Shown: piece by piece, positions 1-64,000 of the stretch | Layout: the number at the start of each line of letters is the position of its first letter | How positions within the stretch are numbered: the first letter of the stretch is position 1 | From: Oceanococcus sp. HetDA_MAG_MS8 | GTDB taxonomy: Bacteria > Pseudomonadota > Gammaproteobacteria > Nevskiales > Oceanococcaceae | Assembly (NCBI GenBank): GCA_019192445.1 | Contig: JAHCMK010000003.1 | Span: forward strand, 1-64,000 | Length of the DNA stretch: 64,000 nucleotides | Reading direction: 5' to 3' | Translations under genes and position numbers: made by a program | Notes under the pieces: model-generated | What the model was told of the DNA's origin: nothing | Seen by the model: only the letters and a program-made list of their open reading frames with translations | Databases searched by the model: none

Positions 1-46
1 ATCGAACGATTTGAGGGGCTCTGATATGCAACGAACTTCGGAGACA

Positions 47-60
47 GGACACTAGTGTCC
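47..60. repeat. Perfect 14-bp palindrome
   Basis: The sequence GGACACTAGTGTCC is its own exact reverse complement. It lies about 44 bases past the stop codon of the hydroxylase gene on the minus strand, outside any credible gene. It could be a protein-binding site for a gene left of the window or chance. There is no T run, so it is not a terminator. The rest of bases 1-103 shows nothing else recognisable. Confidence 0.5.
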
Positions 61-103
61 GAGTTGGTCGCCAGGCCGCGTCCATTTTCGGATGTTTGTG
101 CAC

Positions 104-718
104 TCATGCGGCTGTGCGCTTGCGTGTTCGGCCCGGTTGAGACTGAGGACGAGGCCGGTTCTTCCCGCTGCGCGCAGCGAGCTGCTCCGGTTGGGGGAGC
201 CGTCGGCTGATCCACTGGGGCAGCCTTTCGAACCCAAGAATGTTGGTTTCGTGTGACATTCCTGGTGTGAACTCTCGGGTACCCATCAGGTAGTCAAACC
301 AGGGTTTGGTGACGCACCAGTTGGCGTTGGGGTTGGCGCCCATGTGGTGATCGTAATGCCAGGGGAGATGGCGGCGTCCCCAATCCGGATGGAGATGGGA
401 GCGCTTGTGCACGCGGTAGTAGTTGGCAGCGCAATACCACAAGGTGCCCACAAAAAAAGGTGCCACCGGCAGCATGGGGGTCGCTACCGCGGCCCCGCCA
501 ATAAGCGCCCAGGCTTCTTTGCCCTGTGCGTGTGGGCCCAGGGGAAAACGCTTGTAGTTTGGGTCGAAATAGTTGTTTTTGCGGACGAGCCGATGGTGCT
601 CATGGAAATGAAAAGACCAAAAGCGCCCGCGTTGCCGGCCCCAGCCGTGTAGCACGTGTTTGTGGGTCGCCCATTCGATGGCGTTCGCGGTGATCAAAGC
701 GAGTGGGATGCCTAACAT
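104..718 (-). CDS. Fatty acid hydroxylase superfamily membrane protein
   Basis: A 204-residue protein with the histidine clusters of the di-iron fatty acid hydroxylase/sterol desaturase superfamily: H19, H21 and H24 in the first block, HFHEHH at 37-42, H104/H108/H110, then HLPWH at 117-121 with H124-H125. Hydrophobic stretches near residues 3-15 and 72-95 fit a membrane enzyme. Family members hydroxylate or desaturate lipids or carotenoids using O2 and an electron donor; the substrate here cannot be read. The C-terminal 40 residues are basic and probably disordered. AGGAGA five bases before the ATG is a strong ribosome binding site. It follows the GntR gene on the same strand after a 91-base gap and may be its target. 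Confidence 0.8.
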   Translation of the reverse strand: MLGIPLALITANAIEWATHKHVLHGWGRQRGRFWSFHFHEHHRLVRKNNYFDPNYKRFPLGPHAQGKEAWALIGGAAVATPMLPVAPFFVGTLWYCAANYYRVHKRSHLHPDWGRRHLPWHYDHHMGANPNANWCVTKPWFDYLMGTREFTPGMSHETNILGFERLPQWISRRLPQPEQLAARSGKNRPRPQSQPGRTRKRTAA

Positions 719-809
719 TCTGTCTCCTATAGCGTGGGGTCATGTTTTCGCGGTTGGGCTTTGCGCCGCCTCACCGTGGTTTACGCAGCGGCCTTTGTCC
801 ATCACGGCT

Positions 810-1529
810 TCATTCCTGGGCGCGGCGCTCCAGCCACTGCTGGATGCACTGGGTACCGATGGCAACATGGCGGGCCGCACAATGGCGTGCCTGGTCGGCG
901 TCGCCTGCCTCGAGCGCGGCTTGCAGGTCCTGAAGATTCGCAAGGTCGCGAAACTCGGGGTCGAGGACGGGGGCGAGCAGGGCCTGTAAGGGCAAGTAAC
1001 TGGCCCGTAACGAGTTCCAGGCGAGGCGATAGACCAGCTCCGAACTGGCCAGAACCAATTGATCCCAGTAATCGTGTGCAGCTAACAGGCGTGCCTTGCT
1101 ATGCGGAGCCTCCTGCAGGGCAACTAATTGTTGTCGAAGCTGAGCCAATTGGCGTCCCTGCCGACGTTGCGCGGCTAGGCCCGCAATGGTGGGGGCCATA
1201 TCTTCGCGCAGCCGCATGATGCCAAGTGCCAATGCGGCTTGTTCTTGGGAGGGCTGCAATTGCAGCAGCGCAGGGAGTTGCTCTAAGCCGCTTTGGTCTT
1301 GCCATGCCGCGATGCGCGTGGAGTCGCCATGCCGAATTCTGATCAAACCGGCTTGTTGCAGGCGCTGTAAGCCTTCGCGCAGAGCGCCGCGATTCACACC
1401 CAGGCTTTGGGCCAAATTCCGCTCCGCGGGTAGCGCGCTTTGTGCGGCTAAGTCTCCTCGAAGAATGCGGTCACGCAGTGTTTCAAAGACTTGTTGGCCT
1501 AGAGACGCAGCTCGCATGGGTTCGAACAT
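810..1529 (-). CDS. GntR-family regulator, FadR/FCD subfamily
   Basis: A 239-residue DNA-binding regulator. Residues about 10-75 form the GntR winged helix (VFETLRDRILRG, LPAERNLAQSLGVNRGALRE). The rest is helical, like FCD effector domains, with H151 and H207/H211 near places where metal-binding FCD members carry ligands. Such proteins bind a small carboxylate or acyl-CoA and leave their operator. A 17-base palindrome resembling the E. coli FadR site sits 24 bases before the ATG, so autoregulation is likely. The hydroxylase gene lies downstream on the same strand. No good ribosome binding site is visible; an in-frame ATG four codons later is an alternative start. Confidence 0.85.
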   Translation of the reverse strand: MFEPMRAASLGQQVFETLRDRILRGDLAAQSALPAERNLAQSLGVNRGALREGLQRLQQAGLIRIRHGDSTRIAAWQDQSGLEQLPALLQLQPSQEQAALALGIMRLREDMAPTIAGLAAQRRQGRQLAQLRQQLVALQEAPHSKARLLAAHDYWDQLVLASSELVYRLAWNSLRASYLPLQALLAPVLDPEFRDLANLQDLQAALEAGDADQARHCAARHVAIGTQCIQQWLERRAQE

Positions 1530-1552
1530 GGTGGTCGCTGGAGTAAAAGGTC

Positions 1553-1569
1553 AACTGATCATACCAGTT
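1553..1569. promoter_or_regulatory. FadR-like operator palindrome
   Basis: AACTGATCATACCAGTT is an odd palindrome with 6 of 8 arm pairs complementary. Its core TGATCATACCA differs at one fixed position from the TGGTCNNACCA pattern known for E. coli FadR. It lies 24 bases upstream of the GntR start codon, where a bound repressor would block transcription. That it is the site of this GntR protein is inference. Confidence 0.55.
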
Positions 1570-1840
1570 GTTATAAAGAAGTTAACAACTCCCTGTACAA
1601 CTTTTGTATCCCGAAATATCGGCGTTTGGGTTGGAGTTGAAGCCTTAGATCGCGCGTCTTCCGAACTTGGTACAAAAAAAATTGATTGAATTGCTTGGTA
1701 ATTTCGTCGCTTAAGGCCTAGACCCGCGCCCGGCGGTCCTGGACTATAGATCCCGAATCGCAGCTCCCCCGGGCTGTGATCTCTTCAATCGTTGAAAAAC
1801 CAGGCGGACACTCGCGTGCAGGCGAGTTTCCATAAGCGTG

Positions 1841-1871
1841 CAAACCCGGCCTTGAGCCGGGTTTGCTTTTT
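1841..1871 (+). terminator. Rho-independent terminator with no upstream gene
   Basis: CAAACCCGGC at 1841-1850 and GCCGGGTTTG at 1856-1865 form a perfect 10-bp stem with a 5-base loop, followed by CTTTTT on the plus strand. The T run is on the plus side only, so it ends a plus-strand transcript, yet no plus-strand gene lies within the preceding 1.8 kb. It may end a small RNA. Confidence 0.8.
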
Positions 1872-1941
1872 CTGGCTCTTTTTCAAAGTGAGCCTGTTTT
1901 ACAACATGCTGTTGGTTGCAGCCGAATGCTCACAGCCTGAT

Positions 1942-2364
1942 CTAGAGCGACTCACTGTCAGTGCGGCTGAGGCTGTGGCTAAAGCGCAAGGGCAATGCTT
2001 CGGGCAGTGCGGCGTTGAGCCTGAGGGCCTCGGCTTCCATTGGTGCGTGGCCGGCGACCACTCTTTGTAGACCTGCCAAGGCAGATTGCTGCCTGAGTGT
2101 CGGGGGTAGATCACGTTGCTGCGCGATGCAGCGCTCGGCTTGTTGTACCAAGGTCGCCATGCTCGCGGCATCTAAAACGCCATAATTGTCGTCAAGAGCA
2201 GAGCCTACCTTGGGCGCAATGCTGGGGCACTGCGCCACGAGTTGGGTCAGGTGCTCGACCTCCGCCGTCGATGCGGGTCGTTGGGCCACGTCGGCGCGCG
2301 GCGCGGCGAGTACCAGGGTCGAAGTGAGGGCGATGGCAGCGAGCCAGAGTTGACGGTGTTCCAT
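1942..2364 (-). CDS. Small exported protein of unknown function
   Basis: A 140-residue protein starting with a clear signal peptide (LWLAAIALTSTLVLAAPRADV, likely cleaved near residue 21). The mature part is helical and has two cysteines (C49, C78), which could form a disulphide in the periplasm. No family is recognised. It follows another small exported-protein gene on the same strand after about 50 bases, so the two may be co-transcribed. The ATG lacks a clear ribosome binding site. Confidence 0.6.
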   Translation of the reverse strand: MEHRQLWLAAIALTSTLVLAAPRADVAQRPASTAEVEHLTQLVAQCPSIAPKVGSALDDNYGVLDAASMATLVQQAERCIAQQRDLPPTLRQQSALAGLQRVVAGHAPMEAEALRLNAALPEALPLRFSHSLSRTDSESL

Positions 2365-2415
2365 GGCGACAGAGTGCCGCCGCAGTGGTCAACAAAATGT
2401 CATGCATGGTGAGGG

Positions 2416-2694
2416 CTAACGCATGGCCCCGGCAGCCTCGTGCTCTCTTCCGGTCTGCCCGCATTTACTTAGTCTCTGGTCTTCGCTCTCGCTATCACGA
2501 GCACGCAGATGCCGCCGCTGGCGCGCGTCACATGGTGCCAAGGCCCAGTCGGCGCTGAGGTCGGGGGTGCGCGCTCCGGAAAGCTTGATGGTGGCGCTAT
2601 AAGGTATGGGCGTGGGCTCCGCAACCGCGGCCAGGGGAAGCAACCCAAGCACGCAGAAAGCTAAGCCCGAACGCAGTGGGAAGCTGCGGAGCAT
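2416..2694 (-). CDS. Small exported protein of unknown function
   Basis: A 92-residue frame that opens with a signal peptide (MLRSFPLRSGLAFCVLGLLPLAAVAEP). The following ~65 residues are polar, charged and match no family I know. I chose the ATG at 2694 because it begins the signal peptide; the frame extends further upstream without coding character. Only a weak GAG lies before the start. The signal peptide is the main support; the C-terminal part could be non-coding or frameshifted. Confidence 0.4.
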   Translation of the reverse strand: MLRSFPLRSGLAFCVLGLLPLAAVAEPTPIPYSATIKLSGARTPDLSADWALAPCDARQRRHLRARDSESEDQRLSKCGQTGREHEAAGAMR

Positions 2695-2953
2695 GAATAA
2701 TCTCGTTGTATGAACCAGGCGGATTTCGCAGCATCCGGGATGCAAGCGTTATGCCAATCACCCCAAATTATAAGATGTCGCAGCGCAGGCTCGCGGCGAA
2801 ATTGGCGCAGCTTTTGCACAACAAGAGCACACTACGCTTTGGGGCCGCCGTGTTGTGGCTGCCGGGACATTACGACTCAAGCTGTACCGCACCACACGCG
2901 CCCTTGGGTGCAGCTCGGATTCGCCACATTAATTAAGGGGTGGTTGGGGAAAA

Positions 2954-5900
2954 ATGGCCATTACTGTCGCTCTCACGCACATTACGGAGTACCTCTACGA
3001 CCGCGAAGTGGGGGTGTCGCCACAGATCATCCGCTTGCGCCCCGCACCCCATGCGCGCACGCCGATTCCCGCCTACAGTTTGCACATCGACCCTCAACCC
3101 CATTTTTTGAACTGGGCCCAGGATCCACAAAGCAATTGGCTGGCAAGAGTGGTGTTTCCGGAGCCTGTGCGTGAGTTTCGCGTGACGGTCGACTTGCAAG
3201 CCCGTTTGGAGGTCTTTAACCCCTTCGATTTCTTCTTGGATGAAGAGGCCCAAAGTGTTCCATTTCGCTACCCTGCGGACCTGCGCGAAGAGTTAGCGCC
3301 TTTTTTGCAGCCCCTACCCGCAGGTAAGGAACTCCGCGCTTATCTGCGTAGCTTGGAGAAGCTTCCCAGCACAACCATCGATTTTCTCGTCGCTTTGAAT
3401 CAGCGCTTGCAAAGCGACATTGATTACACCATTCGCATGGAACCTGGGGTGCAAAGCCCGGAAGAAACCCTGCGTCTGGCGTTGGGCTCGTGTCGAGACA
3501 GTGCGTGGTTGTTAGTTCAATTGCTACGGCACTTGGGCTTGGCGGCGCGCTTTGTAAGCGGCTACTTAATCCAGCTCAAGGCTGATCAAACTCCAGTAGA
3601 CGGCCCGGCAGGACCGACCGAGGATTTCACCGATCTCCATGCCTGGTGTGAGGCTTATGTTCCTGGAGCCGGTTGGATTGGCCTAGATCCCACCTCCGGG
3701 CTGCTGGCCGGCGAGGGGCATATCCCTCTCGCAGCTACCCCCGGCCCCAGCAGTGCTGCGCCTGTCACCGGCGGCGTCGAACCCTGTGAGGTGGAGTTCC
3801 GTCACCATATGGAGGTTCAGCGGGTACTCCAGCCGCCGCGCAATACCCGGCCATATGCTCCTGAGCAATGGGCCTCTATCGATGCCTTAGGCACTCGCGT
3901 AGATCAGCGTATGGCGCAAGCGGATATGCGTCTGACCATGGGTGGTGAGCCCACCTTTGTAGCCATGGATGACCCCCAGGCTGAGGAGTGGAATACAGCG
4001 GCGGTGGGGCCCACCAAGCAAGCTAGAGCGGCGGAGCTGGCCTTGCGCCTGCAGCAGCGCTTCGCCCCTGGGGGGCTGATTAGCTATGGCCAGGGCAAGT
4101 GGTACCCCGGCGAATCCTTGCCCCGCTGGGCTTACACCATTTTATGGCGCAAGGATGCAGTGCCAGTGTGGACCCGGCCGGCCTCGGCGCAAACCTTGGA
4201 GGGCTCCGGAACGACGCCCTCGGTACACGCAGCAAAGCATCTGCTCCAAGGTGTCGCCCAGCGTTTGCGCTTGCCGGAGGATTGTGTGCTGGAGGCTTAT
4301 GAAGACCCCTGGCATTTTCTAGCAGAGGAGGCGGCCCTGCCCACCGGTGCCAGTGTGGATGAGCCTGCATTCTCCGATCCCGAACGGCGTGCTCAGCTGA
4401 GCCGCGCGTTTAGCAAACCCCTGGGCGAGCCACGCGGTTGTGTCTTGCCGGTGCAATGCTGGCAAACAGCTGCCGGCCCTACCTGGGTGTCGGAGCGTTG
4501 GCAGTTTAGGCGTGGCAAGTTGTTTTTGATTCCGGGCGACTCGCCGGTGGGTTTGCGGATGCCGCTGGATAGCTTGCCGGGTGGACACTCTGGCGAGGGT
4601 GTGGAGCTGGTGTTCCCTCTGGACCCATCTGAGCGCCCAGATCCGCTGCCCGCTCAATTTGTTTTTCAGCAGCCGTTTTTGCGCCAACAACAGCAAAGTG
4701 CGGGTCGACCCCAACATCAGCCAGAGGCGCCCGCAGGGCGGGTCACGCAGGGTATTCGTACTGCAATGGCAGTCGAGCCCAAGGCTGGGGCTTTGGGGGT
4801 GTTTTTGCCGCCTACGCATAGTGCCGAGGATTACCTGGCCTTGGTGAGCGCTGTGGAGGATGTCGCAGCGGAGCTGGATTTGCCGGTGCGCATCGAGGGT
4901 TACCCTGCGCCCACCGACCCGCGTTTGCAGCAAATGAAGCTCACGCCGGACCCCGGTGTTATCGAGGTGAATGTTCAGCCCGCGGCCAATTGGGAAGAGC
5001 TCAAAGCCATCAGCGAGGGGCTGTATGAAGATGCCCGCCAGTGCGGCTTGGGCACCGAAAAGTTTCTGGTTGATGGCAAACATACCGGCACCGGTGGTGG
5101 GAGTCACGTGGTGGTCGGCGGAGCCCATGTAGACGACAGCCCCTTCTTGCGGCGGCCCGATATGGTGGCCTCCATGGTGCGCTGCTGGCAGAACCATCCT
5201 TGCCTAAGCTACCTTTTTGCCGGCCTGTTTATTGGTCCTACCTCGCAATCCCCACGCACCGACGAGGCTCGCGATGACAACCTCTATGAGTTGGGCATTG
5301 CCCTAGCTCAGCTGCCGGATTCGGCCCAGACAAACATGCCGCCCTGGCTGGTCGATCGCACGCTGCGCCATCTACTCACCGACCTCACCGGCAACACTCA
5401 TCGCGCCGAGATCTGCATCGATAAGCTTTTTTCGCCGGATTCCGCAACCGGTCGCTTGGGTTTGGTCGAGTTGCGTGCCTTTGAAATGCCGCCGCATGCG
5501 CAAATGAACTTGGTGCAACAGCTGTTGGTACGGGCCTTACTACTGTGGTTCTGGGAGCAGCCCTACACCCGGCCGCTGCGGCGCTGGGGACGGGATCTGC
5601 ACGACCGCTACCTGCTGCCGTACTTCCTGGAGCAGAATCTGCATTCTTTACTGGCCGATCTGCGCCAGGCCGGTTTGGACTTTGATCCAGAGTGGTTCCG
5701 TGCGCAGTCCGAGTTTCGTTGCCCTGCCTTTGGCGTGACCGAAGTGGCTGGAATGCCGCTGGAGCTGAGGGCAGCTTTGGAGCCCTGGCCCACGATGGGC
5801 GAAGAGCCCGGTGGTGGTGGGACCGCTCGTTATGTGGATTCCTCGGTAGAACGGGTACAGCTCCGGCTGCAAAACTTCGACGCGGCTCGCTTTGCTGTGG

Positions 5901-6277
5901 TTTGTAACGGGCGCCGCGTACCCATGGAGGAAGTGGCCGATGGAGACTTTGTGGCGGGGATTAGGTTTCGTGCTTGGCAGCCTTGGTCTAGCTTGCATCC
6001 CGGCATTCCCGCGCATAATCCGCTGCGCATCTCAGTGGTGGAAAAACAAAGCCAGCGAGCTGTTGGCGGATGTCAGTACCATGTGCATCATCCCGGTGGG
6101 CGCAGCTATGACACCTTCCCAGTCAATGCCAATGAGGCGGAGTCGCGCAGGTTGAACCGCTTCTTTAGCTTTGGGCATCAGCCAGGGGTGATGTTAGTCC
6201 CCAGATTGCGGCCCAATCCTCGTCATCCTTGTACCTTGGATTTACGCTTTCCCGAGAACCTTGAGGAGCAGATATGA
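2954..6277 (+). CDS. Transglutaminase-DUF2126 fusion protein
   Basis: A 1107-residue protein. Residues about 5-260 are a bacterial transglutaminase-like domain with its N-terminal beta region; the Cys-His-Asp triad is visible as C180 (GSCRDS), H229 (LHAWC) and D245 (LDPTSG). Residues from about 300 onward are DUF2126 (COG4196), with blocks such as RLTMGGEPTFV and a GTGGGSHVVVGG loop. Comparative genomics (Iyer, Aravind and colleagues) grouped this family with amidoligase and ATP-grasp genes predicted to make or attach peptides. It is the first of five tightly coupled genes; its TGA overlaps the next ATG. No signal peptide is visible, so it is probably cytoplasmic. The substrate is unknown. 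Confidence 0.9.
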   Translation: MAITVALTHITEYLYDREVGVSPQIIRLRPAPHARTPIPAYSLHIDPQPHFLNWAQDPQSNWLARVVFPEPVREFRVTVDLQARLEVFNPFDFFLDEEAQSVPFRYPADLREELAPFLQPLPAGKELRAYLRSLEKLPSTTIDFLVALNQRLQSDIDYTIRMEPGVQSPEETLRLALGSCRDSAWLLVQLLRHLGLAARFVSGYLIQLKADQTPVDGPAGPTEDFTDLHAWCEAYVPGAGWIGLDPTSGLLAGEGHIPLAATPGPSSAAPVTGGVEPCEVEFRHHMEVQRVLQPPRNTRPYAPEQWASIDALGTRVDQRMAQADMRLTMGGEPTFVAMDDPQAEEWNTAAVGPTKQARAAELALRLQQRFAPGGLISYGQGKWYPGESLPRWAYTILWRKDAVPVWTRPASAQTLEGSGTTPSVHAAKHLLQGVAQRLRLPEDCVLEAYEDPWHFLAEEAALPTGASVDEPAFSDPERRAQLSRAFSKPLGEPRGCVLPVQCWQTAAGPTWVSERWQFRRGKLFLIPGDSPVGLRMPLDSLPGGHSGEGVELVFPLDPSERPDPLPAQFVFQQPFLRQQQQSAGRPQHQPEAPAGRVTQGIRTAMAVEPKAGALGVFLPPTHSAEDYLALVSAVEDVAAELDLPVRIEGYPAPTDPRLQQMKLTPDPGVIEVNVQPAANWEELKAISEGLYEDARQCGLGTEKFLVDGKHTGTGGGSHVVVGGAHVDDSPFLRRPDMVASMVRCWQNHPCLSYLFAGLFIGPTSQSPRTDEARDDNLYELGIALAQLPDSAQTNMPPWLVDRTLRHLLTDLTGNTHRAEICIDKLFSPDSATGRLGLVELRAFEMPPHAQMNLVQQLLVRALLLWFWEQPYTRPLRRWGRDLHDRYLLPYFLEQNLHSLLADLRQAGLDFDPEWFRAQSEFRCPAFGVTEVAGMPLELRAALEPWPTMGEEPGGGGTARYVDSSVERVQLRLQNFDAARFAVVCNGRRVPMEEVADGDFVAGIRFRAWQPWSSLHPGIPAHNPLRISVVEKQSQRAVGGCQYHVHHPGGRSYDTFPVNANEAESRRLNRFFSFGHQPGVMLVPRLRPNPRHPCTLDLRFPENLEEQI

Positions 6278-7770
6278 CAGCTGCTACCGGCCCTTACGCT
6301 GATTTGGTTCAGCCGGGCTTTTACGATGAATTGGTGGCCCCGGCGCAGGCCGGAGACGTCGTCAGTCGGCGCATTTTGGAGTTTTTGCGCGGTATGAGCC
6401 CGCAGGAGCTGGCGCAACGCCGCGATGCGGCTGAGGTGGCCATTCGGTCTATGGGCATTACCTTCACGGTGTACTCCGAAGGCAGTGCTATTGATCGCAT
6501 GTGGCCCTTCGATATCGTGCCGCGGGTGATCTTGCTGCAGGAGTGGGAGCGCGTCGCGCAGGGCTTGAAGCAACGCGTGGATGCCCTCAACCAGTTCATA
6601 AATGACATTTATAACGAGCAGGCCATCATTAAAGACGGCGTGTTTCCCAAATGGGTGCTGGAGAAGTCGGTGAACTTCCGCCCCGAATGTGTGGGGATGC
6701 AGCCGGCTTATGGGGTCTGGGCGCATATTTGCGGCTCCGACCTCGTGCGTGGCAAGGACGGCACCATGTATGTGCTGGAGGACAACTTGCGGGTGCCCTC
6801 CGGCGTGTCTTACATGTTGGAGAACCGTGCGGTGATGAAGCGCACCTTCCCCGAGCTTTTCGAGCATCAGGATATTCAGCCGGTGGATGAGTACACCACG
6901 CAGCTGTACGAGACCTTGGCCGCATTAAGCCCCTCCGGCTATGAAGATCCCACTATTGCGGTGCTCACACCAGGAATCTACAACTCGGCCTATTTCGAGC
7001 ATTCCTATTTAGCGCAGCAAATGGGTGTGGAACTGGTCGAGGGAGCCGACCTCTTCGTAGACAGTGACGATTTCGTTTACATGAAGACGGTTGAGGGCGC
7101 GCGCCGGGTTGACGTGATCTACCGCCGTATTGACGATTTATTCTTAGATCCCGAAGCCTTCAGGCCAGATTCGGCGCTGGGTGTGCCGGGACTGATGCGG
7201 GCCTGGCGAGCTGGGAAGGTGGGCCTGGCCAATGCGCCAGGGTCTGGGGTAGCGGATGACAAAGTGGTATACGCCTTCGTGCCAGAGATCATCCGCTACT
7301 ACACTGGAGAAGAGGCCATTCTGCCCAACGTCCCCACCTGGCAGTGTGCCGACGAAGAGCAATGCGCATATGTTCTGGATCACCTGGATGAAGTGGTGGT
7401 GAAACCGGCCAATGAGTCAGGCGGCTATGGTTTGCTGATCGGCCCACACGCATCAGAAACTCAGCGCAAGGCAACGGCTGCGAGCATTCGTAAAGATCCC
7501 CGCAATTGGATTGCTCAACCCTGTTTGAACTTATCGACCACGCCAACCCTGGTGAGTCGCGGGGCTCAGGATTGCTACCTTGCGGCGCGGCATGTGGATT
7601 TGCGCCCCTTTATTCTGAGCGCCCAAGATCAATACGTGACAATGGGCGGATTAACGCGCGTGGCCTTGCGTGAAGGCTCTTTGGTGGTGAACTCCTCCCA
7701 GGGAGGGGGCAGTAAAGACACCTGGATTGTGGATGCCGATTCCACTACACCTTTGGACGGAGGTGCTTGA
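6274..7770 (+). CDS. Circularly permuted ATP-grasp protein (COG2308)
   Basis: A 498-residue ATP-grasp ligase of the circularly permuted type. Expected nucleotide and metal elements are present: LEDNLRVPSGVSYMLENR, the lysine and glycine-rich loop VVVKPANESGGYG, and the late block GGLTRVALREGSLVVNSSQGGGSKDTW. ATP-grasp enzymes activate a carboxylate as acylphosphate and join it to an amine; this family is predicted to form peptide-like amide bonds. It starts with an ATGA overlap with the DUF2126 gene behind a GAGGAG site, and overlaps the alpha-E gene at its end. It appears to be the active ligase of the operon, in contrast to the related domain in the gene at 8744. Confidence 0.9.
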   Translation: MTAATGPYADLVQPGFYDELVAPAQAGDVVSRRILEFLRGMSPQELAQRRDAAEVAIRSMGITFTVYSEGSAIDRMWPFDIVPRVILLQEWERVAQGLKQRVDALNQFINDIYNEQAIIKDGVFPKWVLEKSVNFRPECVGMQPAYGVWAHICGSDLVRGKDGTMYVLEDNLRVPSGVSYMLENRAVMKRTFPELFEHQDIQPVDEYTTQLYETLAALSPSGYEDPTIAVLTPGIYNSAYFEHSYLAQQMGVELVEGADLFVDSDDFVYMKTVEGARRVDVIYRRIDDLFLDPEAFRPDSALGVPGLMRAWRAGKVGLANAPGSGVADDKVVYAFVPEIIRYYTGEEAILPNVPTWQCADEEQCAYVLDHLDEVVVKPANESGGYGLLIGPHASETQRKATAASIRKDPRNWIAQPCLNLSTTPTLVSRGAQDCYLAARHVDLRPFILSAQDQYVTMGGLTRVALREGSLVVNSSQGGGSKDTWIVDADSTTPLDGGA

Positions 7771-8726
7771 TGCCATTGTTGTCCCGCGTGGGTGAAACCT
7801 TTTACTGGTTCGGTCGCTATGTGGAACGGGCGGAAAACACCGCACGTCTCATTCTGGCTTACTCCAATTTGGCCTTGGATTTGCCGCGCCGCTCGCGGTT
7901 GGAGTGGGCCTCCATGGTCGACATTACCGGGGCCACGGAGCTGTTTGCCGAGTCTGCACATAACCCCACCGAGTTGGGTGTGATGCGTTTCATGATTGCC
8001 GACCCGGATAATCCGGGTTCTATTCGTTCTTCGCTGAAAATGGCGCGTGAGAATCTGCGGGTGACTCGGGACCGGGTGCCGCGCGAGGTGAGCGAGGCCA
8101 TGAACGCCCTCTATGCGGTAATGGCTGATGAGTCCGAGGGTGCGATACGGCGCACGGCGGCTCGCCATGCCTTTCTGCGCAACGTGATTGACCATTGCCA
8201 AATCGTGCGTGGATATTTGGGCGGAGCCATGAGCCATGGCTTGGGTTACCAATTTATTCGCACGGGGCGGATGCTGGAGCGGGCGGATATGACAACGCGC
8301 ATCATGGATGTGCGTATGGAGGCCCTGCTGCCTGACGAGGCCGAGCTTCCAGCGGCTTTCGATGCCTTGCAATGGATGGCGGTGCTGCGCTCATTATCGG
8401 CGTACCAAATGTATCGCCGCGAGCATCATGGGCCTGTTAAAGCGCGATATGTCATCGATTTTTTGCTCAATGAGGAGCAGTTTCCTAGAGCCGTACAGTC
8501 CTGCGTCGTCCAGGCCTATCGCTGTGTGTCGCGTTTACCGCGCAGTGAGGAGCCGTTGGCGACCATTCGGGCATTACTCGATAAATTGCAAAACCTACGC
8601 TCTGCGGTGTTATCCAGCGACAAGCAAATGCTGCGCATCACCATGGACGACCTGCAACAAGATATTCACAACATGCACAACACCATTGCGCGGACTTACT
8701 TCAGCCTAGGAGCGCCGGAGGCTTAA
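7770..8726 (+). CDS. Alpha-E domain protein (COG2307)
   Basis: A 318-residue, almost wholly helical protein opening with the alpha-E signature LLSRVGETFYWFGRYVERAENTARLI. Alpha-E proteins have no established reaction; they always accompany COG2308 ATP-grasp and transglutaminase genes and are thought to act with them. The ATG at 7770 is preferred over the TTG at 7767 because GGAGG lies six bases before it and it overlaps the upstream TGA as TGATG, a sign of translational coupling. Confidence 0.9.
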   Translation: MPLLSRVGETFYWFGRYVERAENTARLILAYSNLALDLPRRSRLEWASMVDITGATELFAESAHNPTELGVMRFMIADPDNPGSIRSSLKMARENLRVTRDRVPREVSEAMNALYAVMADESEGAIRRTAARHAFLRNVIDHCQIVRGYLGGAMSHGLGYQFIRTGRMLERADMTTRIMDVRMEALLPDEAELPAAFDALQWMAVLRSLSAYQMYRREHHGPVKARYVIDFLLNEEQFPRAVQSCVVQAYRCVSRLPRSEEPLATIRALLDKLQNLRSAVLSSDKQMLRITMDDLQQDIHNMHNTIARTYFSLGAPEA

Positions 8727-8743
8727 GGCCGCCACGCTGCACC

Positions 8744-11203
8744 GTGACCGCCCTGTTTGACAACTACCAGGCCCATGCGGGTCGTTATGACGAGCTGGTC
8801 ACGGCAGACGGAGGCTTGCGCGCGCATTGGGCGGATTTGGCCCAAGTGGTTGCCGGCTTCGATGCGCGTCAACTCAGTGAACGGCGCTTCGAGATGCAGC
8901 GCATGCTGCGCGAGCATGGTGTTACCTACAACATCTACGGTCGGGACCGACGCACGCCCGGTGGCTGGGCCTTGGATTTGCTGCCGCTGGTACTCACCAG
9001 CGTGGAGTGGCGTGACATTGAAGTGGGTATGGCGCAACGCGCCGAGCTACTGCGTGTGATTCTGGCCGATATTTATGGCCCGCAACGTCTGCTCAGTCGG
9101 GGATTATTACCAGCCCGCTTGGTACTTGGGCATCCTGGGTTTTTGCTGCCATGTTGGCAGGCGGAAGCCGTGGGCGAACAGGCCCTGACTTTGTATGCCG
9201 CCGATCTGGGGCGACAGCCGGATGGGTCTTTGTGGGTGACGGCTGACCGTACTCAAGCTCCTTCGGGTATGGGCTATGCCCTGGAGGCTCGCACCATCAG
9301 TTCGCGGGTGCTGCCCAGCCTGTTCCGAGAGTCGCATGTACACCCTGTGCTCCCATTTGTGCGGGCCCTGCGGCGTCGGCTAGTCACCTTGGCCGAGGAT
9401 GAGCCAGAAGCGATTGGTGTGCTTACACCAGGCGCGGCTAACGAAACTTATTCTGAGCATGCTTATTTGGCGCGCCAGCTTGGGTTGAGTTTGGTGGAAG
9501 GCGAGGATCTGATGGTGGAGCAGGGCAAAACCTGGATGCTGGGGGCTACCGGACCCCAGGCCATTCGGGTGTTGCTGCGGCGCATGGATGACCATTTTTG
9601 TGAGCCACTGGAGCTGAACCGGCATTCCTTGTTGGGGACGCCAGGGTTGTTGCAAAGCGTGCGTAATCGCAGCCTGTGCATGGTGAACCCGCTCGGTTCT
9701 GGAGTGGTGGAAAACCCAGGCCTGATGCCCTTTTTGCCGCAGATCTGTAAGCAGGTTCTTGGCGAAGAGTTGAAGTTGCCGTCGGTCACCACGTTATGGT
9801 GCGCCAATTCTGGTGTGACCCAAAAAGTGTTTCAGGAGCCCGAGCGCTGGGTGCTGCGCAATGTGCGTAGCCAAGAAACCGTGCATCAGTCCCTGGCTGA
9901 GCTTAGCCAAGAGGCGCGGACTGCGTTGCGGGAACAAGTGGAGGCGGACCCCGAAAGTTATGTGGTGCAACCGGCATTGGCCCATAGCTGTGCGCCGGTG
10001 CTCACGCGCCAAGGCGTCGTGACGCGTAGCGTGGAGATGCGTACTTTTGCTCTGGCTGAAGGCGAGGAATTTCGGGTGATGACCGGAGGCCTCGCTCGAA
10101 CCGGGCGTAGCGCCGACAGCTGGCGGGTGTCTGGTCAGCTTGGCGGCGTCAGCAAAGATATTTGGGTCTTGGCCTCCGAAGCGCAGCGCGATGCACAAAT
10201 ACTGCCGCAATTCTTGCGCCCACGCTCAAGCAGTGCCAGCCTGCGCGATCCCCATGTGGCTGAGCGTTTGCTGTGGATGGGACGCTACTTGGTGCGCGGT
10301 GAGATTCTGGCTCGGCTGCTGCAGGTGGTGATCAAGCGTTTGATCGAATTGGCACCGCAAGCCCCCGATGTTGTCGCCCAGCAACTCTGTCGGGCACTGA
10401 CCTGGCAGACCACGCTGTATCCAGGGTTTGTAGGGCCGATGGGGGAGTCGGCGCGGCAGCAACCGCTAACCGAGCTGCAAGCCATCATGTGCGGTGAGCA
10501 CCCATCGGCTTTGCGCGGCTTGGGGCGCCAGCTGCGCGATGACGCTTTTGTGTTGAGACACCTGCTGCCCGCGGAAGGCTTAGCCCAGCTGGCACGGCTG
10601 GACGAAGATCTGGTGCAGCTGGCCGACTACGACAGTTTGCATCGGGCCGCTGAGCAGGCCGCCTTACGCTTGGCTGCGGTGCATGGGGGGCTGCTACGCA
10701 GCTTGCCGGAGGACAGCGTGCGCCACCTCCTGGAGTTAGGAGCTGCTGTAGAGAACACTCAGATGACGGTGCGACTGTTGCGCTCCCTGATTATGGATCC
10801 AGCCCTGCTGGATGAAACGGGGCCCGCACTGTTTGATGTGCTGGGTATTCCTCCTTTCGTTGTGGGCGCCGAGGAGCAATCTACCCAAGAGGCCTTATTA
10901 CAGAATGTTCTACTGGCCGACCGTCACCCTGGAACCGTGCGTTACCAGCTGATGGTGGTAGAGCGTGGTCTGCGGGCAATGCCGGCATTGAATCCCTCTG
11001 AGCATCGCTTGGAAGCACATGTGGCCGACAAGCTTGTTGAGGTTGGAAGCTGGGATGCCGCCGGATTATGTGCCGATACCGAGCACCTTGAGGCAACCTT
11101 GAGTGCCCTCAGTGACTGGCTGAGGTTGCTGGGTAGCCGGTTGGAACGCCGCTACGCGCCGCGCCGTCCGGCACGTAGCGTTCAGCTGGTGCAAACCGCA
11201 TGA
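8744..11203 (+). CDS. ATP-grasp/alpha-E fusion protein, ATP site degenerate
   Basis: An 819-residue fusion: residues about 1-490 are a COG2308-type ATP-grasp domain and about 500-810 an alpha-E domain (HVAERLLWMGRYLVRGEILARLL). It repeats in one chain the fold order of the two preceding genes, so it probably arose by duplication and fusion. Its ATP-binding elements are changed: the partner's VVVKPANESGGYG is replaced by WVLRNVRSQETVH, losing the lysine and glycines, and LEDNLRVPSG is TADRTQAPSG, losing the Glu-x-Asn metal ligands. I infer a regulatory or scaffolding role. The start is GTG, 17 bases after the previous stop; the end overlaps the next gene by ATGA. Confidence 0.88.
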   Translation: MTALFDNYQAHAGRYDELVTADGGLRAHWADLAQVVAGFDARQLSERRFEMQRMLREHGVTYNIYGRDRRTPGGWALDLLPLVLTSVEWRDIEVGMAQRAELLRVILADIYGPQRLLSRGLLPARLVLGHPGFLLPCWQAEAVGEQALTLYAADLGRQPDGSLWVTADRTQAPSGMGYALEARTISSRVLPSLFRESHVHPVLPFVRALRRRLVTLAEDEPEAIGVLTPGAANETYSEHAYLARQLGLSLVEGEDLMVEQGKTWMLGATGPQAIRVLLRRMDDHFCEPLELNRHSLLGTPGLLQSVRNRSLCMVNPLGSGVVENPGLMPFLPQICKQVLGEELKLPSVTTLWCANSGVTQKVFQEPERWVLRNVRSQETVHQSLAELSQEARTALREQVEADPESYVVQPALAHSCAPVLTRQGVVTRSVEMRTFALAEGEEFRVMTGGLARTGRSADSWRVSGQLGGVSKDIWVLASEAQRDAQILPQFLRPRSSSASLRDPHVAERLLWMGRYLVRGEILARLLQVVIKRLIELAPQAPDVVAQQLCRALTWQTTLYPGFVGPMGESARQQPLTELQAIMCGEHPSALRGLGRQLRDDAFVLRHLLPAEGLAQLARLDEDLVQLADYDSLHRAAEQAALRLAAVHGGLLRSLPEDSVRHLLELGAAVENTQMTVRLLRSLIMDPALLDETGPALFDVLGIPPFVVGAEEQSTQEALLQNVLLADRHPGTVRYQLMVVERGLRAMPALNPSEHRLEAHVADKLVEVGSWDAAGLCADTEHLEATLSALSDWLRLLGSRLERRYAPRRPARSVQLVQTA

Positions 11204-12099
11204 CTCTGCGCTACCTCCTTCGTCATTACACGGAGTATCAATACAAGGAGCCGGTGGAGTTCGCTCACAATCAGATTCGGATGCTGTTGCGTGATGCGCC
11301 CCATCAGGAAGTACTCGCGCGCAGCGTACGTATTCGACCACGCCCCTCTTGGGGAAAATTGCAAAGCGATTACTTTGCGAACCGCGTGCTCTGGACAGAG
11401 CTGGATCAAGCGCATCGTCTGTCGCGCATTTTTATTAAGCATGAGCTGGAGCTGCAGCCGCCTGCGCTGGTACCAGCCGAGCACACTCCAGGTCTGGCCG
11501 AGCTACAGGCGCAGCTGGCCTCAGCGCGCTTTGCTCAGGACCCGGCGCTGATGCTTTACACATTGCCGAGCCGGCTGGTACCCAGCCAGCATCCAGCACT
11601 GAGGGCCTTTGCTGCGCCTTTCTTCCACACTGGACGTCCGGTGCTCGAAGCGGCTGAGTCCTTGATGCAGCATATCTATGAACATTTCAAATTCGACCCC
11701 GAGGCCACCAGCATCACGACTCCGGTGTTGGATGTGCTGGAGCAGCGCCATGGCGTGTGCCAAGACTTTGCCCAATTAATGATTGGTGCTTGCCGAGCCA
11801 TGGGGTTGCCGGCCCGTTACGTGAGCGGTTACATAGAAACCTTACCGCCGCCCGGTAAGCCGAGACTGGTCGGAGCCGATGCTTCTCATGCTTGGCTGAG
11901 CCTGTGGTGCGGGGCTGAGCATGGCTGGCAGGATCTAGATCCCACCAACAATCAGCGTCCTCAGGGTCAGCACATTATTGCCGCGTGGGGGCGTGATTAT
12001 GATGATGTCATTCCCCTTAACGGCGTGATTTCTGGCGGCGGAGACAGCAGCAAGCTGCGTGTGCGCGTGGACTTAAAGCGCCTACTAGGCTCTACCTAG
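11200..12099 (+). CDS. Transglutaminase-like protein
   Basis: A 299-residue transglutaminase-fold protein with its N-terminal beta domain (residues about 1-120) and catalytic core. The triad is C187 (HGVCQDF), H230 (ASHAWL) and D247 (QDLDPTNN). Bacterial members act as cysteine proteases or amide transferases; in this operon it may remove or exchange the peptide linkage made by the ATP-grasp enzyme. It is a separate paralogue of the N-terminal half of the first operon gene. Its stop codon overlaps that of the convergent GST gene, so the operon ends here; no terminator is visible. Confidence 0.9.
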   Translation: MTLRYLLRHYTEYQYKEPVEFAHNQIRMLLRDAPHQEVLARSVRIRPRPSWGKLQSDYFANRVLWTELDQAHRLSRIFIKHELELQPPALVPAEHTPGLAELQAQLASARFAQDPALMLYTLPSRLVPSQHPALRAFAAPFFHTGRPVLEAAESLMQHIYEHFKFDPEATSITTPVLDVLEQRHGVCQDFAQLMIGACRAMGLPARYVSGYIETLPPPGKPRLVGADASHAWLSLWCGAEHGWQDLDPTNNQRPQGQHIIAAWGRDYDDVIPLNGVISGGGDSSKLRVRVDLKRLLGST

Positions 12100-12758
12100 C
12101 TCTCCAGTCCCCAGTTCAGGTCGATCCCAGGCCCAGCTTCCGGCTGCCAGGGCGCATATTTCGTCATGATGCGGCCGAACAAGGGTGTAGCCAGTCCTTG
12201 CTGCAGCCAGTGCTGCAGGGCGGGCATGGGCGTTTGCGCGAACCACTGCTGGTCAATCATTGAAAATTGCCGCACAAAGGGCAGCAAAGCCCAATCGACC
12301 AGGCGGCGCTGGCTGCCGAGTAGGGCGCCACCATTGGCCTCCAGGCGCACATTCCAGTCGCGTAGGATGTGCATGGCTTGGTCGCGGTAATGCTCCATGC
12401 TGTGCTCGGGAAAGCGCACCGAATACTTTGTGCGGTCCAGCCAATGTTTGAACTCGCCGTCATTGATCGCCAGCAGCTCTTGGGTCGTAGCAGCATCATT
12501 GGCGTGTAGCCAGCCCTGCGGATCGGACTGCTGTAGCGCCCAATGCATCACGTCCAGACTTTCGTCGATGACTTCGCCTTCCGGCAGCACCAGTACCGGA
12601 ACCGTCGCTTTGGCCGAGGCTTCGAGCATGGCCGCAGGCTTGTCTTTGAGCAAAATTTCCCGCAGCTCTAGATCGATTTGCGCGACAGCTAAGGCCAGGC
12701 GCGCGCGCATCGCATAGGGGCAGCGCCGGAAGCTGTAGAGAATAGGCCGTGGCCTCAT
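12096..12758 (-). CDS. Glutathione S-transferase family protein
   Basis: A 220-residue protein with an N-terminal thioredoxin-like GST domain (ILYSFRRCPYAMRARLAL, with C14-P15 in the active-site turn; cis-Pro region VPVLVLPEG; ESLDVMHW) and a helical C-terminal domain. GSTs conjugate or reduce substrates with glutathione in the cytoplasm; the CPYA motif suggests an omega- or glutaredoxin-like cysteine enzyme. Its start overlaps the trhO stop by four bases, so the two genes are translated together. Confidence 0.85.
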   Translation of the reverse strand: MRPRPILYSFRRCPYAMRARLALAVAQIDLELREILLKDKPAAMLEASAKATVPVLVLPEGEVIDESLDVMHWALQQSDPQGWLHANDAATTQELLAINDGEFKHWLDRTKYSVRFPEHSMEHYRDQAMHILRDWNVRLEANGGALLGSQRRLVDWALLPFVRQFSMIDQQWFAQTPMPALQHWLQQGLATPLFGRIMTKYAPWQPEAGPGIDLNWGLES

Positions 12759-13681
12759 GACTGGCGCTGAATCTTCTGGCCTAGATGACGTTGCTGACGG
12801 GCTTCGGCCAATTGCATTTGCCGCTCGCGTTCGGCGAGGCGCGCTTTTTTATCCTCATCGATGCGGTCTGCACAATGCGGGCAGCTCACGCCGGCTTCAA
12901 AGCGTCGGTCATTGCGCTCGGCGGGGCTTAAGGGGTGGCGACAGGCATGGCACTGGGTATAGGAGCCGGGGCGCAGCTCTTTGTCGACGCTGACGCGCCC
13001 ATCAAAGACAAAGCATTCGCCTTCCCAGCGGTTGTCTTCACGCGGCATGTCCTCAAAATACTGCAAGATGCCGCCATCTAAGTGGTAGACCTCCGCAAAG
13101 CCTGACTTCAATAAGTGGTGGGTGGCTTTTTCGCAGCGAATGCCGCCGGTACAAAACATTGCCACTTTACGGTGCTTCTGCGGATCTAAATGGTCTTTGA
13201 CGAAGCTAGGGAACTCCCGGAAGTGCTCGGTGTGTGGAGAAATGGCGCCGGGGAAGGTGCCCACATCAATTTCGTAGTCATTCCGGGTGTCAATGACCAG
13301 TACTTCGGGGTCGTCCAGCAGTGCATTCCATTCTGGGCCACGTACACGCCGGCCATTCAGGGCAAGCGGGTCGGTGCCGGGTACACCCATGGTGACGATT
13401 TCGTTCTTCAAGCGGACCTTCATGCGCAGGAAGGGCATGCTCTCCGCCGTCGACCATTTGACGCTGATCTGGTTGAGGCCGAGCTCATCGCTTAAATAGC
13501 CCAACAGAGCTTCCAGCCCCGGCCGTGATCCAGCGACCGTGCCGTTGATGCCTTCTGCAGCAAGCAGTAGCGTGCCTTGTAGTTCTTGCTCCTCACACAG
13601 GCTACGGAGCGGTTCTTGCAGGTCGGCAAATCCTGGTAATTCGGCGAACTGATACAGCGCAAGGATATGAACGGCGGGCAT
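12755..13681 (-). CDS. trhO: tRNA uridine(34) hydroxylase TrhO (rhodanese family)
   Basis: A 308-residue TrhO (YceA) homologue. TrhO uses O2 to make 5-hydroxyuridine at the wobble position of tRNAs, a step towards cmo5U/mcmo5U. The N-terminal part has the LLLAAEGINGTVAG block; the rhodanese domain carries the catalytic cysteine C177 in MFCTGGIRCEKA; the C-terminal part has CxxC pairs (CHAC, CPHC) and a charged, coiled tail. It starts just inside the longest reading of the divergent histidine kinase gene and shares an ATGA overlap with the GST gene downstream. Confidence 0.93.
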   Translation of the reverse strand: MPAVHILALYQFAELPGFADLQEPLRSLCEEQELQGTLLLAAEGINGTVAGSRPGLEALLGYLSDELGLNQISVKWSTAESMPFLRMKVRLKNEIVTMGVPGTDPLALNGRRVRGPEWNALLDDPEVLVIDTRNDYEIDVGTFPGAISPHTEHFREFPSFVKDHLDPQKHRKVAMFCTGGIRCEKATHHLLKSGFAEVYHLDGGILQYFEDMPREDNRWEGECFVFDGRVSVDKELRPGSYTQCHACRHPLSPAERNDRRFEAGVSCPHCADRIDEDKKARLAERERQMQLAEARQQRHLGQKIQRQS

Positions 13682-13744
13682 GGGTCTAATAACGAAACGC
13701 AGGCCCCGATTTTATCGGGTGCAGCGCGCGAGCGCGTAGCACCT

Positions 13745-15763
13745 ATGGCCGCAGACTGGCGGAAAAGGCTTCGGCAAACTTGGGGTAGCACCACCATCAT
13801 GCGCCGCATTCTGTGGCCTTTGCTGCTATTGATTGGCCTGAGTAATTTGCTGGTCATTGGTTTGGGAGCCCATCGCCTAGACCAGGAACTGCTCGATAAC
13901 GCGGCCTCCGTTCTGCGCACAGAAACCCAGGTGCTCGGCGATCGATTTTTGTTTGCTGTAGACGAACTGCGCGCCGATGCCCATTTTATGGCGGCCGTAT
14001 TGCCGCGCGATCTTGCTTTGTCACTCGCGCATAAAGGGCAGCCCGATACGGACTGGCTACACATTGAGGAGCACTTTATCGCGCTACTACAAGCCAAACC
14101 GCGGGACGCCCAGGTTCGGCTTTTGGATCGCTATGGTATGGAGCTGATGCGTGTCCATCGAGCGGCCCCTGGTGAGCCAGTCCGCAGCGCCCCGGTTGAT
14201 CAGCTTCAAAACAAATCGACCCGGCCTTATGTACTCGCGTTAAGCCAGCTACCACAGGGTGACATTTACGTCTCCGGTATTGATCTCAATCGTGAACAAG
14301 GGCGGATTCAGGAACCGCCGCAAGCGGTCATCCGTGCTGGCGTGGCCATCCGTGATGCCCAGGGAGCCTTGCAAGGAATGCTGGTGATCAACCGCTTCCT
14401 CGACCATCATTTTGAGGGCTTGTTTGCCAGCCGAACTGTGGCTGAGGAGTTTCGCCTCGCCAACGCACAGGGGGAGTACATCCTGCACCCTGACCCCAGT
14501 CAGGAGTTCTGTTTTGAAATCGGAGCCAGCTGCAGCGTATTAGACGATATCCCCGCCGCTCGCGCAGTCATTGCCAAACGCCAAGATGTGCTGACCGAGT
14601 CGATATCTGGGGGAAGCCTGGCTGTGGTGCGTGCCTTGGATTACAGCCAAAATGCGGATGGACGCCTGTTGGTCGTGGCCTTAAGCAATCGCGACCGTGC
14701 AACCCAGTTGCGTGAGGTGGTGATCAGTCGTGTCACCGTCGCGGGTGTGGGCGTATTGTTCCTTTCGGTCTTGGTAGCCACCTTGCTGGCTCGCTATATC
14801 GCCCGGCCCATTGTGGATATGCGCGAAGCGATCCGCCGCGAAGGCTTAAATGTGCGGCCAGAGCATCTACCCTTGCGTGGTCATGGTGAGGTGCCTGAGC
14901 TGGCGCGCGCCTTTCATGACTTGGTCATTCAGTTGCGTACGCAAAAAACGTTGTTGGAGCTTGAGGTCGGTCAGCGTAAGGCCGCTCAGGCCGACCTGGA
15001 AGTCAAAAACGAAGAGTTACAGCGCGCCAACAAAGAGGTGGAGCAGTTTGCCTACATTGCTTCGCATGATTTGCAGGAGCCGGTGCGCACCGTGCGCAGT
15101 TTTATCGACATGTTGCGGCAAAACTGCGGTGACAGCTTAGATATGGATGGGCTGCAAATTCTGGAGTTCATTGAGAACTCCTCCTTGCGCATGCAAGAGC
15201 TCATTAAAGGCCTCCTGGATTACAGCCGCTTAGGCAAGCACGCCGCTCCCTCCCGCGTGTCCTTGAATGGCCTGTTGGAGGATGTGGAACAGGATCTCAG
15301 CACGCGACTTGCGGAAACGCAGGCGCAGCTTCATATCGCGGAGCTGCCCGATGTGATGGGACATAAGACCGAACTGCGCTTGTTGTTCCAAAACCTGATT
15401 TCTAACGCAATCAAGTTCGCCAGGCCAGGCGTGCCCCCAGTGGTGAAGGTGTCGGCTCAGGAAGAGGACGATCATTGGGTGTTCCAGGTTGAAGATAACG
15501 GTATTGGAATTGCAAAGAGCCAGTACGAACGTGTGTTCCTGATCTTTCAGCGCTTACACGGTCGTTTCGACTACGAAGGTACCGGCATAGGGCTAGCGCA
15601 TTGCAAAAAGATTGTGGAACTGCACGGCGGACGGATTTGGTTGGAGTCCGAAGAGGGTCAGGGCAGTACCTTTTACTTCAGCCTCAAGCGGGTGGCCGAA
15701 GGCGCCGACGATGCACCACCAGAGTCGTCGCATGAGCATTCCCCACATCCTGCTGGTGGATGA
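13745..15763 (+). CDS. Membrane sensor histidine kinase with Cache-like sensor
   Basis: A kinase of about 672 residues. A membrane segment (ILWPLLLLIGLSNLLVIGLG) is followed by a large extracytoplasmic domain of Cache type, a second segment (VGVLFLSVLVATLLARYIA), a HAMP-like linker, a coiled coil, HisKA with H441 in ASHDLQEPVRT, and a HATPase domain (NLISNAIKFA, DNGIGIA, GTGIGLAHCKKI). The SHDLQEPVR box is typical of phytochrome-type kinases paired with single-domain receivers. No start has a good ribosome binding site; ATG 13745 leaves a short cytoplasmic lead, while the frame opens at 13667 overlapping trhO. The receiver gene overlaps its 3' end. Confidence 0.88.
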   Translation: MAADWRKRLRQTWGSTTIMRRILWPLLLLIGLSNLLVIGLGAHRLDQELLDNAASVLRTETQVLGDRFLFAVDELRADAHFMAAVLPRDLALSLAHKGQPDTDWLHIEEHFIALLQAKPRDAQVRLLDRYGMELMRVHRAAPGEPVRSAPVDQLQNKSTRPYVLALSQLPQGDIYVSGIDLNREQGRIQEPPQAVIRAGVAIRDAQGALQGMLVINRFLDHHFEGLFASRTVAEEFRLANAQGEYILHPDPSQEFCFEIGASCSVLDDIPAARAVIAKRQDVLTESISGGSLAVVRALDYSQNADGRLLVVALSNRDRATQLREVVISRVTVAGVGVLFLSVLVATLLARYIARPIVDMREAIRREGLNVRPEHLPLRGHGEVPELARAFHDLVIQLRTQKTLLELEVGQRKAAQADLEVKNEELQRANKEVEQFAYIASHDLQEPVRTVRSFIDMLRQNCGDSLDMDGLQILEFIENSSLRMQELIKGLLDYSRLGKHAAPSRVSLNGLLEDVEQDLSTRLAETQAQLHIAELPDVMGHKTELRLLFQNLISNAIKFARPGVPPVVKVSAQEEDDHWVFQVEDNGIGIAKSQYERVFLIFQRLHGRFDYEGTGIGLAHCKKIVELHGGRIWLESEEGQGSTFYFSLKRVAEGADDAPPESSHEHSPHPAGG

Positions 15764-16115
15764 TTATCCGGCGGATAATTTTCTGCATCGACGTCTACTA
15801 CTCAGCGCGAAGCTGGCTCAAGTGGTCAGCGTATGCGAAAACGGGCGTGATGCCCTGGATTGGCTGCAGCAGTGCTCTACCGACAATATCCCAGGCCTCA
15901 TTCTTCTGGACCTGAACATGCCGGTGATGGATGGCTGGGGCTTTCTGCATGCCCACGCTTTGCTTCCGCTTGAGCAGCAGGTTGCCCAGGTGTTGATCAT
16001 GCTCAGCACCAGTTTGCCACCGGCGCGGGAGGCAGAGCTGGGCCAACATACCCAGGTGAAGGGCTGCGTGGCCAAGCCGCTTAGCATCGACGCGATTCAG
16101 GAGTTGCTGACTTAG
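15732..16115 (+). CDS. Single-domain response regulator
   Basis: A 127-residue receiver domain and nothing else. The acidic pair D10-D11, phospho-acceptor D60 (LILLDLNMPVMDGW), the switch serine in MLSTS and the lysine in VAKPL are present. Its resemblance to Rcp1-type regulators, which pair with SHDLQEP-type kinases, agrees with its position: it begins 32 bases before the end of the kinase gene. With no output domain it should relay phosphate or bind a partner protein. Confidence 0.88.
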   Translation: MSIPHILLVDDYPADNFLHRRLLLSAKLAQVVSVCENGRDALDWLQQCSTDNIPGLILLDLNMPVMDGWGFLHAHALLPLEQQVAQVLIMLSTSLPPAREAELGQHTQVKGCVAKPLSIDAIQELLT

Positions 16116-16168
16116 ATCAAGTTCTGGTCATAGCAGTTGCGGCAGCCTATGGGGCCACTCCAGCCGCG

Positions 16169-17596
16169 ATGGGCATGGCCATGAACGAACTGCACCCCCT
16201 GGACTGGGCCTGGTTACTCCTAGAGTCTGCTCGCGCCCCCATGCATGTGGGCTGCTTGCAGGTGTTCTCGGCGCCTGCCGATCAACCTGAGCACCGCCTT
16301 TTTGGTCCGGCGCCTCGCTGGCGTGGGGAGGTGGCTGCGGTGCCGCCGTGGAACTGGCGGCTACAGCGTCCCTTGCTGGGACGGCCATCGTGGGTGGAAG
16401 ACACGCAGATGGATCTGGAGTACCACTTGCAAGATTGGGCGCTGCCGCAACATCAGCTGCAGCGGGAACTGAATCGCCTGCTAGGGCGCCTGCATGAGCA
16501 AGCTCTGGATACCGAGCGGCCTTTGTGGGAATGTCATCGCATCCATAATTTGGCGCCGTCACGAGTCGCGGTGTATTTCAAGCTGCATCATGCCTTGGTT
16601 GATGGAGTCGGAGGTGTGCGCCTGTTGCAACGTTTGTTGCAAACCCGTGCCGAGGATGTGCAGCCCCTACCGGCTTGGGCGCGATCTAGCCAAGCACCCT
16701 CAGCGATGGCGACGGAGTCTGCCCCAGCTTCTGCTTGGCAGCGCATTGGTCATGAGCTCAGCCGTGAGCTGGGTGAAGTTCCGGATGTCACCCGTGCTCT
16801 GGCCCAGCTGGCGAGGCGTAGCCTGCATCAGGCCGGCTCTGACTTGAGTGCTCCCTTTGCCTCACCCGCAACCATCTTTAATGGGCGGGTCTCTCAAGAG
16901 CGGGCTGTCGCGCGTACGCATTGGCAGCTTGATCGCCTGCAACACCTGGCCCACCAACGAGGCTGTTCCGTGAACGACGTGCTATTGAGTGTGTGCGGCG
17001 GGGCCCTGAGGCGCTACTTGATCCAACATGCACAGCTTGCACCCACCAGTCTGACCGCTGGAGTGCCAGTGTCACTGCGCCAGCCCGGCGATGTGTCTAC
17101 GGGATCCGCTTTGAGCTTCATGGTGGCCGCCTTGCACACCGAAATCGCCGATCCCGCACAACGTCTACAGGCGGTCACCCGATCCACCCGCGCTGCCAAG
17201 GCCCACCTGAAGGGTATGCGACCGCAAAGCCTGCCCGACTACACCTTGCTCCTCATGGCTCCGGCGATGGTGGAGATGTTGAGCGGCTTGGCGGGGCGTT
17301 TAAGACCTCCCTTCAATGTGGTTATTTCCAATATTCCTGGGCCCAGTCAGCCGCTGTATGACAATGGCGCAAGGCTAGAGGCCATATATCCCAGCTCGAT
17401 CGTGACGGACGGTCAGGCGCTCAACATCACGGCCATGTCCTACGCCGGCCAACTCTTTGTGGGGCTCACGGCGTGTGCGCGCAGCGTGCCGCATGTGCAG
17501 CAGATTGCGCAGGCCATGGATGAAGAGCTAGAGGCTTTGGAGGCAATCACCGAGGAGGCTGGGCAAGTGCAGTCTTGCAGTGCCAAAGCCGGCTGA
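16169..17596 (+). CDS. Wax ester synthase/diacylglycerol acyltransferase family protein
   Basis: A 475-residue WS/DGAT enzyme that joins an acyl-CoA to a fatty alcohol or diacylglycerol to make storage lipid. The catalytic HHxxxDG motif is HHALVDG at 140-146, and the family opening ELHPLDWAWLLLE is present. The later blocks SVNDVLLSVCGGALRRYL and NVVISNIPGP match the C-terminal DUF1298 half. ATGs at 16169, 16175 and 16181 are all possible; the last gives the usual family N-terminus. Its neighbours have no lipid role. Wax or triglyceride storage is common in hydrocarbon-using marine bacteria. Confidence 0.9.
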   Translation: MGMAMNELHPLDWAWLLLESARAPMHVGCLQVFSAPADQPEHRLFGPAPRWRGEVAAVPPWNWRLQRPLLGRPSWVEDTQMDLEYHLQDWALPQHQLQRELNRLLGRLHEQALDTERPLWECHRIHNLAPSRVAVYFKLHHALVDGVGGVRLLQRLLQTRAEDVQPLPAWARSSQAPSAMATESAPASAWQRIGHELSRELGEVPDVTRALAQLARRSLHQAGSDLSAPFASPATIFNGRVSQERAVARTHWQLDRLQHLAHQRGCSVNDVLLSVCGGALRRYLIQHAQLAPTSLTAGVPVSLRQPGDVSTGSALSFMVAALHTEIADPAQRLQAVTRSTRAAKAHLKGMRPQSLPDYTLLLMAPAMVEMLSGLAGRLRPPFNVVISNIPGPSQPLYDNGARLEAIYPSSIVTDGQALNITAMSYAGQLFVGLTACARSVPHVQQIAQAMDEELEALEAITEEAGQVQSCSAKAG

Positions 17597-17627
17597 CGCT
17601 CAGCGGCAGTGATGCCCGCTACGCGTC

Positions 17628-18596
17628 TTAGTCCAGCGCGATGGGACACTGGAAATCGGAGGGCTTGAGGGCCAGCACCGCACAATTCACCTGATTCAAC
17701 ACATCTTCTGCGGTGTTGCCGATGAGCAGTCCGGCGAGATGGCTGCGCCCTACGGTTCCCATGACCAAAACCCTAGGGCTGAGCATCTGTGCTTGCTCGG
17801 CAATGACTTGGCGGGCATCCCCGCGCCGCAACACTTGGTGGCAATCCAGTGCGGGATGTTCTTGTTCCAGAGCTTGACTCAGTTCCCGCAGGCCTTGCTG
17901 CGCGCTGGCTTCGCAGCTGTGGGCATAGTTCGCGGCGTGGTCGTCGGCTTTGGGGTCGTCCACCCAATAGCGGATCACATCGGCCGCAGGGGCATCCCAA
18001 GCATGCGTGAGGTGTAAGGGTAGGGACCAGGTCAATGCCAGGCACGCGGCTGCATCCAGGACCCGTTGATTGAGCTGATCCAGCAGCTCGTTCTCTGCTG
18101 CGTCGGCGTCTGCTAAGTCCACACTGGCCACAATGTTGTGGCGATCGGTATTGGCTGTCAGAGGGTGAAGCCAGACCGCAGCCGGGCATTTGCGGAGCAG
18201 ATGCTGATCCAAACTGCATAGCAGTCCGCGCTGCCAGCGATGATGCTGGCTTGTGGCTTTGAAGACCAGATCAATCTGATGCTGGTCGACGTAGCGCAAG
18301 ATCTCCAAGAATGGTCGGCCGCAGCGCAGGGAGAACTCAGCCGGATAGTCCATAGACTGCAGCAGGGGTTGGAGCACGGTTTGCAGATGTTGGCGGGCTC
18401 TTTGTTCGACTTGTTCGGGCTCGAGTTCGCTGGCGCGTGCAAGATGATGGAGCTCGCGTTGATCAATCACCATGAGCAGGTGGAGTTCAGCCTGCCATTG
18501 CTTGGCCAAATGCGCTGCTTGCTGAAGAAGCGCGGTTTCCTGCTGGGGGTCGTCGACGTAGACCAAGAGGCGTTTCCATGGAGCGGGTGTTGTCAT
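17628..18596 (-). CDS. Tandem universal stress protein (UspE-like)
   Basis: A 322-residue protein with two Usp domains (about 8-150 and 160-315). The second ends with the nucleotide-binding pattern VLVMGTVGRSHLAGLLIGNTAEDVL, matching G-2x-G-9x-G-(S/T). The first lacks such a loop. UspE-like proteins are cytoplasmic stress factors of uncertain mechanism. The gene starts 14 bases after the antiporter stop on the same strand; Usp domains often pair with ion transporters, so an ATP-sensing role on the antiporter is plausible. Confidence 0.88.
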   Translation of the reverse strand: MTTPAPWKRLLVYVDDPQQETALLQQAAHLAKQWQAELHLLMVIDQRELHHLARASELEPEQVEQRARQHLQTVLQPLLQSMDYPAEFSLRCGRPFLEILRYVDQHQIDLVFKATSQHHRWQRGLLCSLDQHLLRKCPAAVWLHPLTANTDRHNIVASVDLADADAAENELLDQLNQRVLDAAACLALTWSLPLHLTHAWDAPAADVIRYWVDDPKADDHAANYAHSCEASAQQGLRELSQALEQEHPALDCHQVLRRGDARQVIAEQAQMLSPRVLVMGTVGRSHLAGLLIGNTAEDVLNQVNCAVLALKPSDFQCPIALD

Positions 18597-18610
18597 GGGG
18601 TCATGAGGTC

Positions 18611-20281
18611 CTAGGCATTGGAAGTGGCGAGCAGGAGTTGGGCCGCGCGGTCGGCCGCGTCGATATAAGGATGCAAGATCAGGTTGGGGCTGGCTACTCC
18701 GCTTGGTGCCTGGCTGGCCACGCTGCTTGAGAGCGCCAGTTGGCCTTGGTAGCGGCAGTGCCTTAAGTGCTGTTGCAATAAAAATTGCGGATCTTCGCCC
18801 CGCGGTGAACGAGGGTGTGGGGGCAGGGTCGAGACCACCCAGCGGGCTGTGCTCAGGGGCAGTTCGGCCACGAAATCGCCATCACCCACATCGCCATTCC
18901 GACAAGCAATGCCGGCGAGCCTGGCTTGCTGCGCAATGTCTGGATCCATATCCACACCGAGTACCTTATGGCCATCGCGTTGCAGCGCTTCGGCCAGCGC
19001 CCAGCCATAGCGGCCCAGGCCAACAATCACAAACTCGGCTTCGGTCGGCGCTATGGCGCTGCTTTCCAGACTGGCTGCTTGAGCACGGCGGGGCAGGGTT
19101 TTTAACCAGGGCTCCATGCGCGCATATAGCAGGTGGGAATAGCTGATCATGTACGTTGAGGCGGCAATGGTGATGAGGCCCACCAAGGTCACCAGTCCTA
19201 GAGCGCCTTCCGACACATGCCCCAAGCTCACACCCATGGCCATGAAGATCAGCGAGAACTCGCTGATCTGCGCCACCGTCAGCCCGGCTAGAAACCCGGT
19301 GCGGGCGCTGTAACCTAAAGCATTCAGTATCAGCAGCACGATGAGGGGGTTGCCCAGCAGCACAAAGGCGGAGAGCACGGCGGCGGCCGGCAAGTTGCTG
19401 CCCAGCAGCGAGAGCTGCAGGGAACTGCCCAAGGCAATGAAGAAGAACAGCAACAAAAAGTCCCGCAGTGGCGCCAGGCGGGCTGCGATCTGATCCCTTA
19501 AGGGCGTGGAGGCGAGCGTGACGCCGGCAAGTAAGCCGCCCAGTTCCTTGCCAAAGCCCAGATAGTGACCTACCGAGGCCCATAAGGCCGCCCAGCCAAT
19601 GGCAAAGCACACCAGCAGCTCCGGCGCACGTGCTAATTGGTGCACCAGTGGGTTGGCCAAGTAGCGCATAAACAGCGCTGCCCCGAGAAGCAGGCCGAGG
19701 CCAGCGCCGAGTGTCTGCCAGAGTTGGGGCTGTTCAGCCGCCGCCTCCGCATCACCCAGGGCCATTGTGGACAGCGTCATCATGGCCACTACCACCACAA
19801 GGTCTTGCACGATGAGAAATCCCAGCGCAATACGTCCGTGCAGGGCGTCCAGCTCGCCTTTATCGGTTAAGAGCTTGACGATGATGATGGTGGAAGAAAA
19901 TGTGAGCGCCACCGCGGTGTATACCGCGGTGATCACATCCAGACCCAGAGCATAAGCAAGCCCAAAGCCCACAATACTCGTGAAGGCCACTTGGCCCAGG
20001 CCCGTGAGCACGGCCACCTTCCCCAGCTTGCGAACCAGGCTCAGATCCAGTTTGAGCCCCACCAAGAACAGCAACAGCGCAATACCCAGCTTGGCCAGCA
20101 TCTCAATGGGTGCATCGGAGCGGGCCAGGTTGAAGACATCCGGCCCGGCCAGAATGCCGACCGCGATAAAGCTCACAATCAGGGGTTGGCGGAGCATAAC
20201 GCCGACCATCCCCACCCCTGCCGCGAGCACCAAGAGGCTGGCAATTTCATAGAACAGATAGCCGCTGATCGCATCGGTCAA
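18611..20281 (-). CDS. CPA2 cation:proton antiporter with TrkA-N domain (KefB/YbaL-like)
   Basis: A protein of about 556 residues: 11-13 membrane helices of the CPA2 Na+/H+ exchanger fold (e.g. GIALLLFLVGLKLDLSLVRKLG, LGFLIVQDLVVVVAMM), then a cytoplasmic TrkA-N domain with a Rossmann loop (VIVGLGRYGWALAEAL). It should exchange K+ or Na+ for protons under nucleotide control. I prefer a TTG start at 20281, with GGAG nine bases upstream and the first membrane helix soon after. The frame runs open to 20410 but that extra part is not membrane-protein-like. No TrkA-C domain follows. Confidence 0.85.
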   Translation of the reverse strand: MTDAISGYLFYEIASLLVLAAGVGMVGVMLRQPLIVSFIAVGILAGPDVFNLARSDAPIEMLAKLGIALLLFLVGLKLDLSLVRKLGKVAVLTGLGQVAFTSIVGFGLAYALGLDVITAVYTAVALTFSSTIIIVKLLTDKGELDALHGRIALGFLIVQDLVVVVAMMTLSTMALGDAEAAAEQPQLWQTLGAGLGLLLGAALFMRYLANPLVHQLARAPELLVCFAIGWAALWASVGHYLGFGKELGGLLAGVTLASTPLRDQIAARLAPLRDFLLLFFFIALGSSLQLSLLGSNLPAAAVLSAFVLLGNPLIVLLILNALGYSARTGFLAGLTVAQISEFSLIFMAMGVSLGHVSEGALGLVTLVGLITIAASTYMISYSHLLYARMEPWLKTLPRRAQAASLESSAIAPTEAEFVIVGLGRYGWALAEALQRDGHKVLGVDMDPDIAQQARLAGIACRNGDVGDGDFVAELPLSTARWVVSTLPPHPRSPRGEDPQFLLQQHLRHCRYQGQLALSSSVASQAPSGVASPNLILHPYIDAADRAAQLLLATSNA

Positions 20282-20516
20282 AACATGGCTCCACACTGTT
20301 GAAAGGCAACTGTATAACGCCGATTGCTGCGGGACTAGCTCTAGGCTCGCTGCCCGGCCACAACTGGACATTGGGCGATACATCGGGCACTCTATGCTGC
20401 ATTGCAGCAAAAGCGTGGTCCCGCCTGGGCGCGTGCAATTCCTATTTTTTTGCGTTGTCTTATGCGCCGCCTACGAGGCCAGGCCGCACGGCAGCGCTGT
20501 GCTTATGGAGTGCTTA

Positions 20517-22040
20517 ATGACCGAATCTGGTCTGACCCCCGCCACCCTCAAAACCAACTTATTCAGTGGATTAACTGTGGCTCTGGCCATGGTTCCGGAG
20601 GCGATCGCCTTCGCTCTTGTGGCGCAGGTGTCACCGCTAACGGGTCTTTATGCGGCCATTCTTGTCAGCCTGATTACCTCTGCATTCGGCGGCAGGCCCG
20701 GCATGATTTCCGGTGCGACCGGCGCCCTGGCGGTGGTGATGGTGGCGTTGGTGGTGGAGCATGGGGTGCAGTACCTCTTTGCCACCGTCGTACTCATGGG
20801 CCTCTTTCAGCTGCTCTTTGCTGGTGCCCGCCTTGGCAAGCTCATCCGGATGGTGCCGTATCCGGTGATGCTGGGGTTCGTGAATGGCCTGGCCATCGTG
20901 ATCTTCATGGCGCAGTTCCACCACTTTAAACAGCCTGGTCCGGACGGTGAGTTGGTGTGGATGAGCGGTATGCCGCTGTATGTGATGTTGGGCCTCATCG
21001 CCCTGACCGTGGCAATCATCTACCTCGCACCCAAGCTCACGCGCGCCGTCCCAGCTACCTTGCTCGCTATTTTGAGTGTGTCGGCACTGACCCTGGGGCT
21101 GGGGATCGATACCAAGACCGTGGGCGATCTGGGTTCCATTGCGGGCGGCTTGCCGCAGTTTGCAATACCCCAGGTGCCCTGGAGTTTTGACACCCTGCGC
21201 ATCGTCGTTCCTTACGCCCTGATTCTGGCGGCGATTGGTTTGATTGAGTCCTTGCTGACCTTGAACTTGATTGACGATATGACCGACACCCGCGGTCAGC
21301 CCAATAAGGAATGTGCCGCTCAGGGCATGGCCAATGTGGTGACCGGTTTCTTCGGCGGTATGGGCGGTTGCGCCATGATTGGTCAAAGCATGATCAATGT
21401 GGGCAACGGTGCTTTGCATCGTATTTCCGGGCTAGCCACTGGTGGTTTTCTGTTGATGTTTGTGCTGTTTGGGTCTGCATTGATTGAGCAGATTCCCTTG
21501 GCTGCTCTGATTGGCGTGATGTTTGTGGTGTCGGAAAAAACCTTTGAATGGGGCAGCTTTCGCTTGTTCGGCAAAGTGCCACGCACGGACGTTTTTGTGG
21601 GTTTGACCGTTGCTGGTGTGACGGTGGTGGCAGATTTAGCCGTGGCGGTCGTAGTCGGTGTGATTCTCTCGGCTTTGAGTTTTGCCTGGAAACAAGCCAA
21701 ACGCATTCAGGTGCAGCGCGTGCACGAGGAGCAGGTAGGCACGCTGTATAGCGTGGAGGGCATTTTGTTCTTTGCCTCGGTGACCAATTTTGCCGAGAAG
21801 TTTTCGCCACGCGCCGATGCGCAGGAAGTTCGGGTGGACTTCTCCGAGGCGCGTTTGATGGATCATTCCGCGATTGCTGCGGTGAGCTCACTGGCCGAGC
21901 GCTATCAACGCGCGGGTCGTCATTTGGTGCTGCTCAACCTGACCCCCGAGTGCCAGGACCTACTTCGGCGGGCGGCTCGTATGCTGCCGCTAGAGTTTGC
22001 ACAGGGCGAAGTGCGCTTGCCCTTGGCGGCCTCGCTATAA
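20517..22040 (+). CDS. SulP-family anion transporter with STAS domain
   Basis: A 507-residue SulP transporter. Residues about 10-400 hold the membrane part with the family blocks TVALAMVPEAIAFALVAQVSPLTGLYAA and GRPGMISGATGAL; residues about 410-500 are a STAS domain (VRVDFSEARLMDHSAIAAV). SulP proteins carry sulfate, bicarbonate or other anions, often with H+ or Na+. The start is ATG 20517 with GGAG six bases before it; the frame is open upstream but without coding character. It is divergent from the antiporter gene across about 235 bases. Confidence 0.9.
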   Translation: MTESGLTPATLKTNLFSGLTVALAMVPEAIAFALVAQVSPLTGLYAAILVSLITSAFGGRPGMISGATGALAVVMVALVVEHGVQYLFATVVLMGLFQLLFAGARLGKLIRMVPYPVMLGFVNGLAIVIFMAQFHHFKQPGPDGELVWMSGMPLYVMLGLIALTVAIIYLAPKLTRAVPATLLAILSVSALTLGLGIDTKTVGDLGSIAGGLPQFAIPQVPWSFDTLRIVVPYALILAAIGLIESLLTLNLIDDMTDTRGQPNKECAAQGMANVVTGFFGGMGGCAMIGQSMINVGNGALHRISGLATGGFLLMFVLFGSALIEQIPLAALIGVMFVVSEKTFEWGSFRLFGKVPRTDVFVGLTVAGVTVVADLAVAVVVGVILSALSFAWKQAKRIQVQRVHEEQVGTLYSVEGILFFASVTNFAEKFSPRADAQEVRVDFSEARLMDHSAIAAVSSLAERYQRAGRHLVLLNLTPECQDLLRRAARMLPLEFAQGEVRLPLAASL

Positions 22041-22107
22041 ACCGCGCTCGAGTCGCGGCGCGGGGGCACGCTAGCCGCTAGTCAGTTTGCCGCAGCTGCC
22101 TCTGAGG

Positions 22108-22887
22108 CTAGGGCGGGGGGAGGCCTAAGGCTTTCCTTGCCTCTGGCGTTTTGAGCACGAAATCGGCGCCTAAGTGGTCTTCGCCGGCCGGCCCACAGAG
22201 GTAAGCAACGGCTTGGGCTACCCATTCCGCGGGAATATGCGCGCTGGGCTTGAGCCGGCTCACCGGGTTCACCCCAGACTCCCGAATGCGGTCCTGCATC
22301 GCCGTCGCCACCGTGCCCGGGCTTAAGCCCAGGGCGCGCAGGCCACGGTCGGCATACTCTTTGTGCAGGCTGCGGGTCAGGGACAGCACCGCGGCTTTAC
22401 TCGCGCAATAGGCGCTCCAGCCCTCTAGCGCCGAATAAGCTGCTCCGGAGCTAATGTTGATGATGGTGCCTTGACCGGCCTCCAGCATGCCAGGGATCAC
22501 CGCACGCGAGGCCAAGTAGACTCCCTTGATATTGACATCGATGGCCCGGCTCCAGGCTTCTGGGTCGGTGTCATGCAACTTGGCAATGGGGTCAATCACG
22601 CCGGCATTGTTCACCAAAACATCCACCGCCCCAAAGCTCTGCTGGGTTTGTGCAACAGCTTGTTCCAAGGAGTGGGCATCGGCGACATCGCAGGCAAGCG
22701 CCAAGGCCTTCCCGCCCTGGCTTCTGATGCTTTGAGCCTGACTCTCTATGGCTTGAATGCTGCGGGCTAGAAGCACCACTCTTCCACCCAGGCTAGCCAT
22801 GTGACGCGCTGTTGCGGCGCCAATGCCTCGGCTAGCCCCCGTGATCAGCACAACACGGTTGGCGAATGTGGGTCCACTATCTTGCAT
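22108..22887 (-). CDS. Short-chain dehydrogenase/reductase
   Basis: A 259-residue NAD(P)-dependent SDR. The cofactor loop TGASRGIG is at 16-23, NNAG at 93-96, and the catalytic set is S146/S147, Y160 and K164 (YCASK). The substrate is unknown. The start ATG 22887 has GAGGG eight bases upstream; the frame is open further but lacks coding character. It converges with the SulP gene. Confidence 0.88.
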   Translation of the reverse strand: MQDSGPTFANRVVLITGASRGIGAATARHMASLGGRVVLLARSIQAIESQAQSIRSQGGKALALACDVADAHSLEQAVAQTQQSFGAVDVLVNNAGVIDPIAKLHDTDPEAWSRAIDVNIKGVYLASRAVIPGMLEAGQGTIINISSGAAYSALEGWSAYCASKAAVLSLTRSLHKEYADRGLRALGLSPGTVATAMQDRIRESGVNPVSRLKPSAHIPAEWVAQAVAYLCGPAGEDHLGADFVLKTPEARKALGLPPP

Positions 22888-23157
22888 GCCTTCAGCCCTC
22901 AGTCGGCGGCCCTTCAGTGTATGCCAAGCCACGCGTCTCAGCATGTGCGCCCCCAATGCCTGGGGCCTTAGCCCAGATCCAGTGGAGGGGAGAGACAGGT
23001 AGGCCTGAACGCTTTGTGCCTGAGAGATACGGACGAATCCCGCGATGCATCAGCGTCAGCAGTGTTGAGATTAAACCCTTGGTTTCGGATCGATGCGGGT
23101 GGTTCGGCCGCTTCGGGTCGCTCTTGGTCGCTACCGGCTTGACAGTGTGCACTCAAA

Positions 23158-23730
23158 TTATTTGAGCTTGCCCAGCCAGCTTAGCCAATCTTGGAGGCCC
23201 CGACGTTCCTTTTCGGCTTGGAGAACCTCCGGCGCTGGCGCTGGCGCACGTAGAAATTCATCACGGGCCACATCCGCCAGCGAGCGCAGACAGTCTTTCT
23301 GAGCGCGGGAGAGGTAAACGTCTGCGGTGTGGATCACACACAGGGTTCCCAGGCGTACATCTGGAGTGATCCGGATAGGCGCGCCCGCGTAAAAACGGAT
23401 GAAGGGCGGGCCAGTCACTAAGGGGTTGTCGAAAAAGCGTTCATCAGCCAGGGCGTCAGGCACCTCGAACACATCCTGTTCGCTGGCGATGGCATGGCCA
23501 CAAAAGGAAATGGTGCGCTCAGTCCCTGGAATACTCAAACCCATACAGGCCTTGAACCATTGCTGCTGGTCATCCAGTAGGGTGATCAGCCCGATGTCGG
23601 TATGACATAAGGTCCGCGCCGTGGAGGCTAGGCGCTGAAAGCGCTGCTCCTTATGTGGATCCATGATATTCAATGCCCGCATGACGGCGAGCCGTTCTTG
23701 TTCATTCGCGAGAATGGGGGCAGGCATCAT
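23158..23730 (-). CDS. Stand-alone GAF domain protein
   Basis: A 190-residue protein made of one GAF domain (about 25-165) with the pattern TDIGLITLLDDQQQWFKACMGL, SFCGHAI, RFYAGAPI and LGTLCVI. GAF domains of this subgroup usually sit at the N-terminus of diguanylate cyclases or kinases; here there is no output domain. A second copy with the same layout is at 47782. The ATG has AGAGG eight bases upstream. It lies between an SDR gene and a divergent SpoIIE-type phosphatase gene. Confidence 0.85.
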   Translation of the reverse strand: MMPAPILANEQERLAVMRALNIMDPHKEQRFQRLASTARTLCHTDIGLITLLDDQQQWFKACMGLSIPGTERTISFCGHAIASEQDVFEVPDALADERFFDNPLVTGPPFIRFYAGAPIRITPDVRLGTLCVIHTADVYLSRAQKDCLRSLADVARDEFLRAPAPAPEVLQAEKERRGLQDWLSWLGKLK

Positions 23731-23907
23731 GGCGAAGGCCTCTGGCGCGGTTGAAACTAGACCTCCGCTAACGGTCCCATGACAATACCGAGTGGGTCAA
23801 CTCATGGCCGCACTGCTTTGGGCGAGATTGCTGCAAATCCTGCGTCATTGCCGCTGATGCCTGCCGGGATTCCTTTGGCGCATTTTTACTGTCACGTTTA
23901 GATATTT

Positions 23908-24639
23908 ATGCATTCAGAGTCTGAGTGGGATTCGGTAGCCAGCCTGCAACGGCGACTGATGATGCGGCCCGTGGACTGCGCCTTTGCGCGCTGGTCCGTG
24001 CATATGCGCCCAGCAGATCGGGTCAGCGGCGATTTTTGTGTGATTGGGCGGCGCGAAGGTGATCGGCTGTGGGGCGCATTCGGAGATGTGATGGGGCACG
24101 GGCCCCTAGCCGCTTCGGTCAATGTGGCTATCCTTGCTGAGCTTGGGCACTTGGCGGACTGTTCCCCAGCACAGCGTTTGGCGGGGCTGAATGCCTTTTT
24201 GGAAAACGACCAAGGGCTGTTCGCCACCGCTATGAGCTTTGACTTGGGACCTGCCGGAGATTGCCTGCTGAGTAGCGCGGGTCACCCGCCGGCCTTGCTG
24301 ATGGATTCCAGCGCGACTCGGCCGGTTCCAGAGTCGACGGGGGCACCGCTGGGTTTATTCGGCGTGGATGAAAACTATGCCGAGCATCACTTGCAATTGC
24401 GTCCGCAGCAGCGCCTACTCTTCGTGAGCGATGGCTTCTTGGAGCGCAATGCCGCCTCCGCGCGTACTAAAGCACTCCCCCTGCGTATTCAGCAGGGGTT
24501 GATGGCTGCCGCTTCAGCGAATGCGCTGAAGGAGGATATTGTGACCATGCGCCGACTGCTGGAGGCTGCGGTGAATGGCCGGCGCAAGGCTGCCGACGAT
24601 CAGACCCTGCTGCTGCTGGAGTACCGCGGAGCTTCTTAG
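23908..24639 (+). CDS. SpoIIE-type (RsbU-like) PP2C phosphatase
   Basis: A 243-residue single-domain phosphatase. Metal-binding aspartates appear in RVSGDFCVI, FGDVMGHGPLAAS, LLFVSDGFLE and ADDQTLLLLEY, the usual order for the SpoIIE/RsbU family, and SAGHPPALL marks the middle. Such enzymes dephosphorylate a STAS anti-anti-sigma factor. There is no sensor domain. It is the first of several partner-switching genes here. No clear ribosome binding site precedes the ATG. Confidence 0.88.
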   Translation: MHSESEWDSVASLQRRLMMRPVDCAFARWSVHMRPADRVSGDFCVIGRREGDRLWGAFGDVMGHGPLAASVNVAILAELGHLADCSPAQRLAGLNAFLENDQGLFATAMSFDLGPAGDCLLSSAGHPPALLMDSSATRPVPESTGAPLGLFGVDENYAEHHLQLRPQQRLLFVSDGFLERNAASARTKALPLRIQQGLMAAASANALKEDIVTMRRLLEAAVNGRRKAADDQTLLLLEYRGAS

Positions 24640-24678
24640 GCCGATGAGGGCTAATCAGTGTGCGCTGAAGGCTTGGTC

Positions 24679-25287
24679 CTAAGATCCCCAGGTCCAAACA
24701 TCCGAATCGGGCTTGCCAAGCGCTTCCGAGCTGCGGAGTAGGGAGCTGACAATGGCATCGACCCGTTGCGTCAATACTTGATCGGCATCGAGTTGCATCA
24801 ACTCTCGGGCAGCCTCCAGCATGGAGCGGCGCCCGGCCTCCAGCCGTGCAATCAAATCGAAAGCATGCAGCGCGGAATACACCACAGAGCGAAGGTGGTC
24901 CTGAGTCCATGCTGCCTTTGGCAAGAAGCCATCAAGCTCTAAACTGAGTGTGGCTTCCCACTCTGTGATGAGCTCGGTACGCGCCGTTGTGAGGATGATG
25001 CGCGTCATCCAGGTGTGGTCCTGTTCGCGTAGATTGCGTATGAAGTCCGCTCCCGTTTGTTGCGCCGCAAGGTCCCAGTCGACAATGGCTACAGCGGGCG
25101 GAGAAGGGTGCCACCGGGTCAGGGCCTGGGCCGGCGTCTGGCACCATTCGAGGGTGGCAGGGCGGCTCCTGAATCGCAGTCCGTCCAGCAACGCTGCACA
25201 CAAGTCGGCCATATCCGGATCATCATCGAGCAGCAGAACCCGCCAGCTGGGCTGGGCGTCATCCGCAAAGGCAGTGTCTGACTTCAT
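24679..25287 (-). CDS. Receiver-domain protein with helical C-terminus
   Basis: A 202-residue protein. Residues about 15-135 form a receiver domain (VLLLDDDPDMADL; acceptor aspartate in AIVDWDLA; ILTTAR; FLPKAAW). Residues 140-202 are helical and match no DNA-binding domain; the part SALHAFDLIARLEAGRRSMLEAARELM may form a coiled coil. Its place between a phosphatase and an RsbW-like kinase suggests it feeds a phosphorelay into partner switching. The gene converges with the phosphatase gene. Confidence 0.8.
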   Translation of the reverse strand: MKSDTAFADDAQPSWRVLLLDDDPDMADLCAALLDGLRFRSRPATLEWCQTPAQALTRWHPSPPAVAIVDWDLAAQQTGADFIRNLREQDHTWMTRIILTTARTELITEWEATLSLELDGFLPKAAWTQDHLRSVVYSALHAFDLIARLEAGRRSMLEAARELMQLDADQVLTQRVDAIVSSLLRSSEALGKPDSDVWTWGS

Positions 25288-25433
25288 CGTGGCTTACATC
25301 TTCTTGGGCTGTGCTCTGACACAAAACTCAACCGATTCGGCGCAAAAGTTGGCGCGTTCGGACAAGTTCACAGTATGCTTGTGGAATAGGTTGAAAGACC
25401 ACATAACTACAGTACCGGAAACAGGGTGGGGAA

Positions 25434-25901
25434 TTGGTTGCTAAGCAGGAATATGCAGTTCCGCTAGAGCTTGTACAAGCCCGTCGACTGCGTGAGTGGA
25501 TTGCACAGGCCGGCGGAAGTGATAAACCCGAATGGGCCCAACACTTAGTGGAGTCCGTGCAGCTTTGCCTCACCGAGTTGCTCACCAACCTCATCGTCCA
25601 CGGGGGGCGCCAGGGTTTGGCGTCCATCAGCTTGGCGCGTCATGCACAAGTGTTAAAGGTGCAAGTCCGCTGTGCGGGGCATAGCTTCTCTTCCGTAGAT
25701 GAATTCGAGCAGGCCAGGCAGAGCTCCTGCGCTGTGCTAGAGCAAGCTGCAACCGATCCCTTGGCACTCAGCGGTCGTGGCATGGGGCTCATTTGCGCGG
25801 CAACACAGAGCTTTGAGTATTCCCAAGTCCAGGACAATGGCCAGGGGCTGGATGTTTATGAATTGGTCTTTGTGGTTGGCTCTGCACCTGCTGGACCCTG
25901 A
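25434..25901 (+). CDS. RsbW-like anti-sigma serine kinase
   Basis: A 155-residue HATPase-fold protein with the N-box ELLTNLIVHG and the G-box SGRGMGLICAA, as in RsbW/SpoIIAB kinases that hold a sigma factor or other target and phosphorylate a STAS antagonist. The start is TTG at 25434 behind a GGGTGGGG stretch. Its last 46 bases overlap the convergent membrane phosphatase gene. No sigma factor gene is adjacent. Confidence 0.82.
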   Translation: MVAKQEYAVPLELVQARRLREWIAQAGGSDKPEWAQHLVESVQLCLTELLTNLIVHGGRQGLASISLARHAQVLKVQVRCAGHSFSSVDEFEQARQSSCAVLEQAATDPLALSGRGMGLICAATQSFEYSQVQDNGQGLDVYELVFVVGSAPAGP

Positions 25902-27094
25902 TACTCGAAGGCGAGAAAACTCAGGTCATCATTGACCCAGCCCTGTTTGCGCGCCATGCGCAGGTCGGCCATCGCCAAGTCGGCCAGCTCAGCTGCATCT
26001 TGAGATTGCTTCAGATGCTTTCCAAGCCAGGTGCAAATTCCTTGTGTTCCATACAGCTGCCCCTGCGGGGTGCGCTGCTCCAAGATGCCATCGGTGTACA
26101 AAAAGAGCACATCACCTGGAGCCAAGGTCCACTGGTGCTCAAAGATATCCTCGGTTTGCAGCTCAAATAACCCCAAGGCAGAGCTAGGCCCGCCGATCAG
26201 GTGCAAGGACCGATCTGCGGCGCGTATCCACACCAAAGGCGGGGCGCCGGCGCTGTGCAGTTGGACTTGGCCATCGGCTTGAACTCGGCAGTGCATGGCT
26301 GTTGCAAAGAGGACTTCGCTAGAACTGTTCAAAGTGCGGTCGATGTCCTTGAGCAAAGCCACACCGTCAGCGTATTCCTTGTAGCGGGCGCTCAAGGCCT
26401 GTACCGATTGAGTGACCAAGGCCGCGGGTACGCCATGGCCCATGGCATCGGCCAGAGTGATCACGAACTGCTGATCATCAGCGGCCACCACGCAGGTATC
26501 CCCCGTGACATCGGCCATGGGCAGAGAAAAATACCGACTCCGGCCGAAAACGGTTTGTGTTTCATGGGGCTGTAATGCCCGTTGCAGGTTGCCGGCAGCT
26601 TGCAGTTCATCATGTTGTGCCTGCGCCCGTTCCTGCAGATTCTTTTGAACCCGGCGGCGCTCGCGGATTTCCCGCCGCAGTGAGTCAGTACGTTGCTCTA
26701 ATATGGATTGCAGGTCGGTTTGGTGGCGCTCTAAGGCGCTGCGCATTTCCTCATTCCAGTCCAAAGACTCACTCAGTTCCATCTCTAGCTGACGGATGGC
26801 ACGCGAGAACATCAGCAACAAAACACCGATAGCGCATTTCACCAGGGCATGCGCAAGCAGCAGAAAATTCTGTTCGTGATATTGAAAAACCTGCGGTGAG
26901 GTCAGATGATGGAAGGAGGTAAAACAAACGCCTCCGGCAATCATTGCAATGCTTGCCCACAGCGCTTTACGGTGTCGAATACGCCCAGGCGCAAAGGCAA
27001 AGGCAAAGGCAATGGCCTGGGCCATGGACGCAAATGCGCTGCCGCTGGCAACCGCCAGCAGCATCAGCTCTATAGCAGCTGCGCTTGCCTCCAT
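25856..27094 (-). CDS. Membrane-bound SpoIIE-type phosphatase
   Basis: A 412-residue protein: three or four membrane helices in residues 1-110, a long coiled coil (about 115-185, rich in E, R and Q), then a SpoIIE/PP2C domain with MADVTGDTCVV, TLADAMGHGVPAALV, HSAGAPPLVW, LFLYTDGILEQ and VNDDLSFLAFEY. It should sense a membrane signal and dephosphorylate a STAS protein. The ATG at 27094 has GAGGAA nearby; a TTG at 27109 is possible. Its 3' end overlaps the RsbW-like gene on the opposite strand. Confidence 0.87.
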   Translation of the reverse strand: MEASAAAIELMLLAVASGSAFASMAQAIAFAFAFAPGRIRHRKALWASIAMIAGGVCFTSFHHLTSPQVFQYHEQNFLLLAHALVKCAIGVLLLMFSRAIRQLEMELSESLDWNEEMRSALERHQTDLQSILEQRTDSLRREIRERRRVQKNLQERAQAQHDELQAAGNLQRALQPHETQTVFGRSRYFSLPMADVTGDTCVVAADDQQFVITLADAMGHGVPAALVTQSVQALSARYKEYADGVALLKDIDRTLNSSSEVLFATAMHCRVQADGQVQLHSAGAPPLVWIRAADRSLHLIGGPSSALGLFELQTEDIFEHQWTLAPGDVLFLYTDGILEQRTPQGQLYGTQGICTWLGKHLKQSQDAAELADLAMADLRMARKQGWVNDDLSFLAFEYQGPAGAEPTTKTNS

Positions 27095-27242
27095 CTGTGG
27101 GTTCCTCAATGCCCGTCCCAGGCTGCATAATGTAACAGTGGCTTTTAGGCCTGTCGTGGATTGGCGCCACGATATTTGGTCGTTACATGAGGGATTCCGA
27201 CAGTTTATTGCTGCGCCTCATATTGCAGTGCTGGGGAGGTTT

Positions 27243-28379
27243 ATGCCCGCCGAGAATGCTGCGCTTAATCGCAGCCTGCGCGAGCAGCGCGGGATTTTTC
27301 TGGTATTCGTCGTCGTCGAACTATTGGCGGCAGCCTTTAGCTTGCACCTCAGCATGCAAGTCGATGGGCATGGCGAAGCGCATTACCAACTTCAGCTCAT
27401 CATCACAGCGATGGTGGTCGCCATGTTGGGCCTGTGCGCGTTTATTGGGGTGTCTGAAGCGGCACGGCCCACAATTTTGGTGGTTGGCGCGGCGGTATTT
27501 GCCTTGTATTTTTCGCGCATGGCTTATGCCATTTTTGTGTGTGCGCATGAAGCCGAGTTGGGTCTGCCGCCCATTTTCATCCATGGTGTGACGGCGATCG
27601 TTTTTCCCTTTGCCATCTTAAGACTGCGTCACGCCACCTGGCTCTCAGCAGGGGCTGTGGCAAGTTTTGCGCTGCTGTTTGCAGCGGGCGCTGCCTTTGG
27701 CGGGGTTGATCTGCAGTCCGCCCATGCCATGGAAATACTGCAGCAAATAGTCTTTGTGAACCCCGCGCTATTGTTATTACTGCGGTTAAGCATCGAGGTG
27801 CAAGCACGCTTGCAGGAGCAAGCTTTGATGTCCTCGCAGGGCCGCGCGCTACCGGAAGTGCCCGTAGTTTTACAATCGCCTGCCACAAGTGTGCTGCAAT
27901 CCGGGTTGCTGACCGCTAGCGAGTTTGTTCGGGCGACACGCCGTCTCGGAGCACAGCTTCATCAGCAGGACAGCACCACAGTGGTTGCGGTCTTGGATCT
28001 GCTCGCGACGGAGCTGCGTCGCCCTGGGAGCAGACCGCGGTCACCTTCGTCACTGTCTGCGTCGCGCTTTCTACACTTGCGTCTGCGCGAGCTGTTTGGT
28101 TCGGCCGCATTGATCGGCCAGTTATCAAAGTTTAGGTTCGCTATTGCCTGTGAGACAGCCGACATCGACAGCCTGATGGACCGGCTCATCGACTTTGCCT
28201 CAGAGCAAAACGGCTATGGACAGGAGGCGGGAAAGCGAGTTGCGCTGGGCCTAGTCGAGTATCGTGTGGGCGAATCTGTGCACACTACTTTGGAGCGCGC
28301 AGAGCGAGCCGTGGAACGCGCTAAGCCGGCTCAAAGCACCGGGGTGAGCTTTTCCTCAGCAGATTTTACTGAGCTATAG
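27243..28379 (+). CDS. Membrane protein with degenerate GGDEF domain
   Basis: A 378-residue protein with five or six membrane helices (about 15-190, MASE-like) and a C-terminal domain that aligns with GGDEF diguanylate cyclases in layout: LTASEFVRATRRL, VVAVLDLL, LRLRELFGSAALIGQLSKFRFAIACE, then ALGLVEYRVGE and LERAERAVERAK. Where active enzymes have GGDEF this one has SKFRF, and the DxxxFKxxND part is missing, so it should not make c-di-GMP. The start ATG 27243 follows GGGGAGG closely. It diverges from the membrane phosphatase gene. Confidence 0.78.
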   Translation: MPAENAALNRSLREQRGIFLVFVVVELLAAAFSLHLSMQVDGHGEAHYQLQLIITAMVVAMLGLCAFIGVSEAARPTILVVGAAVFALYFSRMAYAIFVCAHEAELGLPPIFIHGVTAIVFPFAILRLRHATWLSAGAVASFALLFAAGAAFGGVDLQSAHAMEILQQIVFVNPALLLLLRLSIEVQARLQEQALMSSQGRALPEVPVVLQSPATSVLQSGLLTASEFVRATRRLGAQLHQQDSTTVVAVLDLLATELRRPGSRPRSPSSLSASRFLHLRLRELFGSAALIGQLSKFRFAIACETADIDSLMDRLIDFASEQNGYGQEAGKRVALGLVEYRVGESVHTTLERAERAVERAKPAQSTGVSFSSADFTEL

Positions 28380-28436
28380 CGGCGGACAATAAGGGCTGTG
28401 TTGGGAGCGTCGGAGCCCGGTAAAGGATGCCCAGGA

Positions 28437-28775
28437 TTAAGTGTTTGCCTTGGCCATGGCGCTGTCGACGTCGGCAAAGCTTGGAATACGTTGGTCGATC
28501 TTCAGAAAGCTAATCATCTCTGCAGGCTGGCCTTGACTGCCGCACATGGCAAAGCTGAGCGAACGAGCGCTACATTGTTTGTACGCGTAAACCAATAAGC
28601 CGATGCCGCTGGAGTCGATCATCGGAACGCTGCTGAGATCCATTACCACGGATTGAGGGTTGGATTTGAGCAGCTTTTCCAGCTCGGGGCGAATGCTCTG
28701 CACCTCAAAGGCATCCAAGTCTCCGCTGATTGTCAAAACCACGGCGTTCTTGCGCTTGTCAACTGTGAGAGGCAT
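28437..28775 (-). CDS. STAS-domain anti-sigma factor antagonist (RsbV-like)
   Basis: A 112-residue single STAS domain with the phosphorylation site MIDSSGIGLL (S55/S56), as in SpoIIAA and RsbV. The unphosphorylated form binds the RsbW-type kinase and frees its target. Kinase and phosphatase partners lie within 5 kb. It is divergent from the AraC regulator that starts the cellulose operon. No strong ribosome binding site is visible before the ATG. Confidence 0.9.
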   Translation of the reverse strand: MPLTVDKRKNAVVLTISGDLDAFEVQSIRPELEKLLKSNPQSVVMDLSSVPMIDSSGIGLLVYAYKQCSARSLSFAMCGSQGQPAEMISFLKIDQRIPSFADVDSAMAKANT

Positions 28776-28900
28776 GAGAAAAGTTGTTCATTGCGAATGG
28801 GCCTAGTTTAACAACTGCGGCTTAGACACTGCTTGGGCGGAGCGGATGACGGCAGTCACGGTCGCACTGGGGGCTTCGTCGCTGCTGACTTTGCGCTTTA

Positions 28901-28938
28901 CGTCAATCATTTGACGCAGGACGCCAAATCATTGATTT
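28901..28938. promoter_or_regulatory. Two adjacent palindromes upstream of the araC-bcs operon
   Basis: CGTCAATCATTTGACG (28901-28916) has 6-bp arms around TCAT, and AAATCATTGATTT (28926-28938) is a perfect 13-base odd palindrome. Their centres are about 23-24 bases apart, near two helical turns. They lie in the 217-base gap between the STAS gene and the AraC gene and are candidate operator sites; which protein binds them is unknown. Confidence 0.45.
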
Positions 28939-28992
28939 GCAGGGCTGCACATCGCATATTGGGCGCTTTTTTAGGGGGAGCAGTTCAAGGCC

Positions 28993-30069
28993 ATGCACCG
29001 CTCAGAGGAACACTTTGCGAACTCCAACTCCTTGGTGCACGGCGGCATGGTATCTGTGGCTTGGTTGTACCCCGTTTATCAGGAGCTCAAGGCCAAAGCG
29101 CTGTTGCCGAGGCTGCGGTCTGCAGAGGGGTGGCTGGTAGGTTCCGATCACACCCACCCTGACATGCGCCTGAGTCATGCTGAGGTGTATTCCTTTTGGG
29201 AGGCTGTGCGCACGCAGGTGCCGCAGCTAGAAGAAGCCCTGCTCGGTGCGGTCGAGCGCGTGCGCCTATTTGATCATGAGGGCTTACTTCCTGCGGCGTG
29301 TAGCGCGCCAACCATGCTCGAGGGCATGCGGGTCCTTGAACAGTACTGGTCTATTGCTCACGAACTCTTAGTGCTGGATGTCTTCGAGCTCGATGGGGCT
29401 TTCGGAATCCGCCTGCGCAACGACACCCGCGTGCACGCTCTCGATCAGATGTTCTGCTTTTTGCTGCTCTGCCGGACGCTGCGCGATATGTTGGGTCAGC
29501 GTCCACAGGTGCATGCGCTCTGCCTGAACTTTGCAGAGCCAGAATTAGAGTCAGCGATGGAGTCGGCCCTGGGTGTTCCCGTGTTAACGGACGCAGGGTA
29601 TTCCTCGTTACTGCTAGACCGAGCGCAGGCCAAACTGTCTTTGCCTTTTGCACGGAAGCGCGTGCACCAAGCTCAATTGGATCTGGCCCGGCACGCGTTG
29701 GCGCGTCGCAGTAGTGAGCTGCAGGTGCGCACCGAGGAGTTGGTCGAAACCATACTCAACCGCCGTGAAAGCCCGAGTTTGGAGCGCGTTGCTCAGGGGC
29801 TGTACATGAGTGCGCGAACACTGCAACGCAAACTGGCGGCGCAGGGCTTATCGCTGAGTAGTGTGGTCACCGTGGTGCGACTGCGGCTTGCTCGGCGATA
29901 TTTGCTGGCCTCTCAGCGACCAATAGAACACATTTCCTCGCTGTTGGGGTTCAAGTCTCAGGCCAGCTTTTCGCGCTTCTTCGCCGAGCATAATGGGATG
30001 GCCCCCACAGATTTTCGTCGCCGTCAGGGCATGCTGAATGATGCTCCGCATCGCCATTGGCGGCCGTGA
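28993..30069 (+). CDS. AraC-family regulator heading the cellulose operon
   Basis: A 358-residue regulator with an OruR/ArgR-like N-terminal half (about 20-200) and a C-terminal AraC DNA-binding domain (about 250-345) with two helix-turn-helix units: SLERVAQGLYMSARTLQRKLAAQGL and PIEHISSLLGFKSQASFSRFFAEHNGMAPTDFR. The N-terminal half probably binds a small ligand, not identifiable here. Its stop overlaps the bcsD start as TGATG, so the genes share a transcript; local control of cellulose synthesis is the likely role. Confidence 0.88.
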   Translation: MHRSEEHFANSNSLVHGGMVSVAWLYPVYQELKAKALLPRLRSAEGWLVGSDHTHPDMRLSHAEVYSFWEAVRTQVPQLEEALLGAVERVRLFDHEGLLPAACSAPTMLEGMRVLEQYWSIAHELLVLDVFELDGAFGIRLRNDTRVHALDQMFCFLLLCRTLRDMLGQRPQVHALCLNFAEPELESAMESALGVPVLTDAGYSSLLLDRAQAKLSLPFARKRVHQAQLDLARHALARRSSELQVRTEELVETILNRRESPSLERVAQGLYMSARTLQRKLAAQGLSLSSVVTVVRLRLARRYLLASQRPIEHISSLLGFKSQASFSRFFAEHNGMAPTDFRRRQGMLNDAPHRHWRP

Positions 30070-30629
30070 TGGAAACGATGCATTGGATAACTCAGTCCGA
30101 AGCTGGGATCATAGCGAGAGTAGATCCATCGGGACACGGGATGTTGAGCCGAATGCAGCGACTGCGCGACTTGCGCAAGCCGCCTCATACCGCTGTGATT
30201 TTGCAATCCTTGGCTGAGGTATTGTCAAATAGCGTCGATGCTGGGCAGTTGCGCTCTTTGCTCTATTTGGCAGGAGAGCAACTCGGGCGGGATCACCCCA
30301 CGCCGCAGTGCGAGACCATTGAAGACTTGGAGCTGGCAACCAACCATATCTTCCAGGAATGGGGTTGGGGCTGGGTCACGATCACGCTGCGTGAAGATGT
30401 GATCGATATAGAGGTCGGTGATGCGCCTGTGCACAGCATTTTTGGTCCGAATAGTGCTGAGTGGGCGCCAGCCGTCTTTGAAGGTTTACTCAAAGAGTGG
30501 TTGGTGGAGCTCGGTGCTGGGGCCGACCTGGTCCTGCGGCAAATCATCAGTGACGCCGACGATCCACATATTTTGTACTTCCGAATGGCTCACGCCAGTG
30601 TATTCGACAGTGGGGAGAGTGAAGCATGA
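30069..30629 (+). CDS. bcsD: Cellulose synthase operon protein BcsD
   Basis: A protein of up to 186 residues. The part from about residue 50 matches the BcsD family of Komagataeibacter: a LLYLAGEQLG helix, C-E-T-I-E-D-L-E-L, WGWGWVTITLRED, the conserved W-A-P-A-V-F-E-G-L, and the end ILYFRMAH. BcsD forms periplasmic octameric rings in Komagataeibacter or scaffolds with proline-rich partners that order the export of glucan chains. No signal peptide is seen, as usual for the family. The ATG at 30069 overlaps the araC stop; ATG 30141 is an alternative closer to family length. Confidence 0.82.
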   Translation: METMHWITQSEAGIIARVDPSGHGMLSRMQRLRDLRKPPHTAVILQSLAEVLSNSVDAGQLRSLLYLAGEQLGRDHPTPQCETIEDLELATNHIFQEWGWGWVTITLREDVIDIEVGDAPVHSIFGPNSAEWAPAVFEGLLKEWLVELGAGADLVLRQIISDADDPHILYFRMAHASVFDSGESEA

Positions 30630-31252
30630 CTCGGCGCCCACCGCAGAGCAGCGTAGACATTATGGCTAAAGACAGAAAACCCGATGCAGACAGCAAGCAA
30701 GCCATTGACGACGTGCAGATGATGCTGCGGTCCTTGGGGCTGGCAGACTTTGGTTATCAGGATGAGCCGCAACCCGATGGTCGGCCGTCTTGGGCGCCCG
30801 CGCGCGTGCCAGCCTCGCCCGAGCGTCGTCCATCGCAGCGGCCTCAGTCGCAGGCTGTATCTGCTCAGATCCCAGTTGAGAAGAACTCCGCGAAGAAGAG
30901 CGAAGAGAGCAAGCGGGAGTCGCCGCGAGCCCCTGCGCCGCAACAGGTGGATGCGCCAGCCGTGCCTGCGAATAGAACCCTGCACTCACACAGCGCGCCC
31001 CCCAAATCTGTGCCTCAGCCGGGCCAAGCACTGGAGCAGCCGCGGGCTGAGGACAAGTCTGTGAGCTTGCGTGAGGCCTTTTCGCGCTTAGCCGCCAAGG
31101 CGCCTGCAGCCAAACCCAAGGGATTGAAGCTGCAGCTGGATAAAGTGCCCCAAGCGTCCAGCCCAGCGCGGAGCGTGGCGCGCAATAGCAAACGAGACTT
31201 GCGCAGTGTCTTCGGCCGCATGACAGCGCGCCCGCCAAAGACATCAGGCTAA
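30626..31252 (+). CDS. Proline-rich cellulose synthesis protein (BcsP-like)
   Basis: A 208-residue low-complexity protein rich in P, S, R, K and Q. The N-terminal segment DDVQMMLRSLGLADFGYQD resembles the conserved core of BcsR/BcsP. Residues 45-140 are disordered. Near the end are two copies of an LRxxFxR motif: SLREAFSRLAAKAP and DLRSVFGRMTARPP. Proline-rich Bcs proteins (BcsP, BcsO, BcsH) occur with BcsD, and BcsH makes a scaffold with BcsD rings. The ATGA overlap with bcsD supports a joint role. The symbol is left blank because the family call rests on composition, position and short motifs. Confidence 0.7.
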   Translation: MTRRPPQSSVDIMAKDRKPDADSKQAIDDVQMMLRSLGLADFGYQDEPQPDGRPSWAPARVPASPERRPSQRPQSQAVSAQIPVEKNSAKKSEESKRESPRAPAPQQVDAPAVPANRTLHSHSAPPKSVPQPGQALEQPRAEDKSVSLREAFSRLAAKAPAAKPKGLKLQLDKVPQASSPARSVARNSKRDLRSVFGRMTARPPKTSG

Positions 31253-31308
31253 TCCACTTCCTCCGCCAGTGGGTGTAGCCCATTGGTCTTCGATTGCCTG
31301 AGGCCAAG

Positions 31309-33438
31309 ATGCTGTTTTCCGTCAAACCCAACACATTACTGCTGATTTTGGCTGGAGCCGGGCTGGCCTTATGCGCCGCGCCTTTGCTCACCATGCAGCT
31401 CAGTCTTGTCGGCCAGCTCCTGTTTGGCCTGGGGTGTATTGCCACCAGTTATTTGCTCACGCGACTGAAGGATCGGCCGTGGCTGCTCTATACCCTGATG
31501 GGGATATCGGGCTTAACCACCTTAAGGTATCTGAGCTGGCGGCTGACCCAAACCATGCCCTTTGGTCCGGGCTTTGGCCTCGTCGATCAGGTGTTGGCGC
31601 TTGGCCTGATTGCAGCAGAACTCTACGCCCTGGTGATCTTGGTTTTTGGCTACTTTCAGGTACTCAAGCCTTTGCGGCGCAAACCGGTCCGCTTGCCCGC
31701 TGATCAAGACCTGTGGCCCAGCGTAGACGTTTACATCCCTTCGTATAACGAGCCTTTGGATGTGGTCCGCCCTACTGTACTCGCGGCGCTCAAGCTGGAT
31801 TGGCCTGCGGAGAAACTCAAAGTCTATGTTTTGGACGATGGGCGCCGAGAGGAATTCGGTGCCTTCTGCGCGCAGGTGGGTGCGACCCACATCACCAGGG
31901 ACAACAACCGGCATGCCAAGGCTGGAAACATTAACCAAGCCATGGAGAAGACGACGGGAGAGGTCATCGCCATATTCGATTGCGACCACATCCCGACTCG
32001 GTCCTTTTTGCAGTTGACGGTTGGCACCATGGTGGCCAATCCCAAAGTGGCGCTGGTGCAGACTCCGCACCATTTCTTCTCACCCGACCCTTTTGAGCGC
32101 AATCTCGATCTGTTCCGCAAGGTGCCCAACGAGGGTGAGCTGTTCTATGGCTTGCTCCAGGACGGTAATGATTATTGGGGGGCGACCTTCTTTTGCGGCT
32201 CATGCGCCTTGCTGCGTCGTACGGCGCTGGAGGAGGTCGGAGGTATCGCCGTGGAAACCGTGACCGAAGATGCGCATACCTCTTTGAAAATGCACCGCCG
32301 CGGTTGGGAAAGTGCGTACATCAACATTCCCCAAGCCGCTGGCTTGGCCACCGAATCGCTGTCTGCTCATGTTGGCCAGCGAATTCGATGGGCACGCGGT
32401 ATGGCGCAGATTTTTCGCGTTGACAACCCGCTGCTGAAAAAGGGGCTGCGCTGGGGACAGCGAATCTGCTATGCCAATGCCATGCTGCACTTTTTCTATG
32501 GCATTCCACGCATTGTGTTCTTGACGGCGCCATTGGCTTATTTGTTCTTCGACGCCAAAATTATTGCCGCTCAGGGCAGCCTGATTGCCGCTTACGCCTT
32601 GCCCCACCTGGTGTTGGCGATTATGACCAACTCGCGCATTCAGGGGGCCTATCGACATTCCTTCTGGGCAGAGGTTTACGAGACGGTACTCGCTGCATTC
32701 ATCATCGTCCCGACCACATTGGCGATCGTCAATCCCAAGCTGGGTAAATTTAACGTGACGGCTAAAGGCGGCATTGTCGATCGCGATTACTTCGACGCGG
32801 ATATTGCCAAACCCTACATGTGGCTATTCATCCTGAATATGGTTGGCATCGCAGTGGGTATGGGGCGGCTGATGTTGCCCGACGCGGCGACCGAAACCCT
32901 TTGGCTGAATATGGGTTGGACGGCGTACAACCTTTTGATCCTGGGGGCGGCCATTCGGGTGGCCGCGGAGAGCCAGCAGCGTAGGCTGCATGTGCGCGTG
33001 GATATGCACGTCCCCCTCCTAGTACGGCCTGCGCCGAGCGCCGAACAGCCGGACCCAGATTATGAGATTGGCGAAACCGTGGATATGTCCTATGGCGGGC
33101 TGAGTTATCTCTCGCTGGGTCTGATCGATCTGGACGATGGTGCTCCGGTGGAAGTGGCCTTGCTGCCTGAACGCAAAATCATGTGGTTACCAGGCACCGT
33201 TCGCCGTATTGGCGAAACGCGAGTTGCCATCCAGTTCTCGGAGATGACCTTGGAACAACAGAGCTATTTGGTGTACGTGCTATACGGGCGGGCCGATTCT
33301 TGGCTGGCCTGGCGTAAAGAAGAAACCCGTGATCGGCCCTGGCGGGCTTTGGCACATGTCGCCCGTTTCGGTTGGGCTGGCGCTGGAATCGCGCTGCGCT
33401 CCTTGCTCAATGGGCTTCGAGGAGCCAAGCATGCTTAA
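31309..33438 (+). CDS. bcsA: Cellulose synthase catalytic subunit BcsA
   Basis: A 709-residue processive family 2 glycosyltransferase of the inner membrane that polymerises UDP-glucose into beta-1,4-glucan and threads the chain outward. Active-site motifs are all present: D176-D177-G178, D224-C225-D226, T319-E320-D321 and QRIRW at 357-361. The C-terminal PilZ domain has the c-di-GMP-binding arginines R559/R563 (RLHVR) and D592-M-S-Y-G-G. About eight membrane helices flank the catalytic domain. The ATG at 31309 with GAGG upstream is preferred over a TTG at 31294. The gene overlaps bcsB by eight bases. Confidence 0.96.
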   Translation: MLFSVKPNTLLLILAGAGLALCAAPLLTMQLSLVGQLLFGLGCIATSYLLTRLKDRPWLLYTLMGISGLTTLRYLSWRLTQTMPFGPGFGLVDQVLALGLIAAELYALVILVFGYFQVLKPLRRKPVRLPADQDLWPSVDVYIPSYNEPLDVVRPTVLAALKLDWPAEKLKVYVLDDGRREEFGAFCAQVGATHITRDNNRHAKAGNINQAMEKTTGEVIAIFDCDHIPTRSFLQLTVGTMVANPKVALVQTPHHFFSPDPFERNLDLFRKVPNEGELFYGLLQDGNDYWGATFFCGSCALLRRTALEEVGGIAVETVTEDAHTSLKMHRRGWESAYINIPQAAGLATESLSAHVGQRIRWARGMAQIFRVDNPLLKKGLRWGQRICYANAMLHFFYGIPRIVFLTAPLAYLFFDAKIIAAQGSLIAAYALPHLVLAIMTNSRIQGAYRHSFWAEVYETVLAAFIIVPTTLAIVNPKLGKFNVTAKGGIVDRDYFDADIAKPYMWLFILNMVGIAVGMGRLMLPDAATETLWLNMGWTAYNLLILGAAIRVAAESQQRRLHVRVDMHVPLLVRPAPSAEQPDPDYEIGETVDMSYGGLSYLSLGLIDLDDGAPVEVALLPERKIMWLPGTVRRIGETRVAIQFSEMTLEQQSYLVYVLYGRADSWLAWRKEETRDRPWRALAHVARFGWAGAGIALRSLLNGLRGAKHA

Positions 33439-35620
33439 CAAATTGTTTGTCCCCGTCTTGCTGGCCTTGGCGCTGGTTGGGCCTGGTTATGCGCAATCAT
33501 TGGCGGCGCCGCTCAGCGCTCCTGAACATGGCTATGCCATGGCTGCTGAAGGTCCGCAGCGTCTGGATTTTCGGCGCCTGGGGGCGACCACCGCCCTCCG
33601 TCTGCGGGGGGAGTTCGCGCAATACTCCCTGCCATTTGCGGTGCGTGAAGACCAATATGTCCGCGATGCGCGTCTGGAGTTGAAGGTGGCTTTCTCTCCG
33701 CAGCTCAATCCCGAGCGTAGTCAGCTGCGCGTATTTCTCAATGATGAGGTCGTCGCGGCTGCTCGCTTAGCCGATTTGCCAAGTCCAGGCCAATGGACTC
33801 TGGCTTTGGATCCGGCCCTGTTCGTGGTTTACAACGATTTACGCTTTGAGCTCATTGCCGCCGACGCAGGGGTTGGCCCCGACAACTGCTTGGATCCCTT
33901 GAGCCCAGCACTGTGGCTGGAGGTGGCGCAGTCGAGTGCTTTGCAGCTGGAGTTGGGCAACCTGCCTTTGGCGCCCGACCTCGGCCGCTTGCCCGCGCCT
34001 TTTGTGAGCGCCGCAGATAGTCGGCGGGTTGGAGTCACGATGGTACTTCCCAGCCAGCCTGGTCCGCAGACGCTGCGCGCTGCGGTGACTTTGGCCAGCT
34101 GGTTGGGTATGCATGCCGATTATCGGGGGCTGGAGGTGACGGTGCGCCAGGGTGAGCTGCCTCCTCAGGGGCATGTGATCGTGCTCCAGAACACCACCGA
34201 GACGCGCCGGGCGCTGACAGCAGCGAGCATGAATGACGGCCCCCTCGTTCGCATCCAAGGTCACCCCCTGGATCGATCGGCGCAAATGCTCATCGTCTCT
34301 GGGGCCACACCGGAGCAGATGTTGCTGGCCGCACAGGGGCTGGCCTACGGGCATGCGGGTATGAGCGGAGAGCAGGCACGGGTGGTGAATTTCTCGGTGC
34401 CGGAGCCGCGGCCGCTTTATGCATCGCCGCGTTGGCTGCAAACGGAGGAATCGATTGCCCTAGACGATTTGATTGATGATCCCTTGTCGGTGCGCGGTTT
34501 GAATGCCGGGCCACTACAAGTGGAATTCCGGCTGCCACCGGATCTCTACTTTTTCTCCAGCGCTGAGCCGCGTTTGCACTTCGATTACCGCGCATCCGTG
34601 GCTGCGGCTCAAGGGTCATCTCTGAGTGTCTTGCTCAATGACCAGTTCGCTGATCAGGTGCCGGTGGCTCGGCGCGACGATGGTCGTGCCACGCGGGCAG
34701 TGACCAGCCTGCCGCCGACTCAGCTGACCCACCGCAATCAACTGAGCTGGCAATTCAACTTTGTCAAAACCACCAATAAGCCCTGTGAGGCCTATGACAG
34801 CAATAGCTGGGAGGGCTCGATCGATCGCAATATTCGGATGGTCTTGCCCAGACATGCGCACTTTGCGCAGATGCCGAACTTGGCCAAGCTGCGCAATGGA
34901 GGCTATCCCTTTTCACGGGCGGTGGATGGGGCACAAATGGCGTTTGTGCTCGGCCAGCAGCCCAGTTCCCAGGAACTGTCGGCTGCTCTTACCTTGGCTG
35001 CCTACTTAGGCCGCGAAGCCGGCGTGCCTTTATGGCATGCGCAAGTGTATGCCGACAGCCCCGCGGTCTTGGAGCAGGACAAGGACTTATTAATCGTCGG
35101 CACTCTTGCGGGTATGCAAGTCTTGGATGCCCTCGACGATGCACTGCCGCTGAGTCGGGAAGGCAATACCTTGCGGCTACGCCGCCCCTCATTGGCCGAG
35201 CAAGTGCAGGCCTGGCTAGAAGATCGCGACCTGCAAGCGGCCAATGACTACGCCGGAAAGGTGCTGCTCGAATCTCAGGGACGACTTGCGGCCTACATGC
35301 AAATCGAGTCTCCGCAGCATGCCGGGCGCAGTGTGGTGATTGTGGCCGCCGAAGACCCTAGTGGTCTGCCGCAAGCCGCGAAGACCTTGCTCGACCCCGG
35401 GCGGGCGCAATACCTCAGCGGCGATCTCGCTTTGGTCAATGCCCGACAGGTATCCAGCTTTGACCTGGGGCCCCGCTATGGTGTGGGCGAACTGCCGCTG
35501 GATCAGCGGGTACTGCGTTGGTTACAGCGTCACCCTTACAGCGTCATCCCTCTCATGCTACTGACGGTGCTGCTCTTTGTACTCTGCATACGTTTGGGGT
35601 TGAGTCGCCGTGCGGGTTAG
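33431..35620 (+). CDS. bcsB: Cellulose synthase periplasmic subunit BcsB
   Basis: A 729-residue protein with a signal peptide (LFVPVLLALALVGPGYAQS), alternating carbohydrate-binding and flavodoxin-like domains across the periplasm, and a C-terminal membrane anchor (VIPLMLLTVLLFVLCIRLGL) that pairs with BcsA. It guides the glucan chain through the periplasm. GAGGAG lies six bases before the ATG, which overlaps the end of bcsA. Length and layout are normal for the family. Confidence 0.94.
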   Translation: MLNKLFVPVLLALALVGPGYAQSLAAPLSAPEHGYAMAAEGPQRLDFRRLGATTALRLRGEFAQYSLPFAVREDQYVRDARLELKVAFSPQLNPERSQLRVFLNDEVVAAARLADLPSPGQWTLALDPALFVVYNDLRFELIAADAGVGPDNCLDPLSPALWLEVAQSSALQLELGNLPLAPDLGRLPAPFVSAADSRRVGVTMVLPSQPGPQTLRAAVTLASWLGMHADYRGLEVTVRQGELPPQGHVIVLQNTTETRRALTAASMNDGPLVRIQGHPLDRSAQMLIVSGATPEQMLLAAQGLAYGHAGMSGEQARVVNFSVPEPRPLYASPRWLQTEESIALDDLIDDPLSVRGLNAGPLQVEFRLPPDLYFFSSAEPRLHFDYRASVAAAQGSSLSVLLNDQFADQVPVARRDDGRATRAVTSLPPTQLTHRNQLSWQFNFVKTTNKPCEAYDSNSWEGSIDRNIRMVLPRHAHFAQMPNLAKLRNGGYPFSRAVDGAQMAFVLGQQPSSQELSAALTLAAYLGREAGVPLWHAQVYADSPAVLEQDKDLLIVGTLAGMQVLDALDDALPLSREGNTLRLRRPSLAEQVQAWLEDRDLQAANDYAGKVLLESQGRLAAYMQIESPQHAGRSVVIVAAEDPSGLPQAAKTLLDPGRAQYLSGDLALVNARQVSSFDLGPRYGVGELPLDQRVLRWLQRHPYSVIPLMLLTVLLFVLCIRLGLSRRAG

Positions 35621-35625
35621 CGCTC

Positions 35626-36750
35626 ATGCCGGTTAAACCGCGTCGACTGCCTTGCCTGCGAAGGCTTGGGGTGCTCTGCTTGTGCCTGGGTATTTGCTTT
35701 CAGGCTCAAGCCAGCTCCTGGCCGCTGTGGGAAGGCTTCAAGCAAGGTTTTATCAGTGACCAGGGCCGGGTGATTGATTGGCAAGACGGGGCCAGAACGG
35801 TCTCGGAGGGGCAGGTGTACGCCTTGTTCTTCGCGCTGGTCGCCAACGATCAAGAGACCTTCGAGTCGGTACTGGAATGGAGTGTGGCCAACTTGGCCCG
35901 TGGCAATGTCGCTGACATTGGCATGGCATGGTTGTGGGGGCAGGACAAAGTCACCAAAAGCTGGGGTGTCTTGGATGCGAACCCGGCCACCGACGCCGAA
36001 ATGTTTCTAGCTTATGCGTTGCTCGAGGCTGCTCGGCTGTGGCAACGGCCAGACTGGGCGAAACTGGGTGATCAGGTCTTGGCCAGGGTCGAGTCACAGA
36101 TGATCAAGCGCCAGGGGGATCGGGTGGTGTTGTTGCCGGCTCCCTTCGGTTTCGAGTTGGCCCAAGGCCTGCGTACCAATCCTTCCTACTTGCCGGCCTG
36201 GCAGCTGGCTTACTTCGCCCAACACTCCCAAAACCCGCTGTGGTTTGAGCTGTTGGCGCAGCTTCCCCAACTCTTGCAGAGCAGCAGCCCCCATGGTTTG
36301 CCTCCAGACTGGGTGCTGGTCACGCCGGAAGGCTATGCGCCTGACTCAGAGCGGGGCACTTTGGGCTCGTATGACGCCATTCGCTGCTACCTTTGGGCAG
36401 CGATGAGCCCCGCCCATACCGACCCAGACAAACACGCTCTCAAGCCGGTGATTACCCTGTTGCAGCGTCAGCAAACCGCTCCGGAGCGTTGGGATGTGGC
36501 CACAGGCTGGACCACGGGGGTAGGGCCAGTGGGCTTTGAGGCTAGCCTGGCCTTGTACGCCACCTGGCAACAAGAGCCAGAGCTGGCGCAGCGTCTCTGG
36601 GCCCGCGTGGCAGCGCAAACGCACGATGGTTTGGTCGGGTCGCCGGCACGCTATTACGATCAAGTGCTCACTCTGTTTGCGCAGGGTTATGCGCAGAACC
36701 GCTTTGCCTTTGCCGCTGATGGCGCTTTGCGTCGTGGGGAGACCCTGTGA
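35626..36750 (+). CDS. bcsZ: Periplasmic endoglucanase BcsZ (GH8)
   Basis: A 374-residue family 8 glycoside hydrolase that cuts beta-1,4-glucan during cellulose export. A signal peptide covers residues 1-30. The catalytic acid is E61 (TVSEGQVYAL), the base is probably D250 (GSYDAIRCYLW), and D123 (ATDAEMF) is the conserved substrate-binding aspartate. The start is five bases after the bcsB stop and the end overlaps bcsC as TGATG. Confidence 0.94.
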   Translation: MPVKPRRLPCLRRLGVLCLCLGICFQAQASSWPLWEGFKQGFISDQGRVIDWQDGARTVSEGQVYALFFALVANDQETFESVLEWSVANLARGNVADIGMAWLWGQDKVTKSWGVLDANPATDAEMFLAYALLEAARLWQRPDWAKLGDQVLARVESQMIKRQGDRVVLLPAPFGFELAQGLRTNPSYLPAWQLAYFAQHSQNPLWFELLAQLPQLLQSSSPHGLPPDWVLVTPEGYAPDSERGTLGSYDAIRCYLWAAMSPAHTDPDKHALKPVITLLQRQQTAPERWDVATGWTTGVGPVGFEASLALYATWQQEPELAQRLWARVAAQTHDGLVGSPARYYDQVLTLFAQGYAQNRFAFAADGALRRGETL

Positions 36751-39700
36751 TGAAGCCGACCCTCTTGCTGGTCTTGACTCTGTTACTTGCTGGGCCGGCC
36801 CAGGCGCAAGATTCCAACAATGGCTTGCAGCCCCTGATTGACCGAGCCGAGGAGTTGGAATCTCGCGGTCGTTTGGACCTGGCCATACAGACCTGGGAAC
36901 GACTGTTGAGCTTGCAGCCAGACAGTGAGCTGGCGCTGGCTCGTTTGGCCGGTCTGCATGAACAAAACGGTGCCGCTGACCTCGCCGCGCAATATCGGCG
37001 ACGCCTGGCAGAGCTCAACCCAAACAGCAGCCACTTACAGGGCTTGCAGGCCAAACAAGAGGCCTTGTTGCGGCAGCGGGAGTTGGTCTCTACGGCTCGC
37101 ACCGCAGTGCGTGAGGGGGATTTCGAGCGCGCGGCTCAGGCCTACTATCAGGCGCAGGATGTGCTGAGCCCGGAGGGAGCACTGGCCGTTGAAATATATG
37201 AAGGTATGGCCGGACAGGAGGCCTATTGGGAGCAGGCTGAAAAGGCTTTGCGCTCACTGGCACAGGCCGATCCCGATAATGCTCGCTTGCAGCTCGCCCT
37301 GGCGCGCGTGCACTCTTATCGACCGCAGACTCGGCGCCAGGCCATTGCTGAGCTATTCGACCTGCAGCAGCAGCTGAGTGTCGCCGCACCTGCCAAGGCC
37401 AGCTTGCGTCAGGCCCTGATCTGGTTGGAGCCCAGGGCCGCTGATCGTGGCTTGATTCAGCGCTACCTGCGCGAGATCGACGACGCCCCGGAGATTCGCG
37501 CCAAACTCGACCTGTTACGCCGGCAAGCCAGCAATCAGCGCCAGCAGCGCATTCAAGATCAGGCCGATGAGGCTTATGCTCTCTTAAGTGCAGGTGATGT
37601 TGCGGCTGCACGGCTACGGTTTCAGATGCTCGCAGAGCAGTACCCAGATGCTGGAGCGCCATTGGCTGGGCTGGCTGCCGTGGCGCAAACGGCCGGTGAC
37701 CAGGAACAGGCGGTGGCTTTCTACGAGCAGGCCAACCGCAAAAGCCCGGCCCAGTCTCGCAATTGGGCCGCAGGGCTGCGCAGTGCCCGCTTTTATCGTG
37801 ACTACAATCGCGCCGAGCAACTGCGCCTGCAAGGCAACTGGGAGGCGGCCGTGCCCCTCTTTGAGCAAGCGTTTGCCGCTGCGCCACCGGATGTGGATCC
37901 GAGCTTGCGCTTGCCCTATGCGCTGAGTTTGCAGCAGCAGGACAACTTCTCGGCTGCCATCGAGCAGTTGCAATTGGTGCTCGCCCAGCAGCCCAATCAA
38001 GCCGATGCGCGCCGGATGCTTGCCGAGGTGTATTTACGCCAGGGGAATTTAGCGGCCGCGGAAGAGCTGGTATCTACTGCAGAGGACGAGCAAATCCGTA
38101 CCCGCTTACGTCCAGCGCAGGCCGAGCGGCTGCGCGATCAGGCTCAGCAGCAGTATGCGGCGCAGCGCTACGCTGCTGCTCGTAGCCTGCTGGAGGAGGC
38201 CCTGACCCTAGACCCCGACAGCCCTTGGATCCGGCTTGATCTGGCCAGGAATCTGCGGGAGTTGGGTCAGGTGGAGGCTGCGGGTGATCTCCTCCAATCC
38301 TTGCTGCAGACGCATGGTGACGAAGCCGATGTCCGCAAGGCGGTGGCTTACCAGCAGGCTGATGCGCAGCAGTGGCCTGCGACGCTGCGCATTCTGGAAA
38401 CCATTCCCGTCGCTGCACGGGACCCGGAGCTGGTCAAACTGCAGCGCAGAGCCTGGATTGAATACCAAATTCAGCGTGCCAAGCAGGCCGCGGCACGGGG
38501 GAATTGGAGCACCGCAGATGCGGCGCTCTCAGCGGCAGCGCGGGCTGTAGGCAATGATCAAAGCTACTTTCCAAGCTTGGCCACGGGTTGGCAAACACTG
38601 GGAGACTCCGCACGGGCGCTGAGTTATCTGCGCAGGGCGATGGCCGGCGAAGCCGCAGATACCGGGGTCAAGTTGCAGTATGCCGCCATGTTGCTGCAAA
38701 ACGGTCTGGACGCGGAATTTACCGCCTTGGTCAACAGTTTGCGGGATGAGCCCCTGTCCTCGACGCAACAACAGAATCTGCAAGAGTTAGTTGTGGGCTA
38801 CCGGCTGCAGCTGGCGGACAGAGCCAGGGAGGCCGGCGATTATGCGACGGCTTATGATGCTCTGCGCGACGTGATTGTGCGCAGGCCCGAAGACACCAAT
38901 GTGGTGCTGGCGCTGGCCCGTATTTTCGCTGGCGCTGGTGATCATGAGGAAGCGCTGGCCCTCTACCAGCGGGTCTTAGATGAAGAACCCGGTCACCGTG
39001 CTGCCAACCTGGGGCTTGCGCAAACCGCCATTAGCGCTGGCCTAGATACCGAGATAATCCGCGGGGCATTGCGGCGGCTGCGGCGCGAGGATGCAACAGA
39101 CCCTGCCTACTTAGAACTGGAAGCTCAATATGCCCAGGCGCGCGGACTAGATGCCCGGGCCTTGCGCTTTATGCGGGCGGCGCAGCGTCAGCAGCAGACC
39201 AAGGAGACCACGCGCCCACCTCGGTTGGCGCTGCAGCGCTTAGCACCGACCAACTCAGTGCCATCCACGGCGGACGCTATTCCCCTGGCAGAGCCGCTGG
39301 CCCTCAAGCCTGGGGCATTTGCACGCCCTGTGTCTCCGCAGGCAGAGCCAAGTCTGTTTGCCCAGTTGCAGCCCTTACGTTTGCAATCGGCAGATTCCAC
39401 CACGCAGATGCCCGCGAGTATTGTGCTGAAGCTGGCTCCACAACTGCGGCCACGTTTTTTACGCTCGCAGCAATCCCTGCCCGCGAATGAGAGCGCGGAG
39501 AATCGGCCCATGCGTAGCTCTCCTACGGCCATGCAGCGACTACAAGCGCAGGTCAGTCCTAGGGCGACTGCGGACCTACGCTCTAGACTCCGCCAAGGGG
39601 AGGCCGGTTTGTCACGCTTATCCGATGTGGCGCTACCCCTGCAATTGCACTCCAAAGCTTTCGAATGGGGCACGGTGGGCGTTGCCGTCCGGCCTCAGGT

Positions 39701-40541
39701 GATTAGTGCGGGGGAGCTGAGCGGCGAAGCCCGCCTGCGGCTGGGGACGCTGGCATTGATTGGAGGCGGGGAGGCGGACTCGATTTCTGTGAACGACTCG
39801 GGTTTGGCCGGTAGTTTGCACTTTGCCCAGGGCGCGTTGAGCGCGAGCATTGGAGTGACGCCCTATGGGTTCTTGGAGGACCGCCTCACAGGGCATGTAC
39901 GCTGGCAGCCCCAATGGGGCGATTGGCAGCCCAAGCTGGGTTTTGTGCGCCTACCCGTCACCGATAGTGTTTTGTCCTGGGCTGGCCAACGCGATGCTTT
40001 GCTGGGCGTAAATTGGGGCGGTGTGTCCCGCTCTGGCATGGAGCTTGGTCTGGTGCGCGACATTGGCTTGTCCGGAGTCTATGCGGATCTACGCGTATCC
40101 CAGCTGGATGGACGGAATGTGGATGAGAACGCCAGCGTGGAAATGAGCGCTGGCACCTACCGCCATCGCGATTTACCCACATGGGGCCGGCTGACCTACG
40201 GCTTCAACATCACGGCCTTTGGTTATCAGACTTTCCGTGAAGACGGCGCGCCATGGTTTCCAACCAGCGCCATACTTCAGCAGGAGTTAGATCTGCTGCG
40301 CGTCGCAGAGCCCGAGCTAGACCTAGCTGGGGGTTATGCAGGCCTCGATGATTCCGGTTTGGCCTACTTGCTGCGCGGCGATTTGAGTTACCCCGTAGCG
40401 GATCGGCTTGCTGTCACGGGGCGTTTTTCCGTAGATAACGCCCAGAACTTCCGCGAGTACATTTTCCATATGGGCTTGCGTTATTCCTTTACCGGTCCCG
40501 TGGAGTTCAACAATGCCTTTGCGCAAGACTTCTTCCGCTAA
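36750..40541 (+). CDS. bcsC: Cellulose export outer membrane protein BcsC
   Basis: A 1263-residue protein: a signal peptide (1-21, ending AQA), about 19 TPR-like repeats in the periplasm (about 25-820), a Pro/Gln-rich linker (about 820-910) and a C-terminal outer membrane beta-barrel (about 930-1263) ending in the aromatic residue pattern DFFR. It forms the exit pore for cellulose. ATG 36750 is chosen over GTG 36747; GGGGAG lies upstream. Confidence 0.94.
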   Translation: MKPTLLLVLTLLLAGPAQAQDSNNGLQPLIDRAEELESRGRLDLAIQTWERLLSLQPDSELALARLAGLHEQNGAADLAAQYRRRLAELNPNSSHLQGLQAKQEALLRQRELVSTARTAVREGDFERAAQAYYQAQDVLSPEGALAVEIYEGMAGQEAYWEQAEKALRSLAQADPDNARLQLALARVHSYRPQTRRQAIAELFDLQQQLSVAAPAKASLRQALIWLEPRAADRGLIQRYLREIDDAPEIRAKLDLLRRQASNQRQQRIQDQADEAYALLSAGDVAAARLRFQMLAEQYPDAGAPLAGLAAVAQTAGDQEQAVAFYEQANRKSPAQSRNWAAGLRSARFYRDYNRAEQLRLQGNWEAAVPLFEQAFAAAPPDVDPSLRLPYALSLQQQDNFSAAIEQLQLVLAQQPNQADARRMLAEVYLRQGNLAAAEELVSTAEDEQIRTRLRPAQAERLRDQAQQQYAAQRYAAARSLLEEALTLDPDSPWIRLDLARNLRELGQVEAAGDLLQSLLQTHGDEADVRKAVAYQQADAQQWPATLRILETIPVAARDPELVKLQRRAWIEYQIQRAKQAAARGNWSTADAALSAAARAVGNDQSYFPSLATGWQTLGDSARALSYLRRAMAGEAADTGVKLQYAAMLLQNGLDAEFTALVNSLRDEPLSSTQQQNLQELVVGYRLQLADRAREAGDYATAYDALRDVIVRRPEDTNVVLALARIFAGAGDHEEALALYQRVLDEEPGHRAANLGLAQTAISAGLDTEIIRGALRRLRREDATDPAYLELEAQYAQARGLDARALRFMRAAQRQQQTKETTRPPRLALQRLAPTNSVPSTADAIPLAEPLALKPGAFARPVSPQAEPSLFAQLQPLRLQSADSTTQMPASIVLKLAPQLRPRFLRSQQSLPANESAENRPMRSSPTAMQRLQAQVSPRATADLRSRLRQGEAGLSRLSDVALPLQLHSKAFEWGTVGVAVRPQVISAGELSGEARLRLGTLALIGGGEADSISVNDSGLAGSLHFAQGALSASIGVTPYGFLEDRLTGHVRWQPQWGDWQPKLGFVRLPVTDSVLSWAGQRDALLGVNWGGVSRSGMELGLVRDIGLSGVYADLRVSQLDGRNVDENASVEMSAGTYRHRDLPTWGRLTYGFNITAFGYQTFREDGAPWFPTSAILQQELDLLRVAEPELDLAGGYAGLDDSGLAYLLRGDLSYPVADRLAVTGRFSVDNAQNFREYIFHMGLRYSFTGPVEFNNAFAQDFFR

Positions 40542-40545
40542 CTGG

Positions 40546-41001
40546 ATGCTGAAAAACCCATCTCGAGGACTGCTACGCCGCATCTTCGGTCTGGGCATCA
40601 TGGGGGGCGCCTGTAGTGTGCTCTCAGGAGCCGCGTTGGCGGCGGATCTGGCCCCACTCATTGATGGCCGTCTGGACGCGGCCATCCGCAGCTTCGAGCA
40701 ACGCTTGGCGGCCAATCCATTCGACCCGGTATTGCTCAATAATTTAGCGGTATCAGAGGCCCAGGCTGCGAACTACAGTGGTGCTCGAACCCTGCTCAGG
40801 CGCGCCGCGAAACTCGCTCCGAAGAATATCGTCATCGCCGATAACTTGGAGCAAATCAACCAATTTCTGGACCTCAGAACCCAGCAGGCAGAGTCACCTG
40901 AGGCCGCAGCCTCGCAGACACAGGCTCCAGAGGTGCTCCCCGCACCTCCAGCACTTTGGATGTCGCCCCGAATGTCGCCCCGAATGTCCGAAGAACAGTA
41001 G
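40546..41001 (+). CDS. Small exported TPR protein of the cellulose operon
   Basis: A 151-residue protein with a signal peptide (RRIFGLGIMGGACSVLSGAALAAD) and one to two TPR-like helices (IRSFEQRLAANPFDPVLLNNLAVSEAQAANYSGARTLLRRAAKLAP). It ends with a proline/methionine tail from a 12-base tandem repeat. It is not a standard Bcs subunit. It follows bcsC directly (an ATG at 40513 would overlap it), so it is probably the last gene of the operon; a periplasmic helper for BcsC is a guess. Confidence 0.7.
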   Translation: MLKNPSRGLLRRIFGLGIMGGACSVLSGAALAADLAPLIDGRLDAAIRSFEQRLAANPFDPVLLNNLAVSEAQAANYSGARTLLRRAAKLAPKNIVIADNLEQINQFLDLRTQQAESPEAAASQTQAPEVLPAPPALWMSPRMSPRMSEEQ

Positions 41002-41159
41002 AGCACGCCGCAGAAGATTGAGGCATTGACCTCGGCGCGGAGGCCAAGGCGAATGCCTGAGCCAAAGCGCTCAGGAAGCAACGAGATACGTCGTTAAGCG
41101 CTTGAGAGGAGGCTTGGGCGTGCTTTGCGGCTTCTTCAGGGCCCTCCAAAGCGCAGTGT

Positions 41160-42035
41160 TTAGAACCTAGGCTCGCGCTCGGGCGTTAAGAAAAACCCCA
41201 GCACCTCGCTGCCATCACGATAGGGGACGATGGCAATCAGAGTCGAGGGGCCGTCCACCTGGGGGTTTTCTGAGGCTGGACGAATGGTGGCCAAGCCCGT
41301 GGCATCCAGTGTTTCATTGCAGCGGGAGGCTAAGAAAAACTCGTAGAGGTTAAAACGGGTGTTGATCAGGCTGAGCTGACCCGCCAAAGTGCAGTCCTCG
41401 ATACTACGTCCGCCAAAGCCGCCTTGGTCATCGAACTCCAGACTGATGTTCTCCCGGCCAAAGGGATCGAGGTCGCGCCATTCTCCAGCACTCAGCTCAA
41501 ATCCGGAGATGCGCTCATACCAATTCTGCACATAGCGGCCGTCGACAGTGGCATCAACCTCCTCACCGGAAAGAGTGCCGAAAACTCGGCCATCTGGTGC
41601 GAGTCGAACATTGAGCACCGCCGGACGTATCCGGCGCTCAAACTCGGGCTCCTCTTCTTCGCCAGGGGTAATGTCTTCAAGCTCAGGCTCAACCTCGACC
41701 AAGTCAAACCACAAGACATTGGCGCGGCGATCGGCGGTATTGTCGTTGACCACGAAGCGGCCGGTGATGAACTCATCCAGCGAGTCTTTTTGACGATAGG
41801 CCACCAGGCGATTGTCGGCTCCATCCGGTGCCTCATCACCGAAGATCAACACCCAGTTCGCGGTTTGATCGTCACTGCGAATGGTTGCCTCGTAAATTCC
41901 ACCCAGGGCCGCCGAGCTGCCTTCAATGTCCGGCGGGGCGATCACATCAGATTCTGAGCTGCACCCGCAGAGAGCGAAGCTGAGCACAATGGCCATCGCT
42001 CCGAGTGGTCGCCAAGCGTTGGAGGCGTGTTTCAT
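41160..42035 (-). CDS. Lipoprotein of unknown function
   Basis: A 291-residue protein with a lipoprotein signal peptide (IVLSFALCGCSS, lipidated cysteine C25). The mature part is beta-rich and acidic, with repeated small-domain phrases such as GGIYEATIRSDDQ, VFGTLSGEEVDATVDGRYVQ and AGQLSLINTRFNLYEF, and a run of glutamates (EEEEPEFE). No family is recognised. It starts within the end of the upstream TPR/NTF2-like gene (ATGA), so both are made together. It converges with the cellulose operon. Confidence 0.7.
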   Translation of the reverse strand: MKHASNAWRPLGAMAIVLSFALCGCSSESDVIAPPDIEGSSAALGGIYEATIRSDDQTANWVLIFGDEAPDGADNRLVAYRQKDSLDEFITGRFVVNDNTADRRANVLWFDLVEVEPELEDITPGEEEEPEFERRIRPAVLNVRLAPDGRVFGTLSGEEVDATVDGRYVQNWYERISGFELSAGEWRDLDPFGRENISLEFDDQGGFGGRSIEDCTLAGQLSLINTRFNLYEFFLASRCNETLDATGLATIRPASENPQVDGPSTLIAIVPYRDGSEVLGFFLTPEREPRF

Positions 42036-43114
42036 AGCAGAACTTGCTCTCGGATAATTTGCCAACGACCATTTCTCTGGGCCCAGACCAAGCGCTTGCG
42101 CGTTTGGTCGGAATAGCGCTCGGATGTGTAGCTTTGCACGTAGCGGAAATCGATAGAGCCGTCGCGGCGGATTTTTGTTTGCACATCCGAGACTGAAATC
42201 TGTGCAGCACGCGCTTTGGGAACTTTTTCTCGGCGGTCTTCGGCCCAACTTTGCCGACTTTGGCCCAAACTGGGCTCAAAATCGGCGGCGTAATGCGACA
42301 AGTAGGCGGCAGCGTCGCCGCGTTGCCAGGCCTCTAGCCATTGCTGATGGGCGCGCCAAGCAGGCATTGCGACTGCAGGGATGCTCGCTGCGGTGGCCGC
42401 CGATCGTGATGGCACTGCCGCCTGCGACGACGGGAGGGCTGCTGGTGTGGTTTGCGGCTTGGCCAGGCCAGCTTTTTTGGGGGTCTCGCTGGGCGCTGGA
42501 GGCAGCACGGTGTTTTTGGGTGCCTGTTTTGTCCTTGCGGGCATTGGTTGCAGGCCAGGGACTGATCTTGACGTTGGCACTGAGCCAGGCTGGGACACGG
42601 GGCTTGGGCGAGGGCTAGCGCTGGGCTGGACGGGCCGCTGAGACACGGCGGAAGTAGAGGGGGTTAAAGCGGCCGCCCGCTGTGCGGCCAGACTGGCTTG
42701 CTGGGCATGCAGCGCCGCTTGGTTCTCCAGCGCGGGAAGGTAATCAGGATGGGCGGCCAGCACCTCCTTGAGCACCGCCGCGGCTTGCAGAGCTTGGCCT
42801 TGGGCCGCGAGAACCACAGCGAGATTGTTGCCGGGTTCTGGAGTTTCCGGGTGCTGTTGATGCAGACGCTCAAAGATTCGAGCGGCGAGGCTGAGCTCAC
42901 CTTGTCGGTGTGCCAACAGCCCCTTGAGGTATTGCAGCTGTGGGTCTGGGCCGAGTACTGGCTCGAGGTTGCTAATGAGTTGCTGGGCACGTGCCAGCTC
43001 CCCAGTCTGTAGGGCCGCTTCAACTTCGCTCAAATTGGCTGCAAATGCACTTAGGCTGGTCAACAACATTGCCAGCAGTGCAGGAGCGAGGCCACATTTG
43101 CCCAAGTACGCCAT
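42032..43114 (-). CDS. Exported protein with TPR repeats and NTF2-like domain
   Basis: A 360-residue protein with a signal peptide (ALLAMLLTSLSAFAAN), three TPR-like repeats (about 28-135), a long disordered Pro/Ser/Ala linker (about 140-245) and a C-terminal NTF2/SnoaL-like domain (WLEAWQRGDAAAYLSHYAADFEP, RYVQSYTSERYSDQTRKRLVW, GRWQIIREQ). Such exported NTF2-like domains sit near cell-wall or polysaccharide enzymes. AAAGGA is well placed before the ATG. It is divergent from the GH12-like gene across 132 bases and coupled to the lipoprotein gene. Confidence 0.75.
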   Translation of the reverse strand: MAYLGKCGLAPALLAMLLTSLSAFAANLSEVEAALQTGELARAQQLISNLEPVLGPDPQLQYLKGLLAHRQGELSLAARIFERLHQQHPETPEPGNNLAVVLAAQGQALQAAAVLKEVLAAHPDYLPALENQAALHAQQASLAAQRAAALTPSTSAVSQRPVQPSASPRPSPVSQPGSVPTSRSVPGLQPMPARTKQAPKNTVLPPAPSETPKKAGLAKPQTTPAALPSSQAAVPSRSAATAASIPAVAMPAWRAHQQWLEAWQRGDAAAYLSHYAADFEPSLGQSRQSWAEDRREKVPKARAAQISVSDVQTKIRRDGSIDFRYVQSYTSERYSDQTRKRLVWAQRNGRWQIIREQVLL

Positions 43115-43154
43115 GGTGTCCTTTCCCCAAGGGAGGTTGCGGTGTGTGAATGCC

Positions 43155-43201
43155 GGTTCACAAACCCGAGGGTTCACATGGTACTAAACTGTCAAGACAG
43201 T
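43155..43201. promoter_or_regulatory. Direct repeats and palindrome in divergent promoter
   Basis: GGTTCACA occurs at 43155-43162 and again at 43171-43178, exactly 16 bases apart. ACTGTCAAGACAGT at 43188-43201 has perfect 6-bp arms; on the minus strand it contains TTGACA, a good -35 match. All lie between the starts of the NTF2-like and GH12-like genes. Confidence 0.4.
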
Positions 43202-43246
43202 GAATGTGCAGGCAACGCCAAAGTGATGTTTTTCCAGCGCGCGTAT

Positions 43247-44497
43247 ATGCAGTCGATTGTCCAGCGGTTTCTAGCCTGCGGCCGGTTGGTCACTGCGTGC
43301 ATACTCGCAGTGGCGGTGACCGCGTGTCAGAGTGAGCAGGACGATATTGAGCAGCTCCTATCGCCTCTGCCAAGTTTGGCGCCTTCACCCAGTACTGCGC
43401 CTACGGCGACTCCGTTGCCGTCACAGGCTCCCACTGCGACACCAGCCCCGCGCCCGACGGCGACGCCCAGCCCGGTCGCTCTGCTGCAGTCATTGGAGTT
43501 CACGGTCAACGGGCAAAACACCCGAGTCACCGTGGACGGCGACACTCAAGAACTCACAGTGGAATATGGCAGCAATCAGTTTGGCCCTGCTGAGCTCAGT
43601 GCTTTTCAGGGGGCTCCCGGTGCCGGAATCGTGCCTGCGGTCGGGAGTCAATTTGACCTGGACCAACCTCAGGCCTTGGTTGTGCGCAGTGCGGACAACA
43701 GCGAGCAGCGCAGCGTACAAATTCGGTTCGTCCAAGATCAGGACTTTGGTCAGCTGCAAAGTTCTGCTGTAGAACAAAGCTGCACCGATTTCGCTTTGTT
43801 TGATGAGGGCTCCAAGTGGCTAGAGAACAACACTTGGAATGTGGAAAGCTTTGCCCAAGATCAATACAGCCAGTGCATTTTCCGCGGCCCCGCGCCTGCA
43901 GCAAAAATGGGCTGGAGTTGGAGCTTTCCCCTGGCACAGGCCTCCGAGGTCTACTCCTACCCGGAAATCATTTTTGGATGGAAGCCTTGGTTTCAACAGT
44001 CCACAACAGTGGTTTTGCCCAAACGACTCGGTTCAATTCGCCGACTGGATGCGGACTTTGCGGTAGAAACCTACAGTATCGGTAGCGGCCTGAACTTGGC
44101 CTTCGATATGTGGATCACGGAAGGAGCCGTTGCTTCTTTGCCCGCCATCCGCTACGAGCTCATGGTCTGGGAATATGAGCCTGGAGGTGTTGTCCCCTTC
44201 GGAGAATTACGCGCTACCCTGCGTACGTCTGAGGGACGTTATCTGCTGTATCAGGGGGAGCCAGACTGGGAACCAGAGGGTGCGAATTGGACCTACCTCG
44301 CCTTTGTTCGAGAACAGCCTCGGTTGCAGGGCGTGGTGCCCATTGGAGAGATGATTGAGGCCTTGATCCAGGCTGAGATTGTGGATCCAGATCTGTACTT
44401 GGCGTCAATTGGTTTTGGTAACGAAATTGGAGCCTCTAGCGGCTACACCGTAGTTCACCGCTACGATCTGAGCATCGAGTCTGAGACTGCCCCTTAA
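43247..44497 (+). CDS. Lipoprotein with GH12-like endoglucanase domain
   Basis: A 416-residue lipoprotein (lipobox VTAC, C27) with a Ser/Thr/Pro linker (about 40-77), a small beta-sandwich-like domain (about 80-162) and a C-terminal domain (about 178-412) matching family 12 glycoside hydrolases: SYPEIIFGWKPW, LNLAFDMWIT, ELMVWEY with nucleophile E304, and YLASIGFGNEIGASSG with acid/base E393. GH12 enzymes are endo-beta-1,4-glucanases or xyloglucanases. Anchored to a membrane next to a cellulose operon, it probably trims cellulose or releases it. ATG 43226 is an alternative start. Confidence 0.8.
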   Translation: MQSIVQRFLACGRLVTACILAVAVTACQSEQDDIEQLLSPLPSLAPSPSTAPTATPLPSQAPTATPAPRPTATPSPVALLQSLEFTVNGQNTRVTVDGDTQELTVEYGSNQFGPAELSAFQGAPGAGIVPAVGSQFDLDQPQALVVRSADNSEQRSVQIRFVQDQDFGQLQSSAVEQSCTDFALFDEGSKWLENNTWNVESFAQDQYSQCIFRGPAPAAKMGWSWSFPLAQASEVYSYPEIIFGWKPWFQQSTTVVLPKRLGSIRRLDADFAVETYSIGSGLNLAFDMWITEGAVASLPAIRYELMVWEYEPGGVVPFGELRATLRTSEGRYLLYQGEPDWEPEGANWTYLAFVREQPRLQGVVPIGEMIEALIQAEIVDPDLYLASIGFGNEIGASSGYTVVHRYDLSIESETAP

Positions 44498-44641
44498 GGG
44501 GGGATGAGCATGCCCATCCTGGCCAGTTCACCGAGGGTGCACCGCGCTGCACGCCCACGGCGTACTCCAGGAATCACACAGTGGGGTGATTGATTGTTGT
44601 CGGCACATCCCCGTGCCGGAGGAGCAGGGGCGGCAAGCCTG

Positions 44642-45526
44642 CTAGGCCGAGCCCAGCTTTCGCTGCATCACTATGGTTCGGCCCTCATCTTCCCAAACGG
44701 TTTGGTCCATGACGCGCCGGATCAGGAATAAGCCGCGTCCACTCTCCTCCAGCACGTCGGGGACCGTGTCACTATTGTGCTCGGAAGGGCGAAATCCAGG
44801 GCCTTCGTCCGTCACCCTGAGCTCCGCGACACGACTGGATTTGGCCAGACGAAGCTGTATGCGCACCAGACGGTGGCAATAGGGCGGTTGTTGCTCACGC
44901 TGCGCGATGAGTTGATCGTAGCCAGACCATCCTAAATCTTCGCGTTGGTGGCCGGGAATCTCTAAGTTGCCATGGATGACAGCATTCAAAAGGGCTTCAT
45001 GTGCTGCCAATCGAATGTGCTCTAAATCCTGTGACTGCGCGCCAAAGGGCTGCACACAACGTGTGATGTGCTGACAAACGCCGGCTGTGGCCCCGACGCG
45101 AGATTGCATCTCCCAATGGTGCTCAGCGGTAAATAGGGGGTCTACCGTGTCCTTGCGCGCATCCCACCAGCCCTGGCAGCGGGCCAAGGTCGCATTGAGT
45201 TGGGCGCGCCCAAAAGGCTTCAGTAAGAAGTCGACGATGTTGCCGCGCACCGCACGTGCCGCCTCGCGGAAATCTGCATGCCCGCTGACGATGACGGTGG
45301 GAAGCTCGATATGGTGGTCGGCCAGGGCGCGCAGCATGGAAAAGCCATCGAAATCAGGCATTTTGATGTCGAGGAACAGCGCATCGAAATTGTGAGGTGT
45401 TTGCTGCAAACGAGCCAAGGCGGTCCGTGCATTGGTGTCCGCGGTGACCACATGCCCGAGTAACTGCAAGCTATTGGCGATTTGCTCGACGAAGCTTGCA
45501 TCATCATCAACTAACAACATGCGCAT
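44642..45526 (-). CDS. Receiver-HATPase (RsbW-like) fusion protein
   Basis: A 294-residue protein. Residues 1-125 are a receiver domain (MLLVDDDASF, acceptor aspartate in ALFLDIKMPDFDGF, LLKPFG). Residues about 150-290 are an anti-sigma-type HATPase (AAHEALLNAVIHGN, VTDEGPGF, ESGRGLFLIRRVMDQTVW). Phosphorylation of the receiver could thus control a serine kinase or a sequestering domain in the same chain. It starts 20 bases before the stop of the upstream histidine kinase gene, its obvious phosphate donor. Confidence 0.85.
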   Translation of the reverse strand: MRMLLVDDDASFVEQIANSLQLLGHVVTADTNARTALARLQQTPHNFDALFLDIKMPDFDGFSMLRALADHHIELPTVIVSGHADFREAARAVRGNIVDFLLKPFGRAQLNATLARCQGWWDARKDTVDPLFTAEHHWEMQSRVGATAGVCQHITRCVQPFGAQSQDLEHIRLAAHEALLNAVIHGNLEIPGHQREDLGWSGYDQLIAQREQQPPYCHRLVRIQLRLAKSSRVAELRVTDEGPGFRPSEHNSDTVPDVLEESGRGLFLIRRVMDQTVWEDEGRTIVMQRKLGSA

Positions 45527-47711
45527 CGATGGCGGCCTCCGAGTAAGCGGGAAGTTCAACTTGCATAGCGGTGCCACTGGCCGAGCTTATCGCGCGAATC
45601 TTCCCGTGGAGTTCGTTCTCAACGATGGTTCTTGCGATGTAAAGCCCTAAGCCGCGATGTCCTTGATGAGACCTTCCTGTGGTGAAGGGGTCGAACATCA
45701 CTTTCTCCAGTTGCGCAGGCACTCCGCTGCCATTATCGCGAATGATGATCAGGTTGTAATCCACGTAGCTTCGCAGCTCTATGCGAATGGATGGGTTGGC
45801 TTGGTCAGCCGCGAAGGCATGGTCCAAAGCATTGTTCACCAAAGCCATGCACACCTGTTTTATCAAACTGGGTTTACTCATGACATGCACGGCCTCCGTA
45901 CGGCCATGCAGTTGTATTGTGACCCCGCACTGCGCGCAGTGCGGCTGCATTAACTCGACGAAATCACTGAGCAGTTGAACCAGGTCCACAAGTTGCGTGG
46001 AGGCATAGGTTTTGGTGTTTGAGTGCAGGCGATATTTGCGCAGCAGGGTGCGTGCTTGGCCCAGAGCCTGCTCCATGCGTCTAAAGGTCGCCGCAGACGC
46101 GGCCTGATCATTGTTGCGTTGTTGCCCATCAATGGCTTTTGGGGGTGTCTCCAGTACGGCTTGCAAATCATCCAAGGCGAGCTGGGCAATGCCCAAGGGG
46201 GTGGCGAGTTCGTGGGAGATGGTTGATAGCACGCCCTCAAAACCCAAATGCCGTTCCGAGGCCAATAGCTGTTCATGCAGTTGTTTGGTCTGCCGTCGGT
46301 GTTTGGCACGCAGGCGTTGTTGTTTGACGTTGTCCAAACGGCGTTTGCGTTGGGCCGCGCCGAGCTGGGTCAGCAGGGCGGAAAAAAGCAATAAGGAGGC
46401 CAGCTGCCAGTGGGGGTTTTGCAAATTCCAGCTGTGCTGAGGGTAGGGCTCGGTACTGGCATGGAGGCCAAACTCCAAGTCGCCCAGGAGCAGGCGGCGC
46501 TCACTTTGAATGAGGTCTGTAGTTCGCGGAAGCGTCCCCAAATCGACCGTGACAGCTGTGGAGCTGGGGCCTCTCAACTCTAGTCGGGCGCCTGCCAAGA
46601 GTGTGTTGGCAGTCTGCTGAAACGCGAATAGAAATGCGCTGAGGTTCAGATCTGCGATAACCGCCCCAGGGCGTGCTCGAGTCGCTAAACCCAACACCAG
46701 TCGGGGTTGCTGGGTGGCCCCAGTCAGCGTCATTGCGTGAACGTCCGAGCTTGTTTGTGTGGCCTCCAGCAGCGTGGCCCATGCCAACGGAGGCTCATGG
46801 CCCAGCCGATGGAACACCCGCTCTGCTGGAAATCCCAGTCGTAGCAGGGGACTGCCGTGGAGATCCACCCAATAAAGCTGCGACAACCAACCATGGTCCC
46901 GCAAGCCCAATGTCTCCAACTCTTGGCTGAAGACCGAAGCGTCGTTGCCGCCTCCGTCCACGATCAAGCGAGCCAATTCCAGGCTATTTCGAGCTTGCTG
47001 GAGCTGGCTCTGTAACTGGCTGCTCGCAAAGGTCAGCAGGTCATCGAGGTCGTCGCAGCGTGTTGCCCGCGCCTGATACAGGCTGAGGGCAATCAACACT
47101 GTAAACAGGCTCAGCGATGCCAGGCTGAGGGCAGCGAGTCCGCGTTCACGGGCGTCCCAAGCAAACCGTGGCCGGGTTAACAACGCGAGGGTAGCGCGCT
47201 GCATGACAAAGTAAGTACATCCGCTGACAAGCCACTGCGAGACCCAGAGGCTACTTAAAGCCGCTGCATCAGCTTGGGTTTGATGATCGGCGAGGATGAT
47301 GCTTTGAAGCGTCGCCAGCAGGCTGATGACCCCTAGGTCATACCAGCGCGCCGCACGTGGCAAGTGGCGGCGCAAGCTATACAGACGCCGCCGCATAGCT
47401 CGCGCCAGGAGAATGCCACTCAACCAGGCGCAGCTGAGATGAGCGGCGGCAATCCATAGGCCATGGTGATGTGGACTCGGCTCAATGACGGCGTCTATGT
47501 GATGTCCAAACACGCTGGCTACGGCAGCGAGAAGCGCGGTCCCCGGTTTGAAAAAGGCCACCGCAATGCTCAGCACTCCTACTTCCAGGGGAAGTATGGC
47601 CCCCGCGTCATTGGGTATGAGTATCGCGCTGATGACAGGCAAGAGTCCGCTGGCAGCAATCACGAGAAGGCTGGAGTGGGACTTTGTTGGTCGCTGCGCG
47701 GTATCACTCAC
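45507..47711 (-). CDS. Membrane sensor histidine kinase
   Basis: A 734-residue kinase. The first 220 residues hold about six membrane helices (MASE-like), followed by an extracytoplasmic sensor region (about 225-430), another membrane segment (WQLASLLLFSALLTQLGAA), a basic coiled coil, HisKA with TISHELATPLGIA, and a HATPase domain (MALVNNALDHAF, IIRDNGSGVP, HRGLGLYIART). The start codon is GTG with no clear ribosome binding site. It overlaps the receiver-HATPase gene downstream. Confidence 0.87.
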   Translation of the reverse strand: MSDTAQRPTKSHSSLLVIAASGLLPVISAILIPNDAGAILPLEVGVLSIAVAFFKPGTALLAAVASVFGHHIDAVIEPSPHHHGLWIAAAHLSCAWLSGILLARAMRRRLYSLRRHLPRAARWYDLGVISLLATLQSIILADHQTQADAAALSSLWVSQWLVSGCTYFVMQRATLALLTRPRFAWDARERGLAALSLASLSLFTVLIALSLYQARATRCDDLDDLLTFASSQLQSQLQQARNSLELARLIVDGGGNDASVFSQELETLGLRDHGWLSQLYWVDLHGSPLLRLGFPAERVFHRLGHEPPLAWATLLEATQTSSDVHAMTLTGATQQPRLVLGLATRARPGAVIADLNLSAFLFAFQQTANTLLAGARLELRGPSSTAVTVDLGTLPRTTDLIQSERRLLLGDLEFGLHASTEPYPQHSWNLQNPHWQLASLLLFSALLTQLGAAQRKRRLDNVKQQRLRAKHRRQTKQLHEQLLASERHLGFEGVLSTISHELATPLGIAQLALDDLQAVLETPPKAIDGQQRNNDQAASAATFRRMEQALGQARTLLRKYRLHSNTKTYASTQLVDLVQLLSDFVELMQPHCAQCGVTIQLHGRTEAVHVMSKPSLIKQVCMALVNNALDHAFAADQANPSIRIELRSYVDYNLIIIRDNGSGVPAQLEKVMFDPFTTGRSHQGHRGLGLYIARTIVENELHGKIRAISSASGTAMQVELPAYSEAAIDAHVVS

Positions 47712-47781
47712 AACAAAAGGAGTTGGCCCAAAGGTCTGCAGGCGTACCTGCCAGCGTTGAGTCTACCGGGTTGTGGTTTCT

Positions 47782-48351
47782 TCAGGCGCTAGGGCTTGTT
47801 TGTGCGCGAGCCTGAAGGGCTAACCAGCGGCGCAGGCTCTCATGCGCCTCTGCGGTTTCCGGCGCTGGCGCCCGGAGTAATTCATCGCGTGCAACAGCGG
47901 CCAGTGAACGCAGCATGTCTTGTTGCGCTTGGTTCAGGCTGCGTGGTTGGGTGTCGATCAAGCACAGCGTGCCTAGCCGTATGTCGGGTGATACTTCAAT
48001 CGGTGCCCCAGCATAAAACCGAATGTGCGGGGCCCCTGTAACTAGGGGGTTATCGGCGAAGCGGGGATCTAGTGTTGCGTCCTCCACCAGCATGATGTCC
48101 GGTTGCAGGATGGCGTGACTGCAAAAGCTCACCGAGCGCGCGGTTCCAGGAATGTCCAAGCCTACGCAGGCCTTAAAGTGTTGTTGGTCGGTATCCAGCA
48201 AAGTCACTAAGGCAATGGGCACGCCAAAGGTTGTGCTGGCAATGGAGGTAATTCGCTCGAAGCGCTGTTCCTTGGGCTTGTCCAGCAAATCCAGCGCATG
48301 CAATACGGCGAGGCGCTCGTCTTCATTGCGAGGCTTGGCGGCTTCCAACAT
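47782..48351 (-). CDS. Stand-alone GAF domain protein, paralogue of the 23158 gene
   Basis: A 189-residue GAF protein very close in layout to the one at 23158-23730: both share PKEQRFxRI-like starts, ALVTLLDTDQQHFKACVGLDIPGT, SFCSHAI, NPLVTGAPHIRFYAGAPI, DIRLGTLCLIDT, and LRAPAPE near the end. It has GGAGAGA before its ATG. It lies upstream of the histidine kinase gene on the same strand (71 bases), so it may be co-expressed with that signalling pair. The ligand is unknown. Confidence 0.85.
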   Translation of the reverse strand: MLEAAKPRNEDERLAVLHALDLLDKPKEQRFERITSIASTTFGVPIALVTLLDTDQQHFKACVGLDIPGTARSVSFCSHAILQPDIMLVEDATLDPRFADNPLVTGAPHIRFYAGAPIEVSPDIRLGTLCLIDTQPRSLNQAQQDMLRSLAAVARDELLRAPAPETAEAHESLRRWLALQARAQTSPSA

Positions 48352-48415
48352 CAGGATCTCTCCGGCGCTGCGGGCTTGGTTAAAGCCCCTGCTGGCCTGT
48401 GGTCAATATCTTGGG

Positions 48416-49108
48416 CTATGAGGGGGTTCCCGCCACGAGCTGCGGGCAGTAAGGGCGTAGAACGGGGAGCGGGTCCAGGCAATTTTCAAGCCATCGGGCA
48501 CGTTGGGAGGCTAAGCAGACTCCAGGAAAATCTCCGCGCGCATCACCAATATCGCGCATGATTTGGAAATGCAGGTGTGGCACCCAGCCCACATTCTCGT
48601 GGGGTTGGCCGATGCGGGCGATACTGTCACCAGCGCTCACAACCTGACCCGGCTGCAGTTGGCGAATGGAGTCTGCCGCCAAGTGGCCATAGAGGCTAAA
48701 GAAGGGCATGCCTGTTTCACTGCGGTGCTCCAGAAGCACGGTGGGGCCGTAGTCTCCATGCGCTGTGTTGTTACCGATGGAATGCACCACGGCATCCCAG
48801 GGTGCGAAGACAGCTGTGCCTGCCGGTAGCCATAAGTCCAGGCCGAGATGAACGCTGCGAATGTCTTGGCCGGCACCAAACAACGAACTCATGGCGTACA
48901 GGGCACGGTCTTCCCCATAGCCGCCCAAGCCCCAGGTACAGCCGGCCCTTGCCATTTCCGTCTTCAACCAGTGCTCAAAGCGGGGGATGTGGGCGCAGTC
49001 CATCTCCGCTAGGCGCGGGTTGTGCCGGCTCAAATCCAGAAGTAGGCCGGGCTGGGCAAGTTGCTCGGTTGGCAGCAGAGCTGCCGCCGGCGCGGGCGTA
49101 GGAGTCAT
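48416..49108 (-). CDS. M23 (LytM-type) metallopeptidase-like protein
   Basis: A 230-residue protein with an M23 domain in the C-terminal two thirds. Zinc ligands are visible: H and D in VHLGLDLWLP and the last HxH in VPHLHFQIM; GTAVFAPWDAVV and FFSLYGHL are typical blocks. M23 enzymes cleave peptidoglycan cross-bridges, but no signal peptide is seen, so a cytoplasmic or non-peptidoglycan role is possible, as in M23 domains fused to aminotransferases and phosphotransferases. No ribosome binding site is evident. Confidence 0.82.
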   Translation of the reverse strand: MTPTPAPAAALLPTEQLAQPGLLLDLSRHNPRLAEMDCAHIPRFEHWLKTEMARAGCTWGLGGYGEDRALYAMSSLFGAGQDIRSVHLGLDLWLPAGTAVFAPWDAVVHSIGNNTAHGDYGPTVLLEHRSETGMPFFSLYGHLAADSIRQLQPGQVVSAGDSIARIGQPHENVGWVPHLHFQIMRDIGDARGDFPGVCLASQRARWLENCLDPLPVLRPYCPQLVAGTPS

Positions 49109-49313
49109 GAGGATGAGGACTAATGGGGAAAACGCGAATATACCGAAGCCCTATGCATCCTGGATGCAGCCCAACGCCTGCGTGTTCACTGCAAACCGCA
49201 CTGTTAGGGGGGCTGCGTGTCCCTCAGCAGATATTCGTCGCCTCAATGAGCTCCCCAAATCATCTGATACAAGGTGCGCTCCGCCGGGAATGTTTATTCC
49301 ATTGCCAAAGGCA

Positions 49314-50453
49314 CTAATAGCCCATCTGCCGTGCCGCCAAATCTTTCATGATCTCTAGGGAACCGCCTCCGATGGTGAGTACCTTGGTTTCGCGGTAAAT
49401 CCGCTCCACCTTGCTTCCCCGCAAATAGCCAGCACCACCGAGAATTTGCATGGCCTCATTGGCGACAAATTCCAAGGTGGTCGTAGCGTAGGCCTTGAGC
49501 ATGGAGAGCTCTGCGACGGGCATCTGTTTTTGGCTCACGCGCCAGGTGAGCATGTCCAGATTGGCTTTGACTGCCTCAATGCGGGTTTTCATATCCACTA
49601 ACTTGTGGCGGATCACTTGGTTTTTGATCAGAGGCTTGCCGAAAGTTTCGCGCTCCCGCGCATAGTTCAAGGCCTCCTCGTAGCAGACCTGGGCAAAAGC
49701 GCTGGCATTGGCGATGAGGCCAATGCGTTCACTGTTGAAGTTCAGCATGATGGGCATAAAGCCGGCGTTTTCTGGGCCAATGCGGTGGCTTACCGGCACT
49801 CTGCAGTTTTCAAAGTACAAAGTAGCCGTATCCGAACACCACCAGCCCATTTTTTCCAGTGGCGTGCGCGTCAGGCCGGGGCTGTCCCCCTCAATGACGA
49901 GTAAGGAAATGCCTCCAATGCCGTCGCCGCCGGTGCGTACGGCGGTAGTGATGTAATCGGCGCGCATGCCCGAGGTGATGAAGGTTTTGCAGCCATTCAC
50001 CACATAATGATCGCCATCGCGTTCGGCGCGGGTGCGCAGCTGGGCAACGTCGGAACCGCCGCTGGGCTCGGTGACGGCGAGGGCCGCAATTTTCTCGCCC
50101 GCCAACACTGGCGCCGCAAAACGGGCTTTTTGGTCGGGGCTGCCGGCGTGAACAATGGGTGGAGTGGCAATCCCATGGGTCATCAGGCTGGCAATCAAGC
50201 CGCCACTGCCGGCTCGCGCCAGCTCCTCAGTCACGATAATGGGGTACCAGGGGTCGGCGGGAAAGCCGCCACAGTCCTCGGGAAAACCAATCTGCAGTAA
50301 ACCTGCGTCAGCTGCCTTGCGATGTAGCTCGCGAGGCAGCTCTTCTGCGACTTCCCAGGTCTCGATATGCGGGCTGATTTCCGTTTCGGTAAAGCGCCGC
50401 ACTTCGTCGCGAAAGCGCTCATGGTCATCCGTGTAGAACGGGGATTGGGCCAT
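49314..50453 (-). CDS. Acyl-CoA dehydrogenase
   Basis: A 379-residue FAD enzyme that makes the alpha-beta double bond in acyl-CoA. Family blocks are present: LAVTEPSGGSDVAQLRTRA, FITSGMRADYI, RETFGKPLIKNQ and MQILGGAGYLRGSKVERIYRE. The usual C-terminal catalytic glutamate (YEGT) is missing; the sequence there is TIGGGSLEIM. E242 in FNSERIGLIA lies where isovaleryl- and long-chain acyl-CoA dehydrogenases carry their base, so I infer it is catalytic. AGAGGAGA six bases before ATG 50453 fixes the start. Confidence 0.92.
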   Translation of the reverse strand: MAQSPFYTDDHERFRDEVRRFTETEISPHIETWEVAEELPRELHRKAADAGLLQIGFPEDCGGFPADPWYPIIVTEELARAGSGGLIASLMTHGIATPPIVHAGSPDQKARFAAPVLAGEKIAALAVTEPSGGSDVAQLRTRAERDGDHYVVNGCKTFITSGMRADYITTAVRTGGDGIGGISLLVIEGDSPGLTRTPLEKMGWWCSDTATLYFENCRVPVSHRIGPENAGFMPIMLNFNSERIGLIANASAFAQVCYEEALNYARERETFGKPLIKNQVIRHKLVDMKTRIEAVKANLDMLTWRVSQKQMPVAELSMLKAYATTTLEFVANEAMQILGGAGYLRGSKVERIYRETKVLTIGGGSLEIMKDLAARQMGY

Positions 50454-50853
50454 GACTGTCTCCTCTGGTCGGCCGAGTTTTATGGAGTTGCACAGATTTT
50501 GATGGCCCCACGATGGGCGCCGAGCATCTGCTGTTGGATGAGTGCTCAGCCCGACATTGCCGTCGCGTGGTCGGAGCATTGATCACCATCCTGCTGGCAG
50601 CATAACCATGCCATTGAACAATGTCACCGATAATGGAGGTGCTAGCCCACAGTGGTCGTAGGGCATGGGCGGTGGCCGCATTCAGCCAAGGCCTGCTTGG
50701 TAGCAGCAAGCTGGGCCAGGGCTAGGGCCAGGGCCAGAGGGAGCGGTAAGGGTAGGGGTATGCGATTTGCATCCCTCAAATCCCATCCCGCATGTGTTTT
50801 CGACTCCGTGGCCGTACGCCATCTCCGCCCACTCATGTTCAACCTTCTCCCTC
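50454..50853. other. Divergent intergenic region with G-rich repeats
   Basis: About 400 bases between the acyl-CoA dehydrogenase and PAS kinase genes. Apart from four GGGCYA hexamers at 50713-50736 and further G-rich sequence to 50757, no hairpin terminator, tRNA or coding frame with real character was seen. It should hold both promoters. Confidence 0.5.
50713..50736 (+). repeat. Four tandem GGGCYA hexamers, G-quadruplex motif
   Basis: GGGCCA, GGGCTA, GGGCCA and GGGCCA follow each other exactly, giving four G3 tracts with three-base loops, the textbook G-quadruplex pattern on the plus strand. Two more GGG tracts follow before 50757. It lies about 120 bases upstream of the likely kinase start. 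Confidence 0.7.
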
Positions 50854-52809
50854 ATGCGCCCTGGTAGCGCGCCATTGCTGTCTGTAATTCGTGACGTTGC
50901 CGACTGCGCCGCGGTTATTGCGGCGACGTGTGTGAACAATTGGCAGGGGGTGGAGCAGGTGGCTCCGATTGTGGAGTTGGAGCCTGAGCACAGTGATTGT
51001 TTAGGTGCCTACCTGCACCAATGCCAGCAGCCAATATGGCTGCGGCTGAGCGATGGTGTTGATGCAAAGCTGCACCAGGCTTTAATGCAGGTCTGTGCCC
51101 AGGTGGGCGCTGTGCACGTGTTGCCGATCTTTGGGCCGGACCAGCAACACTGCGCGACTGTGGCCCTCCTGTATGAGGGGGCTACTGATGAGGTCACAGC
51201 CCCGCCGTTATTGGAGTCCTTGGCCAAAGCCTTGGCGGCGGACCTGGACACACGTGCTCAGCTCGCCACCCAGCGCCTGAAACTCAAAGCCCTAGAGCAT
51301 GAGCATTGGAAGCTTGAGGCGACTCTACGTGGAACACATGCGGGTACCTGGGAGTGGAATGTGCAAACCGGTGAAACCCGCTTCAATCAGCGTTGGGCGG
51401 AGATCATTGGCTACGATTTAGATGCGCTCCAGCCAGTGTCCATTCAAACCTGGCAAGACCACACCCATCCCGATGATTTGGCCGAGTCCGAGCGCTTATT
51501 AAACGCACATTTTCAGGGCGAATCAGAGTTTTACGAATGTGAAGCGCGCATGCGCCACCGTGATGGTCATTGGGTATGGGTGCTGGATCGCGGAGAAGTG
51601 CGTACCTGGACCGCCGATGGTCAGCCGGAGTGGATGTACGGCACGCATCAAGAAGTGACTGAGCGGGTGGAACGCGAGCGACGGCTGCAACGCAGCGAGG
51701 AGCGCTTGCAGCGCATTAGCGAAACAGCCGGAGTGGGCGGCTGGGAAGTGGATGTGGCAACTGGGCAGATGAGTTGGTCGGAACTGACCTTCCGTATTCA
51801 CGGCTTGCCGGTAGGGCCTGTGCCATCGGTTCCTGATGCCATCGAATTCTATGCGCCTTCAGCGCGAGCCAAGATCCAGCAGGCGGTAGACGAGGGCATG
51901 CACCATGGAACGCCCTGGGATTTAGAACTGCCGTTTATTCGGGCTAACGGCGAGCAGATCTGGGTGCGGGCCGTCGGGCGGGCAGAGCGTGTTCATGGCG
52001 AGGTGGTGCGCTTGACCGGCGCCTTTCAGGATGTCACCGAGGCGCGCAAGCTACGGTGTTCGCTACTTCTGAAACAGCGTGAGGCTGCGCGGCGGCGCCG
52101 CGAAGTGGAGCGCCAGCAAAAGGAGCTGGAGAAGTCCAACCAGTTGTTACACAACTTTGCCTACATGGTGAGTCATGATCTGCGGGCACCCTTGAACAAC
52201 ATGCGCGGAATGCTGGATTTATTTCTGGCTGAGATGCAGTGCGAACTCAGCGCGAACCAGGAGCAGTGTCAAACTTATCTGCTGGACGCTATCGACAGAA
52301 TGAATGCTCGCATAGCAGGCCTGCTGGCTTTGTCGCGGGTTCAATCTCAAGACTTACAAGTCAACCCCAACTGCGCCAAAGAAATGGTTCAGGACGTCCT
52401 TGCGGATTTAGACTCATCGATTCAGGCCGCTAAGGCTGAGGTTGTCGTAGGCGAGTTGCCTACCGTGTGCTGCGATCGAGGCTTGGTCGAGCAGGTCTTG
52501 CAGAATCTGCTTGAAAACAGTCTGCGCTACGCAGCCTCTCCCTCGCTGCAGATACACATCACAGGCGGCACTCGGGAGGGTCGGGCCTGGTTGCGCCTAG
52601 AGGATAACGGGCCGGGTATTCCCCAGGCAGATCGTGAGCGCATCTTCGATATGTTCGAACGAGCCGCGGGGGACGTTCAGGGTTCAGGTTTGGGCTTAGG
52701 GATATGCGCCTTGATCATGCGTAAGCATGGAGGGCGAATCTCCTGCGAATCCGCCCAGAGTTTCCGCCTCGGAGCGGCCTTCTTGCTGCAGTTTCCCTTG
52801 CGGAAATAA
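50854..52809 (+). CDS. PAS-domain sensor histidine kinase
   Basis: A soluble kinase of about 651 residues: an N-terminal GAF-like region (about 1-140), two PAS domains (THAGTWEWNVQTGETRFNQRWAEIIGYD; TAGVGGWEVDVATGQMSWSELTFRIHG) each with its PAC tail, a coiled coil, HisKA with MVSHDLRAPLNNMR, and HATPase (NLLENSLRYA, LEDNGPGIP, GSGLGLGICALIM). No membrane segment is seen. The frame is open from a TTG at 50767; ATG 50854 fits better but has no clear ribosome binding site. There is no adjacent regulator gene. Confidence 0.85.
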   Translation: MRPGSAPLLSVIRDVADCAAVIAATCVNNWQGVEQVAPIVELEPEHSDCLGAYLHQCQQPIWLRLSDGVDAKLHQALMQVCAQVGAVHVLPIFGPDQQHCATVALLYEGATDEVTAPPLLESLAKALAADLDTRAQLATQRLKLKALEHEHWKLEATLRGTHAGTWEWNVQTGETRFNQRWAEIIGYDLDALQPVSIQTWQDHTHPDDLAESERLLNAHFQGESEFYECEARMRHRDGHWVWVLDRGEVRTWTADGQPEWMYGTHQEVTERVERERRLQRSEERLQRISETAGVGGWEVDVATGQMSWSELTFRIHGLPVGPVPSVPDAIEFYAPSARAKIQQAVDEGMHHGTPWDLELPFIRANGEQIWVRAVGRAERVHGEVVRLTGAFQDVTEARKLRCSLLLKQREAARRRREVERQQKELEKSNQLLHNFAYMVSHDLRAPLNNMRGMLDLFLAEMQCELSANQEQCQTYLLDAIDRMNARIAGLLALSRVQSQDLQVNPNCAKEMVQDVLADLDSSIQAAKAEVVVGELPTVCCDRGLVEQVLQNLLENSLRYAASPSLQIHITGGTREGRAWLRLEDNGPGIPQADRERIFDMFERAAGDVQGSGLGLGICALIMRKHGGRISCESAQSFRLGAAFLLQFPLRK

Positions 52810-52914
52810 GGTTGTGGGCGCGAAGTGCGTGTCCCATAGCACGGCTGCGATGACGGCCCCGATGAAGATCAGGCCCCACAGCCCAAGCAGCTGTAACCAG
52901 AATCGAGACTGCAT
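52696..52914 (-). CDS. Small single-helix membrane protein
   Basis: A 72-residue frame with one N-terminal membrane helix (LLGLWGLIFIGAVIAAVLW) and a polar tail. GAGAGGAG four bases before the ATG is among the strongest ribosome binding sites in the window, which is why I keep it. Its last 114 bases lie antisense to the end of the PAS kinase gene, so its tail may be shaped by that frame. It follows the exported lipoprotein gene on the same strand. No family is recognised. Confidence 0.5.
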   Translation of the reverse strand: MQSRFWLQLLGLWGLIFIGAVIAAVLWDTHFAPTTLFPQGKLQQEGRSEAETLGGFAGDSPSMLTHDQGAYP

Positions 52915-53002
52915 CAGGCTCCTCTCCCCAGGAAGAAGGGCAGGTGGCGTTTATGCGCCACCTGCCGGAACCCAAATACCCAAACTGGGACGCTGTTCGG
53001 CC

Positions 53003-53623
53003 TTAGCTGCCAGCCTGGAAGGGCATGGAAGACTGATGTACGGCGATTTTTAGCTGGTCGTTGGCGTCTTTCACATATGCCAGGGTGTATTCCACTTTGA
53101 CGTCTTCGCCTCCCGCAGCCGGAGTGAAGTAGTAATTGCCCATAGCAACCGCCACTTTGCAATTGTTATTGATGATGCCGGCATTCTCCCAGCGCACCTT
53201 GCTCCAACCTTTAATAGCGAAGCCTTTGTCCTCTGGGTAGCTGGGGTTGCCGCCCACAAAGTAGCTCAGCGCCGAATCGAAAGAATTCCGGAACTGCTTT
53301 TCGGCGGCAAGCGTAGGCTTGAAGAGCACTGAGCCCAGGTCATAACCGTAGTAGGTTTGGATGTGGTCTTTGGCGGCGGCGACGTAATCGCCATCGTCCC
53401 TATGCACCCGACCGATGCGAACAATGCCGTCTCCCCAAGCGCTTTGGGCGTCAATCACTTCGGCTTCAGTGATGCACGCATTGGAATACAGCAAAGCATT
53501 GCTCTGCGCCGTTTGGCGGATTTCCGCCGCGGTCGCTGGCGATGCCGCGTATTGGCAACCACTGAGCAGCGTCAGGCTTGCGATGGCGGCTGCGCTGGAT
53601 AGAACGAAAATCGATTTGCTCAT
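53003..53623 (-). CDS. Lipoprotein with NTF2-like features, function unknown
   Basis: A 206-residue lipoprotein (lipobox LSGC, C23). The mature part reads as one alpha+beta domain: helices around WGDGIVRIGRVHRDDGDYVAAAKDHI, the block GSVLFKPTLAAEKQFRNSFDSALSYFVGG, and strands NAGIINNNCKVAVAMGNYYFT, VKVEYTLAYVKDANDQLKIAVHQSSMP. This is like NTF2-fold proteins of the CaMKII-association type; similar proteins are sometimes labelled phosphoribosyl-AMP cyclohydrolase, for which I see no support. GGAG precedes ATG 53623. Confidence 0.78.
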   Translation of the reverse strand: MSKSIFVLSSAAAIASLTLLSGCQYAASPATAAEIRQTAQSNALLYSNACITEAEVIDAQSAWGDGIVRIGRVHRDDGDYVAAAKDHIQTYYGYDLGSVLFKPTLAAEKQFRNSFDSALSYFVGGNPSYPEDKGFAIKGWSKVRWENAGIINNNCKVAVAMGNYYFTPAAGGEDVKVEYTLAYVKDANDQLKIAVHQSSMPFQAGS

Positions 53624-53650
53624 GGGAGTTTCTCCGTGCTGTAGCGTTAT

Positions 53651-53674
53651 GCCAAAAAGCCCTACGGCTTTGGC
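53651..53674 (-). terminator. Possible terminator in the leader of the lipoprotein gene
   Basis: On the minus strand AAAGCC pairs with GGCTTT around GTAG, and the 3' arm runs into five T residues before GGC. It sits 30-50 bases before the lipoprotein start and about 190 bases after the end of the OmpR-type regulator gene. It could end the two-component transcript or attenuate the lipoprotein gene. The stem is short. Confidence 0.35.
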
Positions 53675-53859
53675 TTGATACACAGATTGCACCCGAGCAA
53701 CTAAGCGCGGCTTGCGCAAATGGTGAGTACGGATTAACGACAAAATGAACAATTCATAAAGTCGTCTTTGGTGTGCAGCCCTCGCGATTTGAAGTTGTGC
53801 CCGCGACACCCGCTTCCCCTCTCCAAGGTGGCCAGCGCGCGTAAAAACCGCGCCGCTTC

Positions 53860-54543
53860 TTAAGTGTCCTGCGGCAAGCTCAGGCGGTAGCCTACGCCGC
53901 GTACGGTTTGCAGCATGCCGCGGGCTGTGGTGCTTTCGAGCTTGCGACGCAAGCGGCCGATGTACACATCTACAACGTTTGTCAGTGGGTCTACAGATTG
54001 CCCCCACACCCGATTCAAAATGCGTTCTCGGGATAGGGCCGTATCCAAGTTCTCCACAAACAACCTGAGTAGATCGAACTCCAAGGCCGTGAGATTAAGC
54101 TCGACCTCGTCGACCCAGCTACGTCGAGAACGGGTATCGATGCGCAATGGGCCGAGTGCAAAGTCGCGATTGTCCGGGGCTTGGGGAAGGCGCCGCGCCA
54201 GCGCTTCAATACGGGCCAGAAGCTCATCAAAATCGAAGGGCTTGGTCATGTAGTCGTCAGCGCCTGCGCGCAAGCCGCCAACGCGTTCCTCGACCGCATC
54301 CATCGCCGTTAACATCAGTACGGGCATGGCATAGCCTTTTGCCCGGATTTCCTCGCACAGGCTCACGCCGTCGGTGCCTGGCAACATACGATCGAGAATG
54401 ATGAGGTCTGGTGTAGAGATTCGCAGAAAATCCCAGGCCGGCTGCGCCGCACCGACGATATCGCAGTTGTATCCTTCAGCGGTAAGGCCCTTAGCGATAA
54501 AGCGTGCGACGCGAGCGTCGTCTTCAACCAGCAAAATATTCAC
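53860..54543 (-). CDS. OmpR-family response regulator
   Basis: A 227-residue regulator: receiver domain (1-120; acidic E7-D8-D9, acceptor aspartate in LIILDRMLPGTDGV, MTKPFDFDELLAR) and a winged-helix DNA-binding domain (about 130-222; LTALEFDLLRLFVENLDTALSRERILNRVWG, VDVYIGRLRRKLE, GVGYRL). It overlaps the start of its kinase's 3' end by four bases. Similarity in layout is to CusR/QseB-type regulators; the target genes are unknown. Confidence 0.92.
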   Translation of the reverse strand: MNILLVEDDARVARFIAKGLTAEGYNCDIVGAAQPAWDFLRISTPDLIILDRMLPGTDGVSLCEEIRAKGYAMPVLMLTAMDAVEERVGGLRAGADDYMTKPFDFDELLARIEALARRLPQAPDNRDFALGPLRIDTRSRRSWVDEVELNLTALEFDLLRLFVENLDTALSRERILNRVWGQSVDPLTNVVDVYIGRLRRKLESTTARGMLQTVRGVGYRLSLPQDT

Positions 54544-56141
54544 GCGGCCTCTTTCTCCAGTGGAAATCGCAACAGGAACTGCGTGCCCTGCTGTGGTGCG
54601 CTGCTTGCCTGTATAGAACCATCATGTGCAGTGACGATGGCTTTTGCGACAGCCAAGCCTAAACCTAAGCCATTACTTGCAGAAGCATCGTTTTGCCCAT
54701 GGCCGCGGAAGAATCGATCAAAGATGTAGGGCAAATCCTCAGCATCAATACCCCGGCCGTAGTCACGTACCAGCAGTTCGATGCAATCCTCGGCAGTTTT
54801 CCACTGCAGAAGAATTTGCTGCCCATCCGCGGAATAGCGAATGGCATTGTCCAGCAAGATGAGCAGCAACTGGCGCAGTCTGTCCGGGTCGCCAAGCAAC
54901 TGCAGGTCCTCGCCTTCAGGTGCGGTGACACTCAAATCAATCTGCCGGTTCTGAGCCAATTGGCGAACGTCTTTGAGTACATCTCGGCTGAGCTGGACCG
55001 GGTCTACGAAGCGGCGATTCAGGCGAATGGTTTGGGCGTCGGCGCGGGCGATGAAGAGCATGTCTTCAACCAAGCGGCTCAAGCCAATGCTTTGGTCAAG
55101 AATGGAGGTGAGTGCGTCGCGGTAATCGGCGCCGTCCCGGTCTTTGCCTCGCAATGCCACTTGGGCCTCACCCCGAATGATTGTCAGTGGCGTGCGTAGC
55201 TCATGACTCACATCCGCGAAGAAGTGGCGGCGCACACTGTCTGCCCGCTGTAAAGCCGCATTCGCCTCGGTCAGCTCTTGGGTGCGGGCGAGCACCGATT
55301 GCTCCAATTCATGCCGGGCATCTTCGCGCTGACGCACCTGCTCTGAGAGCTGGGAGGCCATGGTATTAAAGGCCTCAGCCATGCGGTCGAACTCAATATC
55401 GAAGCCGCGTGGGACGCGATGTTGCAACTCGCCTCGCCCGAGCAATTTCGCCGCTCGCTGAAGTGCGCCTAGGGGCGCGGAAATGCCGCGAACCAGGACC
55501 TGCGTGACCAGCAGCGCGCCAATAATCGCGACTAAAGCCAGACCCACAGACGCCCCCACGAGTTGTACGTGTACGCGATCGATTTTTTGGTTCATGCGCT
55601 GAACAACGGCTTGTTGGCGTTCTAACGCAGCGTTCACAGCTTCCCTAAAGCTGATGTCGATGCGGTCTTCAAGGATGGTGTTCACTTTCAGGGCACGTGC
55701 ACGCCCAGCTGGGAGTGGGAACAAGGCCTCAAATTCGGCAATGATTGTGTCGATCAGCTCTTCCAATGCGCCGGTGTCTTCGACGGCGCCAGGGGCTGCT
55801 GCTGCACCTAAAGCCCGCCGCTGTTCTAGCTCCAGCATCCGAATGCGTGCCAAGGATTCAGCGATGGATGCACGCTTGTTGCGAACGATGGTTTGGTTGG
55901 CTTGTGTGCCCAGCAAGATTTCGTCAGTGAGCTGTTTGAAAAGTCGATAGGCATATACAGAAAGCTGCAAATGCTCGGACAGCAAGCTGTGGGCAACATT
56001 GGCCTGCTCAAGATGACGTTCTGTGGATTTCACAGCCCACACCGAGAGCATGGCAGCTCCAGCGACGATCGCTACAGCGAAGATGGCAACGAGTCGGATC
56101 TTTCGCTGATACATGTTCAGGTGCGGTCGGAATGTCGTCAC
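54540..56141 (-). CDS. Sensor histidine kinase paired with the OmpR-type regulator
   Basis: A 533-residue kinase with two membrane segments (LVAIFAVAIVAGAAMLSVWAV and VGLALVAIIGALLVTQVLV) around a helical sensor domain of about 140 residues. HAMP, a coiled coil, HisKA with FADVSHELRTPLTIIRGE and HATPase (LLDNAIRYSA, VRDYGRGI, NGLGLGLAVAKAIV) follow. The listed start is GTG behind GGATAA; ATG at 56114 is an alternative. The ATGA overlap with the regulator gene shows a pair. Confidence 0.9.
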   Translation of the reverse strand: MTTFRPHLNMYQRKIRLVAIFAVAIVAGAAMLSVWAVKSTERHLEQANVAHSLLSEHLQLSVYAYRLFKQLTDEILLGTQANQTIVRNKRASIAESLARIRMLELEQRRALGAAAAPGAVEDTGALEELIDTIIAEFEALFPLPAGRARALKVNTILEDRIDISFREAVNAALERQQAVVQRMNQKIDRVHVQLVGASVGLALVAIIGALLVTQVLVRGISAPLGALQRAAKLLGRGELQHRVPRGFDIEFDRMAEAFNTMASQLSEQVRQREDARHELEQSVLARTQELTEANAALQRADSVRRHFFADVSHELRTPLTIIRGEAQVALRGKDRDGADYRDALTSILDQSIGLSRLVEDMLFIARADAQTIRLNRRFVDPVQLSRDVLKDVRQLAQNRQIDLSVTAPEGEDLQLLGDPDRLRQLLLILLDNAIRYSADGQQILLQWKTAEDCIELLVRDYGRGIDAEDLPYIFDRFFRGHGQNDASASNGLGLGLAVAKAIVTAHDGSIQASSAPQQGTQFLLRFPLEKEAA

Positions 56142-56548
56142 AGCTTATCCAATGCGCTCACCCGGCGTTATCTTTCAGTGATGGTTTTGGGGTGGCGAGG
56201 CCATACCGCATTGGGCATAGCGGGTTTTTGCAGAGCTTGCGCTCCAGGCAGGCGTGGGATGGTGTGTAGACATGACTAAGCGCGTAGGAGCAGTGCGTCG
56301 GGGCCACAGGCAGAAAGGTACAGCCGCTGCCGGGCTGCAGTGGTGGTGCTCGTAACCGCTATGGTGCAGGCCGAAAGCTAAGTGACGCAGCAGCGTTTCA
56401 TGAACGCTGCGCATCGGAAACATGAACCAACGATGAATCGCTGCAACTCTCTGCGGCCGTTGGGTGGGGGCTGCTGAATGGTCGCTGACATTTGACCGCC
56501 GAGCTCAGTTTCTCCCTGTCACCTGAGCGCAGCTACCATGGGCGCACT
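56142..56548. other. Divergent intergenic region with a perfect hairpin
   Basis: About 400 bases between the histidine kinase and the M1 aminopeptidase genes. GCAGCGTT (56390-56397) and AACGCTGC (56403-56410) form a perfect 8-bp stem with loop TCATG and no T run. No tRNA, riboswitch or coding frame with real character was seen in the rest. Confidence 0.5.
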
Positions 56549-58546
56549 ATGACACCCCCAAACCTCATTATGCAGCTGCTTCAATCCGCGTTCGGCGTCT
56601 TCATCGCTTGTGGTTTTCTGGCCTGTTCCGAAGAACAGCAAGCCACCCAGAATGGGACTACAACTCAAGCTGCGTCAGCGCCGCCTGCGCCCCAAGTTCG
56701 CGTTCAAGACATGTTCTCCTTCGCCCAGCCAGAGGTGGTTCAAATCCAGGATCTGCAGCTAGATCTCAAGCTGGATTTTGAGTCACGCCAGCTCTCGGGG
56801 TGGGCGACCTATACCTTAGACTGGAAGACTTCTGCGCCCAAGTCGCTGGTGCTGGATACGCGCGACTTGACCATCCATGCGGTTCAAGGGCTTGATGCCG
56901 GCCAGTGGCACGATCTGGATTATGCGCTTGATGCGCCGGACCCAGTCTTTGGCGCCAAGCTCAGTATCACCAGCCCCATGCCCTTTCCACGCATACGCCT
57001 GCGGTACACCACCTCTGCGCAGGCTTCGGGCTTGCAGTGGCTGCGGCCTGCGATGACGGAGGGTGGAGCCTTGCCGTTCATGTTTAGCCAATCGCAGCAA
57101 ATTCACGCGCGCTCCTGGGTGCCGCTACAGGACACGCCTCAGGTGCGCTTCACCTACAGCGCCCGTATCACCGCGCCTGAAGAGGTCATGGTGCTGATGA
57201 GTGCGGATAACGACCCTCAGGCTGAGCGCGATGGCGAATACCGCTTCAACATGCCACAGCCTATTCCCTCCTATTTATTGGCGATTGCAGCCGGCGATTT
57301 GGTGTTCAAACCCATCAGCGAGCGTAGCGGGGTTTGGGCAGAGCCCAGCGCGGTCGATGCGGCGGTTGCGGAGTTTGCCGATACCGAAACCATGATTGAG
57401 GTGACCGAGAAGCTCTATGGTCCGTATCGCTGGGGCCGTTACGATATGTTGGTGTTGCCCCCCTCCTTCCCCTACGGAGGGATGGAGAATCCGCGCCTCA
57501 GCTTTATAACGCCCACTGTGATTGTGGGCGACAAATCGTTGGTGTCGCTCATTGCCCATGAGCTGGCGCATAGTTGGTCGGGGAATTTGGTCACCTTCGC
57601 CGCGCCGCACGAAGGCTGGCTCAACGAGGGCTTTACCAGTTATGTGGAGAGCCGCATTGTGGAGGAGCTATACGGCACCGGACAGGTGGCTATGGAACGC
57701 ACGATTGCCCGCAATGCGCTGCGCGTGAAGTACGCCGAGATTGAGCCCGAGTTAGAGCTTTTGGCGCCAGAGCCGGGCGTGTTAGCGACTCCAGATGAGT
57801 CCAGCAGTGCCACGATTTACACCAAAGGGGCGTGGTTCCTGCAGTTTTTGGAAGAGCGTTTTGGCCGTGATGTGTTTGATCCCTTTTTACGTGGTTACTT
57901 CGATCACTTTGCCTTTCAAAGCATCACGAACAGCGCGTTTCTGGACTATCTCAAACAACACCTTTTAGAGCCGTATCCTGGGCGGGTGCGCATGAGCGAG
58001 GTAGAGGAGTGGCTGTTCCAGCCAGGTATTCCCGCGCAAGCCCCCGTGACTCGCTCCCAGAGGTTTTCGGCGGTAGATCAAGCGCGTGAACAATGGTTGA
58101 GGCAGGGCGAGTTGCCCCAGGCGGAACTGACCCAGGCTTGGGTCACTCAAGAGTGGGTGTATTTTCTGGAAGGCATGCCGGCCACCTTGGAAGTCGCACA
58201 GTTAGCAGCCCTGGATGCGGCCTATGGGTTCACGGGAACGGCCAACGGGGAAATCGCCCAACGTTGGTATCCGCTCAGTATTCGCAGTGACTATGTTGCC
58301 GCGCGTCCCGCCATCGCCAATTTTTTGCGCAATGTCGGACGGCGCAAGCTCATCATGCCCAGCTATAGAGCCCTGGTGGCAACGCCAGCCGGGCTGGCTT
58401 TTGCCCAGCAGACCTTTGAGCGAGCACGCCCCGGTTACCACCCTATTACGACCGGGTCCGTAGATGCGGTGATCCGTCGAGCTCAGCAGCGTTATGCGGC
58501 TCAGGAGGAGGACCAAGAGCAGGAACAAGAGCAGGAGCAAGATTAG
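56549..58546 (+). CDS. M1 family aminopeptidase lipoprotein (LTA4 hydrolase-like)
   Basis: A protein of about 665 residues. The zinc site is H337-E338-x-x-H341 with E360 in HELAHSW...WLNEGF, and the substrate motif is GGMENP at 310-315, both diagnostic of M1 enzymes that remove N-terminal residues from peptides. The C-terminal part (about 500-640) resembles the helical domain of leukotriene A4 hydrolase-like aminopeptidases. A lipobox-like FLAC near C26 points to a lipoprotein. It ends with an acidic Glu/Gln repeat. ATG 56570 is another possible start. Confidence 0.9.
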   Translation: MTPPNLIMQLLQSAFGVFIACGFLACSEEQQATQNGTTTQAASAPPAPQVRVQDMFSFAQPEVVQIQDLQLDLKLDFESRQLSGWATYTLDWKTSAPKSLVLDTRDLTIHAVQGLDAGQWHDLDYALDAPDPVFGAKLSITSPMPFPRIRLRYTTSAQASGLQWLRPAMTEGGALPFMFSQSQQIHARSWVPLQDTPQVRFTYSARITAPEEVMVLMSADNDPQAERDGEYRFNMPQPIPSYLLAIAAGDLVFKPISERSGVWAEPSAVDAAVAEFADTETMIEVTEKLYGPYRWGRYDMLVLPPSFPYGGMENPRLSFITPTVIVGDKSLVSLIAHELAHSWSGNLVTFAAPHEGWLNEGFTSYVESRIVEELYGTGQVAMERTIARNALRVKYAEIEPELELLAPEPGVLATPDESSSATIYTKGAWFLQFLEERFGRDVFDPFLRGYFDHFAFQSITNSAFLDYLKQHLLEPYPGRVRMSEVEEWLFQPGIPAQAPVTRSQRFSAVDQAREQWLRQGELPQAELTQAWVTQEWVYFLEGMPATLEVAQLAALDAAYGFTGTANGEIAQRWYPLSIRSDYVAARPAIANFLRNVGRRKLIMPSYRALVATPAGLAFAQQTFERARPGYHPITTGSVDAVIRRAQQRYAAQEEDQEQEQEQEQD

Positions 58547-58704
58547 GACTGGCTCTCAGCGGGGGCGTCATACAGCACCCTGCTACTGCATTGCGCTCCG
58601 CACGGGGGTTTCATTGAGCTGCTGGCGGTTTGGCTGGCCAGGGCGGGGCGGGTGCTATGCTCCAGGGCACCTGCGTCAATGCAGGCTGGAGAAGGAGACA
58701 AACA

Positions 58705-59805
58705 ATGCGAGAACTACGGGCCATTGGCTTGGCGCTGGTAGGCGTGCTGGCTGTGCAAGCCTGCGGGGGCGGGCGTCCCGATAAGCTGGGTGCGGCGGAG
58801 GTTCTCCGCGCTGATAACCACCCAGCAGGCGAGCCCTTAGCGGGCATCAAGACCGAGCTTATTCGCATTGATTCCAGCGCTGTTCAGCAAGCCCTAACCC
58901 CGGTTCCTGCCGCCGAGGACCCCCGCCTGCCAGAGGCTATCCTGAGTTACTTACCCGGCTCTGAGCCCACTAGGCTGGTGGTGATGTGCCACGGTTTGAA
59001 TCAAGATGTGCGCAGGGTGTGGGTGCAGCATACGGAAGCCGTCGCGCGGAGCGATACGGCTGCACTCGCAACCAACTACCGCGACAATTTCCGCTTTCCC
59101 ATTGCCAAGGGGGCGCATGACGTCATCGCGGCAACCTTGCAGGTCAAAGCCCGTTTTCCAAGTATCGAAACGGTCTACTTAATGGGCGTGTCTATGGGGG
59201 GCGCTGTCGCCGCGACGGCCATTACAGAGTCCATCGCCTTGTCAGCAGATGGACAATCGCTATTTCAGCACTGGATTGCCCCGGAGCCGCTCACCAATTT
59301 AGTTGAGGCTTGGGCGGAGGCCAGTGTGGCCTTGCCGGCAATCGCGGCAGACATAGAACATGATGCTGGCGGCACGCCGCTTCAGGTTCCGGCCGAATAT
59401 GTGCGGCGGAGTGGGGCGCTTAATGCCGATATGATGGCGGCTGGTGACTTAAAAACCCTGACCATGACCCATGCCGTCAATGATGGGCTGGTGGTTTACA
59501 ACCAAGCTCGCGAGATGGCGACCGCCGCCGCAGCATTTGGCATTCCGACGCAGCTTTGGACGGTTTTGCGCGTGGCTCCGGAGCAAGACACAGGGAGCCA
59601 ACTCACAGCGGCGATTACAGGGTTTATTGGGGCCCCAGACCCCACGCAGCCCCTGGGGTTGTCGGGACATGGCTGGGAGGGTGACCCGCATCACCCTATT
59701 ATGCGGATCGCCTTCGAGCAGTTAGAGATGTTGCTCGACGGCAGTTATGACGAATCGCTGCCCTATGCCGAGTACTTGGTCGATGAGGGTGAGCCCGGCC
59801 TCTAA
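58705..59805 (+). CDS. Alpha/beta hydrolase-fold lipoprotein
   Basis: A 366-residue lipoprotein (lipobox VQAC, C20) with an alpha/beta hydrolase domain: LVVMCHGLNQD as the oxyanion strand-loop, nucleophile S163 in MGVSMGGAVAA, and GHGWEGDPHHP near the end as the possible catalytic histidine region. The substrate (ester or other) is unknown. AAGGAGA seven bases before the ATG is a strong ribosome binding site. It follows the aminopeptidase after about 160 bases. Confidence 0.82.
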   Translation: MRELRAIGLALVGVLAVQACGGGRPDKLGAAEVLRADNHPAGEPLAGIKTELIRIDSSAVQQALTPVPAAEDPRLPEAILSYLPGSEPTRLVVMCHGLNQDVRRVWVQHTEAVARSDTAALATNYRDNFRFPIAKGAHDVIAATLQVKARFPSIETVYLMGVSMGGAVAATAITESIALSADGQSLFQHWIAPEPLTNLVEAWAEASVALPAIAADIEHDAGGTPLQVPAEYVRRSGALNADMMAAGDLKTLTMTHAVNDGLVVYNQAREMATAAAAFGIPTQLWTVLRVAPEQDTGSQLTAAITGFIGAPDPTQPLGLSGHGWEGDPHHPIMRIAFEQLEMLLDGSYDESLPYAEYLVDEGEPGL

Positions 59806-59816
59806 GGCCTTCTGAG

Positions 59817-60722
59817 TTACAAGTTGAGCTCTTGAATGCGCTCTTCTAAGCACTCGATGAAGGCATGTAGTTTGGGCGAGCCAAAACGGCTCGCGGGATA
59901 CACCGCGTATAAGTGAGCAGCCCCGAATCCTTGGTAATGATTTAAAACCTGGCGTAGGCGACCCTGCTTCAGGTCGTCAACGACGCTGTAGTTGGGCAGC
60001 AAAGCCAGCCCCACACCGTCGAGCACCAGCTGGCGTAGAACCTCCGCGCTGTTCACTTCCAGGGCTGGCCTCACTGCGGCTTGGACTGGGCGACCTTGGT
60101 AGCGAAACAGCCACTGCATATTGCCCAGCCCGGAGTAACCCAAGCACATATGGGACACCAGCATGTCGACATCATCCGGAGTGCCGTGCTCGGCGAGATA
60201 TTCGGGCGAGGCGCACATGGCGAATTGTACGGTGGTCAGGCGCTTGGCCACCATGTCAGGCGGTGGTCGATCCGTGACTCGGAGGGCGAGGTCGAAGCCT
60301 TCGCTCAAGAGGTCCACCATCTGGTCGCTGGCGTGGATTTGTAGCTGAATATCCGGATATCGCGCATGGAAACCCGCCAACATCGGGGCCAGCAATAGCT
60401 GACTGATGGACTGCACCGTCGTCATCCTGAGCTGTCCACGCGGCTGAGATTGCAAGCTGTGCACGGCCTCTTCAGCTTGTTGTAGTTCAGCGATGATGCG
60501 GGCGCAGTGCTTGGCCAGTCGGTGGCCGGCCTCTGTGAGGGCTAACTTACGGGTGCTGCGCCTTAACAGCTGTGCTCCCAACTGCTCCTCCAGTTTCGCC
60601 ACACGTTTACTGATCACCGAGGGCGTCAGTTCCAGCTGATTGGCTGCACCTACAAAGCTACCGGCCTGGACGACGGCGTAAAAGGTGTGCATCAAAGGCC
60701 AATGGTCCATAAGCCAATTCAT
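59817..60722 (-). CDS. LysR-family transcriptional regulator
   Basis: A 301-residue LysR regulator: winged helix in residues 5-65 (FVGAANQLELTPSVISKRVAKLEEQLGAQLLRRSTRKLALTEAG) and a periplasmic-binding-like effector domain (about 90-295). It belongs by pattern to the CrgA/DhcR-like group common in proteobacteria. It is divergent from the small protein/hydrolase pair across 94 bases, so it probably controls that pair. Confidence 0.92.
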   Translation of the reverse strand: MNWLMDHWPLMHTFYAVVQAGSFVGAANQLELTPSVISKRVAKLEEQLGAQLLRRSTRKLALTEAGHRLAKHCARIIAELQQAEEAVHSLQSQPRGQLRMTTVQSISQLLLAPMLAGFHARYPDIQLQIHASDQMVDLLSEGFDLALRVTDRPPPDMVAKRLTTVQFAMCASPEYLAEHGTPDDVDMLVSHMCLGYSGLGNMQWLFRYQGRPVQAAVRPALEVNSAEVLRQLVLDGVGLALLPNYSVVDDLKQGRLRQVLNHYQGFGAAHLYAVYPASRFGSPKLHAFIECLEERIQELNL

Positions 60723-60816
60723 TCCCTAAAGGAAATAGTCTTTTTCATTAAACGCTATTTATCCATGAATAGGCTAGGGCTAGTCTGAAGCTTTACTGCT
60801 GAAGAGGGTCAGAACC

Positions 60817-61023
60817 ATGACCGCCACACCTCAGATTTCACCGTCCAGCAAGCCGATGCAGCGCAGGCTGCAGCAACCCACGCCTGTAGCGCAGGCATGG
60901 GCAGTCACGGACACCGAGATTTATGCCGATCTTTGCTACGGTCGGGATGACGACGAGCCGGATCAGGGGCTGCCACCGAGCTTTGATGTGCTCAGACTCT
61001 GGCGCCAGTGGGGGCAGTCATGA
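60817..61023 (+). CDS. Small protein coupled to a hydrolase gene
   Basis: A 68-residue protein with a polar N-terminal half and an acidic patch (GRDDDEPDQG), ending FDVLRLWRQWGQS. No family is recognised. GAGGG lies before the ATG, and its TGA overlaps the next ATG as ATGA, so it is probably a real leader gene for the hydrolase. It could be a regulatory or partner peptide. Confidence 0.6.
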   Translation: MTATPQISPSSKPMQRRLQQPTPVAQAWAVTDTEIYADLCYGRDDDEPDQGLPPSFDVLRLWRQWGQS

Positions 61024-61994
61024 CTGTAGCGGCGCAGCTGCCGATGGCTATCTCAGGTGCACCGCAGGCCTCAGCGGCGCAGCCGACCATAGCGCAGCCA
61101 CTTTGCGTTCCAGCCAGGGACGGATTCAGCCTGGGGGCGACCTGGTTTAAAGCCGCGACCGAATCCAGTTCTCGTTGGCTCATCATCAACAGTGCTACGG
61201 CAGTGCCGCAACGGTACTACCGGCATTTCGCCAGCTACATGAGTGCGGCGGGGTTCAACGTGTTGACCTTCGATTATCGCGGTATGGGCTTATCCAGGCC
61301 TCAGTCTCTAAGGGGTTTCCGAGCCTTGGCCAGCGATTGGGCGGAGCTTGATATGGCCGGAGTCATTGATTGGGTCCATGATGAGCATGGTCCAGAGCAG
61401 CTGATCGTCGTCGGTCACAGTATCGGTGGCCAGCTCATGGGGCTGGTCGACAATCCGCACAAAGTGGACGCCATGCTCACCGTATCCTCACAAAGTGGGT
61501 ATTGGCGCTTGCAAGGAGGCGAGCAGAAGTGGGCTGTGTTGGCGCATATGCATCTGACTTTTCCGGTGTTGTCCCGGCTTTTTGGTTACATGCCCTGGAG
61601 CAAACTAGGCAGCAGCGAAGATATGCCCCAAGCCGCCGCTTTGCAGTGGGCGGCCTGGTGTCGCCACCCAGACTATGTGTTGGGAGATGCCCGCCTTCCC
61701 CTTCAACGCTATCAGCACTTCAGCGCTCCGGTGTTGGCTTACAGCGTGGCCGACGATAAATGGGGTACTGCGCGGGCGGTGGATGCCATGATGCGCGCTT
61801 ACCCTCAGGTGGAGCGCAGGCATATACAGCCACAGACATGGGGTTTAAAGCAGCTAGGCCACTTTGGTTATTTCAGGCCCAGTGCACAAGTGCTGTGGAG
61901 CGAGGCTTTGGAGTGGCTGGATTCTCTGCCGCAGGCGCAGCGCTTGACGGGGGTGGTGCATAGCGGTTCGCCATGCTGGAGTTTGCGTCAATAA
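61020..61994 (+). CDS. Alpha/beta hydrolase
   Basis: A protein of about 324 residues with the alpha/beta hydrolase fold: FNVLTFDYRGMGLS, nucleophile in VVGHSIGGQL, acid region YSVADDKWGTA, and histidine in LGHFGYFRP. The type is like hydrolases of the YheT/lysophospholipase-like group; the substrate is unknown. The ATG at 61020 overlaps the stop of the small gene. It is likely controlled by the divergent LysR protein. Confidence 0.85.
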   Translation: MTVAAQLPMAISGAPQASAAQPTIAQPLCVPARDGFSLGATWFKAATESSSRWLIINSATAVPQRYYRHFASYMSAAGFNVLTFDYRGMGLSRPQSLRGFRALASDWAELDMAGVIDWVHDEHGPEQLIVVGHSIGGQLMGLVDNPHKVDAMLTVSSQSGYWRLQGGEQKWAVLAHMHLTFPVLSRLFGYMPWSKLGSSEDMPQAAALQWAAWCRHPDYVLGDARLPLQRYQHFSAPVLAYSVADDKWGTARAVDAMMRAYPQVERRHIQPQTWGLKQLGHFGYFRPSAQVLWSEALEWLDSLPQAQRLTGVVHSGSPCWSLRQ

Positions 61995-62099
61995 ACTGAC
62001 GCTATTTACCTCCGGGAAAGCTCCACTTATGATGCAGGTGTGAAATTTATGTTAAGACCCTCGCGCAACAGCGGCGAAGGCTCAACGTAGGAGAACCCC

Positions 62100-62387
62100 A
62101 TGAATCTCACCCTTGCTCGTCAGTTTGTAGAAGAAGCCCTGGAAAACGGTTTGCAGCTCCACGGCATTAGCGTGAGTGGTCACCCGGCCATCAGTTTCGA
62201 TCCGCTGAATCCGCGAGCCGAAGAAGCCCGCCGAATTTTTCAATCCACTGAAGGCTTGGTGCGTGATTTGCTCCGCGCCGCCATGATAGAGCACTGCCAG
62301 AAGCAAGAGCTGCCAGCGGAGTTGGATTCCACGCAGGCTCGCGCAGATTTGCGCAGAGAAATGGAACAGGCCCAAGTTACGCATTAA
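62100..62387 (+). CDS. Small protein of unknown function
   Basis: A 95-residue, mostly helical and acidic protein (LARQFVEEALENGLQLHGISV, RAEEARRIFQSTEGLVRDLLRAAMIEHCQKQ). No family is recognised. AGGAG seven bases before the ATG and even codon use support it as real. It stands alone between the hydrolase gene and a convergent Ntn-hydrolase gene. Confidence 0.65.
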   Translation: MNLTLARQFVEEALENGLQLHGISVSGHPAISFDPLNPRAEEARRIFQSTEGLVRDLLRAAMIEHCQKQELPAELDSTQARADLRREMEQAQVTH

Positions 62388-62401
62388 GTCTGGTGATAAC
62401 A

Positions 62402-62428
62402 GCGCCGCTGCGGGACGAGCAGCGGCGC
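62402..62428. terminator. Strong hairpin between convergent genes
   Basis: GCGCCGCTGC and GCAGCGGCGC form a perfect 10-bp GC-rich stem with a 7-base loop, placed 15 bases after one stop and 23 bases before the other. No T run follows on either strand, so it is a hairpin end or RNA-stabilising structure rather than a standard terminator. Confidence 0.5.
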
Positions 62429-62450
62429 CATCGCATGAGAAAGGTGGGTG

Positions 62451-63545
62451 CTACAACGACCGCCGCACCCATTGCCCACGATCTGCGGGGCCGCGGCAGG
62501 CCCATACAGTGCGGGTCTCCAAATTGATGTACAGCACGGCATCAGTCGCCGTGCCCTGGTCGTCTTCGGCGTAGCGATTGATGCTATCTACGCCGTCGCT
62601 GCGATCCGAGAAGATGGCCAGCAGCCGGCTCTCATCAACTTGCCCCTCTAAGAGCATGCTTTGCACGCGGCTGAGCCGTGCCGCACTGCTGCTATTGGTG
62701 GGTTCGGCTTGAACACGAGCGTGCTCGTCGGCTAAGCAGTGATTTGAGCGCCCCAGTGGTTGTTCGCCGGCATCCCTCAGGTAGGCACCGCTTGGTGAGC
62801 GTTCCCATTCATGCCGGGTTTGGGTGTCGGCCATCCAATAACTATGCGCGGCAGCCACTGGCGCCTTTTCCACCAGCGCGGAGGCCTGTGCCGCAGTTTC
62901 GCAGCGAATAGCTCGGTGCAAAACGCCCAAGTAGCCGACGCCTGGTTTGGCGCCCAGAGTTTTGAGGTTGGTGGTGCCGACGGCAACGCCATGTTCGTTG
63001 CCGCCCATGAGCGTTAAGCAGCCAGCGCAGGTCACAGAAAACGTGGCTGGTCCAGCGAGAGGGCGACGCTGTACGCCGACCACAAAATCGACATCCTGCG
63101 GGTTCAGGTCCCAGGTTTGGCCAGCCCAGGCATGGCCATGACGACTGTAAGTTGGAGGCACCATGATGGAGGTGCAGCCCTCCGCGTCTGCAGCGAAATC
63201 GTGCCCAGGCGCTTGCTCACCTAATAGCACCACGTCGCGCATATCGGTCATTTGAGTGGCGGCATACAGGGCTACGGAGTCTACCTTAGCGCCTTGGGCA
63301 ATACCTCGATGCTCTTCCATTCCTGGTCCGTCCCAGGCCGTATGAATATCCATAGACTGCCGGGCAACCTCACTCAGCGAATCCACCAGTTTCGGTTGGC
63401 CGCGCTCACTGCCGTAGGACCGCATGGCGGCAAAGCGCATATCCACAAAGGCTTGAATCTGCTCCCGCCAATGCTCGCCTTGGGCCTCTCCCATGGCGCT
63501 GGGTGGTCCAGAGACTTCAAGAATGTCGAGTGTCAGTGCGGCCAT
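62451..63545 (-). CDS. C45/penicillin acyltransferase-like Ntn hydrolase
   Basis: A 364-residue protein of the acyl-CoA:6-APA acyltransferase/C45 peptidase family. These Ntn hydrolases are made as proenzymes and cut themselves to expose a cysteine; here the likely nucleophile is C124 (EGCTSIMV). The GQTWDLNP block and FSVTCAGCLTLMGGNEHGVAVGTTNL fit the family. The natural substrate is unknown; amide or acyl transfer on small peptides or N-acyl compounds is typical. It converges with the 62100 gene. Confidence 0.82.
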   Translation of the reverse strand: MAALTLDILEVSGPPSAMGEAQGEHWREQIQAFVDMRFAAMRSYGSERGQPKLVDSLSEVARQSMDIHTAWDGPGMEEHRGIAQGAKVDSVALYAATQMTDMRDVVLLGEQAPGHDFAADAEGCTSIMVPPTYSRHGHAWAGQTWDLNPQDVDFVVGVQRRPLAGPATFSVTCAGCLTLMGGNEHGVAVGTTNLKTLGAKPGVGYLGVLHRAIRCETAAQASALVEKAPVAAAHSYWMADTQTRHEWERSPSGAYLRDAGEQPLGRSNHCLADEHARVQAEPTNSSSAARLSRVQSMLLEGQVDESRLLAIFSDRSDGVDSINRYAEDDQGTATDAVLYINLETRTVWACRGPADRGQWVRRSL

Positions 63546-63595
63546 GGGCGGATGTGCTCAGCAAAGGGGAGAGGGTTAATCCGTAATTTTACTCG

Positions 63596-63747
63596 GTTGA
63601 GGAAGCGCTGATTGAATCGTCGAGCGCAGCAAGGTGAGTTGTCGCCGGAGCGCAAAAACCGGAGTGTATGTGGGTATACATGAGGATTTCGAGCACCGCC
63701 GACAACTCAGATTGCAGGTGCAGGCATTAAATCAGTACTTCCTTAAC
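63596..63747. mobile_element. MITE-like element with nested inverted repeats
   Basis: A 152-base non-coding segment framed by 22-base imperfect inverted repeats (GTTGAGGAAGCGCTGATT... at 63596-63617 and its complement at 63726-63747, 18 of 22 matching). Inside is a second inverted pair, 63629-63644 with 63700-63715 (14 of 16), and inside that two small hairpins (CCGG/CCGG; TGTAT/ATACA at 63665-63680). The whole can fold as one long hairpin. No clear target duplication is seen. It could be a MITE or another mobile repeat, or a structured RNA. The rest of the 63546-63857 gap holds only the palindrome before the ArsR gene. Confidence 0.6.
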
Positions 63748-63824
63748 TGGATACAGGCTGCCGTGGGCTTGGGTGCCGAAGAGAGTCGAGGCCATTGGCG
63801 CTGCCCTCTCTTGATCTTTGCTTG

Positions 63825-63854
63825 CCAATACTCTATGGTTCTTTGGAGTATTGG
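63825..63854. promoter_or_regulatory. Palindrome over the ArsR gene ribosome binding site
   Basis: CCAATACTC (63825-63833) and GAGTATTGG (63846-63854) are perfect 9-bp arms 12 bases apart, ending three bases before the ATG and covering the GGAG ribosome binding site. ArsR-type repressors bind such imperfect palindromes in their own promoters, so this is probably the autoregulatory operator. Confidence 0.65.
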
Positions 63855-63857
63855 AAA

Positions 63858-64000
63858 ATGAAAATGTCACTCGAGTACAGCAACAAACAACTGGAAAAAG
63901 CGACGGCCATTTTTAAAGCCTTGGCTGACCCAGAGCGCTTGGACATCCTGGTGTCGCTGGCCTCGGGTGAGGCCTCCGTGAGCGAGTTGGCGCAGGCACG
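63858..64000 (+). CDS. ArsR-family regulator (5' part, cut by window end)
   Basis: The first 47 codons of a gene running out of the window. The protein begins MKMSLEYSNKQLEKATAIFKALADPERLDIL and continues VSLASGEASVSELAQA, the first helices of the ArsR winged helix (the LADPxRL signature). ArsR proteins sense metals, reactive sulfur or other signals; the sensing residues lie beyond the window. GGAG nine bases before the ATG supports the start; a second ATG two codons later is possible. Confidence 0.85.
   Translation, partial: MKMSLEYSNKQLEKATAIFKALADPERLDILVSLASGEASVSELAQA

Follow-up and report, generated by a model that had tools for sequence, protein, structure and literature searches.

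What does a partner-switching cluster control when no sigma factor gene accompanies it and a cellulose operon lies beside it? The question is raised by a cluster at positions 23908-28775 of a 64,000-nt window, the whole stretch of DNA analyzed here (positions 1-64,000 of contig JAHCMK010000003.1, assembly GCA_019192445.1), from Oceanococcus sp. HetDA_MAG_MS8 (Gammaproteobacteria, Nevskiales). The initial annotation placed here two SpoIIE phosphatases, one soluble and one membrane-bound, an RsbW-like protein, a STAS protein, a receiver protein, and a degenerate GGDEF protein. This gene content is confirmed: all six genes are intact open reading frames at or near the positions first assigned to them, five recognized by Pfam and the GGDEF protein by profile and structure matches. 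The absence of a sigma factor gene also holds, as Pfam detects no Sigma70_r2 gene in the 64,000-nt window. The cluster consists of a core of four genes and an add-on pair, listed here with neighboring genes.

23908..24639, + strand: soluble SpoIIE/PP2C phosphatase, 243 aa, add-on pair (PF07228, E 5e-28)
24679..25287, - strand: receiver protein with C-terminal extension, 202 aa, add-on pair (PF00072, Response_reg, E 2e-10)
25434..25901, + strand: RsbW/SpoIIAB-fold ATPase-like protein, 155 aa, core (PF13581, HATPase_c_2, E 2e-10)
25856..27094, - strand: membrane SpoIIE/PP2C phosphatase with coiled linker, 412 aa, core (PF07228, E 1e-33)
27243..28379, + strand: degenerate GGDEF protein with six predicted TM segments, 378 aa, core (profile match to SiaD 7e6g)
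28437..28775, - strand: STAS switch protein, SypA-like, 112 aa, core (PF01740, E 4e-21; TIGR00377 over cut-off)
28993..30069, + strand: AraC-family regulator, part of the bcs operon (PF12833/PF12625)
30057..40541, + strand: cellulose operon bcsD, bcsP-like, bcsA, bcsB, bcsZ, bcsC, context outside the conserved core (PF03500; CelA TIGR03030 over cut-off; PF03170)
44642..45577, - strand: receiver-HATPase_c_2 fusion (PF00072, E 6e-21; PF13581, E 4e-20)

Division of the cluster follows from comparison with a congener (G001), in which the four core genes occur in the same order and the same alternating orientation. Because this arrangement persists despite unrelated flanks and identities of about 28-51%, the four genes constitute one functional module, and the same synteny rules out chance clustering; the core module is defined from these two genomes. 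The idea of a single six-gene unit had to be given up, as the soluble SpoIIE and the receiver, encoded by convergent genes, are absent near the congener module and have a paralogous pair elsewhere: the soluble SpoIIE has a paralogue at G000:C4 (37%), and D21/D22, D70, T101, and K124 of the receiver are conserved with the C4 paralogue. The soluble PP2C and receiver would be additions to the core module in Oceanococcus sp. HetDA_MAG_MS8. Both SpoIIE proteins retain the metal-binding Asp residues. The membrane SpoIIE contains hydrophobic segments, and its gene is convergent with the RsbW gene, overlapping it by 46 bp; the Pfam open reading frame was called at 25856-27109 (- strand), and the start probably lies at about 27094. 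No Rfam families were found in 22000-46000, and a promoter scan gave no signal above chance level. Terminator-like sites number 15 against a shuffle mean of 6.6, many of them inside genes.

The STAS protein, 50% identical to the congener copy, carries the phospho-acceptor motif IDSSG. It matches SypA at D47, D55, S56, Y64, Y66, K67, G83, Q84, E87, and P99, and has most of the SypA core positions that are absent from generic STAS proteins; SypA's critical R68 is replaced by Q, and its R93 by K. By these residues it appears to resemble SypA, a Vibrio biofilm regulator, more closely than generic antagonists. An inventory of the 3.5-Mb genome yielded one free-standing canonical STAS protein and one MlaB-like protein, leaving a single obvious substrate for the phosphatases and RsbW-like proteins. 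Contig searches with the single STAS sequence returned nothing and those with a two-species STAS profile returned the congener only, and hence no wider STAS family could be built. In the congener, the STAS gene and the gene of another degenerate GGDEF-EAL protein are divergently oriented.

The degenerate GGDEF gene is divergent from the membrane SpoIIE gene and its product has no Pfam match. A profile of the two species' proteins matches GGDEF structures, the best being SiaD (7e6g, E 8.5e-5), and the congener copy has a weak PF00990 match (E 0.023). The GGDEF/GGEEF A-site and RxxD I-site motifs are gone in both species: SKFRF and TAHRY stand in place of GGDEF, and the I-site in the window protein reads GSAA. 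An active cyclase was rejected on the loss of these catalytic motifs, and the GGDEF-derived domain appears catalytically dead. Six hydrophobic segments are present in both species. The AlphaFold2 model, built from three alignment rows of which two are the same protein, is poor (pLDDT 41); its Foldseek matches (ImcA, SiaD, GGDEF domains) agree with the profile and were not counted as proof. The two-species profile also picks up GGDEF domains in class-wide genomes, which were not accepted as module members, being mostly GGDEF-region matches in other architectures.

The reading to which we give about an even chance is a four-gene, sigma-less partner-switching module in which the output STAS protein binds a non-sigma partner, likeliest the degenerate membrane GGDEF protein. 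The partner switch itself is real. Phosphorylation of STAS on its DSSG motif would be set by phosphatases opposed to a kinase; the dephosphorylated form would be the output, and its binding partner would not be a sigma factor. The neighboring membrane GGDEF protein, its cyclase function apparently lost, is the likeliest candidate and could work as a subunit for docking or regulation. In Oceanococcus sp. HetDA_MAG_MS8, the output probably reaches the adjacent cellulose system, while in the congener it would have to target something else.

The identity of the kinase bears on this scheme. The AlphaFold2 model of the RsbW-like protein (pLDDT 84) has SpoIIAB (first, E 1e-6), UsfX, and RsbW as its best PDB matches, and by this comparison the GHKL anti-sigma fold is present. 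The G1-box Asp, which contacts adenine, is Cys in this protein and Ala in both congener proteins, and is kept as Asp in all seven outgroup relatives; the protein may have little or no catalytic activity. With its intact ATP-binding motifs (TDEGPGF and GRGLFLI), the receiver-HATPase protein at 44642-45577 is a candidate for the true STAS kinase. A further reading, which we consider doubtful, takes both the cyclase-like and RsbW-like partners to be dead: STAS would signal by competitive binding only, phosphorylation would come from outside the cluster, for example from this receiver-HATPase protein, and the dead membrane GGDEF protein would act as an effector platform for cellulose or another envelope output.

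The initial annotation also proposed that the module controls cellulose or biofilm, which is plausible and stands in part: the SypA-like STAS and the arrangement in a sister genus (G002) favor it, and the congener's gene content goes against it. The araC gene (28993-30069) heads the bcs operon, because it overlaps bcsD (30057-); no AraC homologue lies beside bcs in any of 10 relatives examined. In the sister genus, the bcs operon is collinear with that of the window and begins with a STAS gene, immediately followed by bcsD. This STAS protein is 28% identical to the window STAS and groups with generic STAS proteins in a small tree too weak to settle its orthology; an RsbW or degenerate GGDEF relative is undetectable in that genome. 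In the congener, BcsB and BcsD were not found, though the core module is present. Because of this, and because no relatives of the RsbW-like and degenerate GGDEF proteins were found in the order's other cellulose-bearing genomes, the module and cellulose are not mutually dependent.

A dedicated cellulose regulator, in which STAS or the degenerate GGDEF protein gates cellulose via BcsA/BcsD or AraC, is an unlikely account. The window STAS is one gene from araC-bcs and the sister-genus STAS is directly 5' of bcsD; in Sinorhizobium, the Bgr switch governs a mixed-linkage beta-glucan (Baena 2019, as cited in PMC7647112), the product of a cellulose-synthase-like enzyme (PMC5567048). However, the congener keeps the module without BcsB/BcsD, and of the 39 other BcsD loci examined across the order, a single one has a STAS gene nearby. 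That the bcs adjacency is accidental and the module's output is an unrelated envelope or stress function is likewise improbable. The flanks differ between the two species, and each gene of the module is its own transcription unit, on alternating strands, so that no operon joins the module to bcs, but the genome's only free-standing canonical STAS adjoins bcs, and STAS-bcs proximity occurring twice, in the sister genus as the first gene of the operon, is an improbable coincidence unless inherited.

A classical anti-sigma switch, in which STAS frees a distant sigma factor sequestered by the RsbW-like protein, with the GGDEF protein as a bystander or sensor, is a poor prospect: despite the SpoIIAB/RsbW-like model, eight Sigma70_r2 matches outside the window (seven of them over the cut-off), and the HsbR-HsbA switch controlling RpoS post-translationally in P. 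aeruginosa (PMC6482189), the contig has no sigma gene within 113 kb (the nearest is at C3:177209), the congener keeps the degenerate GGDEF protein rather than a sigma factor beside the switch, and the STAS protein is most like SypA, itself the output of its switch.

What SypA-like STAS proteins act on directly was described as unknown (PMC10120452); here, such a STAS is linked in both species to a particular membrane protein, which offers a ready candidate. If the model of a sigma-less module is true, this would be a partner switch working through a pseudo-enzyme rather than through c-di-GMP synthesis. As the initial annotation stated, kindred modules act on c-di-GMP enzymes or polysaccharides (PMC8457831, PMC7647112, PMC10120452); partner switches whose targets are not sigma factors but GGDEF proteins or polysaccharides are already known from SiaABCD, HsbA-HsbD, Bgr, and Syp. 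Novel here would be an apparently dead GGDEF protein as the putative partner, together with an RsbW lacking the ATP-binding Asp.

SiaABCD of P. aeruginosa (PMC8457831, PMC7647112) shares the four-gene set of membrane PP2C, kinase, STAS-fold switch protein, and GGDEF protein, with no sigma factor. SiaD is the best PDB profile match of the degenerate GGDEF protein, and SiaA is the best NCBIfam match of the membrane SpoIIE linker and PP2C domain, at 48.7 bits against an equivalog cut-off of 700 (NF038263). In contrast, SiaC is a DUF1987 protein whereas the switch protein here is STAS (PF01740/TIGR00377), SiaD is an active soluble cyclase whereas the window GGDEF protein is membrane-bound and apparently dead, and the sia genes form one operon whereas the window genes alternate strands.

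The SypA/SypE switch of Vibrio fischeri (PMC10120452, PMC4517449) shares most SypA core residues and a polysaccharide context, and its output is the STAS protein SypA, not a sigma factor (PMC10120452). RsbW, receiver, and PP2C functions are present in both systems, but SypE is a single tripartite RsbW-REC-PP2C protein and three separate genes are found here; true fusions of this kind are present in other genomes (L069-L071). A GGDEF protein is not described in that switch, and R68 and R93 are not kept here. The BgrU/BgrW/BgrV-BgrR system of Sinorhizobium meliloti is likened by description, having a phosphatase, kinase, STAS, and GGDEF protein that control beta-glucan, but BgrR is an active diguanylate cyclase (Baena 2019, as cited in PMC7647112 and PMC8457831).

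RsbU/RsbV/RsbW-sigma B of Bacillus subtilis shares the protein folds and presumed phospho-chemistry; the window differs in having no local sigma factor and an RsbW-like protein without the ATP-site Asp. HsbR of P. aeruginosa fuses kinase and phosphatase in one protein, unlike the separate genes of the window. Its HptB-HsbR-HsbA-HsbD pathway differs further in that HsbD is an active cyclase, and is alike in that a STAS protein acts on a GGDEF protein (as cited in PMC7647112).

The initial annotation described a cluster of two SpoIIE-type phosphatases, an RsbW-like protein, a STAS protein, a receiver protein and a degenerate GGDEF protein, which was confirmed as six intact genes on alternating strands at 23908-28775 of the window, which is positions 1-64000 of contig C3 in a genome of 3.53 Mb.

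Genes of the cluster at 23908-28775, in order
Gene 1, + strand, soluble SpoIIE
Gene 2, - strand, receiver
Gene 3, + strand, RsbW-like
Gene 4, - strand, membrane SpoIIE
Gene 5, + strand, degenerate GGDEF
Gene 6, - strand, STAS

The absence of a sigma factor gene holds for the window, as Pfam Sigma70_r2 has no match there and all eight matches in the genome lie elsewhere. The RsbW-like gene and the membrane SpoIIE gene converge, and their 3' ends overlap by 46 bp (25856-25901); their congener counterparts abut exactly. The next gene after the cluster, araC, overlaps bcsD, the first gene of the bcsD-P-A-B-Z-C operon. Just 3' of this operon lies a GH12 family (PF01670) cellulase-like gene (43142-44497, + strand), additional to the operon's BcsZ.

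The congener (G001, on record as an uncultured Ectothiorhodospiraceae MAG) carries on contig C17 counterparts of the RsbW-like (28-30% identity), membrane SpoIIE (33%), degenerate GGDEF (about 31%) and STAS (51%) genes in the same order and alternating orientation, the block being inverted. Since this arrangement is kept despite low identity and different flanks, the comparison argues for the four core genes being a functional unit. The G001 flanks consist of a FemAB-like gene after the RsbW-like gene and, divergent from STAS, a gene for a PAS-GGDEF-EAL protein with degenerate motifs (locus L024 6008-8290, - strand), in which TSLHF replaces GGDEF and the EAL motif is not recognisable. No soluble SpoIIE or receiver gene was found near the G001 module. 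In a paralogous SpoIIE/receiver pair on contig C4 of the source genome (L027 6522-9563), the two genes are separated by genes for a histidine kinase and a MetOD1-domain protein; a STAS match was not found at this locus. A search of the 83 remaining genomes of the order found no relative of the RsbW-like or the degenerate GGDEF protein.

The degenerate GGDEF protein has no match in a Pfam search. A profile of the window protein and its congener counterpart matched the PDB structure of SiaD (7e6g, E 8.5e-5; PMC8457831), and other GGDEF structures more weakly. Both proteins have six hydrophobic segments. The GGEEF position reads SKFRF in the window and TAHRY in the congener, and the RxxD inhibitory site reads GSAA and GDNA, respectively. 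Because both motifs are lost, the protein should be unable to synthesise c-di-GMP or to bind it through the I-site; its AF2 model is of too poor quality to serve as proof.

The AF2 model of the RsbW-like protein is confident (pLDDT 84), and in the PDB it matches SpoIIAB, UsfX and RsbW best, with histidine kinases ranking below. The protein retains Glu and Asn in its N-box as well as the GRG motif. The G1-box Asp, which contacts adenine in this superfamily, is Cys in the window protein and Ala in both the congener counterpart and a lone second RsbW-like protein of the congener (contig C5, L026 9695-10135, - strand); it is kept in seven of seven other relatives. Kinase activity is doubtful because this residue is lost. 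On the other side of the bcs operon from the cluster, a receiver-HATPase_c_2 fusion (44642-45577, - strand) has intact motifs and is a putative candidate for the kinase. It adjoins a histidine kinase (together 44642-47711, - strand), and a GAF protein is adjacent at 47782-48351.

Apart from one MlaB-like protein, the window STAS is the sole free-standing canonical STAS of the genome. Alignment with V. fischeri SypA through published residue numbers (PMC4517449, PMC10120452), with an inferred constant offset of one, shows D47, D55, S56, Y64, Y66, K67, G83, Q84, E87 and P99 kept, and R68 and R93 changed to Q and K. The Y66/K67/G83/Q84 set is absent from four generic STAS proteins whose loci carry RsbW and SpoIIE genes of the ordinary type. 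At two other loci (L069, L071), SypA-like STAS genes adjoin SypE-like fusions and polysaccharide export genes; the syp-like polysaccharide locus L071 8167-13699 (G427:C77) comprises, with names assigned by eye from sequence, a SypA-like STAS, OmpA-like, Wza-like and Wzc-like proteins and a SypE-like RsbW-REC-PP2C fusion.

The interpretation built on this cluster, control of cellulose or biofilm suggested by position, was partly supported. One gene (araC) separates STAS from the bcs genes, and in G002, which belongs to a different genus of this family, bcsD has a codirectional STAS gene ~50 bp upstream; the association of STAS with cellulose may therefore be old in the family. The G002 protein is 28% identical to the window STAS and may not be its orthologue, and no RsbW-like or degenerate GGDEF relative was found in G002. 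Also against the link with cellulose, no STAS was found near bcsD in the order's remaining 38 BcsD loci, several of the stretches being short, and neither BcsB nor BcsD was found in G001; because G001 has the module, the core is not a device for cellulose alone.

Analogy with SiaABC-SiaD (PMC8457831, PMC7647112), HsbA-HsbD and BgrV-BgrR (as cited in those papers) and SypE-SypA (PMC10120452) makes STAS the most likely output of the switch, in a state that the phosphatases and a kinase would set, and the neighbouring degenerate GGDEF protein its most likely binding partner. Being enzymatically dead, this partner would have a docking or regulatory role. The module resembles these systems in working and is a member of none, because its switch protein is a STAS and not the DUF1987 protein of Sia, its GGDEF partner is apparently dead as an enzyme, unlike SiaD, HsbD and BgrR, the functions of the single SypE protein are split over separate genes, and it has no local sigma factor. 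Its genes also alternate strands, whereas the sia genes form an operon.

Follow-up and report, generated by a model that had tools for sequence, protein, structure and literature searches.

Why does a gene for a putative GH12 lipoprotein lie next to a bcs locus that already encodes BcsZ (GH8), the usual bcs endoglucanase, and which glucan would its product cut? The question was raised by the window, the whole stretch of 64,000 nucleotides of Oceanococcus sp. HetDA_MAG_MS8 that was analysed, in which an original prediction had placed a membrane-anchored, GH12-like cellulase that would act on self-made cellulose at the cell surface or on external glucan. A GH12 domain at a bcs locus is a real enzyme family in an unusual place, and the evidence on its family, its neighbourhood and its occurrence in other genomes is considered here with a view to its possible function.

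The GH12 gene and the neighbouring bcs locus

The features concerned are as follows (positions in the window, strand, description).

28993, +, AraC-type regulator at the start of the bcs locus
30057–30629, +, bcsD (PF03500)
30626–31252, +, 208-aa protein between bcsD and bcsA, without a Pfam match
31294–33438, +, bcsA (TIGR03030, 850 bits)
33329–35620, +, bcsB (profile match)
35518–36750, +, bcsZ, GH8 endoglucanase (NF008305, 347 bits against a cut-off of 299)
36747–40541, +, bcsC (profile match)
40513–41001, +, small TPR protein that follows bcsC, matched behind bcsC in genomes G002, G427 and G134 as well
41160–42035, −, putative lipoprotein of no known family, beside bcs also in G002 (52% identity)
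42032–43114, −, TPR protein with a Cds6_C/NTF2-like domain, beside bcs also in G002 (38% identity)
43115–43246, no strand, intergenic region between the divergent Cds6-domain and GH12 genes, with palindromes at 43145–43162 and 43188–43201
43247–44497, +, gene of the putative GH12 lipoprotein (ATG at 43247, stop at 44497, 416 aa, open frame)
43247–43330, +, putative signal peptide with lipobox VTAC and Cys28 (motif found by eye and regular expression)
43358–43486, +, Pro/Thr-rich linker, about residues 38–80 (by sequence)
43484–43741, +, middle region, about residues 80–165, with strands predicted at low confidence and without a family match
43778–44494, +, GH12 catalytic domain, about residues 178–416 (Pfam, alignment and fold model)

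The bcs genes are arranged in the order bcsD-bcsA-B-Z(GH8)-C on the + strand, and BcsZ is indeed encoded among them, as had been predicted. The GH12 gene begins 2706 bases after the end of bcsC and 133 bases from the divergently oriented Cds6-domain gene, and is followed on its 3′ side by a response regulator and a histidine kinase. Its predicted location beside the operon holds to the extent that it lies 2.7 kb past bcsC; it is not part of a same-strand run contiguous with bcsA-B-Z-C, and since two genes on the opposite strand lie in between, it adjoins the operon instead of belonging to it. The first palindrome of the divergent region consists of 18 bases (TGTGAA-N6-TTCACA). An operator shared with the bcs operon was rejected, as a search of the whole window allowing up to 2 mismatches (chance expectation 1.73) returned this palindrome once and nowhere near bcs. 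The second palindrome, recognized by eye, reads ACTGTC-AA-GACAGT.

Carriage by a phage or a plasmid was also rejected, with no phage match and no viral contig found, and with plasmid matches confined to distant Azospirillum proteins that have no bcs in their vicinity. On the Azospirillum megaplasmids (L041, 14042–15783; L042, 13916–15690) the GH12-like protein is annotated as hypothetical, is encoded directly after a glycosyltransferase gene and has no obvious signal peptide.

The reading frame is open at the predicted coordinates; an alternative in-frame ATG at position 43226 leaves the lipobox the same. The N-terminus has a hydrophobic stretch with VTAC at its end, and the predicted lipoprotein signal, recognized from this motif, is best called putative. 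Residues following the lipobox Cys set the sorting of bacterial lipoproteins (the +2 rule), and because Cys28 is directly followed by Gln-Ser and not by Asp, sorting of the GH12 protein to the outer membrane would be expected. The predicted Pro/Thr linker was found as well; a similar linker also occurs in unrelated lipoproteins of related organisms. Matches of relatives to the whole GH12 protein lay, among those listed, mainly in the signal and linker region, and they were dropped as GH12 homologues because the frames inspected proved to be lipoproteins without relation to it, further large repeat proteins or chance similarities. The beta domain that had been proposed for the middle of the protein is not established, because this region has no family match and is modelled with low confidence. 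Against Pfam it gave nothing worth naming (best GIDE, 15.6 bits, below its cut-off), searches of PDB sequences produced no convincing match and those of plasmid proteins no match, and when modelled alone it reached a pLDDT of 40.5, too poor for a fold search.

GH12 family, fold and catalytic residues

The assignment to GH12 is borne out by a family profile, by the relation to solved enzymes and by the predicted fold. The 416-aa protein has a single Pfam match, Glyco_hydro_12 (PF01670; residues 192–401, E 3.8e-10), at 40.7 bits against a cut-off of 27, and no match to the GH8 profile. A phmmer search of the PDB returned GH12 enzymes with 2jem as the best (2.8e-11), and with a profile built from 15 relatives the same entry was found at 9.3e-47, in a set of 40 distinct PDB sequences that are nearly all glucanases by name. 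An AlphaFold2 model of the whole protein has a mean pLDDT of 70.9, with blocks of mostly 80–98 in the GH12 part and low values in the linker and the middle region. The predicted GH12 part adopts the GH12 beta-jelly-roll; its best fold match is the GH12 xyloglucanase 2jem of Bacillus licheniformis (TM-score 0.89 by target length), and the best 50 matches listed from the PDB are GH12 entries by title or, for some of them, presumably.

GH12 enzymes are characterized by two catalytic glutamates, a nucleophile and an acid/base, as described in the available excerpts of PMC7303141. Both are present at the predicted places, E304 (44156–44158) in the motif ELMVW and E393 (44423–44425) in GFGNEIG, and in alignment they fall on Glu columns that are conserved in GH12 enzymes of solved structure, among them Rhodothermus marinus Cel12A. 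In an alignment of 16 proteins E393 is found in 16/16 and E304 in 15/16; the two outcomes that would have spoken against the original prediction, lack of a GH12 match and loss of the glutamates in relatives, did not occur. Judged from sequence, the product of 43247–44497 is a GH12 member with an intact catalytic pair, and it probably cuts beta-1,4-glucan chains. That it would be a catalytically weak surface protein which binds glucan instead of hydrolysing it seems very improbable: the family match is modest and an Asp takes the nucleophile position in the relative L014, but the window protein has both glutamates and its GH12 domain is predicted with high confidence. The activity of the L014 protein (1159–2178), with Asp replacing Glu at the position of E304, may be altered. 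Another relative, L013 (1228–3117), has a frame of 629 aa of which the second half appears by eye to be a second, diverged GH12-like domain.

The closest described enzymes are XG12 of B. licheniformis (2jem/2jen) and R. marinus Cel12A, which the window protein resembles in the GH12 domain, the catalytic glutamates and the fold. Identity to 2jem is about 22%, and the window protein differs from both in that it is putatively a lipoprotein, that a linker and an unassigned middle region precede its GH12 domain, and that it is encoded beside bcs.

Distribution of GH12 genes and their position relative to bcs

Comparison with related genomes shows which part of the neighbourhood is conserved. In a relative from another genus of the family (G002), the order is bcsD, a 159-aa frame at the place of the 208-aa protein, bcsA (70% identity), bcsB, bcsZ, bcsC and a small TPR frame, followed on the opposite strand by the lipoprotein and the Cds6 protein, as in the window. 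Because they occupy the same place in both, the two opposite-strand genes are part of a bcs locus conserved in two genera, and the genes at 41160–43114 may be accessory genes, as yet unnamed, of this type of bcs locus. G002 has no GH12 (PF01670), and the frame next in line looks by eye like a chromate transporter. This arrangement indicates that the window's genome (G000) gained the GH12 gene at the margin of its bcs locus, or that G002 lost it. The congener of the window's genome (G001) has no GH12, no GH8 and no BcsA above cut-off, and G003 has neither GH12 nor BcsA above cut-off; PF01670 is thus absent from all of G001–G003.

Above the PF01670 cut-off, GH12 was found in 5/369 genomes of the class, 2/85 of the order and 6/398 of the phylum, in samples that partly overlap and each contain the window's genome. 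Its sporadic occurrence in the order, its absence from G001, G002 and G003, and the G+C content of the GH12 domain (0.54, against 0.59 for the window) would fit a recent and neutral gain of the gene, without a settled role, at a variable margin of the bcs locus. The frame and the catalytic residues are intact, though, and there is a second bcs-linked case, which make such a history improbable.

This second case is MAG S141_38 (G134, contig WFXF01000083.1), where bcsA and the end of a gene for a putative GH12 lipoprotein share a contig and are 4663 bases apart; random placement of the gene would bring the two this close with a probability of about 0.4%. The bcs run of this organism is A-B-C without Z, and no GH8 was found anywhere in the genome. 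The bcs neighbourhood of this MAG (L021/L052) is itself unusual, with a fused bcsAB frame preceded by a Roadblock/LC7-domain protein. In the class sample BcsA was above cut-off in 17/369 genomes, and both GH12 and BcsA in two, the window's genome and G134, with the genes within 5 kb of each other in both; GH12 thus lies beside bcs in 2 of the 17 bcs genomes, the window's own included. Co-occurrence of GH12 and BcsA is weak, since Fisher's test gives p 0.018 when the window's genome, chosen for this feature, is included and 0.16 when it is not. Six genomes examined carry both GH12 and BcsA above cut-off (G000, G134, G427, G653, G764 and G833). The two genes are on different contigs in G427 and G764 and about 2.1 Mb apart in G653, and the GH12 gene of G833 is on a contig of 5.4 kb.

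GH12 enzymes had been considered unusual at bcs loci, in agreement with the finding of none at the 17 further BcsA loci retrieved from the class sample, 4 of them on pieces shorter than 10 kb. A BcsZ match is present at 12 of these 17 loci; the five that lack one are L088, L105, L114, L116 and L120, four of which are contigs below 10 kb. L105 belongs to G004, in which BcsZ is present at the other of its bcs loci, L106. A GH12 gene at a bcs locus was also not described in the searched, mostly non-subscription literature, as far as the available texts go; one apparent precedent (PMC6262041) was a false lead in which the search term had matched GH127/GH129.

The closest GH12 relative that was found is from a Hahella MAG (45% identity), with no bcs within the 16.5 kb GH12 locus and no BcsA above cut-off in the genome. 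GH12 genes of Flavobacteriaceae occur, by eye, among housekeeping-like frames, and an Ignavibacteriales GH12 gene lies 5′ of a gene for a GH3-like protein, also by eye. A lipobox-like N-terminus is a common feature of this GH12 group, whether bcs is present or not, and a lipid anchor is therefore no sign of a function in the bcs system. A tree of 16 GH12 domains gives firm support only to the Flavobacteriaceae group and does not group the proteins of the window and G134; the genes linked to bcs in these two genomes may be of common or of separate origin. Congeners of both bcs-linked genomes, G001 and G261 (of G134), lack GH12 as well as bcs.

The main competing explanation is an ordinary secreted GH12 enzyme that would act on external beta-glucan or xyloglucan from plants or algae and be encoded near bcs by coincidence. 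This is possible, if rather doubtful. Such an enzyme would agree with the lack of a link to bcs in the closest homologue and in most of the GH12 genes seen, with the nearest solved structures being those of the B. licheniformis xyloglucanase, and with the Ignavibacteriales gene that precedes the GH3-like protein. On the other hand, no polysaccharide-use genes were seen among the window proteins searched, and the window's genome has no GH5 cellulase. GH5 (PF00150), the only cellulase family searched for in the genomes besides GH12 and GH8, is absent from G000, G001, G002, G003, G134, G119 and G333 and present in G427, G202, G770, G653, G828 and G833; it was found in none of the two genomes with bcs-linked GH12, as compared to 6 of the 8 other GH12 genomes tested.

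A possible role in trimming self-made cellulose

The explanation that we prefer, with a probability of about one half, is that the protein is an outer-membrane lipoprotein and an active, retaining GH12 endo-beta-1,4-glucanase, acquired at the margin of a BcsD-containing cellulose locus, that cuts the cellulose made by the cell itself. The GH12 domain, held on a flexible linker, would hydrolyse beta-1,4-glucan beside the BcsC exit, and the cell's own cellulose would be cut or trimmed on emerging at the outer membrane or the cell surface. Such cutting would be a step separate from that of the periplasmic BcsZ (GH8), and it could serve to set the strand free, to loosen fibrils or to release cells. 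The analysis shows the GH12 family, the intact catalytic pair, the predicted fold, the position of the gene and its absence from G001, G002 and G003, whereas lipidation, the membrane leaflet, exposure at the surface, cellulose as the substrate and a functional link with bcs are inferred. Trimming of self-made cellulose is favoured because the gene borders a conserved bcs locus, because the second linked case has no GH8, and because neither genome has GH5. It is weakened by the closest relative having no bcs, by most of the GH12 genes seen not being bcs-linked and by the closest structure being a xyloglucanase, as well as by the weak co-occurrence, the separate and divergent orientation of the gene, the lack of the palindrome near bcs and the failure of the two bcs-linked proteins to group in the tree.

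Two known endoglucanases of cellulose synthase loci are of interest for comparison, although even the GH8 enzymes found at bcs loci are little understood. BcsZ is described as putatively periplasmic and lowers cellulose production in Salmonella, according to the excerpts available of PMC5070118. The GH12 protein is like BcsZ in being a glucanase encoded at a bcs locus, but it is of an unrelated family, encoded outside the operon and putatively lipid-anchored, and BcsZ is also present in the window. A precedent for a non-GH8 endoglucanase is CcsZ (GH5) at the clostridial cellulose synthase locus, which is named within a ccsZABHI set that has no BcsZ in the portions of PMC7710045 at hand. Unlike CcsZ, the GH12 enzyme of the window comes on top of BcsZ, whereas in G134 GH12 occurs without GH8.

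The situation in MAG S141_38, with GH12 and without GH8, suggests that the GH12 family can stand in for BcsZ. It may tentatively be proposed that scattered Gammaproteobacteria have independently recruited a lipid-anchored GH12 enzyme to their bcs loci, either beside BcsZ, as in the window's genome, or instead of it, as in MAG S141_38. A new bcs variant is not established by two cases of which one is the starting case; we regard the enzyme as a new member of GH12, and give a real bcs variant a modest chance.

The role of endoglucanases in cellulose synthase loci is still debated, as stated in the sections available of PMC5407803 and PMC5070118. With a second, unrelated and probably outer-membrane glucanase encoded beside BcsZ, periplasmic and surface cutting would become separable by single deletions. 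If independent recruitment is true, cellulose export would gain a cutting step at the outer membrane, carried out by an enzyme family not so far described for bcs.
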